A stretch of 64,000 nt of DNA, taken from contig NZ_JAFMPM010000006.1 of the NCBI RefSeq assembly GCF_017349355.1, positions 1,364,001 to 1,428,000 on the forward strand, in the 5' to 3' direction. Below are positions 1 through 64,000 of this stretch, in pieces. Both the position numbers and the translations under genes were made by a program. This DNA is from Thiothrix fructosivorans. GTDB lineage: Bacteria; Pseudomonadota; Gammaproteobacteria; Thiotrichales; Thiotrichaceae. The notes beneath the pieces are model-generated. The model was given only the letters and a program-made list of their open reading frames with translations, searched no databases and had not been told where the DNA came from. Positions within the stretch are counted from its first letter, which is position 1; each line of letters opens with the position of its first letter.

Positions 1-612
1 CAATGGATTGCTCAGTACACGCTGTAAGCCAAACGCATGATGTTCGTCATGCAGGCTGATGGTGTCAGGGATATGTTGCCCGTACCAAGTCGGTTTGAGT
101 AGCTCAGGTTGTTTACCCCAAATACAGGTTGCGTCGGTATTTTTGCGTTCCATACCCCGCAATTGTAAGATGTCGTCTAAATCAAGAGTGTGTTGCTGGT
201 AGATGAGGCGTGTACCTGCCTGCAAAATACCGTGCGGATACCATTCATAGGCGGAAGGTCGGTCAAGGCTGTAGAGTACGGGCAGGTCAGGGCGGATATA
301 GGCGGCAATGGCTTGTAATTTTGTACCGCCGTTAGCCACAAAGATAGGGGTATCGCTTGGGTAATCCAGCAATAATTGCCGGATGGCAGCAGCGAATAAT
401 GATACCTCTTCACTCGCCAAGGTTTTTTGTTCCTGATGGTTAAAACCATGCTGGCGTAACACAGCCATTGCGGCTTGACTCCAATGAGATTTGGTCGCTA
501 ATGGGCTTTCTAGCCATACGATACGGTCATGCGGTTGAGCACGTTCCAGAATGGGGAGTACGTTAGCAATATTTTGCCCAGTAGAGAGGGCGATGAAGAG
601 ATTTGGCGGCAT
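1..612 (-). CDS. CARF-domain protein, Card1/Can2-like (partial)
   Basis: 204 codons are visible; the 3' part lies beyond the left edge. The ATG sits 3 nt after the stop of the upstream NE0113-family gene, so the two are probably co-translated. The N-terminus reads MPPNLFIALSTGQNIANVLP, the opening strand-loop of CARF proteins of the Card1/Can2 (DUF1887) type. A later segment, PIFVANGGTKLQAIAAYI, looks like the second CARF ligand-binding motif. In that family the CARF domain binds a cyclic oligoadenylate (cA4) and switches on a C-terminal PD-(D/E)XK nuclease that nicks DNA or cuts RNA. The nuclease half is not in the window, so the effector activity is inferred only. Confidence 0.6.
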   Translation of the reverse strand, partial: MPPNLFIALSTGQNIANVLPILERAQPHDRIVWLESPLATKSHWSQAAMAVLRQHGFNHQEQKTLASEEVSLFAAAIRQLLLDYPSDTPIFVANGGTKLQAIAAYIRPDLPVLYSLDRPSAYEWYPHGILQAGTRLIYQQHTLDLDDILQLRGMERKNTDATCIWGKQPELLKPTWYGQHIPDTISLHDEHHAFGLQRVLSNPL

Positions 613-614
613 GT

Positions 615-1724
615 TTATGTCCTTGCATGGCTTTGATCAGGAATATCCAGCGTAATGGCTTGAATCGTTAAGCCTTCAGGCAGGCAATATTCCACATACG
701 GGGCGCGTTCTTGCATTTGGATCAGGTAGTGCTTTGCCGCTTGTTTCAGCGAGTTTTTTAGCACCTTATTGCAATGGCTGATGTGGGGGCGCAAGTAATC
801 AGCCGTCATGCCTTTTTTCAAGGCTTTTTCCATCTTGTCGATGCCTTTGATGCCATACAGACGTTCATACATTGCCAGTAGTTCAGCGGCGTAATCTTCG
901 TCCGCGTCATCACCGTTAAAGCGTAAGGGTGGCTCTTCGTGTTGATGGCGTTCTAGTAACCAAGCGTAGACCGATAAGCGCGTCGGTTTTGGGTCTTGCA
1001 CCTCAATGCCGCCACAATGCCAGCCATCAAGGTCAATTTTCACCGCCACGGGCGCAAATTGCTGTTGTACCAGCTCAATCGCCTGACTAAAGGTATGCTT
1101 CCCTTGCGTTAACTCTTCCGCAAAGCCTAAGCCATCCCGTAAACGTACAAAGGGGACATTCGCAAGTCTTACCTCAATATTTTCATTGGGTTGTGGAAAA
1201 AAGAAATCACGGGTAATGAGGCTTTCATCCACCAAAACATGCGAGAGGCGGTCTTGCATCCTCCCGTACAACGACAGCGCATAGCCCATGTAATAGCTCA
1301 TGGTTTTACGTCCACCCGCAATAGAGGCGTGCAAACTGGTATTATCATTTTGAGTGAATTTGCGCACTATGTTAGTGATGAAGTCGGCAGCCGCTTCGTT
1401 GTCCTCGGCAGTGGTAATGTCGGTCAGTAGTACGTCGTTAGCATCGGTAATGCGGTGAATGTGGTTATCATCAAACGGTGGCAGCGTCATGCCATAGGCA
1501 TCATAAAGCTGTTGCAGGCGTTGATCATCAAGCAATGCTTTGCGAATGGCTTGATCCCCGAATTTGCCCGTCGTGGTGATAATGTGAATTTCCGTGGGTA
1601 AATACGCGGGTTGGCTGGTTTGGGTGAGTGCGTACAATGTTTCCGTGACAATGGCAGGCGAACCACCAGCAACTGCTAGCAAGATACGGCGATCAAAGTC
1701 GTGAGGTTGGGGTTCGTTGTGCAT
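615..1724 (-). CDS. CRISPR-associated CARF protein, NE0113 family (copy 1)
   Basis: 369 aa from the ATG at 1724, which has AAGGAG 5 nt upstream; a GTG at 1730 overlaps that site and is less likely. The N-terminus (RRILLAVAGGSPAIVTETLY) and the GGRKTMSYYMGYALSLYGR segment near residue 137 are characteristic of the Cas_NE0113 (TIGR02584) family, which has a CARF-like fold related to the SSO2081 ring nuclease. A Ser near residue 22 and the Lys of GGRK occupy positions where that enzyme has catalytic residues, so cA4 degradation is possible. The C-terminal half is of unknown role and shares a KVLKxxLxQAA segment with the paralogue at 15001-16140. It lies between cami1 and the Card1/Can2-like gene in one operon. 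Confidence 0.8.
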   Translation of the reverse strand: MHNEPQPHDFDRRILLAVAGGSPAIVTETLYALTQTSQPAYLPTEIHIITTTGKFGDQAIRKALLDDQRLQQLYDAYGMTLPPFDDNHIHRITDANDVLLTDITTAEDNEAAADFITNIVRKFTQNDNTSLHASIAGGRKTMSYYMGYALSLYGRMQDRLSHVLVDESLITRDFFFPQPNENIEVRLANVPFVRLRDGLGFAEELTQGKHTFSQAIELVQQQFAPVAVKIDLDGWHCGGIEVQDPKPTRLSVYAWLLERHQHEEPPLRFNGDDADEDYAAELLAMYERLYGIKGIDKMEKALKKGMTADYLRPHISHCNKVLKNSLKQAAKHYLIQMQERAPYVEYCLPEGLTIQAITLDIPDQSHART

Positions 1725-1733
1725 AACCACTCC

Positions 1734-2852
1734 TTAATGCCCCACGCCGTTTTCTAGGATTTCGCAGGTGAACGTGTCACCCTTGAGCCAGCCGAACACG
1801 CGTTTGGCGTTTTGGTCGTGCCATGCGTCGAATTCGTGAGTGCAGCCGCCGTGGCGCGGCACATGCAGGGCTTTTACATCCAACGATTTGAGATTGGTGG
1901 CACGTTGCGAGTGCAGGTATTGCGCAAGTTTGTCGATTTGCTGATTGAGGCGTTCGTAACGATCCGGCGACAGCCCAGCAATGGAGCGCTGGAAGGTGTC
2001 GGTGAAGTGAATTTTGGTAGATGGTGCGGCGTGGAGGCCTGCACCGTAGATGGCGGTTTTGTGCTGTTGCCACAACAATTCCCCCCACGGCGACAGGGCG
2101 CGGTCATCGTCAAGGCGCAACACCAACGTTTCGGGCAGGGCATCCACCGCATCACGCGATACCGGCAAGCCGAGCGCGAGCGGGCGCAGCACGGCGAGGT
2201 GGTCACGCACGATTTGTTCACCATCCAAACGCACGGGTAAGCGGGGTAGGCGCAACAGCTCTTTATTGCTTTCAAAGATATAAACGGTTTCATCGGCGTA
2301 AAGCATGGCGAGGGTTTGCATAAAGCCTTGGATGCTTTTAAAGCCGCCCGTGAGGTTGAAGATGACTTTGTATTGTTGTTGCTGGTAAGCGGGCAGGGTT
2401 TCGACTGCCCATTTGACCAGCTCGGAAAGGGCAAGCTGGAAACTGTCGAGGTCTTGGGTGCGCAAGTCGCTGATGGTGGGTGTATCGACACTGAAACCGC
2501 GTTGGCTCAGGACTTCGCGGAGCAGATTGCCGGTTTCACGCCCTAACCAGGTGTCGGTATGAATGAGGATGTGCATGTCTTGCGGGGTCGTTTTGCCGTC
2601 GTAGAATTTGAAGATGGCATTCATTTCTGCGCTGAGTTTGGCAAGCTCGGCATCATTGGCTTGCTTCACGTCGCTGGTGCGTTGGCGCAGGTGGTTGTCG
2701 ATCGGCAGGCGTTCGTTGCTGGGGCAGTCGGCAGCATTTTGCAAATTAGCGTGCTTCGTGAATAGTTTGCGTAACTCAGGGCTGAGTGTGCAGGTGTCAT
2801 TGTTATTGGTGAGCAAGCTAGTGCCACAGGTGGAGACGATCAGGTTAGGCAT
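1734..2852 (-). CDS. CARF-RelE fusion ribonuclease, Cami1-like
   Basis: 372 aa. Residues 1-200 form a CARF domain of the APE2256/SSO1393 type: STCGTSLL at 7-14 and IFNLTGGFKSIQGF near 164-177, both ligand-pocket motifs. Residues about 279-360 look like a RelE-type mRNA interferase, with NLKSLDVKALH, a THEFDAW segment and AKRVFGW. This arrangement matches Cami1 of Allochromatium vinosum, a ribosome-dependent RNase activated by cyclic oligoadenylate and recruited through the ribosomal stalk. The likely role is to shut down translation when Cas10 senses phage RNA. It is first gene of a three-gene operon (then NE0113 copy 1 and the Card1/Can2-like gene) behind the shared CRISPR motif at 2941-2952. 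The RelE assignment rests on pattern recognition, not alignment. Confidence 0.75.
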   Translation of the reverse strand: MPNLIVSTCGTSLLTNNNDTCTLSPELRKLFTKHANLQNAADCPSNERLPIDNHLRQRTSDVKQANDAELAKLSAEMNAIFKFYDGKTTPQDMHILIHTDTWLGRETGNLLREVLSQRGFSVDTPTISDLRTQDLDSFQLALSELVKWAVETLPAYQQQQYKVIFNLTGGFKSIQGFMQTLAMLYADETVYIFESNKELLRLPRLPVRLDGEQIVRDHLAVLRPLALGLPVSRDAVDALPETLVLRLDDDRALSPWGELLWQQHKTAIYGAGLHAAPSTKIHFTDTFQRSIAGLSPDRYERLNQQIDKLAQYLHSQRATNLKSLDVKALHVPRHGGCTHEFDAWHDQNAKRVFGWLKGDTFTCEILENGVGH

Positions 2853-2940
2853 TGTGTCTGTATCCTTGGTGAGAGTTGCGCGGTGGTCAATCTTTAACAG
2901 GGATGCAGTATAAATGGTGTTGATGGTGGTTGGCTAACTT

Positions 2941-2957
2941 GGCAAGCTTGTGAATAC
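2941..2957 (-). promoter_or_regulatory. Shared CRISPR-locus motif upstream of cami1
   Basis: On the minus strand TATT is followed directly by CACAAGCTTGCC, 88 nt before the cami1 ATG. A TTGGCT lies 16 nt before the TATTCA. The 12-mer matches those upstream of csx16 (5656-5667) and cas10 (14279-14290). Confidence 0.45.
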
Positions 2958-2958
2958 C

Positions 2959-3243
2959 CTAAGCCCGATGCGAGCCAACATACTCCTTCAACACAGCATC
3001 CATGCGCGTCTGCCAGCCTTTGCCTGTAGCGCGGAAGTATGCGGTTACTTCTTCTGACAACCTGACCGTTACCCGCTCCTTAGTCGATTCCGCCTTAGGG
3101 CGACCCACGGGGCGCAAAAGCTTCATTTCTGCCGCAGTCATTTCATACGTGTCTGGGTCAGCCGCAATGCCAGCCCGAATACGGGCATCTTCCTCATCGG
3201 TTGGCATCTCAAACACACGTCCAGATTTAGAACTGATCAACAT
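2959..3243 (-). CDS. brnA: BrnA-family antitoxin
   Basis: 94 aa. The C-terminal part (KERVTVRLSEEVTAYFRAT, then GWQTRMDAVLKEYV) is the ribbon-helix-helix DNA-binding fold of BrnA. The N-terminal half (residues 1-50) should wrap the toxin. It overlaps brnT by 17 nt and follows it, the usual toxin-first BrnT/BrnA order. BrnA neutralises BrnT and represses the operon, probably through the palindrome at 3517-3534. Its position beside a CRISPR array is typical of defence islands. Confidence 0.85.
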   Translation of the reverse strand: MLISSKSGRVFEMPTDEEDARIRAGIAADPDTYEMTAAEMKLLRPVGRPKAESTKERVTVRLSEEVTAYFRATGKGWQTRMDAVLKEYVGSHRA

Positions 3244-3496
3244 AACGTCTCAACTCCTGTTTTGTCGCTTTACGTAAACTGATGACTCGGCGAATCTCGC
3301 CAGAGTCAGTGAACACCACACAGAACAGGTGCATACCCATCGGCACAAAACCAACCATGCGCATTTCGCCATAAGCAAAGCGGGCATCTTCCTCGGCTTT
3401 CAACAAATCCCACTCCAAATTTTCCGCCTCTTTCAATGAAAGACCGTGGTTGCGGATATTGAGCGCATCCTTGCGCGGGTCACACCGAATAAGCAT
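3227..3496 (-). CDS. brnT: BrnT-family ribonuclease toxin
   Basis: 89 aa, the normal size for BrnT (a RelE-fold endoribonuclease). Visible family features are the N-terminal DPRKDALNIRNHGLSLKEA (the D-x-x-K-x-x-x-N-x-x-x-HG signature), the central beta-strand core GFVPMGMHLFCVVFTDSG, and the RRVISLRKATKQE segment holding basic catalytic residues. The frame is intact, so the toxin should be active. It is transcribed leftward from a promoter that overlaps an 18-bp operator-like palindrome. Confidence 0.88.
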   Translation of the reverse strand: MLIRCDPRKDALNIRNHGLSLKEAENLEWDLLKAEEDARFAYGEMRMVGFVPMGMHLFCVVFTDSGEIRRVISLRKATKQELRRYVDQF

Positions 3497-3516
3497 GTTG
3501 CCTGCCTAATACTGAA

Positions 3517-3547
3517 TTATTGTACATACAATAACACACCCTTACAA
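3517..3547 (-). promoter_or_regulatory. brnTA promoter with overlapping operator palindrome
   Basis: On the minus strand TTGTAA (3547-3542), a 17-nt spacer and TACAAT (3524-3519) form a good sigma70 promoter. The -10 lies inside the perfect inverted repeat TTATTGTACATACAATAA (3517-3534), a natural site for BrnA autorepression. The 5' leader to brnT is short. Confidence 0.6.
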
Positions 3548-3610
3548 TTAGTGTGCATACAAATATTCAGCAAGCATCGTCTGGATCGTTTGTCTTGAAC
3601 TGGAATTTTT

Positions 3611-3690
3611 AGGATTAAAGGATTAAAGGATTAAAGGATTAAAGGATTAAAGGATTAAAGGATTAAAGGATTAAAGGATTAAAGGATTAG
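3611..3690. repeat. Octamer tandem repeat (AGGATTAA)10
   Basis: Nine perfect and one imperfect (AGGATTAG) head-to-tail copies of the 8-mer, in non-coding DNA between the brnTA promoter and the CRISPR array. A further TAGGATTA follows. Copy number should vary by replication slippage. No function is evident. Confidence 0.95.
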
Positions 3691-3773
3691 TAGGATTACG
3701 GCATGTATTCTTATCATGGCAAGCCTTTAATTCTGAAAATCATGGTTCAGACTAAAAGATGCTGAAAGAGAAC

Positions 3774-5074
3774 GTCTTAATCCCTTTTAAATCAGGGCGG
3801 TATTCAAACAGTCATCTTCTTGAGCTACTACCCCGAATACAGGTGTCTTAATCCCTTTTAAATCAGGGCGGTATTCAAACCATTGCTTCTGTAATTGAAA
3901 GCGCAGCTCCACTGTCTTAATCCCTTTTAAATCAGGGCGGTATTCAAACGGCTTTTGAAAACGCAGGTGTCTACACTATCGCTAAGTCTTAATCCCTTTT
4001 AAATCAGGGCGGTATTCAAACACCTGGAGCATCTTCTGTTGCGTCAATGCCCATTGGGTCTTAATCCCTTTTAAATCAGGGCGGTATTCAAACCGGCTGT
4101 TGTAGCTTCTCCCGGTTGCGTAGTAAAGTCTTAATCCCTTTTAAATCAGGGCGGTATTCAAACTGTTAAAGAAAACAATATAGTATGTTGTTTACCTGTC
4201 TTAATCCCTTTTAAATCAGGGCGGTATTCAAACCGTAGTTTATTTCCTTATCTGGGTGACTCTGGGGGTCTTAATCCCTTTTAAATCAGGGCGGTATTCA
4301 AACGTTATGAAAAAGATTATGTCTTTACTTTTAGTAATGTCTTAATCCCTTTTAAATCAGGGCGGTATTCAAACGACACAAGACCCCACAATGGTCATTG
4401 GAAGGTTTGTCTTAATCCCTTTTAAATCAGGGCGGTATTCAAACGGTATGTCCGTGCTAAGGTATATCCATAGACACAGTCTTAATCCCTTTTAAATCAG
4501 GGCGGTATTCAAACTATTGTTGACGGTAATAGTCTCGGTGTTGTAAAAGTCTTAATCCCTTTTAAATCAGGGCGGTATTCAAACCTTGAAGCCGAGCTCG
4601 AAGAACTGACGAAGTCTAGGTCTTAATCCCTTTTAAATCAGGGCGGTATTCAAACGATTTAGATTATATCCGTCCTTCTAAAGCCACAGAGTCTTAATCC
4701 CTTTTAAATCAGGGCGGTATTCAAACCCATGGGGAACGATATGTCTATCATCCACTTAGGTCTTAATCCCTTTTAAATCAGGGCGGTATTCAAACAACGT
4801 CCGAACAGCGGGAGCTGGAGGCGGATGCGTCTTAATCCCTTTTAAATCAGGGCGGTATTCAAACTAAGCCCTAGCCGTTTAGGCTGTGTCCGACTGGGTC
4901 TTAATCCCTTTTAAATCAGGGCGGTATTCAAACCCCATGGATTAGAAGAAGCGACCTCAATGCTGCGGTCTTAATCCCTTTTAAATCAGGGCGGTATTCA
5001 AACAAAAATATGTTTCGCACACTGGGCATGGATGATACGTCTTAATCCCTTTTAAATCAGGGCGGTATTCAAAC
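3774..5074 (-). CRISPR. CRISPR array, 19 repeats and 18 spacers
   Basis: Nineteen 36-bp repeats are separated by 18 spacers of 33-36 bp. I saw no variant repeat, at either end. Read on the minus strand, the repeat starts GTTTGAATACCG, contains the hairpin CCCTGATTTAAAAGGG, and ends in ATTAAGAC. The stem is followed directly by 8 nt, so Cas6 cleavage at the stem base would leave the 5' handle AUUAAGAC. This is the layout of type III repeats such as those of Thermus (stem then AUUGCGAC). It therefore points to leftward transcription with the leader at 5075-5298, matching the strand of the cas genes. Plus-strand reading would give AUUCAAAC as handle, four bases off the stem. No cas1 or cas2 is in the window. 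Confidence 0.97.
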
Positions 5075-5298
5075 CCCGCCGTTCGTCGGAAACGCTTTGG
5101 TTTCAACAACTTGCGGTGTATGAATTTTGACATCAAATCGGCTTTGAAAAGTTAGCATTTTGGCTCACGTCGTTTGGATACTTGAAGACTATATTTCTAG
5201 CAATATACAGCATCATAAATTGTCAAAGAACACAGGCAAATCTTGTTACCTGTTGCAGCTATTATAAGCAAAAACAACCACTAAAGCTATTGTTTTAA
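5075..5298 (-). promoter_or_regulatory. Probable CRISPR leader
   Basis: 224 bp of AT-rich non-coding DNA between the array and csx16, with no ORF. On the minus strand TTGCCT (5239-5234), a 16-nt spacer and TATGAT (5217-5212) form a plausible promoter reading into the array. A TTGACA (5226-5221) lies inside it without a good partner. A weak inverted repeat near 5273-5298 could end csx16 transcription. Confidence 0.5.
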
Positions 5299-5592
5299 TC
5301 AAACCTGTTTCTGAGCCGCATAGCCTTCCAACCGCGCCCCGTAGGTACGCATATCCGCCGCCGTCAGCTCTTTGCCCCGCGCATCGGATGGTAACTCCAG
5401 CGTCAGATGGAAATACGTACCACCGCGTGCATTCACCTCCGCCACCAAATTGATCGGCAATGTGCCCAGCACCCGATCACCCGCTTGCACAATAGCCACA
5501 TCGAAATGCGCCAGCCGCGCATCGACATGAAAGCCCTCCGATTCTGCCCAGTCCACCGCGCCAGCATGGCGAGAAATAAAGTAAGTCGTCAT
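5299..5592 (-). CDS. csx16: Csx16 (VVA1548 family)
   Basis: 97 aa, full length for TIGR02620 (VVA1548 family). The N-terminus MTTYFISRHAGAVDWAESEG is diagnostic; the body (LGTLPINLVAEV, then YFHLTLELPSDARGKELT) also fits. GGAAACAG precedes the ATG. Csx16 proteins accompany type III systems that make cyclic oligoadenylate. As I recall recent work, they act as ring nucleases that destroy the messenger and switch the response off. It is a single-gene unit between the array leader and a copy of the shared CRISPR motif (5656-5667). Confidence 0.85.
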   Translation of the reverse strand: MTTYFISRHAGAVDWAESEGFHVDARLAHFDVAIVQAGDRVLGTLPINLVAEVNARGGTYFHLTLELPSDARGKELTAADMRTYGARLEGYAAQKQV

Positions 5593-5655
5593 CTGTTTCC
5601 TGCATTGTTTTGGAAAGCGCCCAGTGTAAAGCAGGGCAAGGAGGGGCGCGAGGTT

Positions 5656-5675
5656 GGCAAGCTTGTCATGTTATA
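5656..5675 (-). promoter_or_regulatory. Shared CRISPR-locus motif upstream of csx16
   Basis: Minus strand: TATAAC (5675-5670), AT, then GACAAGCTTGCC (5667-5656), 63 nt before the csx16 ATG. If TATAAC is the -10, the motif covers the transcription start, a repressor-like position. Confidence 0.5.
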
Positions 5676-5730
5676 CTGAGCGCATCACCGAAAGCCACGC
5701 CATTGTGCATTAGCTTTATTCTTGACCGTG

Positions 5731-5760
5731 TTGACATAACCATTACCTCTTAACTTAAAA
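5731..5760 (+). promoter_or_regulatory. Possible promoter of the decayed nuclease gene
   Basis: TTGACA at 5731-5736, then 18 nt to a weak TTAAAA at 5755-5760. A GGAGGATC ribosome site precedes the ATG at 5803. It looks like the surviving 5' end of a once functional gene. Confidence 0.3.
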
Positions 5761-5802
5761 ACACCCTGTTATTGTAGTAATGTATGGAGGATCAAGCTGA
5801 AA

Positions 5803-5985
5803 ATGAATAGTGAAGTCAACACCAATGACGGACGGCTGGATTGCGTGGTAAAAACCCCGCCGCATATTTACGTGGTCGAGTTCAAGCTGAATAAAAGTGC
5901 CGACCCACGCCCGAAGGTGTTGGTCGGCGTTAATTTTAGCAGTGAGGCGAAGACGGTGGAGGAGTGGAAAAGCGAAGGGCTGTAG
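5803..5985 (+). pseudogene. Remnant of PD-(D/E)XK nuclease / AAA-ATPase family protein
   Basis: 60 codons. The text SEVNTNDGRLDCVVKTPP, then IYVVEFKLNKSA, then VLVGVNFSSEAKTVEEW is the C-terminal PDDEXK_9 (DUF1703) nuclease domain found after an AAA ATPase. D of GRLD and E-x-K of EFKL are the catalytic residues. The large N-terminal ATPase is missing. The segment normally between the FKL strand and the LVGVNFS strand (an AL-QI helix and a KY motif) is deleted, with SADPRPK bridging the gap. I read it as a degraded relic, not a small functional protein. Confidence 0.7.
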
Positions 5986-6004
5986 GTCGGACTTCAGTCC
6001 GACA
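5982..6004. repeat. REP-like palindrome
   Basis: Perfect hairpin GTCGGAC-TTCA-GTCCGAC (5986-6003) preceded by GTAG. It starts at the remnant's stop codon and ends just before the HTH gene's stop codon on the other strand. GTAGGTCGG-type palindromes are common REP elements in gammaproteobacteria. It could also act as a bidirectional terminator. Confidence 0.6.
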
Positions 6005-6006
6005 AA

Positions 6007-6372
6007 TTACGCAGCAGCCTGTAAGGGCAACCGCACATCAATCTCATCCCAAGGCACGAAAACTTTGCCGTGTTCGTCTTTCTTGATCACCAGCCATTCG
6101 CTGAGTAGAGCAACATCCTGATGCACATTGCGGTAATGCCGATCCAGTCGCTTTGTCAGCTCGTAGATGGAAACCGCGCCGAGTTTCTTGAGTTCGCTGA
6201 TCAACTCCCAGCGTTTGGGGGTGAAGACCTTGGCAAACTGAGGCACGGTTTCAAAGCCGATGCTGAAATGCGGCACGAAGGCTTGACCTGCTTCGAGCTG
6301 TTGCAGGGTTGCGCCGAAGGTGTCTAATGCACGCTCGGCGGGGTGATTGAGGTGGATGTTCAGGGTTTTCAT
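6007..6372 (-). CDS. HTH-type regulator (MarR/HVO_A0114-like)
   Basis: 121 aa. The second half (PKRWELISELKKLGAVSIYE, LTKRLDRHYRNVHQDVALLSEW) is a winged helix-turn-helix of the type seen in short predicted regulators and antitoxins. VIKKDEHGKVFVPWDEIDV is the wing and following strand. The N-terminal 45 residues contain an amphipathic helix (LDTFGATLQQLEAG). It follows the large RAMP gene by 43 nt on the same strand and may be the last gene of the cas operon. It is a candidate binder of the shared 12-bp motif, but could equally be an orphan antitoxin left beside the decayed nuclease. Confidence 0.65.
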   Translation of the reverse strand: MKTLNIHLNHPAERALDTFGATLQQLEAGQAFVPHFSIGFETVPQFAKVFTPKRWELISELKKLGAVSIYELTKRLDRHYRNVHQDVALLSEWLVIKKDEHGKVFVPWDEIDVRLPLQAAA

Positions 6373-6415
6373 TTGAACATCATGCTGTTGGGTGTAGGGT
6401 GTGTAAAGTCCTATG

Positions 6416-8533
6416 CTACATAAATGCTTTGATTTTTATAGCGTTACCCCTGCCTTCAACAGAAACTGATTTCAGCAATTGATTCTTCTTGGCCTTATTC
6501 TGATCACCACCCAATAAGGTACTCATTAAACTCTTGGCTTCATCGCCAGTGATCGTCGCTTTGCCCTGCGATGTCGTTGCGGTCAATGTTGATTTACTGG
6601 GGTCATACTGGATTTTGGCGTTTTCCCAAACCTCATTTTTTTCCTCATACGTCGGTACATGCTTGATTGGTGAAGTGTCGTAAGCAGCTAAAACAAGTGG
6701 TGGCGTGGCTTGTTTGGCTATAACAAACTGATTTTTTCCGTTTTCATCTTTTAACTTCATATGCTCTAATTTGCCTTTGAAGCGTTTTGTAACATCTTCA
6801 GCATAAGTCATTGCCAATAATGATCTTACTTGTTCCGTGTCATTCCATTTTTGTCCGCCAAGCCGCTTTTCTATATAAGCCATGAATTTGCTGGAATAAA
6901 TTTTTTGATCATCGACAGAGTTATTAGGATCGTTACACACTAATTTTTGTGCATCCCAACCAATATCTACAGTGACTTGACCAGCACCAAATGATTTACC
7001 CATTCCCAGTCCATGCCGATGACCTTCCAGATGAATAGACCAAAGTAATGCCCCTAATTCCTCAGGCTTCAAATTATGAAATATGACACGGCTCTTGAAC
7101 AGCGTATCTTTGGGAAGTACATGCAAACGTGTCTGGACATTGGTGTTGTCGTTACCTGCTGGAACCGGTTCAGGTTTGTATTCAGGTCGGGCAGGGTAAC
7201 GCTTCCAGCCGCGAATTTGAGGGTTCTGATTCTCATCAGTGAGGAGATAAGTCGCATAGTTTTTACCAGTAGCTAATTTATTTCCTTCCGAAGTAGTAGT
7301 TTGCTTGATGTAATTAGGGAAGTAGCTCGGTTTTGCTCCGTTGAGAATGGTTGGGGGGGGATTAGGCACAGGAGTTGCGTCGCCCTGCAAGATAGCAGGT
7401 TCAAAATACACACGCCCTTTCAAAGCATCATCAGGCTCTTTACCAACACGCCCAAATACCAATGAAGTGAAATCAAAGCCTTTTTCTTGCAAATGTTGAT
7501 CACTGGTATGGCGAATCATGTCATAAATGGAAAAATCGCCAGCCAGTTTAGGCAAGTAAGCTAAGCCAATTTGCAAGCGCCCAGTTTCTGCGGTTGGGTC
7601 AGATTGTAAGTAGAATACAGGTACTTGACGACCAGCCCGGAACTCGCCGCGCCAGTAATTAGGCCACGACATATCTGTATTAGAACTTTCTTCCACATCA
7701 TGATGGATGAACAAAAAGTCTTTCCATGCGTTACGGTCATAAGCATTTACGTCAATAGCTTTTTCAGGTTGCTGGTTGTAGAACACGAAATCTTTGTGTT
7801 TCTTCTTAGCTTTCTCTTCATCTGTTCTACCCTGTGTGCAATCTGATATTTGACCAGTAAAAACTGGATAAGCCGTGATTTCTCCAGAACCAATCTTAAA
7901 AACCCGATGCTCTGTCACATACTCTGTAGTAACTTTTTCTATATCACACAAGAAACTACCATCTGTGGCAGTTATGCTTGCCGTAAGAGTTTTCCAATGC
8001 TGATATTTATCACTGACACGTTTGTGCCGATTGCTGGTAAAGATAGGACTTCTTGTATCTCTCCTTGGCAACCAGTCTTCTAAATCACGATGGTCTAAGC
8101 GTGCCATGTCGCAAGGAATAAGAGTGATCTTCTTATTAGACATTTTCAGAAAGCCAGTTTTTACCTTGCCAGCACCAGTAACACGACTTTGGTATACATT
8201 GCCTGACTTGGAAATATCACGTAACCCATAACTCTTTTCGTCTACAGCACTCATGCGTGAGAAGGTGGCAATCTCCATCACATTGCGGAACATCCCCCGC
8301 AAGCTAGAGCCGGGAATAGTATATTTTCCATCAGGTGTCTGGAAAAAGTGAACGTGTCCATTGTTTTGCGTTCCGCCTACTAAAATGTCAGTTTTGGCGG
8401 TAATCGTCAGCTCCAACTCCCCGCTCACCCCATCCCGAAACGGCAAGTCATGCGAAACCTTGTCACCCCATTCAGGAATAACAACCTTGTCGGAAAGCGG
8501 CACAAAATTATAGGGTGCATTGATCTGATCCAT
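6416..8533 (-). CDS. Large type III RAMP (Cas7-like) protein, TIGR03986-like
   Basis: 705 aa. It opens with a RAMP domain: ELTITAKTDILVGG, then YTIPGSSLRGMFRNVMEI (the G-S-S-x-[RK]-G motif). It ends with HRHGLGMGKSFGAGQVTVDI, the Gly-rich loop of Cas7-like folds, followed by about 160 further residues. The length and domain spread resemble TIGR03986 proteins of csx10-containing type III systems. It should form part of the crRNA backbone, probably at the crRNA 3' end. It is the last RAMP gene of the operon, overlapping or abutting the upstream small gene. Confidence 0.75.
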   Translation of the reverse strand: MDQINAPYNFVPLSDKVVIPEWGDKVSHDLPFRDGVSGELELTITAKTDILVGGTQNNGHVHFFQTPDGKYTIPGSSLRGMFRNVMEIATFSRMSAVDEKSYGLRDISKSGNVYQSRVTGAGKVKTGFLKMSNKKITLIPCDMARLDHRDLEDWLPRRDTRSPIFTSNRHKRVSDKYQHWKTLTASITATDGSFLCDIEKVTTEYVTEHRVFKIGSGEITAYPVFTGQISDCTQGRTDEEKAKKKHKDFVFYNQQPEKAIDVNAYDRNAWKDFLFIHHDVEESSNTDMSWPNYWRGEFRAGRQVPVFYLQSDPTAETGRLQIGLAYLPKLAGDFSIYDMIRHTSDQHLQEKGFDFTSLVFGRVGKEPDDALKGRVYFEPAILQGDATPVPNPPPTILNGAKPSYFPNYIKQTTTSEGNKLATGKNYATYLLTDENQNPQIRGWKRYPARPEYKPEPVPAGNDNTNVQTRLHVLPKDTLFKSRVIFHNLKPEELGALLWSIHLEGHRHGLGMGKSFGAGQVTVDIGWDAQKLVCNDPNNSVDDQKIYSSKFMAYIEKRLGGQKWNDTEQVRSLLAMTYAEDVTKRFKGKLEHMKLKDENGKNQFVIAKQATPPLVLAAYDTSPIKHVPTYEEKNEVWENAKIQYDPSKSTLTATTSQGKATITGDEAKSLMSTLLGGDQNKAKKNQLLKSVSVEGRGNAIKIKAFM

Positions 8534-9033
8534 TACGCTTTACCTCCAAAACCTACAAAACAAGCAAACACAGGATTCACGCCCAGCGCACCGTCCTTTT
8601 CCTGCCAAAACCGCAAATACTGCAAGGTGGTGTTGCCGTCCTTGTCGAATGAAGCAACATGTCGAACCTTGTCAGCCAAGTAGGCATTGCCTGCCGAATA
8701 GCGATATTCCGTCACGACCCAGCCGCCATTACCGTTGTAACGCACATGCAAAGAAGCGCCATTGCCATTGGTCACTTCAGCGTTCAGTAACTGACCGTAA
8801 TCGGCTTTGATTTCCAAGGGCTGATTGTTGAAATGCTGATTGCCTGATTGATAGCCGATCCAGCCAGTAACGGGATTAAAACGATCCAATGCCGCATAGA
8901 CTTTTTCCACGGTATCCATGCTATGCGGTGTTACCACCAACTGGTAAGCATCAGCTTCTAATGCAGGCAGCTTCGCATCCGGCATGGATCTACGCAGCCC
9001 TTCATACTGTTTCAAAATATCTTGTGCATTCAT
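8533..9033 (-). CDS. Small type III subunit of unknown family
   Basis: 166 aa from the ATG at 9033, which overlaps the upstream stop (TGATG); a longer frame from 9054 is unlikely. No domain is recognised. The N-terminus (MNAQDILKQYEGLRRSMPDA) is helical; the rest alternates short strands with aromatic residues (GWIGYQSGNQHFNNQPLEI, VTEYRYSAGNAY, LRFWQE). Its place between two RAMP genes suggests a complex subunit: a Csx19-type protein of III-D loci or a replacement for the Cas11 small subunit. Neither can be shown from sequence alone. Confidence 0.6.
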   Translation of the reverse strand: MNAQDILKQYEGLRRSMPDAKLPALEADAYQLVVTPHSMDTVEKVYAALDRFNPVTGWIGYQSGNQHFNNQPLEIKADYGQLLNAEVTNGNGASLHVRYNGNGGWVVTEYRYSAGNAYLADKVRHVASFDKDGNTTLQYLRFWQEKDGALGVNPVFACFVGFGGKA

Positions 9034-10514
9034 CAGGCTTTCCCCCCAATCCATTTGCCATCATCTGACCATTCAATCGTGCCGGTAAATAAACCGTGTC
9101 CTTTGGAAACACCTGCCCCCAAAGCCAAACGCCCCTCATACAAATCAGCCAAAGCCTGTTGCAAGGCTTGCTTCGCCACGCTGGAAATCTTGCCGTCTTT
9201 TTTGATGGTCAACTGTAATTCCACAAGTTTTTTATCCCCTTTCTCATCTATACCCCACACCATTTCCTCGGAAAACAGCATATGGTCACGCACACTGCCA
9301 GAGAAACGGTCAATCGAGTTGTGCATGATGATTTGCAAGTCGGTGTTGGAAAACTCACGGTAAGCATCATCAATCAGAACATGACCTGCTTGTCCTTTAT
9401 GCTTATCTTCACGTTGCTCATCATTGGCAAACCCGAATAATTCTTTGACGGCTTCACAGTGTTCTGACTTGTCGTAAGCATTCAGCTCATCCTCAGTCAT
9501 GTCATCAGCCCAGCGGGGTTGCTCACTGAAGCGGTTGGCATGGAAGGCGATTCGGTGTGATAGCGCACCTTTCACCGAAGAGCCGGGAATTAACAGCTTT
9601 TCGGTAGCAGGCTCCGCCTGATGTTGCTGGTTCCAACTGATACGTTGTTCCAGCTTGGGCAGCAGGTCAGCGGTTTTACCATTGCTGTCTGCCAGATTAG
9701 GCTTCTCACCCTGACCGATACGCCAATAGCTATTGGGTTTCAGGGTAAGCGTTGCCGTAACAACCTTTTCGTCTGACTGCCATACAGGCAAGTTATATAG
9801 CTCGAAACCAGTACAATCATTCACATCACGCTTCATCGCCGTGAATGCTTTTCTACCCGATTCCTGTGAAAGGTCGCTGACCAGCTCTTGCACTTCGATC
9901 ATTCTCAACTTGCCCAAGCCTGCGCGGGTTGAGCCGCCCAAACGGAACAAGGGGTGATTCAATAATTCCAGTACCCGTTCCCATTGTGCGTCATGCGCTT
10001 CATCGCTCCACAGGGAAAACTCCACGCTAAAACGATAACCCGCCGGTAATACAGCACGGTCAAATTTACCCTTGTCTGCACTGGCTCCTTTGTGGTTGAG
10101 CCTTACCCGGTCGCGGCTGGTGGGGGCATCAGCTAACCCCATCGCCACCTTCAGAATCAGGTCGTTCTCGATGGATTTGCGTTTATCCCCCAAGCATAAG
10201 CCTTGAACGGCTTTGCCTTTGCTGTCTTGAATACAACCCCACGACACCTGTATGCGCGACGGTTGGCTGTCTTCACTTTTTTCCTTGCTCTGATAACCGA
10301 ATACCTGATCTGCACCCGACTTACCGTATTCGGCTTGATACAAATGGCGTAACACACCCGTTAGGCTGGAGCCGGGAATAGTGGGTAAACCGTTGGCATC
10401 CATCACCAGACTGGTATCGAATACGCCGTTGGCTTTGCCCGATGCTATCGACAAAGGGGTAACGGTTTCCAATGTCACACGGGCAATGTGAAAAACGGAT
10501 TGTTGTGGTTTCAT
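9033..10514 (-). CDS. Two-domain RAMP (Cas7-Cas7-like) protein
   Basis: 493 aa carrying two RAMP repeats. The first has GLPTIPGSSLTGVLRHLY near residue 40 and a Gly-rich GGSTRAGLGKLRM. The second has LLIPGSSVKGALSHRIAF near residue 310 and ALGAGVSKGHGLFTG near the end. Such fused Cas7-like pairs build the backbone in III-D-type complexes and supply the Asp residues that cut target RNA every six bases. FDTSLVMD in domain 1 carries an Asp in the right loop. It overlaps csx10 by 4 nt and the next gene by 1 nt. Confidence 0.8.
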   Translation of the reverse strand: MKPQQSVFHIARVTLETVTPLSIASGKANGVFDTSLVMDANGLPTIPGSSLTGVLRHLYQAEYGKSGADQVFGYQSKEKSEDSQPSRIQVSWGCIQDSKGKAVQGLCLGDKRKSIENDLILKVAMGLADAPTSRDRVRLNHKGASADKGKFDRAVLPAGYRFSVEFSLWSDEAHDAQWERVLELLNHPLFRLGGSTRAGLGKLRMIEVQELVSDLSQESGRKAFTAMKRDVNDCTGFELYNLPVWQSDEKVVTATLTLKPNSYWRIGQGEKPNLADSNGKTADLLPKLEQRISWNQQHQAEPATEKLLIPGSSVKGALSHRIAFHANRFSEQPRWADDMTEDELNAYDKSEHCEAVKELFGFANDEQREDKHKGQAGHVLIDDAYREFSNTDLQIIMHNSIDRFSGSVRDHMLFSEEMVWGIDEKGDKKLVELQLTIKKDGKISSVAKQALQQALADLYEGRLALGAGVSKGHGLFTGTIEWSDDGKWIGGKA

Positions 10515-12022
10515 GCCCGGCCTCCTTTATCGTTTTTCAGCTTTGCCATGATTTCGCGTACCAAGTGCTGAATGTATTGTGGGCTGGATTGTTGCTGATA
10601 GTGATTCCTAAACCAGTTATAAAAACTCACTAGCTGTTCACCTTGCCAAAACTCATCTTTCCAACCTTCGCCTCTAGGTTTGAAAGAGCCATCGGTGGCA
10701 TTCATAAAGATTTGCAGATCGCCACGGCTTTTAGCAGCAGCTAATACAGCACCCCATTGGCTATGTGAAGGCCCGACATGCACACTGGTATCCAGACCTT
10801 TCAGCTCGCGCACACTCTTCATTAATGTTTGGTAGCCGCGTGCAATCTGCTTGGCTTCTTTTGCAAAACCTTGTTTGCTCACTTTCTGAGTCTGTTGTGC
10901 TTCCAGCCATGCGATTAGCTCAGGTTTTTTTGCTGGTTCTTTATGTTCTGTCGGCTTGCTTATGAGAGGAGCTGGTGTTGCGAATTGGGGTTTTTCACCC
11001 GTTAGCAACGGTGGGTTTAACCACACTTGCCCCAAGCCTGCTTGCCGTTCCACACCCAAGCCAGAAGCAATTTGTTGGATATGTTTATCGGTTAGTGTTT
11101 CACCATCATTCAGCTTAAACACCAGCACGCTGCCTTTGCAGATCACTTGCCGTTCCATCTCATAACCCTGCTTGTGGGCGTTCCAAGTGGAGTAGCGGCG
11201 GGTACGCAGGAAGCTGTTTTCCGCAATCAGCTTACCTTTGGGCAAACCTAAATGCTGAGGTGCGGGGGATAAAGTCGGTTGACCGTGTTCGTCCAAAGTC
11301 ATCAGGTCGGAGAGCAGCCAGAGGGTGATTTCTTTGCTGGCTGTTTTGTCTGAGGGTAGGGATTGCGACGTTTTGAGTATTTCAATGGTAGCCCGACCAT
11401 ATTCGGCACTGCGCGAACGACCTAACAGCAGCGGCTGTTTCAGTACGGTTTCCAATTTAGCCATGTCTGCCGCAGTCATGGCATCATCACAACTGATTTG
11501 TGCGTAAAAACGCTGTCCTGCTTGCAGCGCATCGTAACCAAACAAGGCAGAATCTTTTGCCCGACCTTTCTCCGCATCAATGGCGGTTTTCATGCGGAAG
11601 GATTTGTGTGTTTCAGCCAACTGCCCATCCAGCGCCAAATAGCCAGACCGTAACTGCTGGGGTTGTTGGTTCTCCGGCAATGCGTTGTTCTCGCGCTTAT
11701 CCAATCGCCAAACTTTACCAGCCTCAATCTTGTCTCCCTCAATAGGGCTTTTGCCTTTAGCTTGATGCCAGCAGGCAGGCATGGGGAAAGTTCGTTGCCG
11801 GTTTGTGGTTAACGGGTAGGCATTGCCAAAGCGCATTTTGCCGGAATGAAACCAGTCAAAGGCTTGTGCTGGTGGCATACCCGAATAAAGCCGTGCTGCC
11901 ACAGCACCCAATAACGCACCACCCGGAATATAATCCAGTGCCTGATGTGCGCCTTCGGTGGCGTTGCGTTCACTGAAAATGCAGTCGTCTAGCAAGGTAA
12001 TCACTAAATCCAGTGTTTTCAT
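10511..12022 (-). CDS. csx10: Csx10-like RAMP protein (Cas5 group)
   Basis: 503 aa. LVITLLDDCIFSERNATEGAHQ, then DYIPGGALLGAVAARLYSG near residue 31, and SRSAEYGRATIEI near 200 are typical of Csx10, the Cas5-like subunit that caps the crRNA 5' handle in type III-D. A second Gly-rich loop (GLGVERQAGLGQVWL) appears near residue 320. A helical, Lys-rich C-terminal extension of about 150 residues follows and resembles nothing I know. It overlaps both neighbours by 4 nt. Confidence 0.8.
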   Translation of the reverse strand: MKTLDLVITLLDDCIFSERNATEGAHQALDYIPGGALLGAVAARLYSGMPPAQAFDWFHSGKMRFGNAYPLTTNRQRTFPMPACWHQAKGKSPIEGDKIEAGKVWRLDKRENNALPENQQPQQLRSGYLALDGQLAETHKSFRMKTAIDAEKGRAKDSALFGYDALQAGQRFYAQISCDDAMTAADMAKLETVLKQPLLLGRSRSAEYGRATIEILKTSQSLPSDKTASKEITLWLLSDLMTLDEHGQPTLSPAPQHLGLPKGKLIAENSFLRTRRYSTWNAHKQGYEMERQVICKGSVLVFKLNDGETLTDKHIQQIASGLGVERQAGLGQVWLNPPLLTGEKPQFATPAPLISKPTEHKEPAKKPELIAWLEAQQTQKVSKQGFAKEAKQIARGYQTLMKSVRELKGLDTSVHVGPSHSQWGAVLAAAKSRGDLQIFMNATDGSFKPRGEGWKDEFWQGEQLVSFYNWFRNHYQQQSSPQYIQHLVREIMAKLKNDKGGRA

Positions 12023-12606
12023 TTTTTAACCTCCAGCGTGACGACGACACGACCTAAGCCGCGTGTACGGTGCGCACCCACTGCCTGAATCAGGCCAAGC
12101 GTTTGCTCAATCGCTTTGTACCAGTTGGCGACTTGATGCGGGGCGTTCGGGACTTCATCCAGTGTCGCGTATAGGGTTAGCGGCACGATGACTTCCATAC
12201 CGCGCAGGCTTTGATCTACTGCTGTACCGGTTTCGTGCTTGATGGCGGTGGCGTGGATGTTGCGGTACAACCCGGTTAATAGGCTCTTGTCTTTAAGCAA
12301 GTAATAACGGATGTCATCAGCTAACACGGCATCACTCACGCGCACTGAACCTCGCCACTTTTCATCGGCATCAGCTTTCGCGCCAAACAATTGTTCTGCC
12401 AAGGTTGGCTGTGGTTGATTGCTGGCTTGGGTGAATTGTTCCCAGCGCATAACGGCATCGCGCAAAATGCCTTTAAGCGTTTTCCCCGGCAGCAAGGGCA
12501 AGCCATCTTTATCACGATGGGTAACAGCATCCACATCACTTCCACGACCGCTACCCGTACCGGGATGCCAATAGCTTTGAATATCAATTTTGAGTTGGTA
12601 GCTCAT
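12019..12606 (-). CDS. Csm3-like Cas7 backbone protein
   Basis: 195 aa with one RAMP domain. The N-terminal strand (YQLKIDIQSYWHPGTGSGRG) leads into SDVDAVTHRDKDGLPLLPGKTLKGILRDA, where the Asp residues lie in the loop that carries the RNA-cleaving Asp of Csm3. The C-terminus has the Gly-rich AHRTRGLGRVVVTLE. It is short for the family, so probably a minimal backbone subunit present in several copies or a single position. It lies directly after cas10 with 4-nt overlaps on both sides. Confidence 0.8.
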   Translation of the reverse strand: MSYQLKIDIQSYWHPGTGSGRGSDVDAVTHRDKDGLPLLPGKTLKGILRDAVMRWEQFTQASNQPQPTLAEQLFGAKADADEKWRGSVRVSDAVLADDIRYYLLKDKSLLTGLYRNIHATAIKHETGTAVDQSLRGMEVIVPLTLYATLDEVPNAPHQVANWYKAIEQTLGLIQAVGAHRTRGLGRVVVTLEVKK

Positions 12607-14186
12607 GCCCGTTCCCCCTGCGTTGGATTCATGTTATTGCCGACGGAACTGAGTGACAGCACATCTTCAAATGGCACGGCTTGTGGTTGGTTTACGTCAA
12701 AGTCGGCTTTTGGCTCACTGAGCTGCTTGAACAGGGAATTGAATGTTTCCCAGTCTTTGGGTTCACGATCAATCATCACTTCTTTCCAGCGACGATAACG
12801 GCTTTGTGCCTGTTCTGGTGATTGGTGCAACAAGCCTGTGACCTGACGCAATGCACCTTGGGAGACTTCAGACTTCGCCAAAAAGGCTTGCAACGCCAGC
12901 AAATCTGTCAGGTTAGGCAATTTGCTATGCGTTTCTAGCGTATAACAACCACGGCTCAAGCAAATGTTTCCAGTGGTTAACTCATTCTTGATAATGTCTT
13001 TGAAGTCATCAATCAAAGAGGTGGTCACACGATAGAACGTCAGCGAAGACGGTACTTGTTTTCCGTCCAGTAGATTGTCTGATTGTTTGGCAATTGTTTT
13101 GGTGTGTTTACACAAACCTTCTGCTAGATCGTGCAGCAGTGAGAATGGTTGGCTGGATTTGGCGTAAACAATGCCCGCGCACGCAGTCAACTTTGCAGGA
13201 AGGATGTCCTTGAGATTTGAATAACGGTTTCTGAGTTGATCAAATTGACTCTGGCTCTCTTGTTCAAATGCCTTCAGGAAGGCTTGTGTAAACGGTAATG
13301 CAAGATCAGCCCGCACAATCATGGTCAGATCATCGCCACCTAACACGATAGGACGAGCAGGGTATAAACCCCTTTCCATGACTAATGTTTCAGTCACCGC
13401 CTGTTCTGCTGCTGCTTCTGTTGCCCGCTTGATGGACTCGGAAATATCACGAAATACCGGAATATACTGTTTATCCGTAATGACGCCTTTATCAACGCTG
13501 CCTTTCAAATCCATCAGCAATTGCCCGAAGCCATTACCATCCGCATGGATCAAACCAATTAAGCGGTTGTCGTGGAATGGGAAATCTTTGTCATCATCCT
13601 CTTCAGGGGTGAGATTGACCGGCCATTCATTCCGTTGGGAGTCTTTCTTGACCCGCTCAATCAGTGCCGTACTCTTGGCGAAGTCTCGTTTTCTGGCGGT
13701 AATCAGGTCAACCTGTTCACTCTCTTTGCCAACTCGGACTGATGAGCTGACAGGTTCACCCGTGCGGGCAAAGCGGCGGGTATACACTCCGGCTTGTGGC
13801 AATTTCACTTTCGGGTGGTTGCGGTCAGCCATCAAGGTGGTATGGGCTTTTTGGAATGCATCAATAGAGGTTTTGCCTTCTGCTTTTGCGTGGATGAATT
13901 CCATGTCTGGCGCGTACCGGCGAAATACCAAAGACCAAAGGGTGGCAAGTTTGTCGATAGCTGCTTTGTTTTCACTGAAAGCGTAGAAAGCAGCACCGCC
14001 ACAACGGGAAAGCTCGATGTCTTTGCCTTCCTCCAAACCCAATGAGAGTAATGTTTGTTTTAACAAACCGTGATTAGCAGTCAGTTGCTCGATTAGTTCG
14101 CTACCACCGATGATTTCTTTGAGTTTGTTGGTGGCGAAGATGTATGATTGGATCGACTTCGCTTCAAATAGATACGAATAAGTCAC
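12603..14186 (-). CDS. cas10: Cas10, HD-less, cyclase active
   Basis: 527 aa from the GTG at 14186, which has AAGGGGA just upstream; the ATG at 14228 has no such site. It starts straight into the Palm-type domain (YLFEAKSIQSYIFATNKLKE), without the HD nuclease. The second Palm domain keeps HADGNGFG near 215 and GGDDLTMIV at 283-286, so synthesis of cyclic oligoadenylates should be intact while ssDNA cleavage is absent. This agrees with the many CARF genes around it. It is the first gene of the cas10-csm3-csx10-cas7x2-small-RAMP operon, with overlaps throughout. Confidence 0.92.
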   Translation of the reverse strand: MTYSYLFEAKSIQSYIFATNKLKEIIGGSELIEQLTANHGLLKQTLLSLGLEEGKDIELSRCGGAAFYAFSENKAAIDKLATLWSLVFRRYAPDMEFIHAKAEGKTSIDAFQKAHTTLMADRNHPKVKLPQAGVYTRRFARTGEPVSSSVRVGKESEQVDLITARKRDFAKSTALIERVKKDSQRNEWPVNLTPEEDDDKDFPFHDNRLIGLIHADGNGFGQLLMDLKGSVDKGVITDKQYIPVFRDISESIKRATEAAAEQAVTETLVMERGLYPARPIVLGGDDLTMIVRADLALPFTQAFLKAFEQESQSQFDQLRNRYSNLKDILPAKLTACAGIVYAKSSQPFSLLHDLAEGLCKHTKTIAKQSDNLLDGKQVPSSLTFYRVTTSLIDDFKDIIKNELTTGNICLSRGCYTLETHSKLPNLTDLLALQAFLAKSEVSQGALRQVTGLLHQSPEQAQSRYRRWKEVMIDREPKDWETFNSLFKQLSEPKADFDVNQPQAVPFEDVLSLSSVGNNMNPTQGERA

Positions 14187-14245
14187 AAGTGTCCCCTTTA
14201 GGTAAAATGCCCTTTGCCGTTGATGCAATAAATTTATACTTGTGA

Positions 14246-14295
14246 GTATTAACTAATACAGAACCATCTGTCACCAACGACAAGCTTGTCAAATA
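14246..14295 (-). promoter_or_regulatory. cas10 control region: shared motif and second palindrome
   Basis: The perfect palindrome GACAAGCTTGTC (14279-14290) is the third copy of the shared motif, preceded on the minus strand by ATATTT. 20 nt closer to cas10 lies a second inverted repeat, GTATTA-2 nt-TAATAC (14246-14259). The motif is 92 nt from the GTG start. No clear -35/-10 pair was found. Confidence 0.45.
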
Positions 14296-14316
14296 TCGGC
14301 GGGGGGAGTTATCTCT

Positions 14317-14580
14317 CTAGGAATGCCAGCTATTCCAACCTCTGCTGGCAGCCTCTAACGCCACCAACCAGCCTTGCGCTGCCGTGGGTGTGCGTGCCGT
14401 CACGGGTGGTTGCGGAGGTGCCGCCAAAAACGTGTGATCGAAGGTGGTGAGTGCTGCCGTTGCCCAACGACGTACCCAGATACCTAATACCCATAAGCCC
14501 ATACGCAATTCCCCTGAAGTTAGCAACGATTGATACAGCTTATTATGGTCGATCAACGTGCAACGTGCTGTGATTGCCAT
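14317..14580 (-). CDS. Small hypothetical protein, possible membrane association
   Basis: 87 aa from the ATG at 14580, only 4 nt after the stop of the 108-aa membrane-protein gene, which argues for coupling. The segment LRMGLWVLGIWVRRWATAAL could be a short membrane or amphipathic helix; a Pro/Thr-rich stretch follows. The ribosome site is weak. No family is recognised. It could be a spurious ORF, but the tight spacing and place between Cas10 and the CARF/Cas6 pair make it worth listing. Confidence 0.45.
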   Translation of the reverse strand: MAITARCTLIDHNKLYQSLLTSGELRMGLWVLGIWVRRWATAALTTFDHTFLAAPPQPPVTARTPTAAQGWLVALEAASRGWNSWHS

Positions 14581-14584
14581 CACG

Positions 14585-14911
14585 CTACGGGGATAACAAC
14601 CCGTGTGTTGCCCACACCAACAGCGCGAGAAAAACAATCCAGCTTAACCACGAGGATTCTTTGGCTTTATTCTGCTTGGGTTTGAGCGCACCTTGCAATT
14701 CTTCGCGAGCTTTGCATAAGGCTTCCACGTTGTATGTGCCGCCAATGGTTTTGGACTCAATCAGCTCTTTGCGCATGTACTCTTTCATGCCTTCTTTGAC
14801 ACCATCGTTTTTGCCTTTGACCAGCCCTTCGCGGTAGCCGCTGTAGTGACCCAGCCACGAGCCTGCCGCAGCGCCTAGCAACAAGAGAAATAAAATGCTG
14901 AGAATATCCAT
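14585..14911 (-). CDS. Small membrane protein with two predicted TM helices
   Basis: 108 aa. Residues 1-20 (MDILSILFLLLLGAAAGSWLG) form a membrane segment. A charged stretch (YREGLVKGKNDGVKEGMKEYMRKELIE) is likely coiled or helical, and SSWLSWIVFLALLVWATHGLL is a second membrane helix. No family is recognised. It lies inside the CRISPR island upstream of cas10 and downstream of the NE0113/Cas6 pair, so it could be a membrane-linked accessory of the type III response. Confidence 0.65.
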   Translation of the reverse strand: MDILSILFLLLLGAAAGSWLGHYSGYREGLVKGKNDGVKEGMKEYMRKELIESKTIGGTYNVEALCKAREELQGALKPKQNKAKESSWLSWIVFLALLVWATHGLLSP

Positions 14912-14951
14912 GACTAGCCCCCGAAATTTGCCCGACGTAAGACCGTACTGG

Positions 14952-14967
14952 ATTATTCCTGAATAAT
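14952..14967. promoter_or_regulatory. 16-bp palindrome between CARF gene and membrane-protein gene
   Basis: Perfect inverted repeat ATTATTC-CT-GAATAAT in the 89-bp gap between the NE0113 copy 2 stop (15001) and the 108-aa gene start (14911). It may be an operator or a weak terminator; no T-run follows. Confidence 0.4.
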
Positions 14968-15000
14968 GGCGTGGTGTGCCGTGATGGCGGTCACATTTCG

Positions 15001-16140
15001 TTAAGGTTCGTGCGTAAAGTCCACCACATCGCTCGGTAAGCCCAAACCAAAGCGAGTACGCGGTTTTGTGCCATGTGCTTGAATCAAATAAGGTTCTGCT
15101 GCTGCTTGCCCCAGGATCTTTTTCAGTACTTTGTGAGTGTGGGATTTTCGCTCTTCAAACCACGGCTTGGTGATACCCTCGCGCAAGGCTTGTGCCACTT
15201 GTTCGTAGCTGCCAGTTTGCCCGTGCAAGCGTGTGTAAACGTCCAGAAATTGCACGGCTAAATCGGGCGTTTCCTGCGTTGTCCAATGCACGGGGGGCTG
15301 GTTTTGTGCATGGCGTTGCAGCATCCACGCATAAAACGCCAGTTGTACTGGCGGCATGGAGATGGCAATCCCGCCGCAATGTAACTGGGCACGATGCCAA
15401 TTCAGGTGTACATGCAGCGGGTCGAAGCGCCGTTGCGCCGTGCTGATGGTGGCGCTGAAGGTGCGATTACCTTCCAATAATTCCGTCGGCAAGCCTTCCC
15501 GCAAACGCACGAAGGGAATATCTGCCAGCGTGACTGCCACGCTCGCCGCGTCGAAACCTGAACCATCTTCGCGCACCACCCACACGGGACGCGGGGGCGG
15601 GTAATAGAATTCGTGATTGAAATAATACTCGTCTTCCACCAGCACATGGCTGAGGCGGTCTTGCGCCCTACCGAACAACGACAGTGCATAACCGATGTAA
15701 TACGTCATAGTGCGGCGACCGCCCGACAGCGAAACGTGCAAACTGGTGTGCGGGTCAGCGGTAAAGTGGCGTACCGTGCGGGTAATGAAATCGGCGGCGT
15801 GGGTATTATCCATGCCGCTGCGTACATCGTCCAACGCGGTGTCGCGTGCATCGGTGATCAGGTGAATGTGGCTTGCGTCAAAAGCAGGCGGGGGCAGGGC
15901 GTAATCCGTACATAACTTGCTCAGCTCGTTTTGGTGCGTGGTGCACAAACCGGCGCGTACATATTCTGCCCCGCGCAAGGTGGTGATGACGTGTACTTCG
16001 GTGGGTAACCACGGCGGGTCAGTTTGGCGTGCGAGTGCGTAATAGGTTTCGGTGACAATTTGCGGGGAATTGGCAGCGACCGCGAGCAAGATGCGACGCG
16101 GGTAGGTGTGGGGCAAGGTGGGGTCGAGTTGTTTTTTCAA
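15001..16140 (-). CDS. CRISPR-associated CARF protein, NE0113 family (copy 2)
   Basis: 379 aa starting at TTG (16140), immediately after the cas6 stop; this start gives the same N-terminal length as copy 1. Matching landmarks are RRILLAVAANSPQIVTETYYAL and SLSGGRRTMTYYIGYALSLFGR. Copy 1 has GGRK where this has GGRR (near 143). If that Lys is the SSO2081-type catalytic residue, copy 2 may bind without cutting, or cut more slowly. Overall similarity to copy 1 is clear but modest, so this is an old duplication or separate acquisition, not a recent copy. Confidence 0.8.
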   Translation of the reverse strand: MKKQLDPTLPHTYPRRILLAVAANSPQIVTETYYALARQTDPPWLPTEVHVITTLRGAEYVRAGLCTTHQNELSKLCTDYALPPPAFDASHIHLITDARDTALDDVRSGMDNTHAADFITRTVRHFTADPHTSLHVSLSGGRRTMTYYIGYALSLFGRAQDRLSHVLVEDEYYFNHEFYYPPPRPVWVVREDGSGFDAASVAVTLADIPFVRLREGLPTELLEGNRTFSATISTAQRRFDPLHVHLNWHRAQLHCGGIAISMPPVQLAFYAWMLQRHAQNQPPVHWTTQETPDLAVQFLDVYTRLHGQTGSYEQVAQALREGITKPWFEERKSHTHKVLKKILGQAAAEPYLIQAHGTKPRTRFGLGLPSDVVDFTHEP

Positions 16141-17100
16141 TTACGCTGCTTCTTCTACATAGCAGTCGAGCGTATACCCGCCCATGCCCATCACTACCCC
16201 CTTACCCGCGTGTACCCATTGCCCCAACCACAACCACGCCCAAAAATCGTCCAGCCCATCCAATGCCAGCGTAAAGTTGCCGACCAGCCCGCCCATTTGC
16301 ACCTTATTTTGCTGACGGTTGGAATAACGCGCCCACTCATGCCACTGCAACGCTGCCGCCAACACTGGCACGGCGGCTGCCCGCTGGCTCAATGCCTTAA
16401 AGTCCGCCTCCAGCCTAGCCCCCGCATGATACGCGTGCAACAACGTAATCCGCCGCATCAAGGTATTCATCAATAGCTGAAAACTAAACCGACTGCTGCG
16501 TATTGGCGTTCCCTCCTGCAACAAGCGCAACGGCGTTTGCAACTGCACTCGCACCCGTTTCGGCATCGGCGGAATCACTGGCACAACCCCCGGCAATGCC
16601 TGCAAACGGCCTCCTGCCGCCAGAATCGTGTGCCACGCACCCGCCCCCAGCAGCGTTTCCTGCGCCACCGTCACCAGTGCGTAACGCCCATCGCCTTTAC
16701 CAACCCCACGTTCCCCCACCTGCTGCAACGCATGGATCAAATACGGCAAATGCCCAATCGCCGTGCCCAATAAAGTCAATTCCAGATGAAACGTATCCCC
16801 CGGCATATACTGCCGCCCCGATGTTGCCAACGGCTGCATAATATAAGGGTGGGGGGCAGTGCTGACTTTTTCCAGTAACGGTTCTTGATGGGCAGGTGTT
16901 TCAAACACCTGTCGGTACACGCAAGCACGCGCTAATAAACACTGCGTACATTCTGGCTCACGCGTAATGCACGCCGTGCGCCGCAACGCGTGACCAAATG
17001 CGCCGCGCCACGTCGAGCCAGCATAAGCAGGAAATTGGATGGTAGTCAACGCCCGCAGGGTAAAACGGTAACGGGCGATAGGTAGGCTAAAGTCAGGCAT
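16141..17100 (-). CDS. cas6: Cas6 pre-crRNA endoribonuclease
   Basis: 319 aa. The C-terminal GKGVVMGMGGYTLDCYV is the Gly-rich loop of the second ferredoxin fold of Cas6 (PF10040 type). A four-Cys cluster (CITREPECTQCLLARACVY, residues 44-62) is also typical of this Cas6 branch, with FPAYAGSTWRGAFGHALRR before it. It should cut the repeat transcript at the base of the hairpin. It starts 8 nt after the phaR stop on the same strand and its stop abuts the NE0113 copy 2 start, so it may be read from the phaR promoter. Confidence 0.88.
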   Translation of the reverse strand: MPDFSLPIARYRFTLRALTTIQFPAYAGSTWRGAFGHALRRTACITREPECTQCLLARACVYRQVFETPAHQEPLLEKVSTAPHPYIMQPLATSGRQYMPGDTFHLELTLLGTAIGHLPYLIHALQQVGERGVGKGDGRYALVTVAQETLLGAGAWHTILAAGGRLQALPGVVPVIPPMPKRVRVQLQTPLRLLQEGTPIRSSRFSFQLLMNTLMRRITLLHAYHAGARLEADFKALSQRAAAVPVLAAALQWHEWARYSNRQQNKVQMGGLVGNFTLALDGLDDFWAWLWLGQWVHAGKGVVMGMGGYTLDCYVEEAA

Positions 17101-17107
17101 GACAACC

Positions 17108-17560
17108 TTACTTCTTCGGCTGTAAATTCCCTAGAATGCTTTCCTGCATTTTCTTCCAAGTTTGCATATTTTGTTCGCCGACTTTCATCCATGCATCCAG
17201 CGGCGTACCGGCGAGTATTTTGTGCATTTGTTCGCGTACTGCCACTTGTTGGCTCGTAAATAGCCCGACGCTTTGCTCCATGTATTCCATGAAACCTTTG
17301 CGGGTGGTATCGCTGTAGTTGCGGATGAATTGTTCCAGAATGTCGGCGCTGAATAACGGTTGCCCGCCCGACTCCTGTTCCATAATGATTTGCAGCAAGA
17401 TACTGCGGGTAATGTCATCACCGGATTGGCGGTCAATGACTTTGAAAGGCGTTTCCGCCAGTACCAAATCGCGCACGTCGCTCAACGTGATGTAACAACT
17501 TTGGGTGGTGTCGTACAAACGGCGATTCGGGTATTTCTTGATAATGCGTTCTTCGGCCAT
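17108..17560 (-). CDS. phaR: PHA synthesis repressor PhaR
   Basis: 150 aa from the ATG at 17560 (MAEERIIKKYPNRRLYDTTQSCYITL), the exact PHB_acc_N DNA-binding motif. The N-terminal extension to 17593 has no ribosome site. A second PHB-accumulation region (ITRSILLQIIMEQESGGQPLFS) and a helical C-terminus ending KKMQESILGNLQPKK follow. PhaR binds both PHB granules and DNA and represses phasin and pha genes until polymer forms. It lies downstream of phaB on the same strand and directly ahead of cas6. Confidence 0.93.
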   Translation of the reverse strand: MAEERIIKKYPNRRLYDTTQSCYITLSDVRDLVLAETPFKVIDRQSGDDITRSILLQIIMEQESGGQPLFSADILEQFIRNYSDTTRKGFMEYMEQSVGLFTSQQVAVREQMHKILAGTPLDAWMKVGEQNMQTWKKMQESILGNLQPKK

Positions 17561-17719
17561 AAGATCTTCGTCAGTGCTGCTGTGATGAAACAAATAAAAT
17601 CAACGGGCTGCATGGTGTGTGGCAGCTTCTCTCTAGGATTTTATCGCTTAACGTTTGGTTATGCACACAAAAACAGTCTGGCAATGCACAAAAGCAGTGA
17701 ATTTTTGGGGGTAGGCGGA

Positions 17720-17751
17720 GCGTAGAGACGCAAAATCTTGCCTCTCTACGC
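17720..17751. repeat. REP-like palindrome between phaB and phaR
   Basis: 9-bp perfect stem GCGTAGAGA / TCTCTACGC with an inner GCAA/TTGC pairing. The GTAGAGACGC arm resembles dispersed palindromes known from many bacteria. There is no T-run, so a repeat element or mRNA-stabilising hairpin fits better than a terminator. Confidence 0.6.
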
Positions 17752-17765
17752 CACCCTCAATCACC

Positions 17766-18494
17766 TTAGTGAATGAATTGACCGCCGTTAGCAGAGATAT
17801 TCGCGCCCGTAATGAAGCCCGCTTTATCCGATGCTAAGAAGGAAACGATGGCTGCCATTTCTTCTGGTGTGCCCAAACGACCGACCGGAATTTGTGCAAT
17901 AATTTTGTTACGCACGTCTTCGGCAATGGCCATAACCATTTCAGTCGCGATGTAACCCGGTGACAAGGTGTTGATAGTTACACCTTTGCGTGCCACTTCT
18001 TGCGCCAGTGCCATGCTGAAACCGTGTACGCCTGCTTTCGCAGCGCTGTAGTTGGTTTGACCAAACTGACCTTTCTGACCATTGATGGAAGAAATGTTGA
18101 TGACGCGCCCAAAGCCACGGTCAGCCATTTCGTTCACGAACTGGTGAGTCACGTTGAACACGCTGTCAAGGTTGGTTTTCATGACCGCCGCCCAATGCGC
18201 TGGCGTGATTTTCTTGAAGGTTGCATCACGGGTAATGCCCGCGCAGTTAACAATAATGTCAACCTGACCGAAATCCGCAATGACAGAGGCTTTCAGTTTC
18301 GCGCAATCGTCATAGTTGCTGACGTCACAAGGATAGATAGCCACTTCATAATCTTGTTTCGCTTGCCATGCTTTGGCTTGCTCTTCTGGCTCGAAATACG
18401 TGGTGACAACTTTGTAACCATCAGCAGCGAATTGTTTGCAAATCGCATTGCCAATACCGCCCGTACCACCTGTTACCAGTGCAACTTTACTCAT
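17766..18494 (-). CDS. phaB: Acetoacetyl-CoA reductase PhaB
   Basis: 242 aa from the ATG at 18494 with AGGAG upstream. It is a classical short-chain dehydrogenase: TGGTGGIG cofactor loop at 8-15, NCAG near 86, catalytic Ser of NISSING, and YSAAK (Tyr/Lys). It reduces acetoacetyl-CoA to (R)-3-hydroxybutyryl-CoA with NADPH, the monomer for PHB. It follows phaA by 25 nt in one operon. The C-terminus ANISANGGQFIH is typical for PhaB. Confidence 0.95.
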   Translation of the reverse strand: MSKVALVTGGTGGIGNAICKQFAADGYKVVTTYFEPEEQAKAWQAKQDYEVAIYPCDVSNYDDCAKLKASVIADFGQVDIIVNCAGITRDATFKKITPAHWAAVMKTNLDSVFNVTHQFVNEMADRGFGRVINISSINGQKGQFGQTNYSAAKAGVHGFSMALAQEVARKGVTINTLSPGYIATEMVMAIAEDVRNKIIAQIPVGRLGTPEEMAAIVSFLASDKAGFITGANISANGGQFIH

Positions 18495-18519
18495 ATCGTT
18501 TCTCCTCTTAAAAGTGTCA

Positions 18520-19704
18520 TTAAATCGCTTCAACTGCCAATGCAACGCCTTGACCACCGCCGATACACAGGGTTGCCAGACCTTTTTTCGCGCCCGTACG
18601 CTTCATGCCGTGCAACAGCGTGACCAGTACCCGCGCACCGGATGCACCAATCGGATGACCCAACGCAATCGCGCCACCGCTGACGTTCACTTTGCTCAGG
18701 TCAAAACCGAGGCTTTCGTTAACTGACATCGCTTGCGCCGCGAAGGCTTCGTTTGCTTCGATCATGTCGAGATCCGCCACGCTCCAACCGGCTTTTTCCA
18801 AGCACTTGGTGGTCGCAGGGATAGGGCCAGTACCCATGATCGCCGGGTCAACGCCTGCGCTAGAGAAAGCCACGATGCGTGCCATCGGGGTCAAACCCAG
18901 TTCAGCCGCTTTGGATGCTGTCATGACGATGACTGCCGCCGCGCCGTCGTTGATGCCGGAAGCGTTGCCCGCTGTAACCGTGCCGTCTTTCTTGAACGCA
19001 GGGCGCAGTTTGCCGAGGGATGCAGCGGTGGTGCCAGCGCGTGGGAATTCGTCCGTATTGAAGACCAGTGGCTCGCCTTTACGCTGGGGGATCACGACGG
19101 GGATAATTTCATCGTTGAATGCGCCCGCTTTTTGTGCTGCTTCAGTTTTTTGTTGCGAGCTAGCGGCGAATTCGTCTTGCGCTTCACGGCTGAAACCGTA
19201 TTGACTGGCGATATTTTCAGCGGTCATGCCCATGTGATAATCATTGCTGGCACACCAAAGACCGTCTTTAATCATGGTGTCGACCATTTTCCAGTCGCCC
19301 ATTTTCTGACCGTTACGTGAGTTGGGCAGGACGTGTGCGGAAGCGCTCATGGTTTCCTGACCACCCGCAATCACGATGTCCGCATCGCCACAAGCCACAG
19401 CTTGATACGCTAAGTGAACGGCTTTCAAGCCACTGCCGCAGACTTTGTTGATTGTCATCGCGGGGACTTCAACGGGTAAACCAGCCGATAAAACCGCTTG
19501 ACGTGCTGGATTTTGCCCCACGCCTGCCGTCAAAACTTGACCTAAAATAACCTCATTGATTTGTTCAGGTTTCAAACCAGAACGTTCCAATAGCCCTTTG
19601 ATGACGGTTGCGCCGAGTTCAGAAGCAGGGATGGCGGCAAGTGAACCGCCGAAAGTACCAAGTGCAGTTCTGCCAGCGGCTACGATAACAATATCTTCAC
19701 GCAT
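18520..19704 (-). CDS. phaA: Acetyl-CoA acetyltransferase PhaA
   Basis: 394 aa from the ATG at 19704 (AGGAG 7 nt upstream), normal thiolase II length. [11 protein letters not shown] holds the nucleophilic Cys near 89. [11 protein letters not shown] holds the His and CIGGGQGVA the second Cys near the end. It condenses two acetyl-CoA to acetoacetyl-CoA, the first step of PHB synthesis. It heads the phaA-phaB-(phaR) unit, divergent from phaE-phaC. Confidence 0.95.
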
Positions 19705-19892
19705 GAAGCGTTCTCCTAGGGTGTAAAATAGCTCAAACTTTATGATATATGTGCAAGATGTCAACAATAAGCTGATAAGTATTGGGTTGGCAAGCCATGA
19801 AATACGGGAATGTCAACATTGTTGCGACGCACAAAATAGCATGTTAAGCTCTGAAAAGGCAATGTTTTTATACGCGGAGGGTGGGTACTATA
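19705..19892. promoter_or_regulatory. Divergent phaA / phaE control region
   Basis: 188 bp. Two direct repeats, ATGTCAACAAT (19758-19768) and ATGTCAACATT (19810-19820), lie 52 bp apart, about five helical turns. The second runs into TTGTTGCGAC, giving an imperfect GTC/GAC-flanked inverted repeat. They are candidate PhaR sites; no strong sigma70 promoter was picked out. Confidence 0.4.
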
Positions 19893-20831
19893 ATGGCAGA
19901 GTGGTCCGAAGAAATGATGAGAAATTGGTCTGATGCCCAACGTCGTTATTGGGATGCTTGGTCAGATCTGTCAAAAATGGGGCAAATGAATGCTCAACCC
20001 GCCATGGCGACCTCTGCGTGGACACAAAGTCTAGAACAATGGTGGAAAGCCGTTAGCCCACACTCCGCCCCCGGCGCATCCACCGATGCTTTCCAACGCA
20101 TGGTCGAAATGGGCAAGATTTACATGAATCTTGCTGAAAATGCTTACAACTCCCAACAAGCGGGTAAGTCCGGTAACGATACCATCACCGCGTGTATGGA
20201 TGCGCTGGAAACGGGCTTCCGGCAGCCTTTTAATACGCACGGTTTTGGCGTGGGTCAGTCAGCACTGGATAGCTGGCAGCGTGTGCTCAATAGCATGGGG
20301 ATGCAATCCGTGCAGCCCTCCGCTAATTGGAGTGAGCAACTCAATAAAATGCTGGCTACCCCTTCCGTTGGTTTCAACCGCGAATCGCAAGAACGTTTGC
20401 AAGCCTTGGCAAAACTGGGCGGTAACTATCAGGATGCGATGGATGATTATCTGAAAGCCTTCGCCAAACAAGGGTTGGAATCCGTGCAAGCCTTGCGTGA
20501 ACGGGTTGAAGCCATGCGTCAAGCGGGGCAGAGTATCCATTCCGTGCGTGAATTGTATGACTTGTGGGTGGAGGTCAACGAACAGGTGTATGCCAAATTT
20601 GCGATGACCGATGAGTATCAAGTGGTGTACGGTGATTTGGTCAATGCGTTGATGGAACTCAAGCAAGGCATCAATGCCGAGCTGGATACGGTGTATGCTT
20701 CTGCTAACTTGCCCAGTCGCAAAGAACTGAATGCTGCGTTCGAGAAACAGCAGATCATGCGCCGTGAAAATCGTGCGCTGCGTAAGCAGGTTGAGGAACT
20801 CGCCCGTAAGGTTGATGCGTTGCTAGCCTGA
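19893..20831 (+). CDS. phaE: Class III PHA synthase subunit PhaE
   Basis: 312 aa from the ATG at 19893 (GGAGG 12 nt upstream; a GTG at 19881 touches the ribosome site and is less likely). MAEWSEEMMRNWSDAQRRYWDAWSD at the start and the RENRALRKQVEELARKVDALL coiled-coil end are typical of PhaE. It has no catalytic residues of its own; it forms the active heterodimer with PhaC. Residues 205-255 (VREL-YDLWVEVNEQVYAK) are the conserved PHA_synth_III_E core. 29 nt separate it from phaC. Confidence 0.95.
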   Translation: MAEWSEEMMRNWSDAQRRYWDAWSDLSKMGQMNAQPAMATSAWTQSLEQWWKAVSPHSAPGASTDAFQRMVEMGKIYMNLAENAYNSQQAGKSGNDTITACMDALETGFRQPFNTHGFGVGQSALDSWQRVLNSMGMQSVQPSANWSEQLNKMLATPSVGFNRESQERLQALAKLGGNYQDAMDDYLKAFAKQGLESVQALRERVEAMRQAGQSIHSVRELYDLWVEVNEQVYAKFAMTDEYQVVYGDLVNALMELKQGINAELDTVYASANLPSRKELNAAFEKQQIMRRENRALRKQVEELARKVDALLA

Positions 20832-20860
20832 TCAGAACTGGATATTCAAGGAGAACGAAC

Positions 20861-21922
20861 ATGCCGTTTCAAATGCGTCCAGATGACATTCTGAACGAAG
20901 TTAAAACCTTCAATGAAAAACTCGCACAAGGTATGACCAATCTGCTGGGGGTCGGTGAGATTTCTACAGGTGTTACGCCGTTTGAAGTGGTGTATACCGA
21001 AGACAAGCTTAAGCTGTTGCATTACCTCGGTGCTAACGAGCCGACCAATACCGTGCCGTTGTTGATCGTGTACGCATTGGTAAACCGTCCTTATATGACA
21101 GATATTCAGGAAAATCGCTCGACCATTAAAGGCTTGCTGGATGCGGGGCAGGATGTGTACCTAATCGACTGGGGATACCCCGATGCGTCTGATCGTTACT
21201 TGACCATTGACGACTACCTCAACGGTTATTTGGATAATTGCGTGGATAAAATCCGTGCGCGTCATGGCGTGGATGCGGTCAACCTGTTGGGGATTTGCCA
21301 AGGTGGGGCGTTTAGCTTGTGCTATAGCGCCATGCACTCTGCAAAAGTCAAAAACCTGATTACGATGGTTACGCCTGTGGATTACCACACGCCGGATAAT
21401 ATGCTGAGCCATTGGGTACAAAACGTCGACATCGACCAACTGGTCAATACCACTGGCAATATTCCGGGCGAAATGCTTAATTGGACGTTCCTCAACTTAA
21501 AGCCCTACCAATTGATGGGGCAGAAGTACCTCGGTATGGTGGATGTGATGGGTGATAGCCAAAACCTGAAAAACTTCATGCGTATGGAAAAGTGGATTTT
21601 CGATAGCCCCGATCAGGCGGGTGAAACCTTCCGCCAATTCATCAAGGACTTTTTCCAGCAAAACAAGCTGCTGAAAGGCGAAGTGCAGATTGGCGATTAC
21701 ACGGTTGACCTGAAAAACATCACTGCGCCGATCATGAATATCTTTGCGGAACAGGATCATCTCGTACCACCGGCTGCGTCTCGTGCCTTGAAAGGTGCAA
21801 CCAGTACAGCGGATTACACCGAGTTCTCTTTCAAAGGCGGTCACATCGGTATTTATGTCAGCGGCAAAGCGCAAAAGACGATTCCGCCCGCGATTGGTGA
21901 GTGGTTGACTGCCCGTAGCTAA
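20861..21922 (+). CDS. phaC: Class III PHA synthase subunit PhaC
   Basis: 353 aa, the short class III type. LLGICQGGAF near 145-154 is the lipase-like box with catalytic Cys. NIFAEQDHLVPP carries the catalytic Asp and GGHIGIYVSG the catalytic His. It polymerises 3-hydroxybutyryl-CoA at the granule surface. AGGAG lies 6 nt before the ATG. The class III type (PhaE-PhaC) is usual for purple sulfur bacteria and Thiothrix-like organisms. Confidence 0.96.
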   Translation: MPFQMRPDDILNEVKTFNEKLAQGMTNLLGVGEISTGVTPFEVVYTEDKLKLLHYLGANEPTNTVPLLIVYALVNRPYMTDIQENRSTIKGLLDAGQDVYLIDWGYPDASDRYLTIDDYLNGYLDNCVDKIRARHGVDAVNLLGICQGGAFSLCYSAMHSAKVKNLITMVTPVDYHTPDNMLSHWVQNVDIDQLVNTTGNIPGEMLNWTFLNLKPYQLMGQKYLGMVDVMGDSQNLKNFMRMEKWIFDSPDQAGETFRQFIKDFFQQNKLLKGEVQIGDYTVDLKNITAPIMNIFAEQDHLVPPAASRALKGATSTADYTEFSFKGGHIGIYVSGKAQKTIPPAIGEWLTARS

Positions 21923-21951
21923 AAAAATTGCAGGATGGAGTGATGCGATGC

Positions 21952-21980
21952 TTGACGTGAGCGTTCATACTCCGTATAGT
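21952..21980 (+). promoter_or_regulatory. Promoter of the tRNA cluster
   Basis: TTGACG (21952-21957), 17-nt spacer, TATAGT (21975-21980), followed by a GC-rich discriminator (TCGCGC), as expected for a stringently controlled stable-RNA promoter. tRNA-Pro starts 51 nt downstream. Confidence 0.75.
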
Positions 21981-22031
21981 TCGCGCTCTTGATTGAGGAA
22001 ACGAATCAACCTATTCATCCTTCATCAACGT

Positions 22032-22108
22032 CGGAATATAGCGCAGTCTGGTAGCGCACCTGTTTTGGGTACAGGGGGTCGGGGGTTCGAATCCCTCTAT
22101 TCCGACCA
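22032..22108 (+). tRNA. tRNA-Pro (TGG)
   Basis: 77 nt with encoded CCA. The acceptor stem CGGAATA/TATTCCG pairs perfectly and the anticodon loop is TTTTGGG (anticodon TGG). It is the first gene of the Pro-Arg-His cluster. Confidence 0.97.
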
Positions 22109-22125
22109 ATTTTTACCTCTTACTT

Positions 22126-22201
22126 GCGCCCGTAGCTCAACGGATAGAGCAACGGCCTTCTAAGCCGTAGGTTGCAGGTTCGAGCCCTGCCGGGCGCGCC
22201 A
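22126..22201 (+). tRNA. tRNA-Arg (TCT)
   Basis: 76 nt with encoded CCA. Acceptor GCGCCCG/CGGGCGC; anticodon loop CTTCTAA gives TCT. 17 nt after tRNA-Pro. Confidence 0.97.
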
Positions 22202-22232
22202 TTCGATGCCCAGCAGAGACAATGTTTTCCGT

Positions 22233-22309
22233 GGTGACTGTAGCTCAGTTGGTAGAGCACTGGATTGTGATTCCGGTGGTCGTGGGTTCGAGCCCCATCA
22301 GCCACCCCA
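22233..22309 (+). tRNA. tRNA-His (GTG)
   Basis: Includes the extra 5' G(-1) at 22233 opposite C73 and encoded CCA. The anticodon loop is TTGTGAT (GTG). The acceptor arms GTGACTG and CAGCCAC contain one A-C mismatch, at pair 4-69. Confidence 0.95.
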
Positions 22310-22352
22310 CTTTTTCCCGCTTCAAATATTATGCAAAAGCAACAACGCTGTG

Positions 22353-22358
22353 TATAAT
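22353..22358 (+). promoter_or_regulatory. Possible -10 element before tRNA-Leu
   Basis: A perfect TATAAT preceded by TG, 61 nt before tRNA-Leu. The -35 region (TTATGC, 18 nt upstream) is weak. Confidence 0.4.
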
Positions 22359-22419
22359 TGCCCCCTTCGTGATTCCCTACTGTTGCTTACGGCGCGGATT
22401 CCACGGTTAGTAGATACAT

Positions 22420-22504
22420 GCGAAAATGGCGGAATTGGTAGACGCACTGGTTTTAGGTACCAGCGCCGCAAGGCGTGAGAGTTCGAGTCTCTCTTTTCGC
22501 ACCA
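22420..22504 (+). tRNA. tRNA-Leu (TAG)
   Basis: 85 nt with a long variable arm and encoded CCA. Acceptor GCGAAAA/TTTTCGC; anticodon loop TTTTAGG gives TAG. It is followed by tig after 72 nt. Confidence 0.97.
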
Positions 22505-22576
22505 CCCTTATCCCTTCGATTTTAATGATGAGCTGCCCTGCATCGGTGGATGTCAGGCCCGTAACGAGGTTTTTAC

Positions 22577-23884
22577 ATGCAATTTTCTGTCGAAACAACC
22601 GGTAACATTGACCGCAAGATGACTGTGGCAGTCCCTGCCCAACAGATTGATCAGGAAGTGGAAAAACGCCTGAAAGGGATGGCAGGTCGGGTCAAAATTG
22701 ACGGTTTCCGCCCCGGTAAAGTCCCCTTTGCTGTCGTAAAAAAACGTTATGCAGACTCGGTGCGTTACGAAGTGGTTGAGAAGTTGCTCGGTTCTAGCTT
22801 CCAAGACGCCGCTAACCAAGAAAAATTACGCGTTGCTGGCTTGCCTGACATTGACTTGAAAACGATGGAAGCAGGCAAGGACTTAGAGTTCGTGGCAAGC
22901 TTCCAAGTGTACCCAGACGTGGTAATCGCTGGCGTTGAAACCCTGAGCATTACCCGCCCAGTGGCTGACATTGCGGATGCTGATCTCGACAAGATGATTG
23001 ATGTCATTCGCAAGCAAAATCAAGAGTGGAATGACGTTGAGCGTGCCGCCGCTGTTGGTGATATGGTCAAAGTTGATTTCGACGGTTCAGTGGAAGGCGA
23101 GGCTTTTGAAGGCGGTGCGGCGGAAGATTATTCTGTCGAACTGGGCGCAGGTCGCATGTTGAAAGACTTTGAAGAAGGCCTGGTTGGCATGAAAGCGGGC
23201 GATGAGAAAACCATTGATGTGGCTTTCCCTGACACTTATCACGCAGAAAACCTCAAGGGTAAAACCGCACAGTTCAAACTCACCTTGAAGCAAGTGCGTG
23301 AATCCGTACTGCCTGAAGTGAACGCTGACTTCATCAATAAGTTTGGTTTGGAGGGCGCTTCTGTTGAAGAATTCCGCGCTGAAATCAAAAAGAACATGCA
23401 GCGTGAACTCGACAATGCTATCAAAACCCAGCTCAAGCAGCAGGTGATGGATGGTTTGGCGGATTTGCACGCTATTGATATTCCTAACGCGCTGATCAAA
23501 GACGAAATCCGTTACGTTCGTGAAGAGTTCTCGCAAAACACCGGTTCTAAAGCGGATAATATCCCTGACGAGTTGTTTGCACCGCAAGCCGAGCGTCGCG
23601 TTAAGTTAGGTTTGATTGTCGGTGAAGTGATTCGCCAACACAGTCTGCAGCGTGACCCTGCGCGTGTTGAGGCGATGCTGGAAACCGTCGCGGCAACGTA
23701 TGAAGACCCGCAAGAGCTGAAAAATTACTACCGCAGCAACCGTCAAGCGATGCAAACTATCGAAGCCGCCGTCATGGAAGAGATGATTGTGGATTGGGTT
23801 ATGGAAAAAGCCACTGTGACTGACGAACCCCGTAACTTCGATAGCATCATGAATCCTAACAAGCCAGAACAGGCGCAAGCCTAA
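22577..23884 (+). CDS. tig: Trigger factor
   Basis: 435 aa, standard length. The ribosome-binding domain carries GFRPGKVP near 45-52, matching the signature loop G-F-R-x-G-x-x-P that docks at uL23. The FKBP-like PPIase domain follows (VGDMVKVDFDGSVEGEAFEGG at about 155-175), then the helical chaperone C-domain. It holds nascent chains at the ribosome exit. It is the first of the conserved tig-clpP-clpX-lon chain. Confidence 0.97.
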   Translation: MQFSVETTGNIDRKMTVAVPAQQIDQEVEKRLKGMAGRVKIDGFRPGKVPFAVVKKRYADSVRYEVVEKLLGSSFQDAANQEKLRVAGLPDIDLKTMEAGKDLEFVASFQVYPDVVIAGVETLSITRPVADIADADLDKMIDVIRKQNQEWNDVERAAAVGDMVKVDFDGSVEGEAFEGGAAEDYSVELGAGRMLKDFEEGLVGMKAGDEKTIDVAFPDTYHAENLKGKTAQFKLTLKQVRESVLPEVNADFINKFGLEGASVEEFRAEIKKNMQRELDNAIKTQLKQQVMDGLADLHAIDIPNALIKDEIRYVREEFSQNTGSKADNIPDELFAPQAERRVKLGLIVGEVIRQHSLQRDPARVEAMLETVAATYEDPQELKNYYRSNRQAMQTIEAAVMEEMIVDWVMEKATVTDEPRNFDSIMNPNKPEQAQA

Positions 23885-23912
23885 GTTCGGTATACACAAA
23901 AGGTAGGTTGTA

Positions 23913-24527
23913 ATGTTTGGAATAAACCCAGTTGACCCACGCGCTATTAGTATGCCAATCGTTATTGAGCAATCGGCTCGCGGCGAACGCTCCTTTGACA
24001 TCTACTCGCGCTTACTGCGTGAGCGGATTATTTTCTGCGTGGGTGAAGTCGAAGATTACATGGCAAACCTCATTGTAGCGCAATTGCTGTTCCTCGAATC
24101 CGAAAACCCTGAGAAAGATATTCACATGTATATCAACTCGCCGGGTGGAGTGATTACCGCAGGCATGGCGATTTACGACACCATGAAATTCATCAAGCCA
24201 CAAGTCAGTACCTTGTGTATCGGTCAAGCGGCTAGTATGGGCGCGGTATTATTGGCAGCGGGTGAGAAAGGCAAGCGGTTTGCACTGCCTCATGCGCGTG
24301 TCATGATTCACCAGCCATCGGGCGGTTCGCGTGGGCAAGCCTCCGATATTGAAATCCAAGCGCGTGAAATTCTCAAAATGCGTGAGGTCTTAAATAAGGT
24401 ATTGGCGGGTCATACCGGACAAACGGTTGAACGTATTGAACAAGATACCGACCGTGATAATTTCATGGATGCGGTAACTGCCCGTGAATACGGTCTGATT
24501 GATGAAGTGATGACGGTGCGTACCTAG
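23913..24527 (+). CDS. clpP: ATP-dependent Clp protease proteolytic subunit
   Basis: 204 aa. Catalytic triad context: [11 protein letters not shown] (Ser), [11 protein letters not shown] (His), and the Asp in the following helix region. It forms the double-heptamer peptidase served by ClpX. It lies 28 nt after tig and is followed by a strong hairpin terminator at 24559-24588, so clpX needs its own promoter. Confidence 0.98.
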
Positions 24528-24558
24528 TCATTTGTATATGACTACACACCTTTTGTCA

Positions 24559-24588
24559 GAAAACAGCCTGTCTTTACAGGCTGTTTTC
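24559..24588 (+). terminator. Terminator after clpP
   Basis: 13-bp perfect stem GAAAACAGCCTGT with a CTTT loop; the right arm ends in TTTTC. It is nearly symmetric. Confidence 0.8.
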
Positions 24589-24649
24589 ACGTCTGGACAG
24601 GTGTTTTTAAGGAAAAGAAGCGTAAAATACTTGCGAAAGCCGAGTATTC

Positions 24650-24678
24650 TTGCCACAAGACAAGTTTATTAGAATAAT
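24650..24678 (+). promoter_or_regulatory. clpX sigma70-type promoter
   Basis: TTGCCA (24650-24655), 17-nt spacer, AATAAT (24673-24678). It lies 86 nt upstream of the clpX ATG, just ahead of the sigma32-like site. Confidence 0.5.
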
Positions 24679-24682
24679 GAAG

Positions 24683-24710
24683 CTTGAAAACACGCATACG
24701 GACACCATAG
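24683..24710 (+). promoter_or_regulatory. clpX sigma32-like heat-shock promoter
   Basis: CTTGAAA (perfect -35) at 24683-24689, 13-nt spacer, CACCATAG at 24703-24710 (close to CCCCATNT). This fits the heat-shock control known for clpX. Confidence 0.55.
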
Positions 24711-24764
24711 TCCTTTGGTTTACATCGTTGATGTGTCGGTTAGCGGCACAGGATAGAGGTTCTG

Positions 24765-26051
24765 ATGAGTAAAGATAGAAGAGGCGATCACGACAGCGGC
24801 AAACTGCTGTATTGCTCTTTCTGCGGAAAAAGCCAGCACGAAGTGCGTAAGTTGATCGCTGGCCCTTCGGTATTCATTTGCGATGAATGCGTCGATCTGT
24901 GTAACGACATCATTCAAGAGGAAATGCACACCGCGCCTGGGGCTGATGAACAATCTTCCCTGCCCACGCCGCGTGAGATCAAAGGCAATCTTGACGAATA
25001 CGTTATCGGTCAGGATTTAGCAAAACGGGTATTATCCGTTGCGGTTTACAACCACTACAAACGCTTATACAAAAAAAGCGGAGGCAAAGATGATGTCGAG
25101 CTGGCAAAAAGCAATATTTTGCTGATTGGCCCGACCGGTAGCGGTAAAACGTTGCTGGCAGAAACACTGGCACGCTTACTGAATGTACCGTTCACCATCG
25201 CCGACGCAACCACCCTGACTGAAGCCGGTTACGTGGGTGAAGATGTGGAAAACATCATCCAAAAGTTGCTGCAAAAATGCGATTACGATGTTGAAAAAGC
25301 CCAGACTGGGATTGTCTACATTGACGAAATCGACAAAATTTCTCGCAAAGCTGATAACCCCTCCATCACCCGTGATGTATCGGGCGAAGGCGTGCAGCAA
25401 GCGTTGTTGAAGTTGATCGAAGGCACGGTTGCCTCGGTACCACCACAAGGTGGGCGTAAGCACCCGCAGCAAGAATTCTTGCAAGTCGATACGCGCAATA
25501 TCTTGTTCATCGTCGGCGGCGCGTTCTCCGGCATGGATAAAGTGATCCGTCGCCGTACCGAAAAGGGCAGCATCGGTTTCTCTGCACAAGTGAAAGCACC
25601 GGATGAAAGTCGCAGTTTCGGCGAAGTCATCAAAGACATTGAAGCGGAAGACTTGGTGCATTACGGGCTGATTCCTGAATTTGTCGGGCGTTTGCCAGTG
25701 ATTGCCACGTTAGAAGAGCTGGATGAAACCGCACTGGTGCAAATCCTCACCGAGCCGCGTAATGCCTTGACCAAACAATACGGTAAATTGTTTGAGATGG
25801 AAGGTGCAGAGCTGGTGTTCCGTGATGACGCGCTACATTCCATTGCACGTAAAGCGATGGAGCGCAAGACAGGAGCACGTGGTTTGCGTTCCATTCTGGA
25901 AAAAATCTTGTTGGATACTATGTACGATCTGCCATCCGAGCAGAATGTCAGCAAGGTGGTGGTCGATGATTCCGTCGTCAAAGGCGAATCTCAGCCTTAC
26001 CTGATCTATGAAAATGTCGAGCCGCAGCAACAACTGGCTGCTGGCGAGTAA
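24765..26051 (+). CDS. clpX: ClpX ATPase
   Basis: 428 aa. The N-terminal zinc-binding domain ([12 protein letters not shown], then [11 protein letters not shown]) precedes the AAA+ module. It has Walker A GPTGSGKT near 125, Walker [11 protein letters not shown], the pore loop GYVGEDVE, and [11 protein letters not shown]. It unfolds substrates and feeds them to ClpP. It is the third gene of the tig-clpP-clpX-lon chain, read from the promoters at 24650-24710. Confidence 0.98.
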
Positions 26052-26122
26052 ACATTTGTTGGCGTGTCGGGGCATTCTGCTTCGGCACGCAACCCTCTTA
26101 TCTGCCACAGTGAGTACTTATT

Positions 26123-28543
26123 ATGGCTGAATCTATCATCGTCCCCGTTTTACCGTTGCGTGATGTGGTGGTGTATCCCCACATGGTGATCCCCTTGTTT
26201 GTGGGACGCAACAAATCCATTCAGGCGCTGGATATGGCTATGGATAGCAACAAGCAAATTTTGCTGGTTGCGCAAAAAAGTGCTGAGGTGGATGCGCCCG
26301 ATTTAGAGGATGTGCATACGATGGGTACGTTGGCGACCATCCTGCAATTGCTGAAGCTGCCCGATGGTACGCTGAAAGTGTTGGTGGAAGGTCTAGAACG
26401 TGCTGAAATCATTGCGATCGACAATGCCGGTGATTTTTCAGCCGCTCGCGTCAAAGTCTGTGCATCGGTTTCCGGTGATACCCGCAAAATTGATGTCTTA
26501 AGTCGCTCACTGGTTAGCTTGTTTGAGCAATACGTCAAGCTGAATAAAAAAGTCCCACCAGAAATCCTGTCTTCTTTATCAAGCATTGATGATCCCGTCC
26601 GTTTAGCTGACACCATTGCGGCACACCTAGGTCTGAAAATTGCCGAAAAGCAAAAAATTCTGGAAATGTTGGATGTCGAAGAACGCATTCACTACCTGAT
26701 GGAATTGGTGGAAGGTGAAATTGATCTTTTGCAGGTCGAAAAGAAAATTCGTGGGCGCGTGAAACAGCAAATGGAACGCAGCCAGCGCGAGTATTACCTC
26801 AACGAGCAAATCAAAGCCATCCAGAAAGAACTGGGTGAAATGGATGATGCTGCGCCGAATGAAATGGAAGAATTGCTGCGTAAAGTCGAAGCAGCCGGTA
26901 TGCCTAAAGAAGCTAAAGACAAAGCCGACGCAGAGTTGAAAAAACTCAAAATGATGTCGCCGATGTCAGCGGAAGCGACCGTGGTACGCAACTACATCGA
27001 TGCATTGGCTAACTTGCCGTGGAAGAAAAAATCCAAAGTTAATAATAACTTGCCTGATGCTGAAAAGGTGCTCAACGAAGACCATTACGGCTTGGAAGAG
27101 GTGAAAGAACGCATTCTCGAATTCCTTGCAGTGCAACAGCGCGTCAAAAAGATCAAAGGGCCGATTCTGTGTTTGGTAGGGCCACCGGGTGTGGGGAAAA
27201 CCTCCTTAGGGCAATCCATTGCACGTGCTACTGGGCGGAAATTTACACGGATGGCACTGGGCGGGGTACGCGATGAAGCCGAAATTCGTGGGCATCGCCG
27301 CACATACATCGGTTCCTTGCCGGGCAAAATTCTCCAGAATTTGACCAAAGTGGGCACACGCAACCCACTGTTCTTGCTGGATGAAATCGACAAAATGGCC
27401 ACGGATTTTCGCGGTGATCCATCATCGGCGTTGTTAGAAGTGCTTGATCCTGAACAGAACAATACCTTCGCCGATCATTACATGGAGGTGGATTTCGACC
27501 TGTCCGATGTCATGTTTGTGGCAACCTCCAACAGTATGCGGATTCCGGGACCCTTATTGGATCGGATGGAAGTTATTCATATCCCCGGTTATACCGAAGA
27601 TGAGAAGCTCAGCATTGCTAAAAACTACCTGATTCCCAAGCAGCTTAAAAACAACGGGCTGAAAAAAGGTGAGTTGACCATCAGTGACAGTGCGGTGATG
27701 GATATTATTCGTCATTACACCCGCGAGGCAGGGGTACGTAATGTCGATCGTGAAATTTCCAAACTGTGCCGTAAAGCGGTCAAAGACCATTTGTTGAGCG
27801 ACAAGAAAAAAACCTCGATTACCCCGCGTAATATTGAGAAATACCTTGGCGTGAAACGTTTTGACTATGGGCGTGCGGATAAAGTTAACCAAGTCGGTCA
27901 AGTCACTGGCTTGGCGTGGACATCGGTGGGCGGTGACTTGCTGACCATTGAAAGTGCGTTGCTGCCCGGTAATGGCATGATCAAAAGCACCGGACGCCTC
28001 GGCGAAGTCATGAAGGAATCCATCCATGCAGCGGAAACCGTCGTGAAAAGCCGTGCTCGGAGCTTAGGCATTACCCGTAAGTCTTTGCGTAAAAACAATG
28101 TGCATATTCACGTACCAGAAGGTGCAACGCCGAAAGATGGTCCTAGCGCCGGTATTGGCATGGTAACGGCGATGGTATCCGCCATGACACGGATTCCAGT
28201 TCGCGCTGATGTGGCGATGACAGGTGAAATCACCTTGCGTGGTGAAGTGTTGCCCATTGGTGGTTTGAAAGAAAAGTTGCTGGCGGCGCACCGTGGTGGG
28301 ATTAAGTTGGTGCTGATTCCAAAAGAAAACGAGAAGGATCTCGCTGAAGTACCCGATAATGTCAAAAAAGGGCTGGAAATTCGTCCGGTTAAGTGGATTG
28401 ATGAGGTCTTGGGTTTGGCATTAGAGCACCCTCCCATTCCGTTGGCGGATGATGAAGATTTGGATGATGATGCCGACAATCCAGTGGCTGCCCCGGCTGT
28501 GGTTGTTGAGGAAGAGGACGCTAATCCTGCTAGACCACATTAA
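26123..28543 (+). CDS. lon: Lon protease
   Basis: 806 aa. The N-terminal LAN domain starts [20 protein letters not shown]. The AAA+ domain has [19 protein letters not shown], and the C-terminal Ser/Lys protease has [11 protein letters not shown] (catalytic Ser). An acidic tail ([11 protein letters not shown]) ends the protein. It degrades misfolded and regulatory proteins. No strong promoter was found in the 71-bp gap after clpX, so co-transcription with clpX is likely. Confidence 0.98.
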
Positions 28544-28558
28544 ATAGGTTGTCTGATG

Positions 28559-28590
28559 GGCTTCAAATGCTTCTATGCGTTTGAAGTCCG
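28559..28590 (+). terminator. Hairpin after lon
   Basis: The arms CTTCAAATGC and GCGTTTGAAG pair with one G-T. No clean T-run follows (TCATTTTG), so termination may be partial. Confidence 0.45.
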
Positions 28591-28598
28591 TCATTTTG

Positions 28599-28628
28599 TT
28601 GACATATTTTAGATGTCGCTGGTATAAC
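28599..28628 (+). promoter_or_regulatory. hupB promoter
   Basis: TTGACA (28599-28604), 18-nt spacer, TATAAC (28623-28628), about 90 nt before the hupB ATG. A perfect TATAAT at 28693 has no -35 partner and would leave too short a leader. Confidence 0.6.
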
Positions 28629-28719
28629 TGTCAGGCGTATACGCATGGGTGGCTCTGCTGACAGATGTGGCAGGAGTGTTTCGGTTTTCCCCTATAATGA
28701 ATTCATAAGGAAAGTTTCT

Positions 28720-28992
28720 ATGAATAAATCAGAATTGATTGATGCAGTGGCAGAGAAGTCCGGTTTGACCAAAGCCGACACGGATCGTGCATTCAAAGCG
28801 TTCGTTGAAGTCATCAGTGATTCAATGAAAAATGGCGACCAAGTTGCTCTGGTTGGCTTCGGAACGTTCCTCGTGCGTGAGCGTCAAGCACGTTCTGGTC
28901 GTAATCCACGCACCGGAGAAACAATTTCTATCGCTTCTGCGAAAATTCCTTCATTTAAAGCTGGTAAAGCGCTTAAAGATGCTGTAAATTAG
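28720..28992 (+). CDS. hupB: DNA-binding protein HU-beta
   Basis: 90 aa from the ATG at 28720 with AAGGA 8 nt upstream; the longer in-frame extension has no ribosome site. The HU signature [22 protein letters not shown] is intact, with the Pro-tipped DNA-bending arm. It compacts and bends DNA. The first tRNA starts 18 nt after the stop, so HU and tRNA-Val probably share a transcript. Confidence 0.97.
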
Positions 28993-29010
28993 CGACCTCA
29001 GATGAACGAC

Positions 29011-29086
29011 GGGTAGTTAGCTCAGTTGGTAGAGCGTCGCCCTTACAAGGCGAATGTCGGGGGTTCGAGCCCCTCACTACCCACCA
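29011..29086 (+). tRNA. tRNA-Val (TAC)
   Basis: 76 nt with encoded CCA. Acceptor GGGTAGT/ACTACCC; anticodon loop CTTACAA gives TAC. Confidence 0.97.
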
Positions 29087-29107
29087 TCTTCATCTAAGCT
29101 TTATCGC

Positions 29108-29184
29108 GGAGCGGTAGTTCAGTTGGTTAGAATACCGGCCTGTCACGCCGGGGGTCGCGGGTTCGAGTCCCGTCCGCTCCGCCA
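29108..29184 (+). tRNA. tRNA-Asp (GTC), copy 1
   Basis: 77 nt with encoded CCA. Acceptor GGAGCGG/CCGCTCC; anticodon loop CTGTCAC gives GTC. It is followed by the terminator at 29193-29222. Confidence 0.97.
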
Positions 29185-29192
29185 ACTATTTA

Positions 29193-29222
29193 AAAAAGGA
29201 TGCTCAAGCAGCATCCTTTTTG
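29193..29222 (+). terminator. Terminator between the two tRNA-Asp genes
   Basis: GGATGCT-5 nt-AGCATCC flanked by an A-run and a T-run; classic intrinsic terminator, possibly bidirectional. The second tRNA-Asp therefore needs separate transcription or read-through. Confidence 0.85.
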
Positions 29223-29254
29223 TTTCTCTTTCAAGTTGTTTTCAACAACATCGC

Positions 29255-29331
29255 GGAGCGGTAGTTCAGTTGGTTAGAATACCGGCCTGTCACGCCGGGG
29301 GTCGCGGGTTCGAGTCCCGTCCGCTCCGCCA
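29255..29331 (+). tRNA. tRNA-Asp (GTC), copy 2
   Basis: Identical to copy 1 over all 77 nt, with a few shared 5' flanking bases (TCGC). A local duplication that sits behind a terminator. Confidence 0.97.
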
Positions 29332-29443
29332 ACTTTTTCCATTTCATCCCCCCTTCTCTTCCTGTATGATGCGTTGCTACGCGCGTGGGGCGTGCGTATT
29401 AAACGTTCATCAATCAACATTACACACAAAAACGTAAAAGACC

Positions 29444-31324
29444 ATGCTGCAATCAATTCATGACAAAGCCAAAGGCTGGATCGCCTACACTATCGTCGGC
29501 GTTATCGTTGTTCCGTTCGCACTGACTGGGATCTATGATTACTTGCAAGGGGGCGGTAATACGTCGGCTGCGGTTGTCAATGGCGAAGAAGTTCCGGTGC
29601 AAGCCGTGCAAAACGCCTTGTTGCAAATGAAGCAACAATTTGGCGGACAATTACCTGAAGGTATGGATGCGGCGTTAAAAGGCAATGCGCTCGATTCCGT
29701 GGTGAGCCAAACGCTAATCCAGCAAAAAATCCGCGATGGTGGCTACCGTGCTAGCAATCAAGAAGTGGCTGATGCTATCGCTAAGATTGAGGTTTTCCAA
29801 AAAGACGGTAAGTTTGATCAAGCGACTTACGAAAACTTTTTGAAAATGCAGCGCCGCAATCCTGCCGAGTTTGAAGCACAAGTTCGCGCTGATTTGACAC
29901 AACAGCAATTGCGTGGCGCTGTCGTCGGTACCGCTTTCCTACCAAAAGCCGAAGCAGAACAATACCAAGCCTTACGCAATCAGCAACGGGATGTGGAAGT
30001 TTTCACACTCAAAATGGCTGATCTGCAAGCACAAGTACAGATCACGGATGACCAAATTGCCAAGCATTACGAGCAGAATAAAGCGTCCTACATGACGGAT
30101 GAGCGGGCGCAATTAGCCTATCTCGAACTCAAACGCGATGATTTGGCGGCAAGCGTTACCGTTGATGACGCCACCTTGAAGACGTGGTTTGAAGACAAAG
30201 CGGATCAGTATGCGCAACCCGAAGAGCGTATCGCGAGCCATATTCTAGTTGGGGTGGAAGATCCTGCAAAAGATGCCGATGCTAAAAAACGTATTGATGC
30301 GCTATATGCTGAAATTCAAGCCGGTACGCGTACTTTTGAAGCGATTGCGCGTGCTGATTCCGACGATAAAATTGCGGCGGAAAAAGACGGTCAAATGGGC
30401 GCTATCGTCGCAGGCGATTGGGGTGCTGAATTTGAAAAAGCCGTGTTTGCTTTGAAAGCGGGTGAAACGTCTGCTCCTGTCAAAACCGAAGCGGGTTACG
30501 AAATTATTCGTGTGACGGAAATCAAGCCAGCTAAGCCTAAAACCTTTGAAGAAGCCAAAGCGACGGTGGAAGCAGATTACCGTAAAGAACAGGCAGAACA
30601 GGCGTTTGCGGATAAAAGCGAAGCGCTAGGACGCATTGCTTACGAACAGGACGGCGATTTAGCGCCAGCAGCTAAAGAAGTCGGCTTGAATGTGCAGCAA
30701 TTGGACTGGATTACGCCGGTACAAGGGCAGGGCATTGCAACAAATGATAAAGTCCGTGCGGCTGCGTTCAGCGAAGATGTGTTGAAGTCGGGTAAAAACT
30801 CCGAAGTAGTAGAGTTGGATGATGGCACAGCCGTCGTATTGCGTGTGGTTAAGCAGGAGGCGGCGACACAAAAGCCGTTAGAAACCGTGCGTGAAGAGGT
30901 ACGTGCCACGTTGTTGGCGCAGGAAGCCCGCAAACTTACCACGCAAAAAGGTGAAGAGTTGCTGAAAAAGCTGACTGAAGCACAAGCATGGTCAGCCTTA
31001 ACTGCGTCTGGTTTAGGCGCTGAAACTGCTATCGAGAAGCCCGGTATGATCGGGCGCAGTGACGCTAAACTCGCGCCGGAAGTGTTGGATAAAGCTTTTG
31101 CCTTGGCGCACCCCGCCGCAGGCAAGTTAACATGGGGCAGTGTGCCGCTTGCTAATGGCGATTACGCGGTGGTTGCGCTGAAAGCGGTTAAAGCCGGTGA
31201 TGCGACCATCAAAGCGGATGCTGGTACGGCAGATAGTCAAAGTACGGGTTCGCGTGAACTGGAAGCCTTCATGAAAGGCTTGCGTGAAGCCGCTAAAGTT
31301 GAAACACATATTGAGAATTTGTAA
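29444..31324 (+). CDS. ppiD: PpiD periplasmic folding factor
   Basis: 626 aa. One N-terminal membrane anchor (GWIAYTIVGVIVVPFALTGI, residues 12-31) is followed by SurA-like chaperone regions (EEVPVQAVQNALLQMKQQF) and one parvulin domain at about 262-360 (ERIASHILVGVEDPA to GYEIIRVTEI). PpiD attends proteins leaving the SecYEG channel. Position after hupB is conserved in gammaproteobacteria. Confidence 0.93.
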   Translation: MLQSIHDKAKGWIAYTIVGVIVVPFALTGIYDYLQGGGNTSAAVVNGEEVPVQAVQNALLQMKQQFGGQLPEGMDAALKGNALDSVVSQTLIQQKIRDGGYRASNQEVADAIAKIEVFQKDGKFDQATYENFLKMQRRNPAEFEAQVRADLTQQQLRGAVVGTAFLPKAEAEQYQALRNQQRDVEVFTLKMADLQAQVQITDDQIAKHYEQNKASYMTDERAQLAYLELKRDDLAASVTVDDATLKTWFEDKADQYAQPEERIASHILVGVEDPAKDADAKKRIDALYAEIQAGTRTFEAIARADSDDKIAAEKDGQMGAIVAGDWGAEFEKAVFALKAGETSAPVKTEAGYEIIRVTEIKPAKPKTFEEAKATVEADYRKEQAEQAFADKSEALGRIAYEQDGDLAPAAKEVGLNVQQLDWITPVQGQGIATNDKVRAAAFSEDVLKSGKNSEVVELDDGTAVVLRVVKQEAATQKPLETVREEVRATLLAQEARKLTTQKGEELLKKLTEAQAWSALTASGLGAETAIEKPGMIGRSDAKLAPEVLDKAFALAHPAAGKLTWGSVPLANGDYAVVALKAVKAGDATIKADAGTADSQSTGSRELEAFMKGLREAAKVETHIENL

Positions 31325-31333
31325 AGCAGGTAC

Positions 31334-32617
31334 ATGAAAGTCCATCTGAAAGCATTAGGCTGCCGCCTCAATGAGGCGGAATTAGAACAGTGGTCGCAGC
31401 AATTCCGCGCAGGTGGGCATGACATTGTGCCGAATGCGCCGGATGCTGATGTACTTGTCCTCAATACCTGTGCTGTTACGCATGAGGCGTCAGGCAAGTC
31501 CCGCCGTCTCATGCACCGCCTTTACCGTGAAAACCCTGCCGCCAAATTGGTGGTCAGCGGTTGTTACGCCAGCTTGCAGGCCGAAGAAGTCGCGCAAACC
31601 TTGGGCGTGGATTTGGTTGTCCCCAATACCGAAAAAGACCAATTGCCGCAAACAGTGATGCAGCGTTTTGCATTGCCGATCATGCCCGCGATTGCGACTG
31701 AACCCGGTGAAGCACCGCTGTTTATTCGTGGGCGGCATCGTGCTTTCATCAAAATTCAGGATGGTTGCCGCTATCGCTGCACGTTTTGCATTGTGACGGT
31801 AGCACGTGGCGATGAGCGTAGTCGCATCGAGGCGGAGATTATTGCGGAAATTAACACGCTGCATCAGCAGGGTATCCAAGAAATCGTCTTAGCGGGCGTG
31901 CATGTGGGCGGTTATGGCAGCGACACTGGCACGTCCTTGTATGCGCTGGTGCAGGCGATTTTACGGGAAACCGATATTCCGCGCATTCGTTTTGCCTCGG
32001 TTGAACCGTGGGATTTGCCGGAGGATTTTTTCGCGCTGTTTAGCAATGCGCGTTTAATGCCGCACATGCATTTTCCCTTGCAAAGTGGTGCTGATTCCGT
32101 GCTGAGACGTATGGCTCGGCGGTGCAAAACCACTGAATTTGCTGCATTAGTCGCGGAAGCGCGGCGCAGCGTGCCGGGTTTCAATGTGACCACCGATATT
32201 ATTGTGGGTTTCCCCGGTGAAACGGATGAAGAATGGGCGCAAACCTTGGATTACGTTGAGTCGGTTGGTTTTGGGCACATGCACATTTTCACGTATTCGA
32301 TGCGTGAAGGCACGAAAGCGGCGCGTTTGCCCGATCAAGTCAGCGATGCCGTAAAAAAATCTCGTAGCCAAACCTTACACACTCTCGGTGAGCGTTTAAA
32401 GCACACCTGGCTGCAACAGCAATGTGGTCAAACTGTGCCGGTTTTATGGGAATACGGGCGTGCCAGTGACGATGGGCAGCGCATCTATACCGGTTATACC
32501 CCTAACTACTGCAAAGTCAGGGTCACTGTCGCAGATAATACCCCGTTGGAAAACACCATCAGAGCAACCCGCTTGCTGGGGGTGGATGACGATGCGGTAC
32601 TTGATGGGAGTTTGTGA
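31334..32617 (+). CDS. mtaB: tRNA t6A37 methylthiotransferase MtaB
   Basis: 427 aa. UPF0004 domain cysteines in NTCAVTHEASGKSRR and VVSGCYAS; radical-SAM CxxxCxxC in GCRYRCTFCIVTVARG near 146-153; TRAM-like C-terminus. The opening VHLKALGCRLNEAELEQW is typical of MtaB, not MiaB or RimO. It makes ms2t6A at position 37 of ANN-decoding tRNAs. It starts 9 nt after ppiD. Confidence 0.93.
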   Translation: MKVHLKALGCRLNEAELEQWSQQFRAGGHDIVPNAPDADVLVLNTCAVTHEASGKSRRLMHRLYRENPAAKLVVSGCYASLQAEEVAQTLGVDLVVPNTEKDQLPQTVMQRFALPIMPAIATEPGEAPLFIRGRHRAFIKIQDGCRYRCTFCIVTVARGDERSRIEAEIIAEINTLHQQGIQEIVLAGVHVGGYGSDTGTSLYALVQAILRETDIPRIRFASVEPWDLPEDFFALFSNARLMPHMHFPLQSGADSVLRRMARRCKTTEFAALVAEARRSVPGFNVTTDIIVGFPGETDEEWAQTLDYVESVGFGHMHIFTYSMREGTKAARLPDQVSDAVKKSRSQTLHTLGERLKHTWLQQQCGQTVPVLWEYGRASDDGQRIYTGYTPNYCKVRVTVADNTPLENTIRATRLLGVDDDAVLDGSL

Positions 32618-32620
32618 GCC

Positions 32621-33214
32621 ATGAATGCGAAACGCTGGTTGCTTGGGGTGTATTTATTGGTGATGAGCATGTGCTTATCCGGTTGTATTTTTTCATCGGA
32701 ATCACAGCAAGCCCGCGAAGTAACCAATACATTCTGGCAAGCCGTCTTGAATGCTGACATGGAGACTGCTAAAGATCTCACTACGTGGGAAAGTGCGCAA
32801 TATTTGCAATTCCTCAGCAGCAAAAGCCTTGCCGCGAAGCGTTTTGAAACGGGGGAAATCAAGATCGACGGCACAACGGCTGAAGTTGCTACCTTATTGT
32901 ATGGTGGTGAAAAAGGCGATATGGAAATTCCGGTGCGTACCATTCTGATCCGTAATAAAGATGCGTGGCAAGTCGACGTGCAAAAAACGCTGGGGTCGAT
33001 GGTGAGTGGTGCAATGGATGCTGTCGTCGATCAATTAAACATCTTCATGGAAAATGGTTTGAAAGACCTTGATCGCGCCTTAGCCGATAGCGTGAATGAA
33101 TTAAATCAGAGCCTCAAACAAGGTGTCGATCAGTTAAAGAAAGATCTGGCTACACCACCCACTGCACCTCTAGCGCCCGCCTCACCCCCACCGTCTAGCG
33201 GCTCGGTCATTTAA
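32621..33214 (+). CDS. Lipoprotein of unknown function
   Basis: 197 aa. Signal peptide with lipobox LSGC (Cys near 22). The body (TNTFWQAVLNADMETAKDLTTWES) resembles DUF4878/NTF2-like folds that follow lipoprotein signals. A helical stretch (LNELNQSLKQGVDQLKKDL) and a Pro-rich tail end it. Co-transcribed with mtaB (3-nt gap). Probable envelope protein, role unknown. Confidence 0.8.
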   Translation: MNAKRWLLGVYLLVMSMCLSGCIFSSESQQAREVTNTFWQAVLNADMETAKDLTTWESAQYLQFLSSKSLAAKRFETGEIKIDGTTAEVATLLYGGEKGDMEIPVRTILIRNKDAWQVDVQKTLGSMVSGAMDAVVDQLNIFMENGLKDLDRALADSVNELNQSLKQGVDQLKKDLATPPTAPLAPASPPPSSGSVI

Positions 33215-33231
33215 GATTATATTTTAAGCAA

Positions 33232-33260
33232 AAAGCCGACTTCTCTGGCGGCTTTGTTTA
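33232..33260 (+). terminator. Terminator after the lipoprotein gene
   Basis: AAAGCCG-10 nt-CGGCTTT followed by GTTTATTTAT. It ends the ppiD-mtaB-lipoprotein unit. Confidence 0.65.
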
Positions 33261-33420
33261 TTTATATTGCATTCACTCGCTATCTAGGTTTATATAAGCC
33301 CTATGTCCGTATACAGGTAAAAACTACCGTTTTGTCAGTGAGTTACTGGCATAAAAATAAAGAGATGTTATGTTGGCATCACGCTGTTGCGAATAGTCAG
33401 ATCAACGAAGTGGAAGCCCC

Positions 33421-34050
33421 ATGCCAAAATTAGTCATCAAGCAAGACCTACCTAAATCTTCTTTGCAAGACAAGTTAGAAAGCGTGTTGCGGGTTGCTTT
33501 GCCCGTTTTATTGTTTGGGATTGCCGCCGTTGCTGCATTATCACTCTATCTCAATCGCGAACCCAGTGTTTCTTCAGAAGTCATGGTGGATGAAGTGGGG
33601 CAAGCGCTCAAACTACCCGTGAGCTATACGCAACAAGAAACCCACTTAGCCAGTTTGCAACATACGTTTGAGGTACAGGAAAAAAATGCGTTAGCAAGCT
33701 ATGACGAACATTCCAGTTTGGTGGCTAAAGCCGATGCTATTTTGCAGCAACTTGCCACGTTAGATGGGTTAATCGTCGACCTCGATATTGATGCACACAG
33801 CAAGCAAACCTTACTCACCCGTCACCAATATCAGAAGGATTATTGGGAGGCAAAACGCGTCTTCCATAATTTACGTTTGGCACGTTTTAATAGTCCAGTA
33901 CCTGCGGCTGCGCCCGTTGTGCAGGCGGAGAAAGTTGAGACAGCAGCGGCAGAATCGACTGAACCTGCGCCTAAAGTTGAGCTACCTGCGGATTTTTGCC
34001 CACTATTTGGCCCTGGTGCAGCCGCTTGTAAGCCGGATAAGAAGCCGTAG
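33421..34050 (+). CDS. Single-pass inner-membrane protein, unknown
   Basis: 209 aa. A short cytoplasmic N-terminus, then a membrane helix VLRVALPVLLFGIAAVAALSLY at about 23-44. The periplasmic part is a helical stalk (QQETHLASLQHTFEVQEKNAL) and an Ala/Pro/Glu-rich linker. Two Cys lie near the end (FCPLFGPGAAACKP), possibly a disulfide. No family is recognised. Confidence 0.7.
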   Translation: MPKLVIKQDLPKSSLQDKLESVLRVALPVLLFGIAAVAALSLYLNREPSVSSEVMVDEVGQALKLPVSYTQQETHLASLQHTFEVQEKNALASYDEHSSLVAKADAILQQLATLDGLIVDLDIDAHSKQTLLTRHQYQKDYWEAKRVFHNLRLARFNSPVPAAAPVVQAEKVETAAAESTEPAPKVELPADFCPLFGPGAAACKPDKKP

Positions 34051-34052
34051 GC

Positions 34053-34505
34053 TTATTCGAGCTGGAGGATGGTTTGCCATTCTGCGGGTGTGACCGGCAT
34101 GACGGAAAGGCGGCAACCTTTGCGAACCAGCGGCATATTTTCCAGCGACGTTTGGGCGCGTAATGCGTGTAAGCTAATCGTGCGGTGCAGCTTGCGGACA
34201 AATTTCACGTCAACTCGATACCAGCGCGGTTTGAGTGGGTCGCTTTTCGGGTCGAAATACTTGCTTTCAGGATTGAGTGCAGTGTCATCGGGGTAGCCTT
34301 GCGTGGCAATTTCGGCAATGCCCACAATGCCGGGTACACCACAGTTGGAATGGTAAAAGAATACCTGATCCCCAATCTGCATTTGATCACGCAACATGTT
34401 CCTTGCTTGGTAATTGCGTACCCCATCCCACGGCTCGATACCCATGGTTTGCAGGTCATCAATCCCAAACACTTCGGGTTCTGATTTCATCAGCCAGTAT
34501 TGCAT
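34053..34505 (-). CDS. EVE-domain protein
   Basis: 150 aa from the ATG at 34505 with AAGGAT upstream. MQYWLMKSEPEVFGIDDL, then WDGVRNYQARNMLRDQMQIGDQVFFYHSN and PGIVGIAEI are the EVE (PUA-like) signature. EVE domains bind modified bases in RNA or DNA; stand-alone EVE proteins like this are widespread and of uncertain role. Convergent with the preceding membrane-protein gene, 4 nt downstream of rlmJ. Confidence 0.9.
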   Translation of the reverse strand: MQYWLMKSEPEVFGIDDLQTMGIEPWDGVRNYQARNMLRDQMQIGDQVFFYHSNCGVPGIVGIAEIATQGYPDDTALNPESKYFDPKSDPLKPRWYRVDVKFVRKLHRTISLHALRAQTSLENMPLVRKGCRLSVMPVTPAEWQTILQLE

Positions 34506-34509
34506 GTGC

Positions 34510-35346
34510 TTATCCTTGAAGGTGTGCCACGGTGCTGTGCCCATCGGCGGCTGCCAGTGTTTGCTTGAGCCACGGTAAGGCGATCTGCATTTGGCTTGCT
34601 AATACCCACGGTGGGTTGATGACGAACAGGCCGCTGCCGGTCATGCCTAAGCCGTTGCTGTCGGCACTGGGGCAAAATTCGATTTGCAAGATGTCGGGGA
34701 TACCCGTTTGCTGTAAGGCTTTTACCATTTGCTTAACCCGTTGACGTTCAATTACTGGATACCATAGCAAGTAAGTCCCCGTCGCAAACCGCTGATGGGC
34801 TTTGGCAAGGGTGGTGATGACATCGGCGTAATCGCTTTTCAATTCATACGAGGGGTCGATCAACGTTACGGCGCGGCGCGTAATCGGTGGCAATAAACTC
34901 AGCAAGCCTTTCAGACCATCGTGCTGATTGATGTAAACGCGCTTGTCGTGCGCTAGGTTGTTACCCAAGTGTTTGACATCGCTGGGGTGCAATTCAAACA
35001 GACGTAATTGATCGTAAGGGCGCAAGCGTTGTGCCGCGAGCCACGGTGAACCGGGATAGTTTTGCAAGGTTGGCGTTGGATTCAGTTGCCGTATCTGATC
35101 TAGGTAGGGTTGCAATGTTTCCGGTACATCCTTGGCATTCCATAACGCTTGGATGCCTTGTGCAAATTCGCGGGTTTTCTGGGATTCGGCACTACTTAGG
35201 CGATAAAGCCCGCTGCCTGCATGAGTGTCAATGTACCAAAAGGGTTTGTCTTTGCGCTGATAGTATTCCAACGTCAGCACGAGCACGACATGTTTGAGGA
35301 CATCGGCGTGATTGCCAGCGTGAAAAGCGTGTCGGTAGCTTAACAA
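34510..35346 (-). CDS. rlmJ: 23S rRNA A2030 N6-methyltransferase RlmJ
   Basis: 278 aa from the TTG at 35346 with GGAAGGAA upstream, matching the 280-aa E. coli enzyme (LSYRHAFHAGNHADVLKHVVL). The catalytic motif is TLIDPSYELKSDY (D-P-[PS]-[YF]-E type). It methylates A2030 of 23S rRNA. The longer frame to 35388 contains no family-like residues. Confidence 0.9.
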   Translation of the reverse strand: MLSYRHAFHAGNHADVLKHVVLVLTLEYYQRKDKPFWYIDTHAGSGLYRLSSAESQKTREFAQGIQALWNAKDVPETLQPYLDQIRQLNPTPTLQNYPGSPWLAAQRLRPYDQLRLFELHPSDVKHLGNNLAHDKRVYINQHDGLKGLLSLLPPITRRAVTLIDPSYELKSDYADVITTLAKAHQRFATGTYLLWYPVIERQRVKQMVKALQQTGIPDILQIEFCPSADSNGLGMTGSGLFVINPPWVLASQMQIALPWLKQTLAAADGHSTVAHLQG

Positions 35347-35403
35347 GAGGGATTCCTTCCGTGGAGAATCGCGGGCGTGATGTGCCACGCCCTGCGATGA
35401 GGG

Positions 35404-36069
35404 TTAGTGTGTAACAGGCCCTGGAGTTGTCGTGACCGCCGCCGGTGTGGTTGCTGGTGTTGCGGGCAGCGTGGTTGCGGGCGCAACGTCGGATATTGGC
35501 ATTGCCGGAATAGCAGGTAGGGGAGCAACAGCGGGTATTGCTGGCGCAGTGCTGGTATCCGTGGGTAATACGGGGGGCGCGGTGTTCGGTGCAAGCGGTG
35601 CTACGGGTGGTGCAGGCGGAATCATGAACGGTGGTAAATTGTTGTTCATGTTGGGCATTGGCTGCATTCCCATGGGGGCAACGGGGCGCGGGTAACGTTG
35701 CGCATTATTGTTGCTCCAGCCCATGCCGGGGAAATTTGAGCCATTAAACGAGGGACCGTTGTTCCAGTTAAACGGCATACTAGGGCCATTGTTCCAGAAG
35801 GGCATTGAGCCGTTGTTCCAGCCATTATTCCACGGCATCGTGTTGCCCCCCCATGATGGGCTTCCGTTGCCCCAACCCATGTTTGGACCTCCGCCCCACG
35901 CTGGGCCACCATTGCCCATATTGAAACCATTGCCTGGGCCATTGCCCCAAGATTGATTATTGCCCCAGTTCATGTTGGGATTCATATCGAAATTGTCGAA
36001 GCCCCAACCACCTGCATGGGCGCTACTGGCGATGCCTGCTAAGACAATGCTTGCAATCATTTTTTTCAT
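35404..36069 (-). CDS. Secreted Gly/Asn/Trp-rich protein, sulfur-globule type
   Basis: 221 aa. Signal peptide MKKMIASIVLAGIASSAHA, then about 100 residues of repeats built from W-G-N-G, G-G-P-x-W-G and W-N-N-G units, then a Pro/Ala/Thr tail ending TTPGPVTH. The composition and signal match the envelope proteins of intracellular (topologically periplasmic) sulfur globules, such as SgpA/B of Allochromatium. No enzymatic motif. The gene to the right encodes a second such protein with a similar end (ATPGPTAN). Confidence 0.65.
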   Translation of the reverse strand: MKKMIASIVLAGIASSAHAGGWGFDNFDMNPNMNWGNNQSWGNGPGNGFNMGNGGPAWGGGPNMGWGNGSPSWGGNTMPWNNGWNNGSMPFWNNGPSMPFNWNNGPSFNGSNFPGMGWSNNNAQRYPRPVAPMGMQPMPNMNNNLPPFMIPPAPPVAPLAPNTAPPVLPTDTSTAPAIPAVAPLPAIPAMPISDVAPATTLPATPATTPAAVTTTPGPVTH

Positions 36070-36102
36070 GGTTTTGCTCTCTTTCTATCGGGTCACATAC
36101 GC

Positions 36103-36129
36103 AAACAGGTCGGATGAACCGACCTGTTT
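36103..36129 (-). terminator. Hairpin between the two sulfur-globule-type genes
   Basis: 11-bp perfect stem AAACAGGTCGG / CCGACCTGTTT with a 5-nt loop. The U-run is short, so it may stop only part of the transcripts and lower expression of the downstream gene. Confidence 0.6.
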
Positions 36130-36151
36130 AGTATAACTGCTCTGGCTAAAA

Positions 36152-36607
36152 TTAGTTAGCAGTAGGGCCTGGTGTAGCACCAACAGCACTGGGTGCGGGT
36201 GGTACGACTGGCATAGCCATTGGCATTTGCTGCATCGGTACTGCCATCATTGGCATTGCTTGTGGTGGCATCTGCATAGGCATCGGAGCGCCGTAACCCA
36301 TTGGAGCGCCATAACCCATCGGTGGATAGTTATTGTTGTTGCCCATGAATGGCATATTGTTGTTGTTACCCATGAACGGCATCCCACCCATGAAGCCATT
36401 GTTGCCATAGCTGTCTTCATCGTCGTCGAAGCTGTTCATCATTTCATCCATCCAGTACATGGGAGTCCATTCTGGCCAGTCGCTTTCTTCGTAGTAAGGG
36501 CCATTAGGACCCATTTTCCATTCACCATTATTGCCACCGAAGAAGTCATTTGCACTTGCGGTAGCGGACAGAGCCAACAGGCTCAAACCAATCAATAATT
36601 TTTTCAT
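36152..36607 (-). CDS. Secreted Met/Asn/Pro-rich protein, sulfur-globule type
   Basis: 151 aa from the ATG at 36607 (AGGAG 8 nt upstream; the ATG at 36613 is too close). Signal peptide MKKLLIGLSLLALSATASA, then an acidic aromatic region (GPNGPYYEESDWPEW, then TPMYWMDEMM), tandem PFMGNNNN and MGYGAP units, and a Met/Pro-rich end. I believe the aromatic block recurs in sulfur-globule family proteins of sulfur oxidisers; that is from memory. Probable globule coat component. Confidence 0.6.
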   Translation of the reverse strand: MKKLLIGLSLLALSATASANDFFGGNNGEWKMGPNGPYYEESDWPEWTPMYWMDEMMNSFDDDEDSYGNNGFMGGMPFMGNNNNMPFMGNNNNYPPMGYGAPMGYGAPMPMQMPPQAMPMMAVPMQQMPMAMPVVPPAPSAVGATPGPTAN

Positions 36608-36678
36608 TTCCATGTCTCCTAAGCGGTTTATGTCATATCAGGCTAGCCCTGATGATGGAAACACTATATCAGCATATT

Positions 36679-37296
36679 CTAATATATGCCAGTACTGAAA
36701 TGAAAAAAACCCGCATCAGACACTGCTTGATCCAAGGGAATATCCCAGCGTTGTCGTTGTAAATGATCGGTTTTTTGGAAGTGATAGGCAAAGCCGCACA
36801 GTGTAGGGCGACGAGATTGCAGGCGGGTACGTTTGAAAGCAAACGTGCGATCGTAAAATCCTCCCCCCATGCCCATGCGTGTGCCTTGTGCATCAAAGGC
36901 GACCAATGGGGTCACGACGACATCCAGCCAGCGAGCTGGGCGGCTACGGTGGTAATCGGGGTAGGGTTCGGGAATCCGAAAGCGATTTAAGCGAAAGCGG
37001 GTGGTGTTATCCCAGCGCACAAACCACAAGCGGCTATCCCGAAACGGTGAGAGCACGGGCAGGTAAAAGTGTTGTTTGGGTAAGGCGTGCTGACGTAAGC
37101 CACGTGGATCGGCTTCCCCGCGCACCGGTAAATACAGGGCAATGTGCTGGGCATTACGGAACGCTCGTTGCGTGTGCAAATGGTGGACAGCTTGTGCGGA
37201 TAAGGTCGCTTGTTCAGCAGGTGCGAGTGCTGCCCGTTGGCGTTGTAAGATGCGGCGTAATGGTAATTTAGGGGGGGGGGGGGCTACTGTTGGCAT
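36679..37296 (-). CDS. 5-formyltetrahydrofolate cyclo-ligase
   Basis: 205 aa. VVTPLVAFDAQGTRMGMGGGFYDRTF is the family's ATP/folate signature, and LYLPVRGEADPR the substrate-side motif. It converts 5-formyl-THF to 5,10-methenyl-THF. The ATG at 37296 lies inside the FHA gene (29-nt overlap). Codons 6-9 are made of the C-tract at 37271-37283; no alternative start exists between the tract and the conserved body, so tract slippage would shift the frame. Confidence 0.9.
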   Translation of the reverse strand: MPTVAPPPPKLPLRRILQRQRAALAPAEQATLSAQAVHHLHTQRAFRNAQHIALYLPVRGEADPRGLRQHALPKQHFYLPVLSPFRDSRLWFVRWDNTTRFRLNRFRIPEPYPDYHRSRPARWLDVVVTPLVAFDAQGTRMGMGGGFYDRTFAFKRTRLQSRRPTLCGFAYHFQKTDHLQRQRWDIPLDQAVSDAGFFHFSTGIY

Positions 37297-37882
37297 CGTG
37301 ATCCTTCAGGTGAAACTGGAAGGTAACTTCTTCCACCCTGAGGGTATCTCCGGGGGCGAGGGTGCGGGTACGATAATTATTCATCGTGCCCGTTTCGCGC
37401 ATAATATACGACCCCTGTGGGGAAGATTCAATCAAGACTTGCCCGGTACTTTGGTTGCCCAAGACGACCCGTTCGCCGCGCAGGGGAATAATGTAGCCGG
37501 ATTTACTGCCATCCATGATCTGCAACCACGCCGGATACCCCGTATCCATCAGTTTGGGGTGCAAGCTCAAGCGCTTCAGTTGCACGGCTAAGCCTTGCTC
37601 GGAACGAAATACAATCTGGTATTTGCCCATGCCGACAATATCGCCATCTTCTAACAGATGGCGATCAATCAATTGCTGATTGACGTAAGTACCGTTGGTA
37701 CTTTGTAAGTCTTCCAGAAAGCAGTCATCTCTGACTACTGTAATGCGGGCGTGTTCGGTACTGATGGTGCGATCGGGCAAGCTGATTTCGCATTTGCCAT
37801 GCCTGCCTAACGTAATGCTAGTCGTTTTGACGGCAACACGTTTCAGGATTTGTTTATCCAGCATGACAATCAGTTGACTCAT
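37268..37882 (-). CDS. FHA-domain protein
   Basis: 204 aa. The FHA core is LGRHGKCEISLPDRTISTEH and LQSTNGTYVNQQLI, with the G-R, S-x-x-H and N-G residues that bind phosphothreonine. A second, degenerate FHA-like half follows (GERVVLGNQSTGQV). The last residues (SSPPPP) are encoded by the 13-C tract and are therefore slippage-prone. It overlaps mltD by 4 nt, so signalling and wall turnover genes are co-expressed. Confidence 0.85.
   Translation of the reverse strand: MSQLIVMLDKQILKRVAVKTTSITLGRHGKCEISLPDRTISTEHARITVVRDDCFLEDLQSTNGTYVNQQLIDRHLLEDGDIVGMGKYQIVFRSEQGLAVQLKRLSLHPKLMDTGYPAWLQIMDGSKSGYIIPLRGERVVLGNQSTGQVLIESSPQGSYIMRETGTMNNYRTRTLAPGDTLRVEEVTFQFHLKDHDANSSPPPP
37271..37283. repeat. 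13-G homopolymer in two overlapping genes
   Basis: Thirteen consecutive G on the plus strand (C on the coding strand). It lies in the overlap of the FHA gene's 3' end and the cyclo-ligase's 5' end. Confidence 0.97.
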
Positions 37883-39177
37883 GAGGCTTGCTTTGCTCCT
37901 GCTAGGGCGGCGATAACGTCCAAACGTTCGCCGACTTTGACTTTAGACGAATGCTTGCTGTTGTATTTCATTAGCGCTTGCACCGTGACGCCATGCCGCT
38001 GGGCGATGGATTGCAAGGTATCACCGCGTCGTACCGTGTGCGTTTTGCTCTTGGAGTTGAGTTTTGCCAGTTGCGTACTGCTACGCTTTTTACCGATACG
38101 GGTGGTCGCGAGCTTGTTGTAACCGGATTCACTGCGGCTGGCATACACCTTCGGGCTGCTGGCGGCAGGGGAATCTTCAATGACTTGCATCAATTGGTGG
38201 GCGTATTGGCGCGGCAGTACGATGCGGTTGGAATATTCCGGTGTGGTGACGCCCGTGCGGAAACAAGGATTCAGGCTCAACAGCGTATCCGGTGCTAAGC
38301 CTGCTTGGAGGGCGACAGCGCGTAAATCCACGGGTTTATCGACGCGCAATTGTGCCAAGCGTGCTTGGTTGGGCGTGTTTGGCAAGGTTATGCCGTAGCG
38401 GGGGGCATTGCCGATTAATTCCTTAAACGCCAATAAGCGCGGCACGTATTCACGCGTTTCTTTAGGCAGCGACAGATGCCAGAACGAGGTTGGTAAGCCT
38501 TGGGCGCGGTTATTGTCGATTTCACGTTGGACGCGGTTTTCACCGCAGTTATACGCTGCCAGCGCTAACAGCCAGTCACCGTTGAAATCCTTGTTGAGTT
38601 TTTCGAGGTAATTCAGTGCAGCCCCTGTCGCCGCAAACGGATCCATGCGTGCGTCATAGGCTTTGGCTTGTTTCAAGCCGTAACGTCGCCCCGTGTCAGG
38701 GATGAATTGCCACAACCCGGCTGCCCCTGCGTGCGAAAAGACATCGGAGTCAAATGCACTTTCCACAAACGGCAGCAGGGCGAGTTCGCTAGGTAGTCCG
38801 CGTCGATCCACTTCATGCACGATCATGTGTAAAAATACGCTGGCGCGTTCGGAGAGTAATTCTAATTGCGCGGGGTTTCGTCCGTAATAGTTTACGAAAT
38901 GTTGGACGCGTGGGTTTTTGCTGTACTGATTATTGATTTTGAAGCCACGAAACACGCGTTCCCACGTATCGAAGTCTTCATCCAAGACCGCTTTGCTGGC
39001 TAGCGGTCGCTGTGCCGTTTGGGTAGCAAGATTCGCACTGTGCAAGGCTGCTTTGCGCAACACGGGTTGTTGTTGCGTCGCGAGATTGGCTTTGGTCATA
39101 TTGCTAGAACAGCCAGAACTCGTGAAGACGGCAAGCATAGAGGCTGCCAGCAACGCGTACTTGTTTATTGTTATCAT
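37879..39177 (-). CDS. mltD: Membrane-bound lytic murein transglycosylase D
   Basis: 432 aa from MITINKYALL at 39177. Lipoprotein-type signal (AVFTSSGC). The SLT domain has VESAFDSDVFSHAGAAGLWQ (catalytic Glu) and YNCGENRV. There is only one C-terminal LysM (HTVRRGDTLQSIAQRHGV), against two in E. coli MltD. It cleaves glycan strands to 1,6-anhydro ends. It heads the mltD-FHA-cyclo-ligase operon and is divergent from the yafS-rnhA-dnaQ unit. Confidence 0.92.
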   Translation of the reverse strand: MITINKYALLAASMLAVFTSSGCSSNMTKANLATQQQPVLRKAALHSANLATQTAQRPLASKAVLDEDFDTWERVFRGFKINNQYSKNPRVQHFVNYYGRNPAQLELLSERASVFLHMIVHEVDRRGLPSELALLPFVESAFDSDVFSHAGAAGLWQFIPDTGRRYGLKQAKAYDARMDPFAATGAALNYLEKLNKDFNGDWLLALAAYNCGENRVQREIDNNRAQGLPTSFWHLSLPKETREYVPRLLAFKELIGNAPRYGITLPNTPNQARLAQLRVDKPVDLRAVALQAGLAPDTLLSLNPCFRTGVTTPEYSNRIVLPRQYAHQLMQVIEDSPAASSPKVYASRSESGYNKLATTRIGKKRSSTQLAKLNSKSKTHTVRRGDTLQSIAQRHGVTVQALMKYNSKHSSKVKVGERLDVIAALAGAKQAS

Positions 39178-39308
39178 CGTTAAAAACCCCAATTGACCTT
39201 GTTGTTCTTATGTTGCCCCTGATTCGTCGTTATAATGGTGCTCAGGATCGCAGTGGAGTCAGTCAATGACCCTTCATAAGTTTTTCTGATTAGTCGAACT
39301 GCTGCGAA

Positions 39309-39323
39309 TATAATACGTATAAT
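39309..39323 (+). promoter_or_regulatory. Tandem -10 elements before the methyltransferase gene
   Basis: Two TATAAT boxes at 39309-39314 and 39318-39323; -35 sequences are poor. If the second is used, the ATG at 39322 cannot be the start codon and the ATG at 39355 becomes likely. Confidence 0.4.
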
Positions 39324-40125
39324 GCTGGTGAACAAGGAAAAATCGCTGAACGTCATGCCAACAACCTCATTATCATCCGGCATTCAAGCGTGTCGGAATT
39401 GGTATGCTAGCGCTGCTGGGCAGGCGACCTTGCGGCGCGTACATCATTTGGTCAGTGGTATGAGCGCGGATATTTTTGGTTATTACGCCCTAGAAACGGG
39501 TGTTCTGGCTGGCAATACCTCGTTTTTGCAGGAATCACGCATTGCTAGCCAGTTTGTGCAAGGTGGGGTGAGCGGTGAACCCGTTAGCGTGATTGCTTCA
39601 CCCGAACACTTGCCGTTTGCGTTAAACAATCTGGATTTGGTTATAGCGAGCCACGCTTTGGATTGCACGCGCCAGCCGCACCAAGTGCTGCGTGAAATCG
39701 AACGCGTGCTTGTTCCCGAAGGGCATTGCATCCTGATTGGCTTCAATCCGCTGAGTTTTAAAGGGGCAAGTCAGTTACGCCATGTGTTTAACCGCGAGGC
39801 GCAAGCCTGCCATTTTTACTCTACGTTTCGGGTGCGCGAATGGCTGAATGTATTGGGTTTTGAGGTGTTAGAAACCGCTTCAGCAGGCTTTTGCCCGATT
39901 GTGCGCGGTGATTACTTATTCAGGCAGACGCGTTGGTTCGATCGTTTGGGTAGCAAGTTTCACTTAATGACGGGCAATGTGTACATCATTCACGCCCAGA
40001 AAAAGGTATCCAATATGACACCGCTATTGCCTTCCCGTAAAGTGAAAGCGGTTTTGCGCCCCGGTATGGCAGTGAATCCGAGTGCTGGGCGTATTTCCCG
40101 CAAAGAGTCGAATGATGGTCAATAA
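39322..40125 (+). CDS. YafS-like methyltransferase
   Basis: 267 aa from 39322, or 256 aa from the ATG at 39355. Class I SAM-methyltransferase core in [20 protein letters not shown], then [20 protein letters not shown]. The glycine-rich SAM loop (motif I) is hard to see, as in YafS. Substrate unknown. Its place directly before rnhA and dnaQ is as in E. coli, which supports the assignment. Confidence 0.75.
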
Positions 40126-40558
40126 AATCGTGGAAGTGTTTACCGATGGCGCGTGTCGAGGCAATCCGGGGTCGGGTGGCTGGGGGGCATTGCTGCGCTA
40201 TAATGGAGTGGAACGCGAACTCTACGGCTACCAGCCGCTTGCCACCAATAACCAAATGGAATTGATGGCAGCGATTCAAGCCTTGGAAACCCTGACGCGC
40301 CCGTGTCAGGTGGTCTTAACCACCGATTCGCAATACGTCCGCCAAGGCATTACCGAATGGATGGCAGGTTGGAAACGCAAAGGTTGGAAAACCGCTGCCG
40401 GAAAACCTGTTAAAAACCAAGACCTGTGGCAACGCTTGGATGCGGCTGCGGCACAACACCAGATTGATTGGCGTTGGGTCAAAGGTCACAGCGGACACGA
40501 CGAAAACGAACGAGTAGACCAACTGGCTAATAAAGCCATCGACGAGAAAAAACAATGA
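40112..40558 (+). CDS. rnhA: Ribonuclease HI
   Basis: 148 aa from the ATG at 40112 (another ATG at 40115). Catalytic acids are in [30 protein letters not shown] and ENERVDQLA. It cuts RNA in RNA-DNA hybrids. It overlaps the methyltransferase gene by 14 nt and dnaQ by 4 nt. Confidence 0.97.
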
Positions 40559-41280
40559 CGCGCCAAATTATTCTCGATACCGAAACCACGGGTCTTGACC
40601 CTAAAGACGGGCATCGCATTATCGAAATCGGTTGCGTGGAAATGCGCAATCGCCGTTTGACGGGTAATAATTTCCACCACTATTTACAGCCTGACCGTGA
40701 GATTGAAGCGGAAGCCGAAGCTGTACATGGCATCAGCAGCGCATTCCTTGCCGACAAGCCGCGCTTTGCCAATATTATGGATGAATTGCTGGCGTATCTG
40801 CGCGGTGCGGAGTTGATTATCCATAATGCGCCGTTCGATATTGGCTTTTTGAACCACGAATTGCGCCTAGTCAATCCAACGCATTTACCCGTGACTGATT
40901 TCTGCACGGTGACGGATACCTTGGTGATGGCACGGCGCATGTTCCCCGGACAACGTGCCAGTTTGGATGCGTTGTGTAGGCGTTACGAGATCAATAACGC
41001 ACACCGTACTTTGCACGGCGCGTTGCTTGACTCCGAGATTCTGGCGGATGTGTACCTAGCCATGACGGGTGGGCAAGTGAGCCTGATGCTGGGGGGGGAA
41101 GACGAAAGTAATGGCGGAATAGCGGGTGGTGGTAGCATCCGGCGAGTGGTGGCGGATGTTAGCCGTCTCCGCGTGATTGCTGCCAGTGAAGACGAGTTGG
41201 CGGCACACGCTGAACGCCTTGCCGCCATTACCAAAGCTGCTGGGGGGAAATGTTTGTTTACCCCGCCGCCAGTCGCTTAG
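40555..41280 (+). CDS. dnaQ: DNA polymerase III epsilon subunit
   Basis: 241 aa. DEDDh exonuclease motifs: [17 protein letters not shown] (Exo I), [12 protein letters not shown] (Exo II) and [19 protein letters not shown] (Exo III, His/Asp). The C-terminal tail should bind the alpha subunit. It provides 3'-5' proofreading for the replicase. Its stop codon overlaps that of the convergent outer-membrane gene by 4 nt. Confidence 0.97.
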
Positions 41281-41969
41281 AAATTGAATGTCGCGCCGAC
41301 ATAGAGCATGTCTGTGTCGGTTTTCACGCTGCGTAGGTCAGCGTAGTTTTTGTTAGCATCCAAATGCAGAAACTGGTCGCCTTTGCCGTTATCGAAGGTG
41401 TGATCCCAGCCTGCACGAATGCTCATCCGATCAGTCACTTCGTATTCAATACCGACACCTACCGTAGGGCTAACGCCTTTGTCAGTGGTTTTGTAGGTTT
41501 CGTTGATACCATCCAGATTGGTGTAGTCCATCTGGTTTTTGTTTTCCCACGCCAACACACCTGCTTTACCAAAGACCGAGGTTTTACGGCTCAAGCGGTG
41601 GTTGGCTTTGGCACTGATGCCGATACCACGGGTTTTTTGCCACGCATGAGCGCGTTCGGCACGACCATCAAGGGTGGGGCGGTGCATATCCGCATCGTAA
41701 GTTTTGCCGAGATCGGTGTAATCGACCTCAATACCCACGTTGCTAGTGAGGTTCGCGCCGCCGTAAACCTTATAAGCGCGATTGTCACGTTTATCATTGC
41801 GCATTTTGAAAGTTGAGCCATCGCACGAGGGGCAAAACTGGCTTTCCGTGCCGTTATTCGCAGATGCGCCCAACCCTGCACCGACGTAATACGGTGAATA
41901 GCCTGCTTCAGCCATCCCTGAACCCAGCAAGGCGGCAAGGCCAGCATTCACAACCAGAAACTTTTTCAT
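41277..41969 (-). CDS. Outer-membrane beta-barrel protein
   Basis: 230 aa. Signal peptide ends at GSGMAEA; mature start GYSPYYVGAGLGAS. Alternating strands include NLTSNVGIEVDYTDLG and GVSPTVGVGIEYEVTDRMSIRAGW. The final strand LYVGATFNF ends in Phe, as BAM substrates do. One Cys pair (CPSCDGS) lies in the first loop. It fits the small OmpA/OmpW-like porin group; specific role unknown. Confidence 0.8.
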   Translation of the reverse strand: MKKFLVVNAGLAALLGSGMAEAGYSPYYVGAGLGASANNGTESQFCPSCDGSTFKMRNDKRDNRAYKVYGGANLTSNVGIEVDYTDLGKTYDADMHRPTLDGRAERAHAWQKTRGIGISAKANHRLSRKTSVFGKAGVLAWENKNQMDYTNLDGINETYKTTDKGVSPTVGVGIEYEVTDRMSIRAGWDHTFDNGKGDQFLHLDANKNYADLRSVKTDTDMLYVGATFNF

Positions 41970-41983
41970 GGGATGATTCCTTG

Positions 41984-42012
41984 GGGTAATTCAATAGAAA
42001 ATTTTATTACCC
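41984..42012 (-). promoter_or_regulatory. 5' leader hairpin of the outer-membrane gene
   Basis: GGGTAAT / ATTACCC arms with a 15-nt AT loop, just upstream of the AAGGA ribosome site. It could limit translation or be a small-RNA target; an AGGAGG also lies farther up. Confidence 0.4.
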
Positions 42013-42101
42013 TGATTTTAAAACCTCCTTGTTTGCTGAAGCTGCGTTTAACAGGATCAGTGGTTGCTCCCAGCAGATAATTGGGGTTGCGAAATCGCTG
42101 T

Positions 42102-44999
42102 TCAGGTTACACTCAACGCGACCTTTCGCGCCGACCCAAAGTCTGTCTTGCCGCTCCCCAGCTTCGGAATTTCCGCCAAACTGCGGATCGTCGATGGAAT
42201 CATCAGCGGATTCATCCCGCCCGCCAGCAACGCCCGTTTCACCGCAGCTTCGTCATGTGTCCCCGCCATCAGCAATACAATCTTTTCGCCCTTCTTATCA
42301 TCCGGCAAATTAACCGCCACTAATTCCAGCTCTGTATCCCCTAATATCTGCCGTACCTGCTGCTCCACCGCCGTCAAGCTGACCATTTCCCCGCCGAGTT
42401 TGGCGAAGCGCGAATAGCGGTCAACGATAGTGAGGAAGCCATCCTCATCCACATGTCCCTTGTCGCCAGTTTTGTACCAGCGTTGCCCATCAAGTTCGGC
42501 AATCGCTTGTGCAGTTTTTTCCGGCGCATCCAGATAACCTTTCATGACTTGTGGGCCGCCAATCAGGATCAAGCCATCCGTGCCTGTCGGCAAGGTTTCC
42601 AGCGTATCGGGGTCAACAATGCGGAAGCTCGTCCCCGGTACAGGCAAACCCACCGTGCCTTCGCGGTTAGCCGCTTGCACTTTCCAATAGCGTGTATCGA
42701 GTTGGTCGGGCAAGTTAACGGCGGCAACGGGTGAGGTTTCGGTTGCACCATAACCTTCCAACAATTTCTTGCCAAACTTGTCGAGGAACAGGCGGCGCAC
42801 TTCCGGCGCAAGTTTTTCCGCCCCCGCCACCACGTAGCGCAACGACTGGAACATTAGCGGATGCACACGCGAATTTTTCGCATACAAACGCAGGAACGTC
42901 CCCGTCCCAAACAGCAAGGTTGCTTCGTAACGCGCCACACCCTTGGCAATATTCACCGCATCAGTCGGGTCGGGGTGGCACACAATCGGAATGCCTTCCG
43001 ACAATGGCATCAGCGTACTCGCCAACAAACCGAAGGCGTGGAAGGTCGGCAATGTTCCCATGATTACATCGTTATCCAGCGTATTCAGCGCATCCGCCAC
43101 CTGCCGCGCATTCACTGCCAAGTTACGGTGGGAAAGCTCAATGCCTTTGGGTGCACCTTCGCTGCCGCTGGAAAACAGAATCGCGGCAGTGGTTTCTAAG
43201 TCAATTTTTGCCACATACAGCCATTGCAGCACACGAGTAGGCAATAACATCACCATCAGGAGTGTGGTCAGTAGCTTGTGTTTGGGGATTTCTGCTTTCA
43301 AATCTTCGAGGAAGGTCAACGGCGTATCCGGCAAGATAGCGGCAATATCAATCCCACGTTCTTTGAGTTTTTCCAGAAAACGTTTGGAGGTGTAAACCCG
43401 CTGCAAGCCCGCCTGTTGCACCGCACTGTGGATCGACTCGCTGCTAGCGGTGTAATTCAAATTCACAATCGTTTTGCCCAGCGTCAGCACCGCCATGTTT
43501 GCAATTGCGCCGCCTGCACTGGTGGGCAATAACAAACCAATGTTCTGTTCTGGACTAAGGTGCTTGATCAGAGCAGCAAAGCGGAACACCGCTGTCATAA
43601 AACGGTGATGGCTCATCGGTTCGCCGATCACATCCGCCGCTGCCATGCGGAAACTCATGCGCTTGGCAGAACGCAGCCAGTTCACCGGAATCGGGTCGAT
43701 CAGGTGCGAATACGCATCCCACGATGCAAACGACAAATCGAACACTTTCTGCTTCAACTCATGCGCGGGAATTGTCGTCGGTAATGCTTTACCAAATGAC
43801 ACCACGATGTCACGCTTGAAGCCAGATTGACGGTTTTCCCGTAAAAAGCCGCTGGAACGCGAAAACCGACTGCCCCACAAGCCGTGCAAGTAAAACGGCA
43901 CAATCACCGCACCAGTATCTTTCGCCGCCTTTTCGTAGCCACGTTTGAAGTCGGCTAATTGCCCAGTGCGACTGATTGAGCCTTCGGGAAATAAGCACAC
44001 CACTTCACTCGCTTTGAGCATGTCGGTCACTTTGTCCAATGAATCGGCACTCGCGCTGCTGCTGATGGGAATCACACCAAACAGATTGAGGAAGCCTTTC
44101 AGATACCAACGTTCGTAATAGCCTTTTTCGATCACAAAATGTAACTGACGCGGGGATGCCATTTGCACCAGTGCCCAATCGATAAAGCTAATGTGATTGC
44201 CCAGCAATAACACGCCCCCTGATGCAGGCAAGTGTTCAAACCCCAGCACTTTTAAACGGTAACGCGCCCGAAATAAGCGGCTGAACACGAAGCGCAATAG
44301 GGATTGCGGCATGTGGTACAGCGTATACAACGCCCCCGCGATGGTCGTGGCCGTCAGTAACGTCATTAACAGCGCATTCGGCAAGCCCAGCCATGCCAGC
44401 AACGCCGCTATTCCCACAAAGCCCAGCATTACCACACTTTGGGTTACGTGGTCGATGGGGGCGGCTTTGGGCAATTGCGCTGCCGGAACGTGGTAGCCCA
44501 ACAAGGCTTGCAAGGGGGCAACAAACAGCCCACCCATAATCCCCAAAAACAGTAGCAGTGCTGCTTGGAATGGTGCGGCAGATGGCAAGCCCAATACGAT
44601 AATACTTGCCATAATGCCCAGCGCCCCGACCGGAATCAGCCCCGTTTCGATGTGCGTGTCAGACATGCGTTCCGCAATGATCATGCCGATGAATAGCCCG
44701 ATACCACTCAGCACCAGCACTGCCCAATGCGCGGGATAAATGGCGAGTAACGCCAATAGAATGCCCCAGAACACCGCTTTGCCCATAATGGTCAACCACA
44801 AATCGGCGTGCTGGCGTACTGTTTGCCAATCTTCACGCGTCCCCGCCGCGCGGCGGTAATGCACCGCGCTGAATAGGGCAAACGGCAGAATGACCAGCAA
44901 AATGGCAGGTGTTTGCCCCATCCAGGGGTGGAGCAGGGGACTAATCAATAGGGCGGCGATAAAAACCATCAACCCGTAAATGCGCATGATGTGCGGCAT
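42102..44999 (-). CDS. Aas-like acyltransferase / acyl-ACP synthetase with membrane domain
   Basis: 965 aa from the ATG at 44999 with GAGGAGGAG upstream. Residues about 1-260 carry roughly eight membrane helices, shorter than the 12-helix MFS lysophospholipid transporter usually fused here. A PlsC domain follows (GNHISFIDWALVQ, the H-x4-D motif, and FPEGSISRTGQL). Then comes an AMP-forming acyl-ACP synthetase (AILFSSGSEGAPKGIELSHRN; LEGYGATETSP; RWYKTGDKGHVDEDGFL). It should re-acylate lysophosphatidylethanolamine. The half-length transporter makes flipping of the substrate uncertain. Confidence 0.85.
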   Translation of the reverse strand: MPHIMRIYGLMVFIAALLISPLLHPWMGQTPAILLVILPFALFSAVHYRRAAGTREDWQTVRQHADLWLTIMGKAVFWGILLALLAIYPAHWAVLVLSGIGLFIGMIIAERMSDTHIETGLIPVGALGIMASIIVLGLPSAAPFQAALLLFLGIMGGLFVAPLQALLGYHVPAAQLPKAAPIDHVTQSVVMLGFVGIAALLAWLGLPNALLMTLLTATTIAGALYTLYHMPQSLLRFVFSRLFRARYRLKVLGFEHLPASGGVLLLGNHISFIDWALVQMASPRQLHFVIEKGYYERWYLKGFLNLFGVIPISSSASADSLDKVTDMLKASEVVCLFPEGSISRTGQLADFKRGYEKAAKDTGAVIVPFYLHGLWGSRFSRSSGFLRENRQSGFKRDIVVSFGKALPTTIPAHELKQKVFDLSFASWDAYSHLIDPIPVNWLRSAKRMSFRMAAADVIGEPMSHHRFMTAVFRFAALIKHLSPEQNIGLLLPTSAGGAIANMAVLTLGKTIVNLNYTASSESIHSAVQQAGLQRVYTSKRFLEKLKERGIDIAAILPDTPLTFLEDLKAEIPKHKLLTTLLMVMLLPTRVLQWLYVAKIDLETTAAILFSSGSEGAPKGIELSHRNLAVNARQVADALNTLDNDVIMGTLPTFHAFGLLASTLMPLSEGIPIVCHPDPTDAVNIAKGVARYEATLLFGTGTFLRLYAKNSRVHPLMFQSLRYVVAGAEKLAPEVRRLFLDKFGKKLLEGYGATETSPVAAVNLPDQLDTRYWKVQAANREGTVGLPVPGTSFRIVDPDTLETLPTGTDGLILIGGPQVMKGYLDAPEKTAQAIAELDGQRWYKTGDKGHVDEDGFLTIVDRYSRFAKLGGEMVSLTAVEQQVRQILGDTELELVAVNLPDDKKGEKIVLLMAGTHDEAAVKRALLAGGMNPLMIPSTIRSLAEIPKLGSGKTDFGSARKVALSVT

Positions 45000-45084
45000 G
45001 GGTTTTCTCCTCCTCGGTATGTCGTTGTTATATGCCTGCACGATAGCGTTTAATGGATTTGTTATGCAAGGGGCATACGGAAAG

Positions 45085-45112
45085 TTGCGTATGGTACAAC
45101 GTCGGGTATTAT
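45085..45112 (+). promoter_or_regulatory. Promoter of the hup/hyp genes
   Basis: TTGCGT (45085-45090), 16-nt spacer, TATTAT (45107-45112), 32 nt before the hupK-like ATG. Inverted GCATAC/GTATG arms flank the -35 (45073-45093), a possible operator. Confidence 0.5.
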
Positions 45113-45143
45113 GGTTTGATTGTAAAAAGTAAGTATCCATCTC

Positions 45144-45656
45144 ATGCAGTCATTGGAAAATCTGGTCGGTCAATTACAACTTACGCTGCATTACACCCGT
45201 GATGCGGGGCTGTGCCGGGTCAATGCAGTTCATCTTCACTCCAATCGTCTGTGCCTGAATGCCCATTTTTTGACGGGAAAATCCGTTGAGCTTGCCCCTA
45301 AACTCACCGGAATGCTGTTTAGTTTAGCAACGTGGGCACACATGGTGAGTTGCCTCGACAGTTCCCCCCCTGTTCCTGTTACCGTCGTTGCAATCGGTGG
45401 GCTTGAACGGATGGCGTTGCTGCCAACGGCGCGGGGTCTGCTCGTCCACCGTGTGGTGCAAGTCGACGGTTTGATTTGCACCTATCAAATCGTCGCCCCC
45501 ACCGAATGGAATTTCCATCCGCAAGGTTCGCTGTACTCAATGCTCAGCAGCTTACAAGCCAAAAACGCGCTGGAATTACGTACCAAAGCCAAAGCCTTAA
45601 TCACTGCGCTTGATCCTTGTGTGGCTTACCAATTGGAGATTATCCCCGATGCATGA
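45144..45656 (+). CDS. HupK-like hydrogenase assembly protein
   Basis: 170 aa. The C-terminal half (VAPTEWNFHPQGSLYSMLSS to LDPCVAYQLEI) mimics the C-terminus of [NiFe]-hydrogenase large subunits but keeps only one Cys of the Ni-binding DPCxxC. That is the hallmark of HupK, a scaffold thought to help build the Fe(CN)2CO unit. It is shorter than typical HupK. It overlaps hypA by 8 nt and starts the hyp unit. Confidence 0.65.
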   Translation: MQSLENLVGQLQLTLHYTRDAGLCRVNAVHLHSNRLCLNAHFLTGKSVELAPKLTGMLFSLATWAHMVSCLDSSPPVPVTVVAIGGLERMALLPTARGLLVHRVVQVDGLICTYQIVAPTEWNFHPQGSLYSMLSSLQAKNALELRTKAKALITALDPCVAYQLEIIPDA

Positions 45657-45990
45657 AATGTCCCTGTGCGAAGGTGTGCTGCAAATTATTGAAACCGAAG
45701 CCAAGCGCCAACAATTCCGCAAAGTCAAAACTGTGTGGTTAGCAATTGGTGTGATGTCGGGTGTAGAAATTGAGGCAATGCGCTTTTGTTTTGACGTAAT
45801 CGTGCGTAACACACTTGCCGATGGCGCTACACTGGAAATTATCGAAGTTCCCGCTGAGGCATGGTGCTTGGAGTGTGCGCAAACGGTTAGCATCCAGCAG
45901 CGTTACGATGCCTGCCCGCATTGCGGCAGTTACCAGCTACAAGTCACCAGCGGGGAAGAAATGCGTATCAAGGAACTGGAGGTAGAATAA
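45649..45990 (+). CDS. hypA: Hydrogenase nickel insertion protein HypA
   Basis: 113 aa from [13 protein letters not shown] at 45649; the MHE N-terminus binds nickel. The zinc site is in AWCLECAQ and DACPHCGSY. HypA works with HypB to load Ni into the hydrogenase large subunit. Its stop shares one base with the hypB ATG (TAATG). Confidence 0.96.
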
Positions 45991-46739
45991 TGTGTACTGT
46001 TTGTGGATGTGGAACGGATACGGCTGAACATTCCCTGATTCGTGGGCATAGTCATAGCCACGCGGCGGGTTTGAGCAGTGCGCGGATGGTGCAAATCGAG
46101 CAAGACATTCTCGGCAAAAATAACCAATACGCGGCGCAAAACCGTCGGTGGTTGGCTGAACGTGGCATTCTTGCGCTCAATCTGGTATCCAGCCCCGGTT
46201 CGGGCAAAACCACCTTACTGACCGAAACCCTGACCCGCTTGCAAGGCAAAGTGCCGATGGCAGTGATAGAAGGCGACCAGCAAACCAGCAATGATGCTGA
46301 CCGCATCCGCGCCACGGGTGTTCCTGCCTTGCAAATCAATACTGGCAAAGGCTGTCATTTGGATGCGCACATGGTCGGGCACGCGCTCGAATCGCTGCCC
46401 ATCGCCAACGGCGGCATTCTATTCATCGAAAACGTTGGCAATTTAGTTTGCCCTGCGGCGTTCGATTTGGGTGAGGCGCACAAAGTCGTGATTCTCTCCG
46501 TCACCGAGGGTGAAGACAAACCGATCAAATACCCCGATATGTTCCATGCGGCGGATTTAATGATCCTCAACAAGATCGACTTGCTGCCGTATCTGACATT
46601 CGATGTGGCGAAATGCGAGGAATACGCTCGCCGCGTTAACCCCACTATCCAAATTCTGCATGTGTCTGCCACCAGTGGAGCGGGAATAGAGGGCTGGATC
46701 GACTGGTTAATTTGTGCCAAACCGCCAATTCAAGCATAA
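45990..46739 (+). CDS. hypB: Hydrogenase nickel GTPase HypB
   Basis: 249 aa. An N-terminal CTVCGCGTD metal motif and a short His run (HSHSHAAG) are followed by the G-domain: P-loop [26 protein letters not shown], and NKIDLLPYL. It delivers Ni with HypA. The His-rich stretch is short, so nickel storage is probably minor. Confidence 0.96.
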
Positions 46740-46820
46740 TCTTTGCGCGGATTGATGTGTACTTTAACGTTATCCGCTTACTAAATTCTATGAAATCAAT
46801 GTCAACAAGGAGAATGGATC

Positions 46821-47036
46821 ATGGCAGAATGGCGTAAAGTGGCGAAAGGCTTCGTGCTGGCTGACGGTCATATCAGCATCAAAGAAGTCGATATGCTGCG
46901 CGAACTGGTGCTGAAAGACGGCGCGGTAAGCAAAAGTGAGCTGGATTTCCTGAAAGAAATCAAAGCAGAAGCCAAAACAGCGGTGAAAGTTCTGGATGAT
47001 TTGATCGTCGAATGCGAAGCGATGGTAGGCAAATAA
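46821..47036 (+). CDS. Small helical protein in the hyp cluster
   Basis: 71 aa with AAGGAG 8 nt before the ATG. Two helix pairs, each with an acidic loop (LADGHISIKEVDML and LKDGAVSKSELDFL), give a TerB-like or EF-hand-like repeat look. No family is certain. It lies 81 nt after hypB and is followed by a strong terminator, so it ends the hupK-hypA-hypB unit. Confidence 0.7.
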   Translation: MAEWRKVAKGFVLADGHISIKEVDMLRELVLKDGAVSKSELDFLKEIKAEAKTAVKVLDDLIVECEAMVGK

Positions 47037-47065
47037 GCCAGCCGCGTAATCACGGATGGATAAAG

Positions 47066-47099
47066 ACGGCGGCGCAAGCGATTGTGCCGCCGTTTTTTT
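47066..47099 (+). terminator. Strong terminator splitting the hyp cluster
   Basis: GC-rich 8-bp stem ACGGCGGC / GCCGCCGT extended by GCA/TGT, followed by seven T. hypCDE must therefore have their own promoter or rely on read-through. Confidence 0.9.
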
Positions 47100-47157
47100 A
47101 TGTCCGGCGCACTGACCTGCTACAATCGAACCATTACAACCGCAATAAGGAGTTCTC

Positions 47158-47670
47158 ATGCAATCCTCACTGGTACTGACTGTTCTTGGCTCTGACCGCG
47201 CTGGTCTGGTCAAATCCCTTGCTGAAGCCGTTACCGCCCATCACGGCAACTGGCAGGAAAGCCGCATGGTTCACCTCGCCGGACAATTCGCAGGGCTTGC
47301 CCACGTCACCCTGCCGCAAGAGCAAGTCGCCGACCTTAAACAAGCCCTACAAGCCTTGCAAAACGCTGGCTTGCAAATTTTGGTCACGCACAGCGAAGCT
47401 GTCACCTCGCGCAATATCACGCCGCTGACGTTGGAGCTGCTCGGTCACGACCGCCCCGGTATTATCCACGACATTACCCGCCAACTCGCCGCGTTGAACG
47501 TCAATATCGAAGAATTGGAAAGCGAACAACGTGCCGCGCCCATGTCCAGCGAGCTGATGTTCTACGCTCACCTCAAACTGGGCTTGCCAGATGGCGTGAC
47601 GGCGGATGATGTGCAGGGGGCGTTTGAAGCGATGCCTGATCCGCTGACGGTAGACCTCAGTTTTAGTTAA
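47158..47670 (+). CDS. GcvR-like ACT-domain protein
   Basis: 170 aa with two ACT domains: SLVLTVLGSDRAGLVKSLAE at the start and LTLELLGHDRPGIIHDITRQ near residue 92. This is the layout of GcvR, the glycine-cleavage repressor accessory, which senses amino acids. It begins 58 nt after the terminator, preceded by a TACAAT -10-like box, and reads into hypC (14-nt gap). Confidence 0.85.
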   Translation: MQSSLVLTVLGSDRAGLVKSLAEAVTAHHGNWQESRMVHLAGQFAGLAHVTLPQEQVADLKQALQALQNAGLQILVTHSEAVTSRNITPLTLELLGHDRPGIIHDITRQLAALNVNIEELESEQRAAPMSSELMFYAHLKLGLPDGVTADDVQGAFEAMPDPLTVDLSFS

Positions 47671-47684
47671 GCAAGGAGAACAGC

Positions 47685-47969
47685 ATGTGCCTCGGCATCC
47701 CCGGACAAATTACCGAACTGGTTGATCTTGAATTCCTCGTGGCTAAAGTGGACATCGGCGGGGTGAAACGTGATGTCATTATCACTTGCGTGGTCGATGA
47801 TGAACACCCGGCTGAAAGCTGCGTGGGTGATTGGGTGCTGGTACACGCCGGTTTTGCGATGAGCCGGTTGGATGAGGAAGAAGCCGCACGCACGTTAGCC
47901 TTGCTGGCAGAACTCGGTGATATGCAGGCTGAGATCGACTTGATGCGGCAAGTGGAGACTTCCACATGA
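47685..47969 (+). CDS. hypC: Hydrogenase assembly chaperone HypC
   Basis: 94 aa. MCLGIPGQI is the signature N-terminus; Cys2 binds the Fe(CN)2CO unit and the immature large subunit. VGDWVLVHAGFAMSRLDEEEA is also conserved. It overlaps hypD by 4 nt. Confidence 0.97.
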   Translation: MCLGIPGQITELVDLEFLVAKVDIGGVKRDVIITCVVDDEHPAESCVGDWVLVHAGFAMSRLDEEEAARTLALLAELGDMQAEIDLMRQVETST

Positions 47970-49099
47970 AATACATGGATGAATTCCGCGATCCGGCTAC
48001 CGCCAAAAAGCTGGTGGAAGAAATCAAACGGCTTGCACCTATTGCTCGCGGTCAACGTGATATGCCGCTGCAAATCATGGAATTCTGCGGTGGGCACACC
48101 CATACCTTATTCAAATACGGCATCGAGTCAATGTTGCCCGCTGACATCGAAATGGTGCATGGCCCCGGCTGCCCGGTATGCGTATTGCCGATGGCACGGG
48201 TCGACGATTGCGTGGTCATTGCGGAACAGCCCGGCGTGATTTTCACCACGTTTGGCGATGCCATGCGTGTCCCCGGTACGTGCAAAAGCCTGTTGCAAGC
48301 CAAAGCGGATGGTTGCGATGTGCGCATGGTGTATTCGCCGATGGATGCGCTCGCCATTGCCCGCAAAAATCCCGACCGCGACGTGGTGTTTTTTGCGTTG
48401 GGGTTTGAAACCACCATGCCGAGTACGGCGCTGACGCTGTTGCAGGCACACCGTGAAGGGCTGAAGAATTTTTCGCTGTTCTGCAATCACATCACCACGC
48501 CTGCGACGATGCGGGCGATTCTCACCGACCCCGATTTGCGGCTGGACGGTTTCCTCGCACCCGGTCACGTTAGCATGGTGATCGGCGCACATCCGTATGA
48601 TTTCGTGACCCGCGATTACCGCAAGCCGCTGGTGATTACCGGCTTTGAGCCACTCGATATTTTGCAAGCCTTGTGGATGCTGGTGAAACAGTTTGCCGAA
48701 GGGCGTTGCGAGGTCGAAAACCAGTATGCGCGGATTGTGCCGGAGGCGGGCAATGTCGAGGGGTTGAAAGCGATTGCCGAGGTTTACGAAACGCGGGAAC
48801 ACAGCGAGTTTCGCGGCTTGGGCAATATTGGTGATGCGGGTATCCAGATTCGGGAAACGTATGCGGCTTATGATGCGGAGAGGAAGTTTAAGCTGCAAGC
48901 GGCGGCGAGTACGCACGACCCCGAACACCTGAAGTGTGCGGATGTATTGCGCGGGGTAATGAAACCGTGGGAATGCCCGGCGTTTGCGAAGACGTGTAAT
49001 CCGCAGAATCCGCTGGGGGCGCTGATGGTGTCGCCAGAGGGGTCGTGTGCGGCTTATTATGCGTATGGCAAATTGGCAAAGCGTAAGGAAAACACATGA
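47966..49099 (+). CDS. hypD: Hydrogenase iron-cofactor scaffold HypD
   Basis: 377 aa. EFCGGHTHTLFKYGI and VHGPGCPVCVLP hold the Cys residues that carry the Fe(CN)2CO group; the C-terminal Cys set (CADVLRG, ECPAFAKTCNP, GSCAAYY) binds the 4Fe-4S cluster. It partners HypC and HypE. ATGA overlap with hypE. Confidence 0.97.
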   Translation: MKYMDEFRDPATAKKLVEEIKRLAPIARGQRDMPLQIMEFCGGHTHTLFKYGIESMLPADIEMVHGPGCPVCVLPMARVDDCVVIAEQPGVIFTTFGDAMRVPGTCKSLLQAKADGCDVRMVYSPMDALAIARKNPDRDVVFFALGFETTMPSTALTLLQAHREGLKNFSLFCNHITTPATMRAILTDPDLRLDGFLAPGHVSMVIGAHPYDFVTRDYRKPLVITGFEPLDILQALWMLVKQFAEGRCEVENQYARIVPEAGNVEGLKAIAEVYETREHSEFRGLGNIGDAGIQIRETYAAYDAERKFKLQAAASTHDPEHLKCADVLRGVMKPWECPAFAKTCNPQNPLGALMVSPEGSCAAYYAYGKLAKRKENT

Positions 49100-50121
49100 A
49101 TCTTGCTGGAACAATTACCCTCGCTCACGGTAGCGGCGGACGCGCCATGCACCAACTGGTAGACAACCTGATCCGCCAGACTTTCACCAATCCGCTGCTG
49201 GAAGAGGGCGAAGACCAAGCCCGCATCCCGTTGGCAGAACTGGTTGCGCAAGGTGACCGCCTAGCCTTCACCACTGATTCCTACGTCGTCACCCCGCTGG
49301 AATTTCCCGGTGGCAATATCGGCACGCTCGCCATCAATGGCACGGTCAACGATCTTGCTGTTGGGGGCGCAAAACCGCTATACCTGAGTTGCGGTTTTAT
49401 CATCGAAGAAGGTTTGCCGCTGGAAACCTTCGCCCGCATTCTGCAATCCATGCGGCTCGCAGCGGATGAGGCAGGTGTGCAAATCGTCACGGGTGATACC
49501 AAAGTGGTGCAACGTGGCGGAGCGGATAAGCTGTTTATCAATACTGCTGGCGTGGGGGTGATTCCGGCAGGTTTCAACCCGTCCGCTGGCGGTGCGCAAG
49601 TGGGCGATGTGGTGATCGTCAACGGTTGGTTGGGCGATCATGGTGCGGCTATCCTGAATGCGCGGGGCGATTTGGCGTTGGAGGCGGACATCGAATCCGA
49701 TTGCGCCCCGTTGAATGCGTTGGTGGAAGCGATGTTTGCAGTTTGCCCCGACATTCATTGCTTGCGTGATGCAACCCGTGGCGGGTTGGCGACGGTGCTG
49801 AACGAATTTGCGGAACGTTCTAACGTCGATATGGTGTTGAAGGAAGAATTTCTGCCGATCCGTACCCCGGTGCGCGGTATGTGCGAGATTCTGGGTTTAG
49901 ACCCGCTCTATCTTGCCAATGAAGGTAAACTGGTGGCTGTCGTCCCCATCACCGCAGCACAAGCCGTGTTGGCTGCGATGCAACGCATTCCTGAGGGTTA
50001 TCATGCTTGCATCATCGGCGCAGTGATGGAGGGTGACGGGCATGTGATCTTGCAAACCGCTTTCGGTGGGGAACGGATTGTGGATATGCTGCCGGGTGAA
50101 CAATTACCCCGGATTTGCTGA
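49096..50121 (+). CDS. hypE: Thiocarbamate dehydratase HypE
   Basis: 341 aa. The start GTITLAHGSGGRAMHQLVDN and the C-terminal PRIC tail (carbamoylated Cys) are diagnostic. It converts the HypF-made thiocarboxamide to the cyanide ligand. It is the last gene of the hypCDE unit and convergent with the Mrp/Mbx-like operon, 14 bp away. HypF lies 12 kb downstream. Confidence 0.97.
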   Translation: MNLAGTITLAHGSGGRAMHQLVDNLIRQTFTNPLLEEGEDQARIPLAELVAQGDRLAFTTDSYVVTPLEFPGGNIGTLAINGTVNDLAVGGAKPLYLSCGFIIEEGLPLETFARILQSMRLAADEAGVQIVTGDTKVVQRGGADKLFINTAGVGVIPAGFNPSAGGAQVGDVVIVNGWLGDHGAAILNARGDLALEADIESDCAPLNALVEAMFAVCPDIHCLRDATRGGLATVLNEFAERSNVDMVLKEEFLPIRTPVRGMCEILGLDPLYLANEGKLVAVVPITAAQAVLAAMQRIPEGYHACIIGAVMEGDGHVILQTAFGGERIVDMLPGEQLPRIC

Positions 50122-50135
50122 CAGCAGTATAAATT

Positions 50136-50630
50136 TCACACCCCGCCACTATGCACCGTCGCGTAGTACAGTTTCTCCAGCTCATTTTTATGCTTGGTTT
50201 CTTCATTCGCAAGGTACAGGAACAGGTCGTGGATCGGCCCCGCTTCCGTGCCTTGCGCCAAGGCGTGGTATTGCTCCATCGCCGCATGTTCGCGCCGCAA
50301 GGCATACTGTAACACCGCCTGATCGTCCGGCTGTTCGCCAAGGTCGGGCAGGTGGATGCAGTCGGAAAACTTGTGGTCACTGGTAGGCCGTTCCACTTCA
50401 ACTTTGAGTTGCTGCTCCAGATCGTCACGCGCTGCCATTTGGGTAAACAGGTCGTAATGCTCTTGTTCTTCTGTCGCCAGTTCTTCCACCAGATAACGGA
50501 TACTTTTGTGTACCTTGGGAATCAGGTCGGTGTAGAAATCGCGGGCAGTGCGTTCAAACTCGGTTGCCACTTCCAGGATTTCCTTGAGGGTGGTTTTGCT
50601 TTGCAGCCGTTGGATGCTGGCTTCGCTCAT
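50136..50630 (-). CDS. Ferritin-like (rubrerythrin-type) diiron protein
   Basis: 164 aa from the ATG at 50630, overlapping the upstream stop (ATGA). Four-helix carboxylate pattern: VATEFERTARDFY, ATEEQEHYDLF (E-x-x-H), REHAAMEQYHAL and ANEETKHKNELE (E-x-x-H). No rubredoxin domain. It probably reduces peroxide or oxygen to protect the Fe-S-rich complex encoded upstream, as rubrerythrins do. It closes the 13-gene operon. Confidence 0.85.
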   Translation of the reverse strand: MSEASIQRLQSKTTLKEILEVATEFERTARDFYTDLIPKVHKSIRYLVEELATEEQEHYDLFTQMAARDDLEQQLKVEVERPTSDHKFSDCIHLPDLGEQPDDQAVLQYALRREHAAMEQYHALAQGTEAGPIHDLFLYLANEETKHKNELEKLYYATVHSGGV

Positions 50631-52429
50631 GCGGTTGCCTCCTGTGGGGTAAGAGCGCGGTGGATGCTGGTGGCGACGCGGTGGCCGTCGGCAACAGCGT
50701 TGATGACATCGGGGCCTTTGACGCAATCGCCTGCTGACCACAGCCAGTTTTCCGAAGTGCGTCCGTTCGGGTCAATCTGGATGCGTCCACGGTTCCATTC
50801 CAGTTTTTCGGTGAGTGCATCGCCGAGCAGGCTGACATCGGCCATTTGACCGATGGCTTCGACGATCATTTCACCTTCGTGGATTTGCTCGTCTGCCGGG
50901 TCGTATTTTGGGGCGAAGCGGCGTTCTGCATCGAATATCGACAAGACTTTCCAGGTTTTTAGGCCAAGCAGCTTGCCGTTGTCGTCGATCACGCAGGCTT
51001 GTGGGCCACGGCTGTCGAGGATGTTGATTTGCTCTTCCAGCGATTCCTTGATTTCCACCGGATCGGCGAGGAAATGCGCCTTGTCTTCCAATGCGGTCAG
51101 GGTCACGCGGATTTCGCCGTAGTGCTGCAATTGCAGGCGTGCCATGCTGCGGGCAATGTCCATCGCCACGTTGCCGCCGCCGATCACGACCATGGATTTG
51201 GGTACGTCAATCGTTTCGCCAGCGGTAATCTGGCGCAGCAGGTCAACCGCTTTGCGTACCTGTGGGTGGTCGGAACCGGGAATGCGGGTGGAACGCCCTT
51301 GATGCAAGCCGATTGCCAGCACTACTGCGTCATAATCGGCTTCCAGTTGCTGCATGGTAATGTCCGTGCCAACCCGCTGGTTGTATTTAATTTCCACACC
51401 CATTGCGGTGATCACGGCAATGTCTCTGTCCAACGCGTTGTAAGGCAAGCGGTATTCGGGGATGCCGTAGCGTGTCATGCCGCCACCCGCTGCTTGCGCT
51501 TCATAGACCGTGACCGCGTGACCCAAACGGGCAAGATCAAACGCCGCCGTCAGACCCGCAGGCCCCGCCCCAATAATGGCAACTTTCTTGCCCGTCGGGG
51601 CAGCCGGTTTGCCAATTAATTCAATGACTTTTTCTTGCGGCACTTGATCAATGATGTGGCGTTTGAGCCAGCGGATGGCAATCGGATCGCCTTCGTGCCG
51701 TGCCGCACACGAATCTTCGCAACAATGCGTACACACCCGCCCGCACACTTGCGAAAACGGGTTGGTTTCGTACAGCAATTGTACCCCGCGTTCGTAATCG
51801 CCGTCCCGCACCGCCTTGATGTAGTCGGGAATCGCCATGTGCGCAGGGCAAGTGGCAATGCACAAGCCGCAAGATACGCAACGATCAGCTTCCAGTTTGG
51901 CTTGTTCGATGTTGTAACCTTGGACGATTTCGACAAACGAATCCAGCCGCGCTTCTGGGTGCAGTTCTGGCATTTCCTCGCGTGCCACGGGCATCAGATG
52001 CTTTTCATCATGACGCTGGTAGCCGAGTTCGGCATTGTCCCAATATTTTTTGTCCACGCCGGGGGTAAAACGGAACAGGTCGGGGTCGCTTTCCACCCAT
52101 TTGTATTCATTGGACATGGTGAGCGAGCCGGTCATGCACACGTCCACACACAGCGCACACCAGCAGCACCGCCCGTAGTCGATACGCGGGCGCAAGCCGG
52201 AATCACCTTGCACCGCCGGAATGCCTTCTACCGGCAGCATGTCAATCGCACCGTTTTGGCAAATGGTTTCGCAGGTTCCGCAGCCGATGCACTTGTCCAT
52301 GTCATTCTTGTGGAAGCCGCGATAACGCGCCGCACCGGGGCGTTCATTGAGCGGGTCTTTGATCGTTACCGGGTCGCGGAACAGGTTTTTCCAAGCGGTA
52401 AACGGGGATAGTACGTCACTGATACTCAT
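50627..52429 (-). CDS. NuoI-like ferredoxin fused to GltD/NfnB-type flavoprotein
   Basis: 600 aa. Residues 45-100 are a NuoI/MbxN-like pair of 4Fe-4S motifs (CIGCGTCETIC and CCWCALCVDVC). Residues 180-250 are the GltD-type Fe-S region (CVSCGLCIATCP; CGRVCTHCCEDSC). FAD binding is at VAIIGAGPAGLTAAFDLA near 285 and NAD(P)H binding at SMVVIGGGNVAMDIARS near 412. It should pass electrons between NAD(P)H and the membrane complex. In archaeal mbx operons the N subunit lacks this flavoprotein part, so the fusion is unusual. Confidence 0.85.
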   Translation of the reverse strand: MSISDVLSPFTAWKNLFRDPVTIKDPLNERPGAARYRGFHKNDMDKCIGCGTCETICQNGAIDMLPVEGIPAVQGDSGLRPRIDYGRCCWCALCVDVCMTGSLTMSNEYKWVESDPDLFRFTPGVDKKYWDNAELGYQRHDEKHLMPVAREEMPELHPEARLDSFVEIVQGYNIEQAKLEADRCVSCGLCIATCPAHMAIPDYIKAVRDGDYERGVQLLYETNPFSQVCGRVCTHCCEDSCAARHEGDPIAIRWLKRHIIDQVPQEKVIELIGKPAAPTGKKVAIIGAGPAGLTAAFDLARLGHAVTVYEAQAAGGGMTRYGIPEYRLPYNALDRDIAVITAMGVEIKYNQRVGTDITMQQLEADYDAVVLAIGLHQGRSTRIPGSDHPQVRKAVDLLRQITAGETIDVPKSMVVIGGGNVAMDIARSMARLQLQHYGEIRVTLTALEDKAHFLADPVEIKESLEEQINILDSRGPQACVIDDNGKLLGLKTWKVLSIFDAERRFAPKYDPADEQIHEGEMIVEAIGQMADVSLLGDALTEKLEWNRGRIQIDPNGRTSENWLWSAGDCVKGPDVINAVADGHRVATSIHRALTPQEATA

Positions 52430-53598
52430 CGTTCGATCTCCGGCGGGTAGGTGTGCAGCGACACCAGCAAAGCGGCAACATCAGAAATATTGGCGTTGAT
52501 GACCATGCGTTCAAACAGCGCAATCGAATGCGTGTAAGACGGCCCGCGCACATTCACCCGGCGCGGGTAGCCGCTGCCATCGGTGACGAGGTAATAACCG
52601 TATTCGCCGCGTGAACATTCGCCACGGACATAGGTTTCACCGCGCGGAATTTTCCAGTGCAACACATTGGGCAACTTGGTCATCACCGCGCCCGTTTTGG
52701 GCAGTCTGCTCAAAATTTGCCGGATCAGATCCAGCGACAGCAGCAAGTCACGGCGGCGTACATCCGCACGGGTGTAAATGTCGGAATCCTTGCCCGTCAC
52801 CGCCTCAAATTCCAGTTCGGGGTAGACCAGATAAGGCTGGTCTTTGCGCACGTCTTTGGCGACTCCGGCGGCGCGGGCATTTGGGCCGGTAATGCCGTAA
52901 CTGTCCAGCCATGCGGTATCAATCACGCCCACGCCGACCGCACGTTTCTTGAACACGGCATTGTGGAACATGACCCGATCCACATCCGCCAGCACGCTTT
53001 CGATTTCGCGCAAGGTTTCTTCCATGCGCCCGGCAAACCCGTCTGGCAGGTTATCGCGCACCCCGCCGGGGATAATGAACATGTGGTAAATGCGTGCGCC
53101 AGTCAGCTCCTCGAAACGGTCGAGCATCAGGTCACGCACATACGTTGTCCATTGCCCGATCACGCCTTGCCCGAAGGCACCGGCTTGCCCGCCGAGGTAC
53201 ATCAGGTAGCTGTTGACGCGCCCCATTTCCAGAATCAGGGTACGGATCCAGTGCGCCAGTTCGGGGATTTCCAACCCGGCGAGTTCTTCGACGGCAGCGG
53301 CGTAGCAGTATTCGTTGAAATCGGGTTCGGGGACGCAAATGCGGCACACAATCGGGAAGCACTGCATGAAGGTGCGGCGTTCCATCAACTTTTCGAAGCC
53401 GCGATGCAAATAGCCGACGTGGGTGGTGGCATCCACCACTTCGTCGCCGCACACGGTCAGTTCAATCGCCATATTGCCGGTAATGCCGGGGTGTTGCGGG
53501 CCTTGCCACAGTTTCAGGTATTTGCCGGAAGTGAGGTCAATGTCCAGTGTGCCGTCGGCTTTTTTCTGCGGGTATTGGCTGCGGTCTAACTCAAACAT
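52426..53598 (-). CDS. NuoD/MbxL-like large subunit without a NiFe site
   Basis: 390 aa, 49-kDa/hydrogenase large-subunit fold (GPQHPGITGNMAIEL, THVGYLHRGFEKLMERRT, AVEELAGLEIPELAHWIRTL). A CxxC is present in the N-terminal metal region (VCRIC, Cys85 and Cys88). The C-terminal DPCxxC of hydrogenases is replaced by LLVSLHTYPPEIER, the complex-I-like form without Cys. Nickel binding is thus not expected. This half-retained pattern resembles MbxL/MbsL, where the site handles polysulfide or quinone-like chemistry in place of H2. Confidence 0.85.
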   Translation of the reverse strand: MFELDRSQYPQKKADGTLDIDLTSGKYLKLWQGPQHPGITGNMAIELTVCGDEVVDATTHVGYLHRGFEKLMERRTFMQCFPIVCRICVPEPDFNEYCYAAAVEELAGLEIPELAHWIRTLILEMGRVNSYLMYLGGQAGAFGQGVIGQWTTYVRDLMLDRFEELTGARIYHMFIIPGGVRDNLPDGFAGRMEETLREIESVLADVDRVMFHNAVFKKRAVGVGVIDTAWLDSYGITGPNARAAGVAKDVRKDQPYLVYPELEFEAVTGKDSDIYTRADVRRRDLLLSLDLIRQILSRLPKTGAVMTKLPNVLHWKIPRGETYVRGECSRGEYGYYLVTDGSGYPRRVNVRGPSYTHSIALFERMVINANISDVAALLVSLHTYPPEIER

Positions 53599-54127
53599 CG
53601 CCTTTGTCCCCGTACAGTTGTTGTTTCATGTGCGCTGCCGGGTCACGGGTTTCGCGCCCTGGGCGTTCGCGGTAAGTGGCGCGTGAATATTCGAGGGTAT
53701 CGAAATCGCGGCGGTAGGGCGGGGCGGCGTTCCAGCCTTCCAGAATGAAATCGTCCATCAGGCGTGGGCTACCGGGGAAGTCGATGCCGAACATTTCGCG
53801 CAATTCGCGTTGGTAAGTCGCTGCGGCTGCCCACAGGTCGTGGATGCTTTCCATGCTGGCATTATCGCGGGCAATCATTACCCGCAAGCCTAAATCTTGG
53901 CATTTGGCGCGGTTGTTGATCAGGTAAGTGAGCTGAAATTGCCCATCTTCCAGCCAGTCCACTGCCGTTAACAGCACCAGATGGGTGAAACCTTCCTGAT
54001 CACGCAAATGCCGTAACAGGGCGTGCAGGCGTACCGCTTCCACTGTAATAAAGGCGAGGTCGGCGCGTTGCCGGGTGAATTCGCCCAGTGAGAAACGTTG
54101 TGTGAGGGTGTCGTAAAGTTGCTGCAT
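53591..54127 (-). CDS. NuoC/MbxK-like 30-kDa subunit
   Basis: 178 aa from MQQLYDTLTQRF at 54127 with GGTGAG upstream. WAAAATYQRELREMFGIDFPGSPRLMDDFILEGW matches the NuoC signature E-R-E-x-x-D-x-x-G-I-x-F-x-G, with ELREMFGIDF here. The C-terminus carries the Arg/Tyr-rich tail that contacts the large subunit. Overlaps the large-subunit gene by 8 nt. Confidence 0.9.
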   Translation of the reverse strand: MQQLYDTLTQRFSLGEFTRQRADLAFITVEAVRLHALLRHLRDQEGFTHLVLLTAVDWLEDGQFQLTYLINNRAKCQDLGLRVMIARDNASMESIHDLWAAAATYQRELREMFGIDFPGSPRLMDDFILEGWNAAPPYRRDFDTLEYSRATYRERPGRETRDPAAHMKQQLYGDKGDV

Positions 54128-54132
54128 AATGC

Positions 54133-54774
54133 TCACCAGTTGTAGTCCGGCATGTCCCAATCGTGGATGACGCTTTTCTGGTTGGCTTTGTACCAGTCAA
54201 AGTTGGCGGCGTATTGGTTTGCGCCTTCGGCTTTGCCAGCGCGGATGATTTTTTTCAACTCTTCAAACCCTGCCAGCAAGGCTTCCGGGCGCGGCATACA
54301 GCCCGCGATATACACATCCACCGGCAAATAATCATCCAGTCGCTTGATGGTGTTGTAGGAATCCCAGTACATGCCGCCGTTAATGGTGCAAGACCCTAAC
54401 CCCACCACGTATTTCGGTCCTTGCATCTGCTCGTAGGAACGGATCACGCGCTTGAGGGTTTTCACCGACAAATAGCCAGAAATCACAAACAGGTTGGACT
54501 GGCGCGGGGTAGGCCGCCACTGAATGCCATAACGGTAAGCGTCGAAACGCGGTGTCATTAGCGGGCGCATTTCGATCGCTCCGCAACCCGTGCCAAAGCC
54601 CAGAATCCACAGCGATTCGGAACGCGCCCAGTTGAACAGCTTTTCAATAATCGCGGTGTACGCAGGCGGTTGCACCGTGGGGCCTGCTTCGCAGTAATAA
54701 TCGCGCAGCGGGTCAATTTCGATTTCCTGACCATCCGGCGTTTTTACAATGCGTTTGAGTAATTCTTCTTTCAT
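54133..54774 (-). CDS. NuoB/MbxJ-like Fe-S subunit with a missing ligand
   Basis: 213 aa, PSST fold. Where NuoB has tandem cysteines (TACCAVEM), this has TGCGAIEM: Cys64 followed by Gly65. The other two ligands are present in GLGSCTINGG (Cys129) and AGCMPRPEA (Cys159). Three of four N2-type ligands are visible, so the cluster is either 3-Cys, ligated by another residue, or absent. Cys28 lies in the N-terminal extension. It should sit between the membrane arm and the large subunit. Confidence 0.88.
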   Translation of the reverse strand: MKEELLKRIVKTPDGQEIEIDPLRDYYCEAGPTVQPPAYTAIIEKLFNWARSESLWILGFGTGCGAIEMRPLMTPRFDAYRYGIQWRPTPRQSNLFVISGYLSVKTLKRVIRSYEQMQGPKYVVGLGSCTINGGMYWDSYNTIKRLDDYLPVDVYIAGCMPRPEALLAGFEELKKIIRAGKAEGANQYAANFDWYKANQKSVIHDWDMPDYNW

Positions 54775-54778
54775 AACC

Positions 54779-55684
54779 TTACACCAGTACCACGGCGAGG
54801 ATGCCCAACGGCACTGCCCAGATTAAAAACCAGCGGATCGACTGTTCCACCCGGAAGCGTGGGAATACCACCCCGACAAACGCCGACACCATGTAAATCA
54901 GGAATACCTTGAGGAAAAATTCCGGCCAGCTTCCCGCCCCGCCAAAGAACAGGTTCATGTACACCACGATCTTGGCGACCGGGAACAACGCCCGGTTGGT
55001 CTGCATCATCGCCAGAAACGAGGAATGGTATTCGGTCGGCGGGCCAATGGGGATTTCCTGCGGCGCAAGTACCACGTCAAACGGTGGGCGCATCATCGAA
55101 CCGAGGAACGACATCATCGCCGCCGCCACCGCTAACGGATTGGTAAATAATGTCCAGTGCAACACCCCACCTTGCTGTGCCGCTACAATCTCGGTCACAG
55201 AAAGCGTTTGGTATTGCAAGGCCACCGCAAACACCGCTAGTGCAAACGGCAATTCCGCCGCCGTCATCTGCGACAAGCCACGGGTAATGCCAATAGCGGA
55301 ATAGGGATGCCCGCTTTCCGCCGCACCCAATGCCATGCCCAGCGTGCCAAAGAACACAAAATACAGCGCGAGGATCAAATCGCCCGCAAACGAAAAGTTG
55401 GCGAACATTTCCGAGCCGTAAATGCTCGGCACAAACAGCAACAAGCCCACCCCGCCGGACAGCCGGAACACCGGCCCCAGATAGAACATCACCCCGTGGG
55501 TAATGGAGGTACGCAGCGCATAGTTTTTGATCATGTCAATGTAATTCTGCCAAATGGGGATACCATGCCGCCGCCCCACCCGTGCGCCGATTTTTTGTAC
55601 CAAAGCCGTCATTAGCAAGCCGTAGTTGATGACAATAAACAATGTCAGCAACGCCCACGGGATTCTCATCCATTCAAATTCCAT
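54779..55684 (-). CDS. NuoH/MbxM-like membrane subunit
   Basis: 301 aa from the ATG at 55684, which overlaps the preceding stop (TGATG). About eight membrane helices. Conserved NuoH features include ESGHPYSAIGITRGLSQMTAAELPFAL and APQEIPIGPPTEYHSSFLAM. It joins the Fe-S arm to the antiporter-like arm and forms the quinone-like cavity and ion path. Confidence 0.9.
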   Translation of the reverse strand: MEFEWMRIPWALLTLFIVINYGLLMTALVQKIGARVGRRHGIPIWQNYIDMIKNYALRTSITHGVMFYLGPVFRLSGGVGLLLFVPSIYGSEMFANFSFAGDLILALYFVFFGTLGMALGAAESGHPYSAIGITRGLSQMTAAELPFALAVFAVALQYQTLSVTEIVAAQQGGVLHWTLFTNPLAVAAAMMSFLGSMMRPPFDVVLAPQEIPIGPPTEYHSSFLAMMQTNRALFPVAKIVVYMNLFFGGAGSWPEFFLKVFLIYMVSAFVGVVFPRFRVEQSIRWFLIWAVPLGILAVVLV

Positions 55685-58600
55685 CACAAGCCCCCCATCC
55701 ACAACAGGTAGACGATAATCACAAAGGCGAGCAGGTGAATGGCGTAAGTCTGCCCATTCCCGGTATACATCCGCCGTAAAATATCTGCCGCCGAATGCAG
55801 CAATTCCGTGAGGGTTTCCCAAAAAATTGTTACCAGCGGCTGGGTCAAAAAGCCCAGTGCCTTGCGGTACGGTGCGAAGAAGTTCCAGGCAAAATGGGTG
55901 GTTTCCGGGCGGAACGGGCGTTCACCGGCAAACACAATATTGAACTGCTTCACCGGCTGCGCCCTGCGGTTGACGAACAGCAACCAAGCAAACAGCGTGG
56001 CAAAAATCACCCCGATAATCAGCATGATCGACACCGGACTCCAGTAACCGAATTCGCTGGTAATGGTCAACCCTGCCCAATCCAGCCCATTCTGCCCACC
56101 AAAGAACGGCGCAAGGTAAGCATCCACATGCCGCAACGCCATGCCCGGAATCAGCGCGAACACCAACAAGGCAACCACAAAAATCATCTGCGGCAACACA
56201 ATCCAGAACGGTGCTTCTTTCACGGTGCGCAATTCATCTTTCAACTGCCCCAAGAAAATGGTGTGAATCAGGCGGAACAGGTACAGGAACGCAATCGGCC
56301 CCGCAAGGAAAATAATCACCATCGGCAAACGGTATTCCGCCGTCATAATCGCATTGTAGAAAATCCAGCGTCCGCCAAACCCGGAAAGCGGCGGCACACC
56401 CGACACCGCAATAATCCCGATCAAGGTTGCAATGAACGACAGCGGCATCAGCGTAATCAAGCCGCCCATGCGGTACATATCGCGTGTGCCGGTACGTTTG
56501 GCAACCCCGCCCACTGACAGGAACAACATCGACTTGTAAATGTAATGGTTAATGACAAACATCAAGGCCATCAGCCAGCCCAGATGGTTCATCATTGCCA
56601 GCCCAAACAGCGCGTAACCCATTTGCCCGATGGAAGAATAAGCCAGCAAGCGTTTCGCATCTTCTTGGAAAATTGCTAGCAAGTTCCCAATCAGTGCCGA
56701 AATCGCCCCAATCCACAGCATCACGTGGGTGAGTTCTACCCCGTACAATTGCTGCTTGCCCATTGTCATCAGCAACACGAACAGCCCGAACAGCCCCGCT
56801 TTCAGCAAGATACCGGACACCAGCGGTGATACATCGGTTTCCGCTTCCGCATGTGCGCCGGGCAACCAGATATGCACACCCACCGCCGCCGTTTTGGTCA
56901 TGAAACCAATCGCCAGCAGCGCAAATACCCACGGTGCAAACGGTTCTGCCACCTGTGCCAACGCCGCAATTTTAAAGTCCGGCACACCTTGCGCCGCCAG
57001 TGCAAACCCCGCCAGCATCAGGAATGCCCCGCCCAGCGAGAACACAATATACGACAGCGCGTGTGGTTCAGAATGCTTGCCGCGCAGAATCAGGAAATAC
57101 GAACCCACCGTCAGCAATTCCCACGCCGCAAAAAACGCAAACGAGGTTTTGGCTTCAATCAACATCGCCAAGCCCGCAAACATCAGCATTGCTGCCGGGT
57201 AGAATCCCACCCGCCGTTGCTGCGTCTGGAAACTTGCCAGCAAAATAATCGCACCACCCGGCAACATTACCGCCGCAAAAATCAATTGCAGCGCATCGTA
57301 ACTGGGGTAATGCAGGTAAAACCAACCGACCAGCCCAGCAATTGCCAACCCGTTTTTGAGCTTGGCAGGTAGCCAGTCCAGCGGCAAAAACAGCAGCGCA
57401 AACAACAAAGGGATGGCGTGCAACAGATTGCCTTGCCCGGAGAGTTCGCCCCACAAATAAGCCAATAACCACGCAACCACTACCGCACTCAAGGCAACAT
57501 CTTCCTTGATGGCTTGCAGCAATAATCCCGCTTGCGGCTGTTCACGCTTAAGCACGTAGCCAAACCAGCGGAACAAATACGCCGCTTCCAGCAATGCCCC
57601 AAACAGGATCAGCCCCAACAACCACAATTGCCCGTTTGCTGCCAGTGCGTGCGCCAGTTCCCACTTGGCATAAAAGCCGGGGAAGGGCGGCAAACCCACC
57701 AACAAGGCAATAAAGGTGACAAACGCAAATACCAGTACCGGATGCCCGCGTAACGCAGCCCAGTCACCCAGGCCCCGCGCTGCCACCAACCCGGAAAGCC
57801 AGAATAAGCCCGCTTTGGCAACCGCATGAGCCAGCAAGATACCGCCTGCCACAAAATAATACTGTTCCCCCAGCAAATCGCGCTGCCCGATTACGGTCAG
57901 GATCAGCCCCACCTGTGCTATCGAGGAATAGCCCAGCAACCGCCGGTCATTGTCTTGCACCAAGGCAAAAATATTGGCAACCACAAAGGTTACAATCCCG
58001 ATGGCACTTGCCAGTGGCAACCATTGCGCCCCGCCAATCAGCAACAGCTTGTCCGCCGCGTACACGGTTGCTGCCCCGGTTGCTGCCGAAAACAGTGCCG
58101 CAAATGCAGGGTGTGCCGATTCATAAATGTCCAGCCCCCAGCCGTTGGCAGGGAAGGGTTTCAACTCTGCCAGCACCGCCATCAACATTAGGAAAAACGC
58201 CAACGCCCCGCCTTTGAACAAGTCGGCTTGCGCTGCTGCCATGCCGTCGATGTTGAGTGTGCCAGTGGCGTGGTAGGCAAATACCATTCCCACCAGCATC
58301 AGGATGGACACCAGTTGCGACACAATCAGGTATTTCAAACCAGCCCCCAACGCCCGCCGATCCGCTGACAGCAGCACCAGCCCACCGGTAGAAATCACCA
58401 CCAGTTCCATGAACACAAACAGGTTGAACAGGTCACGGGTGAAAATCACCCCGCAGGTGGCCATCACGAAAATCAGCAGCACCGCCATTGCCCGCCGCCC
58501 CTGTTTGAACAGGGTATCGCGCATGTACAGCGCGGCGTGCAAACCCGTCAACGCCATCAGTAAGGCCAGTGACGCTTCCGCCAGCCCGACCCGGAAATTG

Positions 58601-58815
58601 ATCGCAAACGGTGGTTGTGTCCCTGCGGTGAAGATTTCAACCGGCGCAGCCCCTTGCAGCGCAAACGCCCACAGCCAGCTTCCGGCAATCCAGCCCATGA
58701 GCGCGAGTGCGAGGAGGGTTACGCCATAGGCTGCCCGCTGCCATTTTTCCGGCAACAGGCCGAGCAGGAACGCTGCCCCCAGCCCGACGGCAATGATGTA
58801 GAGTGGGCTTACCAT
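55684..58815 (-). CDS. Fused tandem MrpD/NuoM-like antiporter subunits
   Basis: 1043 aa from the ATG at 58815 (AGGGA 8 nt upstream). Two full Proton_antipo_M units are joined: about 1-480 (VFMELVVISTGGLVLL with TM5 Glu; AVLAELKPFPANGWGLD with TM7 Lys) and about 490-960 (FAAWELLTVGSYFLILRG; GFMTKTAAVGVHIWLPGAHAEAETDVSP). Both keep the Glu/Lys pairs needed for ion transport. It replaces the separate H and H' subunits of mbx operons. A C-terminal amphipathic and membrane helix resembles the NuoL lateral arm. Confidence 0.9.
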   Translation of the reverse strand: MVSPLYIIAVGLGAAFLLGLLPEKWQRAAYGVTLLALALMGWIAGSWLWAFALQGAAPVEIFTAGTQPPFAINFRVGLAEASLALLMALTGLHAALYMRDTLFKQGRRAMAVLLIFVMATCGVIFTRDLFNLFVFMELVVISTGGLVLLSADRRALGAGLKYLIVSQLVSILMLVGMVFAYHATGTLNIDGMAAAQADLFKGGALAFFLMLMAVLAELKPFPANGWGLDIYESAHPAFAALFSAATGAATVYAADKLLLIGGAQWLPLASAIGIVTFVVANIFALVQDNDRRLLGYSSIAQVGLILTVIGQRDLLGEQYYFVAGGILLAHAVAKAGLFWLSGLVAARGLGDWAALRGHPVLVFAFVTFIALLVGLPPFPGFYAKWELAHALAANGQLWLLGLILFGALLEAAYLFRWFGYVLKREQPQAGLLLQAIKEDVALSAVVVAWLLAYLWGELSGQGNLLHAIPLLFALLFLPLDWLPAKLKNGLAIAGLVGWFYLHYPSYDALQLIFAAVMLPGGAIILLASFQTQQRRVGFYPAAMLMFAGLAMLIEAKTSFAFFAAWELLTVGSYFLILRGKHSEPHALSYIVFSLGGAFLMLAGFALAAQGVPDFKIAALAQVAEPFAPWVFALLAIGFMTKTAAVGVHIWLPGAHAEAETDVSPLVSGILLKAGLFGLFVLLMTMGKQQLYGVELTHVMLWIGAISALIGNLLAIFQEDAKRLLAYSSIGQMGYALFGLAMMNHLGWLMALMFVINHYIYKSMLFLSVGGVAKRTGTRDMYRMGGLITLMPLSFIATLIGIIAVSGVPPLSGFGGRWIFYNAIMTAEYRLPMVIIFLAGPIAFLYLFRLIHTIFLGQLKDELRTVKEAPFWIVLPQMIFVVALLVFALIPGMALRHVDAYLAPFFGGQNGLDWAGLTITSEFGYWSPVSIMLIIGVIFATLFAWLLFVNRRAQPVKQFNIVFAGERPFRPETTHFAWNFFAPYRKALGFLTQPLVTIFWETLTELLHSAADILRRMYTGNGQTYAIHLLAFVIIVYLLWMGGL

Positions 58816-59165
58816 TTCAAATCCCTGCATTTGGAAATATCGAGCGTGCCTTTTTCTTCGTACAACTTGTAGGCATACGTCAGCATCAAGGCTGTTACCC
58901 CCAGCCCAATCACGATGGCGGTCAGCACCAACGCTTGCGGCAATGGGTCAATAATGCGGGTGACGGCATCCGTCATCGGTACGGCTTCATCCAGAATCGG
59001 CGCAGTGCGCCCGCGCATATACCCCACCGCTACCAGCACCAGATTCACGCCGGTATTGGCGACGCTGAACGAGACAATGATCCGCAAGATATTACGGTTG
59101 GTGAGTGCGCCATACAGCCCCATCAGGATGAGGATGAAGCCTGTTGCCATTGCGATCCAGTCCAT
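58809..59165 (-). CDS. mrpC: MrpC/NuoK-like subunit
   Basis: 118 aa, three membrane helices. LMGLYGALTNRNILRIIVSFSVANTGVNLVLVAVGY and ALVLTAIVIGLGVTALML are typical MrpC/NuoK segments. It couples ion movement between the antiporter and B/D-type subunits. It overlaps the fused antiporter gene by 7 nt. Confidence 0.9.
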   Translation of the reverse strand: MDWIAMATGFILILMGLYGALTNRNILRIIVSFSVANTGVNLVLVAVGYMRGRTAPILDEAVPMTDAVTRIIDPLPQALVLTAIVIGLGVTALMLTYAYKLYEEKGTLDISKCRDLKW

Positions 59166-59863
59166 TATGATTGCTCCGTTTCTGCCAGATGGGTCAGCAT
59201 GGAAGTGAATTCAGCCCCGACTTTGAGACCGATAAAGCTGTAAATGATGGGCATGACACCCGCTGAAAACAGTGTGCCGAATGCCCCGTTGGGCAGCACC
59301 CGGCTATCGAGGAAGCCGCCTGCATACACCAGCCCCAGCACCCCCAGCCCGATGAAAAACAAGCCCGATACCGCTTCCATGACCGCGATCAGGCGGTGAC
59401 TAAAGCGTTTCAACGGATCTGTCAGCAACAACAGCAACGCCGCCGATGCCACAATTGCCCCGCCCTGAAAACCGCCGCCTGGGGTCAAATGCCCGTTGAC
59501 GAACACATACACGCCCAGCAATAAAATCAGCGGCACTAACAGGCGGCTACCCGTGGTCAGCAATTCCCCTGCCGCCGGTAACTGGCGTTGCAATGCGCGG
59601 TGTTTACGTCCACGCGCCAACACCATGCCAATAATAGTGGCGGTCAAAAACAGCACCGTGACTTCACCCAGCGTATCCAGACCCCGGTAAGTGACCACAA
59701 TCGCGGTGACGATATTGGCAGCACCCAAATCCTGCGCGGTGTGTTCCGCGTAGTAACGTGCTGTCAGGTTGAGTTCCTCGCTTGGCGTATAGCCCAGCAA
59801 CAGGTCGGCAAAGATTGCCCCCAAGCCCAGCAACAGCAGGAAAACCGCAAAACGTCGGATCAT
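59165..59863 (-). CDS. mrpB: MrpB-like subunit with N-terminal MbhE-like part
   Basis: 232 aa. Residues 1-80 (TYRGLDTLGEVTVLFLTATIIG) correspond to the MbhE or MrpA C-terminal piece. Residues 100-220 (GVYVFVNGHLTPGGGFQGGAIVASAALLLLL) are the MnhB domain. The two are separate in Mbh but joined here. Confidence 0.88.
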   Translation of the reverse strand: MIRRFAVFLLLLGLGAIFADLLLGYTPSEELNLTARYYAEHTAQDLGAANIVTAIVVTYRGLDTLGEVTVLFLTATIIGMVLARGRKHRALQRQLPAAGELLTTGSRLLVPLILLLGVYVFVNGHLTPGGGFQGGAIVASAALLLLLTDPLKRFSHRLIAVMEAVSGLFFIGLGVLGLVYAGGFLDSRVLPNGAFGTLFSAGVMPIIYSFIGLKVGAEFTSMLTHLAETEQS

Positions 59864-60111
59864 GATTGGCCTCCGCGCACGCGCCCTAGCACAAAGAAAA
59901 ACAGGAAGGTAGTCAAGCCGCTGCCAATCGCCGCTTCGGTCATTGCCACATCAGGGGCAGCGAGAAACAGGAATAGCACCGACGCAAACAGGCTCACCAA
60001 CCCTGCCGCCAACATCGCGGTGGCAATCCGGGTGGCGCGAATCGTTAGCCATGCCACGCCAATCATGGCAACCGCCAGCAATACGCCGATGCTCAGTAAT
60101 ACGGTATTCAT
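59860..60111 (-). CDS. MbhD/DUF4040 subunit
   Basis: 83 aa, three membrane helices. FLFLAAPDVAMTEAAIGSGLTTFLFFFVL is the MbhD (PF13244-type) signature with the conserved D-V-A-x-T-E-A. It corresponds to an internal part of MrpA. ATGA overlaps on both sides. Confidence 0.9.
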   Translation of the reverse strand: MNTVLLSIGVLLAVAMIGVAWLTIRATRIATAMLAAGLVSLFASVLFLFLAAPDVAMTEAAIGSGLTTFLFFFVLGRVRGGQS

Positions 60112-60446
60112 GCTTTGCCCTCTTGGTCTTCTGCCAACTGGTCAATCTTGGTCAATGGGGTTTTTTGCGCTCCGCGTCGGTGGGCAGTGTTCGCCAGCAC
60201 CTGAGCGGAAACGGGGTTAGTGAAGATCAGGAATACCCCAATCAGCAATAGTTTCCAGCCCCATGCGGGTTGCAAACAAGCTGCCCCGGCAAGGGTTAAC
60301 AAGGTTCCCAATGTGGTGGTTTTTGTGCCTGCCTGAATGCGGTTGAAAACATCCGGCATCCGCAGCAGCCCCAAGCTACCGAACAGCAGAAAGGCCGCGC
60401 CGCTGACCAGCAGCAAGCCACCGATAATGTCGATTAGCAGTCCCAT
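60108..60446 (-). CDS. mrpG: MrpG-like subunit
   Basis: 112 aa, three membrane helices. FLLFGSLGLLRMPDVFNRIQAGTKTTTLG is the MnhG/PhaG signature. Minor antiporter subunit needed for assembly; C-terminal 25 residues are polar. Confidence 0.92.
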   Translation of the reverse strand: MGLLIDIIGGLLLVSGAAFLLFGSLGLLRMPDVFNRIQAGTKTTTLGTLLTLAGAACLQPAWGWKLLLIGVFLIFTNPVSAQVLANTAHRRGAQKTPLTKIDQLAEDQEGKA

Positions 60447-60706
60447 CAGAACCTGCCCTCCAGATAGCGGGCAATGGCGATTACCCCCAGGAATGACAAC
60501 AGCGCGTAAACCAACGCCGCATCCAGATAAATGCCCCGGTTTTCCACCAAGGCCACCAGCACGATGAAGGTAATCGAAATCACCGTCAGCACGTCAAACG
60601 CAACCACACGGTCTACCCGCGATGGCCCGCGCACAAACCGCGCCAGTGCCAGCAGGAATGCCAGCCCGGCAAGCGTTCCGGCAATGGCAATCAACACCTC
60701 AACCAT
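60446..60706 (-). CDS. mrpF: MrpF-like subunit
   Basis: 86 aa, three membrane helices. RFVRGPSRVDRVVAFDVLTV is the MnhF signature (R-G-P-x-x-x-D-R-x-x-A-x-D). Its stop overlaps the mrpG start. Confidence 0.92.
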   Translation of the reverse strand: MVEVLIAIAGTLAGLAFLLALARFVRGPSRVDRVVAFDVLTVISITFIVLVALVENRGIYLDAALVYALLSFLGVIAIARYLEGRF

Positions 60707-61211
60707 ACATCACCTCAAGGTAAGACTCGAACCCGCTGACAATTTCCGCCGTGGCTGCCTCAATATCCGTTGCACCCAGCGTGACGCAGTGTATGTACAG
60801 CCATTCACCCGCCATCTCGACGGTTAGCGTTCCCGGTGTCAGCGTAATGGAATTCGCCAGCATCAGCCGCCCCATGCGGCTTTTTAGCCGGGTGCGCACT
60901 TTAACGATACCCGGCGTAATCGGGAGTGAGGGCGACAACACAATGGCAGCCATTTTCAGATTGGATTTGAACAGCTCCTGCAAGAAGTAGCCGTAGTAAC
61001 GGAAGCCCGCCACAATCGCTTGCGGGGTGAAGCGGAATTCGGTGAAAAACGACAGACCATCGCGGTAGAGCAGGGCGATGATTAATGATGCGACTGCGCC
61101 GACGATGAGGACATCAGTATCCAGCTTGCCGCTTAGCATTAGCCAGAATAACGTCAGGGTCGCAAACAGGATGACGGTATCGCGCCACTTGCTAGATTTG
61201 CCCGTACTCAT
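60699..61211 (-). CDS. mrpE: MrpE-like subunit
   Basis: 170 aa from the ATG at 61211 (GAGAAGAAG upstream; a GTG at 61229 overlaps that site). MnhE features: TLTLFWLMLSGKLD, FFTEFRFTPQAIVAGFRYYGYFLQEL and ANSITLTPGTLTVEM. First gene of the operon; no clear promoter was found in the 190-bp divergent gap to the Cys-cluster gene. Confidence 0.9.
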   Translation of the reverse strand: MSTGKSSKWRDTVILFATLTLFWLMLSGKLDTDVLIVGAVASLIIALLYRDGLSFFTEFRFTPQAIVAGFRYYGYFLQELFKSNLKMAAIVLSPSLPITPGIVKVRTRLKSRMGRLMLANSITLTPGTLTVEMAGEWLYIHCVTLGATDIEAATAEIVSGFESYLEVMYG

Positions 61212-61403
61212 AAGTTCTTCTTCTCCCACATGATGCTGTCTGTATTGTGATCAGTTTTATTAGTATGTAACTATATTCTTCATTACCATGCGGATAAACC
61301 GCGACGGTGGTTTTTTTCTAGCTATTCTGACAAAAGGCAAGGTTTCCGCTATGCTGCCCAGAAAACAGTTGACACGCATTTGCTGAACCTCACCGGAGTC
61401 TGG

Positions 61404-62030
61404 ATGAAACCCAAAAAAGCCGCTTACGGCAAACCCCAACGCCTCAAGTTTCCTGCTGACGAGGCGGCAAATACATGGCTGGGTTACGCCTTCGATGCTT
61501 ATTATCGCGCTGATGTTGGCGTTGCCAAGGGTATCCAGCAAGAAGAGCGCAACGGTCGCAAACTTGCCTGCGCCAAAGGTTGTTCCAGTTGCTGCAAGAG
61601 CCATACCACCATTCCGATTTTCCCGCTGGAATTGCTGGGGCTGTATTGGTATGTCACCAAAATCATGCCCGCCGATGTTCGTACCCGTCTTAAACCGCAA
61701 CTTGCCAACCATGTGGCAGGTCAGCCATGCCCGTTTCTGTTGGATGGTGCATGTGCTGTCCACCCCATGCGTCCGCTGGCGTGCCGCCATTTTAACGTCT
61801 TTGATCAAGTGTGTGCGGAAGGCGAAGATGCTTTTTATACGCGCCGCGAGGATGTGTTGACTCCGCTCAAAGTGCATCAGGATGCGGCTTACGAGGCAAT
61901 GTTGCCGTTTCATGGCATGGTGACGCCGGAGCAGAAACAGGCGGCGATGCAGCAACATTATGTGCAACAACAGGCGCGGGTTTTGCAGGAAGTGGATTGG
62001 GCGCATTTAGCCGCACGGATTGAGTCATAG
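61404..62030 (+). CDS. YkgJ-family cysteine-cluster protein
   Basis: 208 aa from the ATG at 61404 (GGAG 6 nt upstream). Cys motif KLACAKGCSSCCKSHTTIPIF near 60 and CPFLLDGACAVHPMRPLACRHFNVF near 115 are the CxxxCxxCC and C-x-C zinc/iron chelating pattern of YkgJ (PF03692). Function unknown in the family; likely a metal-binding or Fe-S protein. It lies 3 nt before hypF and is probably co-transcribed with it. Confidence 0.88.
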   Translation: MKPKKAAYGKPQRLKFPADEAANTWLGYAFDAYYRADVGVAKGIQQEERNGRKLACAKGCSSCCKSHTTIPIFPLELLGLYWYVTKIMPADVRTRLKPQLANHVAGQPCPFLLDGACAVHPMRPLACRHFNVFDQVCAEGEDAFYTRREDVLTPLKVHQDAAYEAMLPFHGMVTPEQKQAAMQQHYVQQQARVLQEVDWAHLAARIES

Positions 62031-62033
62031 GTG

Positions 62034-64000
62034 ATGAGTGCTTGCAGTATCCGCATCACGGGTTTGGTACAAGGTGTCGGTTTTCGCCCTAATGTCTGGC
62101 GGCTGGCTCAGGCTTGCAGTATTGCCGGAACGGTACGCAATGATAGCAGTGGTGTGCTGATCGAAGCGTGGGGTAATGAATCCGCACTGGCTGATTTCCA
62201 ACAGCAATTGCGTACCGACATCCCGCCGCTGGCACGGCTTGATGACATCCTCGTCACGGCGCTGGATACTGCTTGCCCACACGACGATTTTCGTATTATC
62301 GCCAGCGCATCCGGCGAGATTCACACAGGAATTGTGGCAGACGCAGCAATGTGCCCTGCCTGCCGTGTGGATATTTTCGATGCAAGTAACCGCCGTTACC
62401 GTTACCCGTTTACCAATTGCACCCATTGTGGCCCCCGTTTGAGCATTGTGCGCACGATACCTTATGACCGTGCCAATACCAGTATGGTGGGTTTTCCGCA
62501 ATGTCCCGAATGTTTGCGCGAATATACAAACCCCGCTGACCGACGTTTTCATGCACAACCGAATGCTTGCCCGACGTGTGGCCCCAATGTGTGGTTGGAA
62601 GATAGGGCGGGGCAGGGGATTGCACCAAGCGGAACAGAACGCGATTGCCTCGACACTGCCAACCACTTGCTACGCGAAGGTCACATTCTCGCGCTGATGG
62701 GCTTGGGGGGCGTACACCTCGTTTGTGATGCAACGAATGAAGTCAGCGTTGCCGAGCTTCGCCGCCGCAAACGCCGCTACCAGAAACCACTGGCGCTGAT
62801 GGCGCGAGATGTGGATGTAATTCGCCAGTATTGCCACGTAACTGAAGCTGAAGCGGTGTTATTGCACAGCAAACACGCCCCAATTGTATTGTTAGAACGT
62901 AGGGTAGGTGGAGAGATACCCACCATCGGCTTCATGCTCCCCTACACGCCCCTCCACGCCCTACTACTCGCAACGTGGAATACGCCGCTGATCATGACTA
63001 GCGCCAACCTCAGCGAAGAACCGCAGTGCATCACCATCGCGGAAACCCGCCAGCGAATGCAGGGCATCGCTGACTACCTGCTATTACACAATCGCCCCAT
63101 CGTGAACCGTGTCGATGATTCTGTCACCCGCATCCTCGCTGGCAAACCGCGTTTATTGCGCCGTGCGCGTGGCTATGCCCCCGAACCCATCACCTTGCCG
63201 TCGGGGTTTACCAATGCACCGCCACTCCTTGCAATGGGCGGCGAACTCAAAAATACATTTGCAATGGTACGCGACGGGCAAGCCATTCTTTCGCAACACT
63301 TGGGTGATCTTGAAGATGCGCGTACTTGGCGCGAATACACCCACACCTTGCAGCTTTACCGCGACTTGTTCCAGCATCAACCGCAAGCGATTGTGGTGGA
63401 TAAACACCCCGGTTACCGTTCCACCCAACTGGGGCAGCAATGGGCGCGGGAACAAGGTTTGCCGCTGATTGAAGTGCAACACCACCACGCTCACGTCGCA
63501 GCTTGCATGGCAGAAAATGGCTGGGCTATGGATGGCGGCAAAGTGCTGGGCATTGTGCTGGATGGTTTGGGCTATGGTGATGATGGCACACTCTGGGGCG
63601 GTGAGTTTTTGCTGGCAGATTACCGTGGATACCAGCGGGTCGGGCATTTCAAACCCGTCGCCATGCCTGGTGGTACGCAAGCCATTGTGCAGCCGTGGCG
63701 CAATACGTGGGCGCATTTGCACGCTCTCGGCTGGGTAGAGGTTGCCGCCCATTTTGCTGATCTGGAACTGATACAATTCCTGCAACAACAACCGCTGGCA
63801 ACGCTAGAAACCATGCTGGCGCGTGGTCTGAATTCGCCATTGAGCAGTTCCTGCGGGCGTTTGTTTGATGCGGTGGCGGCTGCGCTTGATTGCAGTCGTG
63901 CCAGCATCAGCTACGAAGGGCAAGCCGCCATCGAGTTGGAAGCCATTACTCCAGCGTGTTTGCTCAATATCGTTCCGGCTTACCCGTTTGCCCTCGCCAA
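62034..64000 (+). CDS. hypF: Carbamoyltransferase HypF (partial, 3' end cut)
   Basis: 655 codons visible; ends beyond the window. Acylphosphatase domain (IRITGLVQGVGFRPNVWRLA), two C4 zinc motifs (CPACRVD with CTHCGPR; CPECLRE with CPTCGPN), a YrdC-like domain (RRRKRRYQKPLALMARD to FMLPYTPLHALLL), and a Kae1-like domain with HHHAHVAACMAENG and LDGLGYGDDGTLWGGE. It activates carbamoyl phosphate and transfers the group to HypE. The start is ATG 62034, with GTG 62031 as an alternative. Confidence 0.96.
   Translation, partial: MSACSIRITGLVQGVGFRPNVWRLAQACSIAGTVRNDSSGVLIEAWGNESALADFQQQLRTDIPPLARLDDILVTALDTACPHDDFRIIASASGEIHTGIVADAAMCPACRVDIFDASNRRYRYPFTNCTHCGPRLSIVRTIPYDRANTSMVGFPQCPECLREYTNPADRRFHAQPNACPTCGPNVWLEDRAGQGIAPSGTERDCLDTANHLLREGHILALMGLGGVHLVCDATNEVSVAELRRRKRRYQKPLALMARDVDVIRQYCHVTEAEAVLLHSKHAPIVLLERRVGGEIPTIGFMLPYTPLHALLLATWNTPLIMTSANLSEEPQCITIAETRQRMQGIADYLLLHNRPIVNRVDDSVTRILAGKPRLLRRARGYAPEPITLPSGFTNAPPLLAMGGELKNTFAMVRDGQAILSQHLGDLEDARTWREYTHTLQLYRDLFQHQPQAIVVDKHPGYRSTQLGQQWAREQGLPLIEVQHHHAHVAACMAENGWAMDGGKVLGIVLDGLGYGDDGTLWGGEFLLADYRGYQRVGHFKPVAMPGGTQAIVQPWRNTWAHLHALGWVEVAAHFADLELIQFLQQQPLATLETMLARGLNSPLSSSCGRLFDAVAAALDCSRASISYEGQAAIELEAITPACLLNIVPAYPFALA

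Follow-up and report, generated by a model that had tools for sequence, protein, structure and literature searches.

The closest described system is the MBS (Mbx) complex of Pyrococcus furiosus (PDB entry 6u8y), which is fed by ferredoxin. Its large subunit, MbsL, retains one Ni-Fe-type cysteine at each end (C85 and C385). In its proximal cluster, held by three MbsJ cysteines, one iron is described as open and catalytic; activity is reported to persist in mutants without MbsJ C25 or MbsL C85/C385 (PMC7684303). The bacterial Mbx of Thermotoga maritima, Caldanaerobacter, and Thermoanaerobacter are described as Mbx-type complexes spread by gene transfer (PMC4596419), and T. maritima mbxA is reported to rise with S0 (PMC9431562). 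The hosts of these bacterial Mbx are anaerobic thermophiles, and the complexes are compared here by their published descriptions. Among the papers listed by searches of open-licence literature, none was recognised as describing a complex of the Mbx/Mbs type in sulfur-oxidising proteobacteria.

An operon of 13 genes is found in Thiothrix fructosivorans, within the 64-kb stretch of DNA analysed (the window). It is on the minus strand and runs from the mrpE ATG at 61211 to the stop of a rubrerythrin-like gene at 50136, with the following features:

60699..61211, minus strand: mrpE-like subunit, MbsA equivalent (PF01899, E 2.7e-37; ATG at 61211)
60446..60706, minus strand: mrpF-like subunit, MbsB equivalent (PF04066)
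60108..60446, minus strand: mrpG-like subunit, MbsC equivalent (PF03334)
59860..60111, minus strand: MbhD-like subunit, MbsD equivalent (PF13244)
59165..59863, minus strand: two-domain MbhE + MnhB subunit, MbsE equivalent (PF20501 + PF04039)
58809..59165, minus strand: MrpC/NuoK-like subunit, MbsG equivalent (PF00420)
55684..58830, minus strand: fused double antiporter, 1048 aa (phmmer to 6u8y_H and 6u8y_X)
54779..55684, minus strand: NuoH/MbsM-like membrane anchor (PF00146, E 6.9e-44)
54133..54774, minus strand: NuoB/MbsJ-like subunit J (best PDB match 6u8y_J, 2.2e-65)
53591..54127, minus strand: NuoC/MbsK-like subunit K (PF00329)
52426..53598, minus strand: NuoD/MbsL-like large subunit L (best PDB match 6u8y_L, 7.2e-97)
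50627..52429, minus strand: fusion of a NuoI/MbsN domain, Fer4_20, and a GltD/NfnB/DsrL-like FAD/NAD(H) domain (Pfam, NCBIfam, PDB)
50136..50630, minus strand: rubrerythrin/ferritin-like protein (PF02915, E 6.6e-11)

The Pfam matches, the start sites, and the matches to 6u8y subunits bear out the first-pass annotation of these genes as mbx/mbs-type, including their order, strand, and coordinates. The Pyrococcus gene order, which we take to be A-B-C-D-E-G-H-H'-M-J-K-L-N, is matched in T. fructosivorans, with H and H' as one gene. The published subunit list of P. furiosus MBS agrees with this set (PMC7684303). The 12 genes first recognised are all present in order, to which a thirteenth, the rubrerythrin-like gene, has to be added. 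Loci of this kind were compared as the best 80 of 247. Of those with more than 8.6 kb before L, 48 out of 49 have the full 12-gene order in a single direction, the exception (L083) being interrupted by the end of its contig. This operon gene order is far from chance. The shorter locus L031 carries the diiron gene along with J-K-L-N, with M and the antiporter unmatched upstream; it is below the length limit and is therefore outside the 49. Residue counts are restricted to sequences whose coverage of the query is 85% or more, these being 80 L, 71 J, and 70 fusion genes, in each case with the addition of the window sequence.

The phylogeny of L places the window type with P. furiosus MbsL and the L of a divergent Burkholderiales locus (L085, genome G176) in one clade with support of 100/99, in a tree of 39 rows with a single archaeal MbsL, on a long branch. 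This clade stands apart from NuoD of complex I, MbhL of MBH, and HycE of formate hydrogenlyase. Identity of L is 43% to MbsL, 28% to MbhL, 26% to HycE, and 30–36% to three sequences from complex I, one of them the NuoD of the host itself. Phylogeny had been put forward at the outset as the means of separating Mbx/Mbs from complex I, MBH, and formate hydrogenlyase, and for L, the subunit on which it was run, it upholds the Mbx/Mbs affiliation.

The residues of L and J are a modification of the MBS pattern. Just one of the four Ni-Fe ligand cysteines of group 4 hydrogenases (RxCGxC ... DPCxxC) is left in L. The RxCGxC motif aligns to R86-I-C88-V-P-E91, where the first cysteine alone is retained. 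The additional cysteine in 'CRIC' is C85, three residues before C88. The earlier reading that only the N-terminal CxxC is kept was therefore out of register, the C85/C88 pair being shifted against the hydrogenase motif with C88 as the sole equivalent. Both are invariant (C-R-I/V-C, 81/81, from the best 80 of 247 loci and the window), and C85 is absent from MbsL and from L of L085. At the C-terminal motif, HTYPPEIER, Tyr384 replaces MbsL C385 in 81/81. Since MBS mutants without MbsL C385 stay active, loss of the equivalent is no argument against MBS chemistry. The complex is termed an MBS variant because of this loss, with that cysteine held to be diagnostic rather than defining. The complex I quinone positions, Nqo4 H38 and Y87, are T40 and V89 in all 81 sequences, and L lacks the MBH Glu and the quinone His/Tyr, as does MBS. 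An AlphaFold model of L from 21 rows had a mean pLDDT of 57.1 and was not used.

In J, C64, C129, and C159 sit at the three MBS proximal-cluster positions in 72/72 sequences. The position of MbsJ C25 is a cysteine in none of the 72, being Gly/Ala overall and G61 in the window protein. The tandem Cys pair of NuoB is missing, with a single Cys at that motif. Most of the reported MBS active-site sequence features are thus seen in the alignments, namely the three J cysteines and the absence of the quinone His/Tyr. J has in addition an invariant C28 (72/72) within an N-terminal extension, where L085 has no cysteine. C28 could be a fourth ligand closing the proximal cluster, in which case the analogy with MBS would be weaker.

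The resemblance to P. furiosus MBS is therefore one of subunits, of gene order, of an MbsH/H' pair, and of L and J, which are closest to MBS among solved structures and have neither a quinone nor a Ni-Fe site. It differs in the fusion of H to H'. In this antiporter, phmmer matches the N half to MbsH (6u8y_H) and the C half to MbsH' (6u8y_X). The N half retains E142, K224, K339, and K389, while the C half retains E571, K646, K677, H762, and K766, with R821 at a Lys of MbsH'. The L085 locus has the same gene set, including a fused N-GltD gene and the rubrerythrin-like gene, and dsrA is present in its genome. Unlike the window type, its antiporters are separate (606 and 619 aa), and the position of its TM8 Lys is non-Lys in 58/58 antiporter N halves. 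Its L and J have the archaeal residue pattern (SLDACPPEVDR, YCTGCG). Judging from these sequences, L085 appears to fall between archaeal MBS and the window type.

The gene first annotated as a plain NuoI/MbxN instead encodes a fusion of 600 residues. Its N-terminal part is a NuoI/MbxN domain with two [4Fe-4S] clusters, followed by Fer4_20 and the GltD-like FAD/NAD domain. Against the NCBIfam model PRK13984 it scores 884.8 bits, where the cut-off is 946. Because the N subunit does not stand alone but continues into an NAD-type flavoprotein, the complex is not classed as strict MBS. The module, Fer4_20 with FAD and NAD(P) domains, is like that of DsrL and NfnB/GltD. A DsrL-like protein of the host has 30% identity to the fusion over 442 residues. 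The ferredoxin domain of the fusion is N-terminal (the N subunit), whereas the extra one of DsrL is described as C-terminal (PMC7596348). The motif YRR has been associated with NADP(H) and its loss with NAD(H) (PMC7596348). It is present in the five PDB relatives displayed (read by eye) and missing from all 71 fusion proteins, which have ALE (61), AME (5), CLE (3), or TRK (2), as it is from the DsrL-like protein of the host and, as described, from DsrL-1 (PMC7596348). This is a sequence feature pointing to NAD(H) use by the fusion, although the two cases of TRK mean that the preference may not be universal.

The ATG of the rubrerythrin-like gene overlaps the stop of the fusion gene. It was matched in 67 of 71 judgeable loci, weakly in L030, and was not found in the other four (L024, L035, L037, and L045). 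The gene falls inside the block common to other Thiothrix, and its product presumably serves the same system as the complex. In Thiothrix the block, of about 11 kb, has been relocated as one unit. The hyp genes that adjoin the operon in T. fructosivorans look accidental as neighbours, since the blocks of its relatives are located elsewhere, and a functional tie to them was rejected on this basis. No other conserved sulfur gene was present near the operon in the neighbourhoods of the loci. Among neighbour clusters found in at least five loci, the rubrerythrin-like gene was the sole widely conserved companion outside the block. L was unmatched in the plasmid collection at 1e-60. The sulfur-globule proteins once noted elsewhere in the window were not recovered, either by a filter for Gly/Tyr/Pro/Asn-richness or in Pfam scans of 59 different ORFs of the window; together these covered part of the short ORFs.

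Rather than an isolated archaeal-type oddity, as it first appeared, the operon is a cassette spread across the Proteobacteria with derived features: fused antiporters, a fused NAD module, the rubrerythrin-like gene, and altered cysteines. Of the 80 carriers, taken from the best 80 of 247 loci, 69 have a dsrA gene, a count that takes in three genomes coinciding with G037, G045, and G046; this is far above background. In Alphaproteobacteria it is found in 14/16 carriers against 4/288 of a background sample that was searched for dsrA alone, not for L (p 7e-19, host relatedness partly controlled). In Betaproteobacteria the figures are 18/20 and 86/396 (p 5e-10, host relatedness likewise partly controlled). 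In Thiotrichales, dsrA is common anyway (carriers 10/10, non-carriers 33/41, p 0.33), therefore the link rests on the alpha- and betaproteobacteria. There was no dsrA match in 11/80 carriers, from genomes of unstated completeness; L024, L030, and L037 are a close group without it. Carriers make up 10/43 of the dsr+ Thiotrichales and 3/89 of the dsr+ Burkholderiales sample, one of the three being divergent. As most dsr+ bacteria do not carry it, Dsr sulfur oxidation can proceed without the complex. The first-pass suggestion that NAD(P)H is linked to stored sulfur is strengthened by the NAD-type module and the dsrA association.

The explanation considered best, with slightly less than even confidence, is that of an ion-translocating, reversible NAD(H):sulfane-sulfur oxidoreductase of the Mbx/Mbs branch that is tied to Dsr-type sulfur oxidation. 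Such a complex would exchange electrons between NAD(H) and sulfane sulfur, as polysulfide or persulfide, coupled to ion transport. Electrons would pass between NAD(H), FAD, and the [4Fe-4S] clusters of the GltD-like domain, and from there via the two [4Fe-4S] clusters of the N domain and the proximal J cluster to a sulfur substrate in the L/J/M chamber, or in reverse. Redox turnover would be coupled, in either direction, to transport of H+/Na+ through the MbsH-H' double antiporter and the Mrp-type module. The potentials are about -0.32 V for NADH and -0.26 V for polysulfide. With the NADH potential only slightly below that of polysulfide, the machine could be expected to work almost reversibly. 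In cells that are energised and oxidising sulfur, electrons would tend to pass from sulfide or persulfide to NAD+ (reverse electron transport). When the cell is dark or anoxic and has reserves of carbon and stored sulfur, they would pass from NADH to sulfane sulfur, helping to conserve energy. To our knowledge, no activity is known for any member of this clade, and we infer the substrate, direction, and ion.

The same chemistry might have as its partner a carrier of the Dsr pathway that bears a persulfide or trisulfide (DsrC, TusA, or a glutathione-type species), with L C85/C88 and perhaps J C28 acting beside the cluster, much as in the dithiol/cluster site of ferredoxin:thioredoxin reductase. 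The invariance of these cysteines, the absence of C85 from MbsL and L085, and the association with dsrA speak for this. However, neither C85 nor C28 is placed close to the cluster by any structure, published descriptions of the MBS chamber concern hydrophobic substrates, polysulfide being one, and the C88 equivalent is reported as dispensable in MBS (PMC7684303). A carrier partner is considered unlikely. The older proposal for Mbx, described as a ferredoxin:NADP oxidoreductase (PMC4596419), would here be a ferredoxin:NAD(H) oxidoreductase in which the gradient drives formation of low-potential ferredoxin, for nitrogenase for example. A nifD above the cut-off is present in 22/40 carriers, and in Thiotrichales in 6/10 carriers against 4/41 non-carriers (p 0.002), yet no significant difference is seen within the genus (6/8 against 4/8, p 0.61) and carriers without nifD are common. 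The T. fructosivorans genome is itself without a nifD match at E <= 1e-30, and a nitrogenase partner as the main role was rejected on this ground. Coupling in the superfamily is also thought, judging from the family, to require redox turnover in the L/J/M chamber, and a ferredoxin role is considered quite unlikely.

Complex I is of the same superfamily, NADH-linked and ion-pumping; NCBIfam NuoD and NuoB models score here, and the wide chamber is described as common to MBS and complex I (PMC7684303). A quinone-reducing variant with the GltD-like domain as its NADH input is nevertheless very unlikely, given the T40/V89 of L, a J without the tandem Cys pair, and the position of L outside the NuoD clade, grounds on which complex I identity was rejected. 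The NADH module is different and there is no NuoE/F/G gene within the block. At least one further Complex1_49kDa match is present in 17/17 carriers examined, including G176, and these therefore also have a normal complex I subunit. The prevalence of the rubrerythrin-like gene, its place within the mobile block, and its PF02915 match would fit a system for redox stress or sulfur detoxification, with this protein as the functional output and the complex as its source or sink of electrons. Its absence from four loci, the weak similarity to the solved ferritin-like TM1526 (E 0.0011), and the cost of a 12-subunit ion pump as an electron source for a peroxidase make this highly improbable. A formate hydrogenlyase or energy-converting hydrogenase, to which the adjoining hyp genes of T. 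fructosivorans might point, can practically be dismissed: it is contradicted by the Ni-Fe ligands, by the tree, in which L is outside HycE/MbhL, and by the 6/39 carriers without a PF00374 match at E <= 1e-60, and the hyp neighbours appear to be there by accident.

The proposed NAD(H):sulfane-sulfur oxidoreductase may also bear on the use of stored sulfur, for which three published accounts name no enzyme. Stored sulfur is 'possibly' reduced to H2S in Chromatium okenii (PMC6374484), is respired in Beggiatoa 35Flor (PMC4914600), and 'probably is reductively activated' in A. vinosum (PMC3368242). Against a role for the complex, dark sulfur reduction in a purple sulfur bacterium has been credited to a different enzyme, the HydSL hydrogenase (PMC10892978). 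It is conceivable, although doubtful, that the complex is the enzyme linking NADH and the sulfur store in Dsr-type bacteria, an ion-pumping NADH:persulfide/polysulfide oxidoreductase using the cluster and the newly gained cysteines. It would reduce stored sulfur in dark or anoxic conditions and, when energised, would generate NADH from sulfide or persulfide, bypassing quinone.

Bacteria that store sulfur have to draw on that store and to produce NADH at low potential. A conserved, mobile gene block that encodes an NAD-linked relative of the archaeal sulfane reductase, and is carried mainly by bacteria that have dsrA, offers a tangible candidate for electron transfer between the sulfur store and NADH. 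L085 and then the window type would be intermediates on a branch near complex I, and as such may be useful for seeing how ferredoxin- and NADH-driven machines arose from modules.

The 13 minus-strand genes that make up the Mbx/Mbs-like operon are part of a 4.36 Mb genome and are arranged in the order of transcription as follows.

5' part of 61211-50136, minus strand: mrpE, mrpF, mrpG, MbhD-like, MbhE/MnhB and MrpC-like genes
Within 61211-50136, minus strand: one gene for a double antiporter of 1048 residues
Within 61211-50136, minus strand: NuoH-, NuoB-, NuoC- and NuoD-like genes
3' end of 61211-50136, minus strand: gene for a 600-residue fusion protein, then a rubrerythrin-like gene

The full set of Mrp-like small subunits is present. 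One half of the double antiporter matches MbsH and the other MbsH' in the Pyrococcus furiosus MBS structure, after which the subunits are named here. The C half retains the glutamate/lysine set of pumps and the N half retains E142, K224, K339 and K389. The TM8 lysine that is found in MbsH and in L085, a divergent operon in a Burkholderiales genome (G176), is replaced in all 58 window-type N halves. The fusion protein has an N-terminal two-cluster NuoI/MbsN domain, followed by a GltD/NfnB-like flavoprotein. Judged by its best NCBIfam model, PRK13984 ('putative oxidoreductase'; 884.8 bits, slightly below the cut-off of 946), it resembles a named database family. The closest named record to the operon in a genome scan, among the best 80 of 247 relatives, is Thiothrix caldifontis. 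The complete gene order is found in 48 of 49 loci with enough sequence, and the remaining locus ends at its contig edge. Of 71 loci that allow a judgement, 67 have a match to the rubrerythrin-like gene. In three Chromatiaceae loci (L029, L048 and L049) it lies ahead of mrpE, not behind the fusion gene. A close group from unclassified bacteria (L024, L030 and L037) has a more distant fusion protein (61–62%); no match to the rubrerythrin-like gene was found near L024 and L037, the match in L030 is weak (28%), and no dsrA match was found in their genomes (G498, G061 and G506).

The kinship with Mbx/Mbs, rather than with formate hydrogenlyase or complex I, that was proposed in the first-pass annotation holds in the phylogeny of L. 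The best solved relatives are MBS chains (L, 7.2e-97; J, 2.2e-65). In a maximum-likelihood tree of 39 rows, L groups with MbsL and the divergent Burkholderiales protein with support of 100/99, and MBH, HycE and complex I (with the NuoD of the host itself) all fall outside this clade. The clade is trusted, its internal order (95/79) is not, since the tree has a single archaeal MbsL and several long outgroup branches. At least one more Complex1_49kDa match was found in each of the 17 carriers (window-type L or its divergent form) that were examined, among them G176, and the Mbx/Mbs-like complex is therefore an additional one. Within the window clade, where L is 74–92% identical to the window protein (20 aligned sequences), alpha-, beta- and gammaproteobacterial and Magnetococcales sequences are intermixed. 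This suggests that the operon has spread between bacterial lineages.

At the known sites, the residues for quinone chemistry and for Ni-Fe chemistry are both absent from the window type. The N-terminal CxxC of L, taken initially as a retained motif, is instead a shifted pair in which just C88 is an old Ni-Fe cysteine and C85, three residues earlier, is new; each is invariant (81/81). Further conserved cysteines of L are C50 (81/81), C98 (80/81) and C328 (79/81). J has cysteines at all three MBS cluster positions in 72 of 72 sequences. It also has an invariant C28 (72/72) in an N-terminal extension, within the motif DYYCEA or near variants (J gene 54133-54774). This residue might bind the cluster as a fourth ligand or belong to a thiol site. 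According to an extract of PMC7684303, just three cysteines ligate the proximal cluster of P. furiosus MBS, polysulfide is reduced at the iron left free, and MbsJ C25 and MbsL C85/C385 are dispensable. The L085 operon retains the archaeal residues at these L and J sites, and the window-type cysteine pattern therefore looks derived. L085 (G176:C16:36000-54000) thus combines archaeal-type cysteines, the NAD fusion and the diiron gene. Identity to the window proteins is 58% for its fusion protein and 47% for its L, hinting that its modules may have separate histories.

The position of the YRR motif in the fusion protein is occupied by ALE (61), AME (5), CLE (3) or TRK (2) in 71 sequences. By eye, YRR stands in each of the five displayed PDB relatives. 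Like the fusion protein, the host DsrL-like protein (L102:14644-16605) lacks it; the two are 30% identical across 442 residues. An extract of PMC7596348 associates YRR with NADP(H) (NfnB and DsrL-2) and lack of the motif with NAD(H) (DsrL-1). On the basis of this motif link, NADH is expected to be preferred over NADPH by most of the fusion proteins.

The window was compared with eight loci of the Thiotrichales. In the three closest (L005, L088 and L089) similarity of 91–96% spans about 50134 to 61211 and goes no further; in L006, L007, L087 and L090 it is 80–84% and ends at or slightly past the same points, and in L086 it is in pieces (77–80%). Genes recognised by eye as gcvTH-like precede the block in the three closest loci, with pqi-like genes further on. 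In the genome of the window these flanks adjoin each other about 0.38 Mb from the block, with a gap of about 60 bases for L005 and L089 (L109:13140 and 13200). The site is therefore empty there, and the block has hyp genes as its neighbours. L006 gives yet another location: the two flank regions occur together, both to the same side of the block. Because the same block is found at different sites in relatives, the ~11 kb behaves as a single unit and its hyp neighbours look accidental. A dispersed repeat of ~110 bases, of which the window's genome has dozens of copies (L005:228-345 and 1931-1977 compared with that genome) and which is also present in the block flank of T. caldifontis, might be linked to this movement.

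The neighbouring hyp cluster (hypB-, hypC-, hypD- and AIRS-type, hypE-like) is headed by a gene at 45144-45656. The product has 170 residues and resembles the NiFe large subunit family at the C-terminal end alone, with a score of 24.7 bits that falls short of the 25.8 cut-off; it may be a HupK-like maturation protein. Elsewhere, the window carries a type III-like CRISPR-Cas set (615-17100) with two Cas_NE0113, Cas_APE2256, RAMP proteins, Cas10/Cmr2 and Cas6.

L is present in 10 of 51 genomes of the Thiotrichales and in 8 of 16 of Thiothrix. It is rare in the Burkholderiales sample (3 of 399, one being the divergent form). A search for dsrA (TIGR02064, E ≤ 1e-30) gave matches in 69 of 80 carriers (27/29, 39/48 and three more), the last three, L005-L007, being counted through genome coordinates that coincide with those of the dsrA-positive G037, G046 and G045. 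Background frequencies are 89/399 in Burkholderiales and 5/289 in Alphaproteobacteria, centre included. With genomes assigned to classes by record title, dsrA is found in 18 of 20 carriers and 86 of 396 background genomes of betaproteobacteria; the alphaproteobacterial figures are 14 of 16 and 4 of 288. The contrast in Thiotrichales (10/10 carriers, 33/41 non-carriers) falls short of significance, as dsrA is widespread in the order. Most dsr-positive genomes of the Thiotrichales and Burkholderiales samples lack the complex, and dsrA does not predict it. nifD is less consistent than dsrA, being above cut-off in 22 of 40 carriers, with no match in the window's own genome. Hydrogenase is dispensable for carrying the complex; 6 of 39 carriers have no hydrogenase match at E ≤ 1e-60. 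Hydrogenase-4-like large subunits that have apparently lost most Ni-Fe cysteines were seen in a Rhodoferax-type genome (L103, G079), as two genes close together on opposite strands, and in Magnetospirillum (L104, G068).

The Mbx/Mbs kind of complex is already known, in archaea and thermophilic bacteria. No description of a form with NAD linkage, an associated diiron gene and altered cysteines was recognised for Dsr proteobacteria in the open-licence literature searched. The sequences leave a little under an even chance that the complex is an ion-coupled NAD(H):sulfane-sulfur oxidoreductase, in which an NAD(H)-linked module would sit on a catalytic and pumping core of the MBS type. The midpoint potential of NADH is about 60 mV below that of polysulfide, and that of ferredoxin, in archaea, about 200 mV below. 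With the small gap for NADH, the direction of the reaction should follow the membrane potential. In the forward direction electrons would pass from NADH to stored sulfur as a sink, and PHA could be the carbon store supplying them in anoxia; PHA synthase (PhaE and PhaC-like), thiolase and reductase genes lie at 17766-21922. Forward use fits excerpts of two reports that describe stored sulfur as an electron sink, in Chromatium okenii (PMC6374484) and Beggiatoa (PMC4914600). The complex need not be the sole route, since an excerpt of PMC10892978 attributes dark, H2-dependent reduction of sulfur in a purple bacterium to a hydrogenase. In reverse, the complex would supply NADH to lithoautotrophs that need it.
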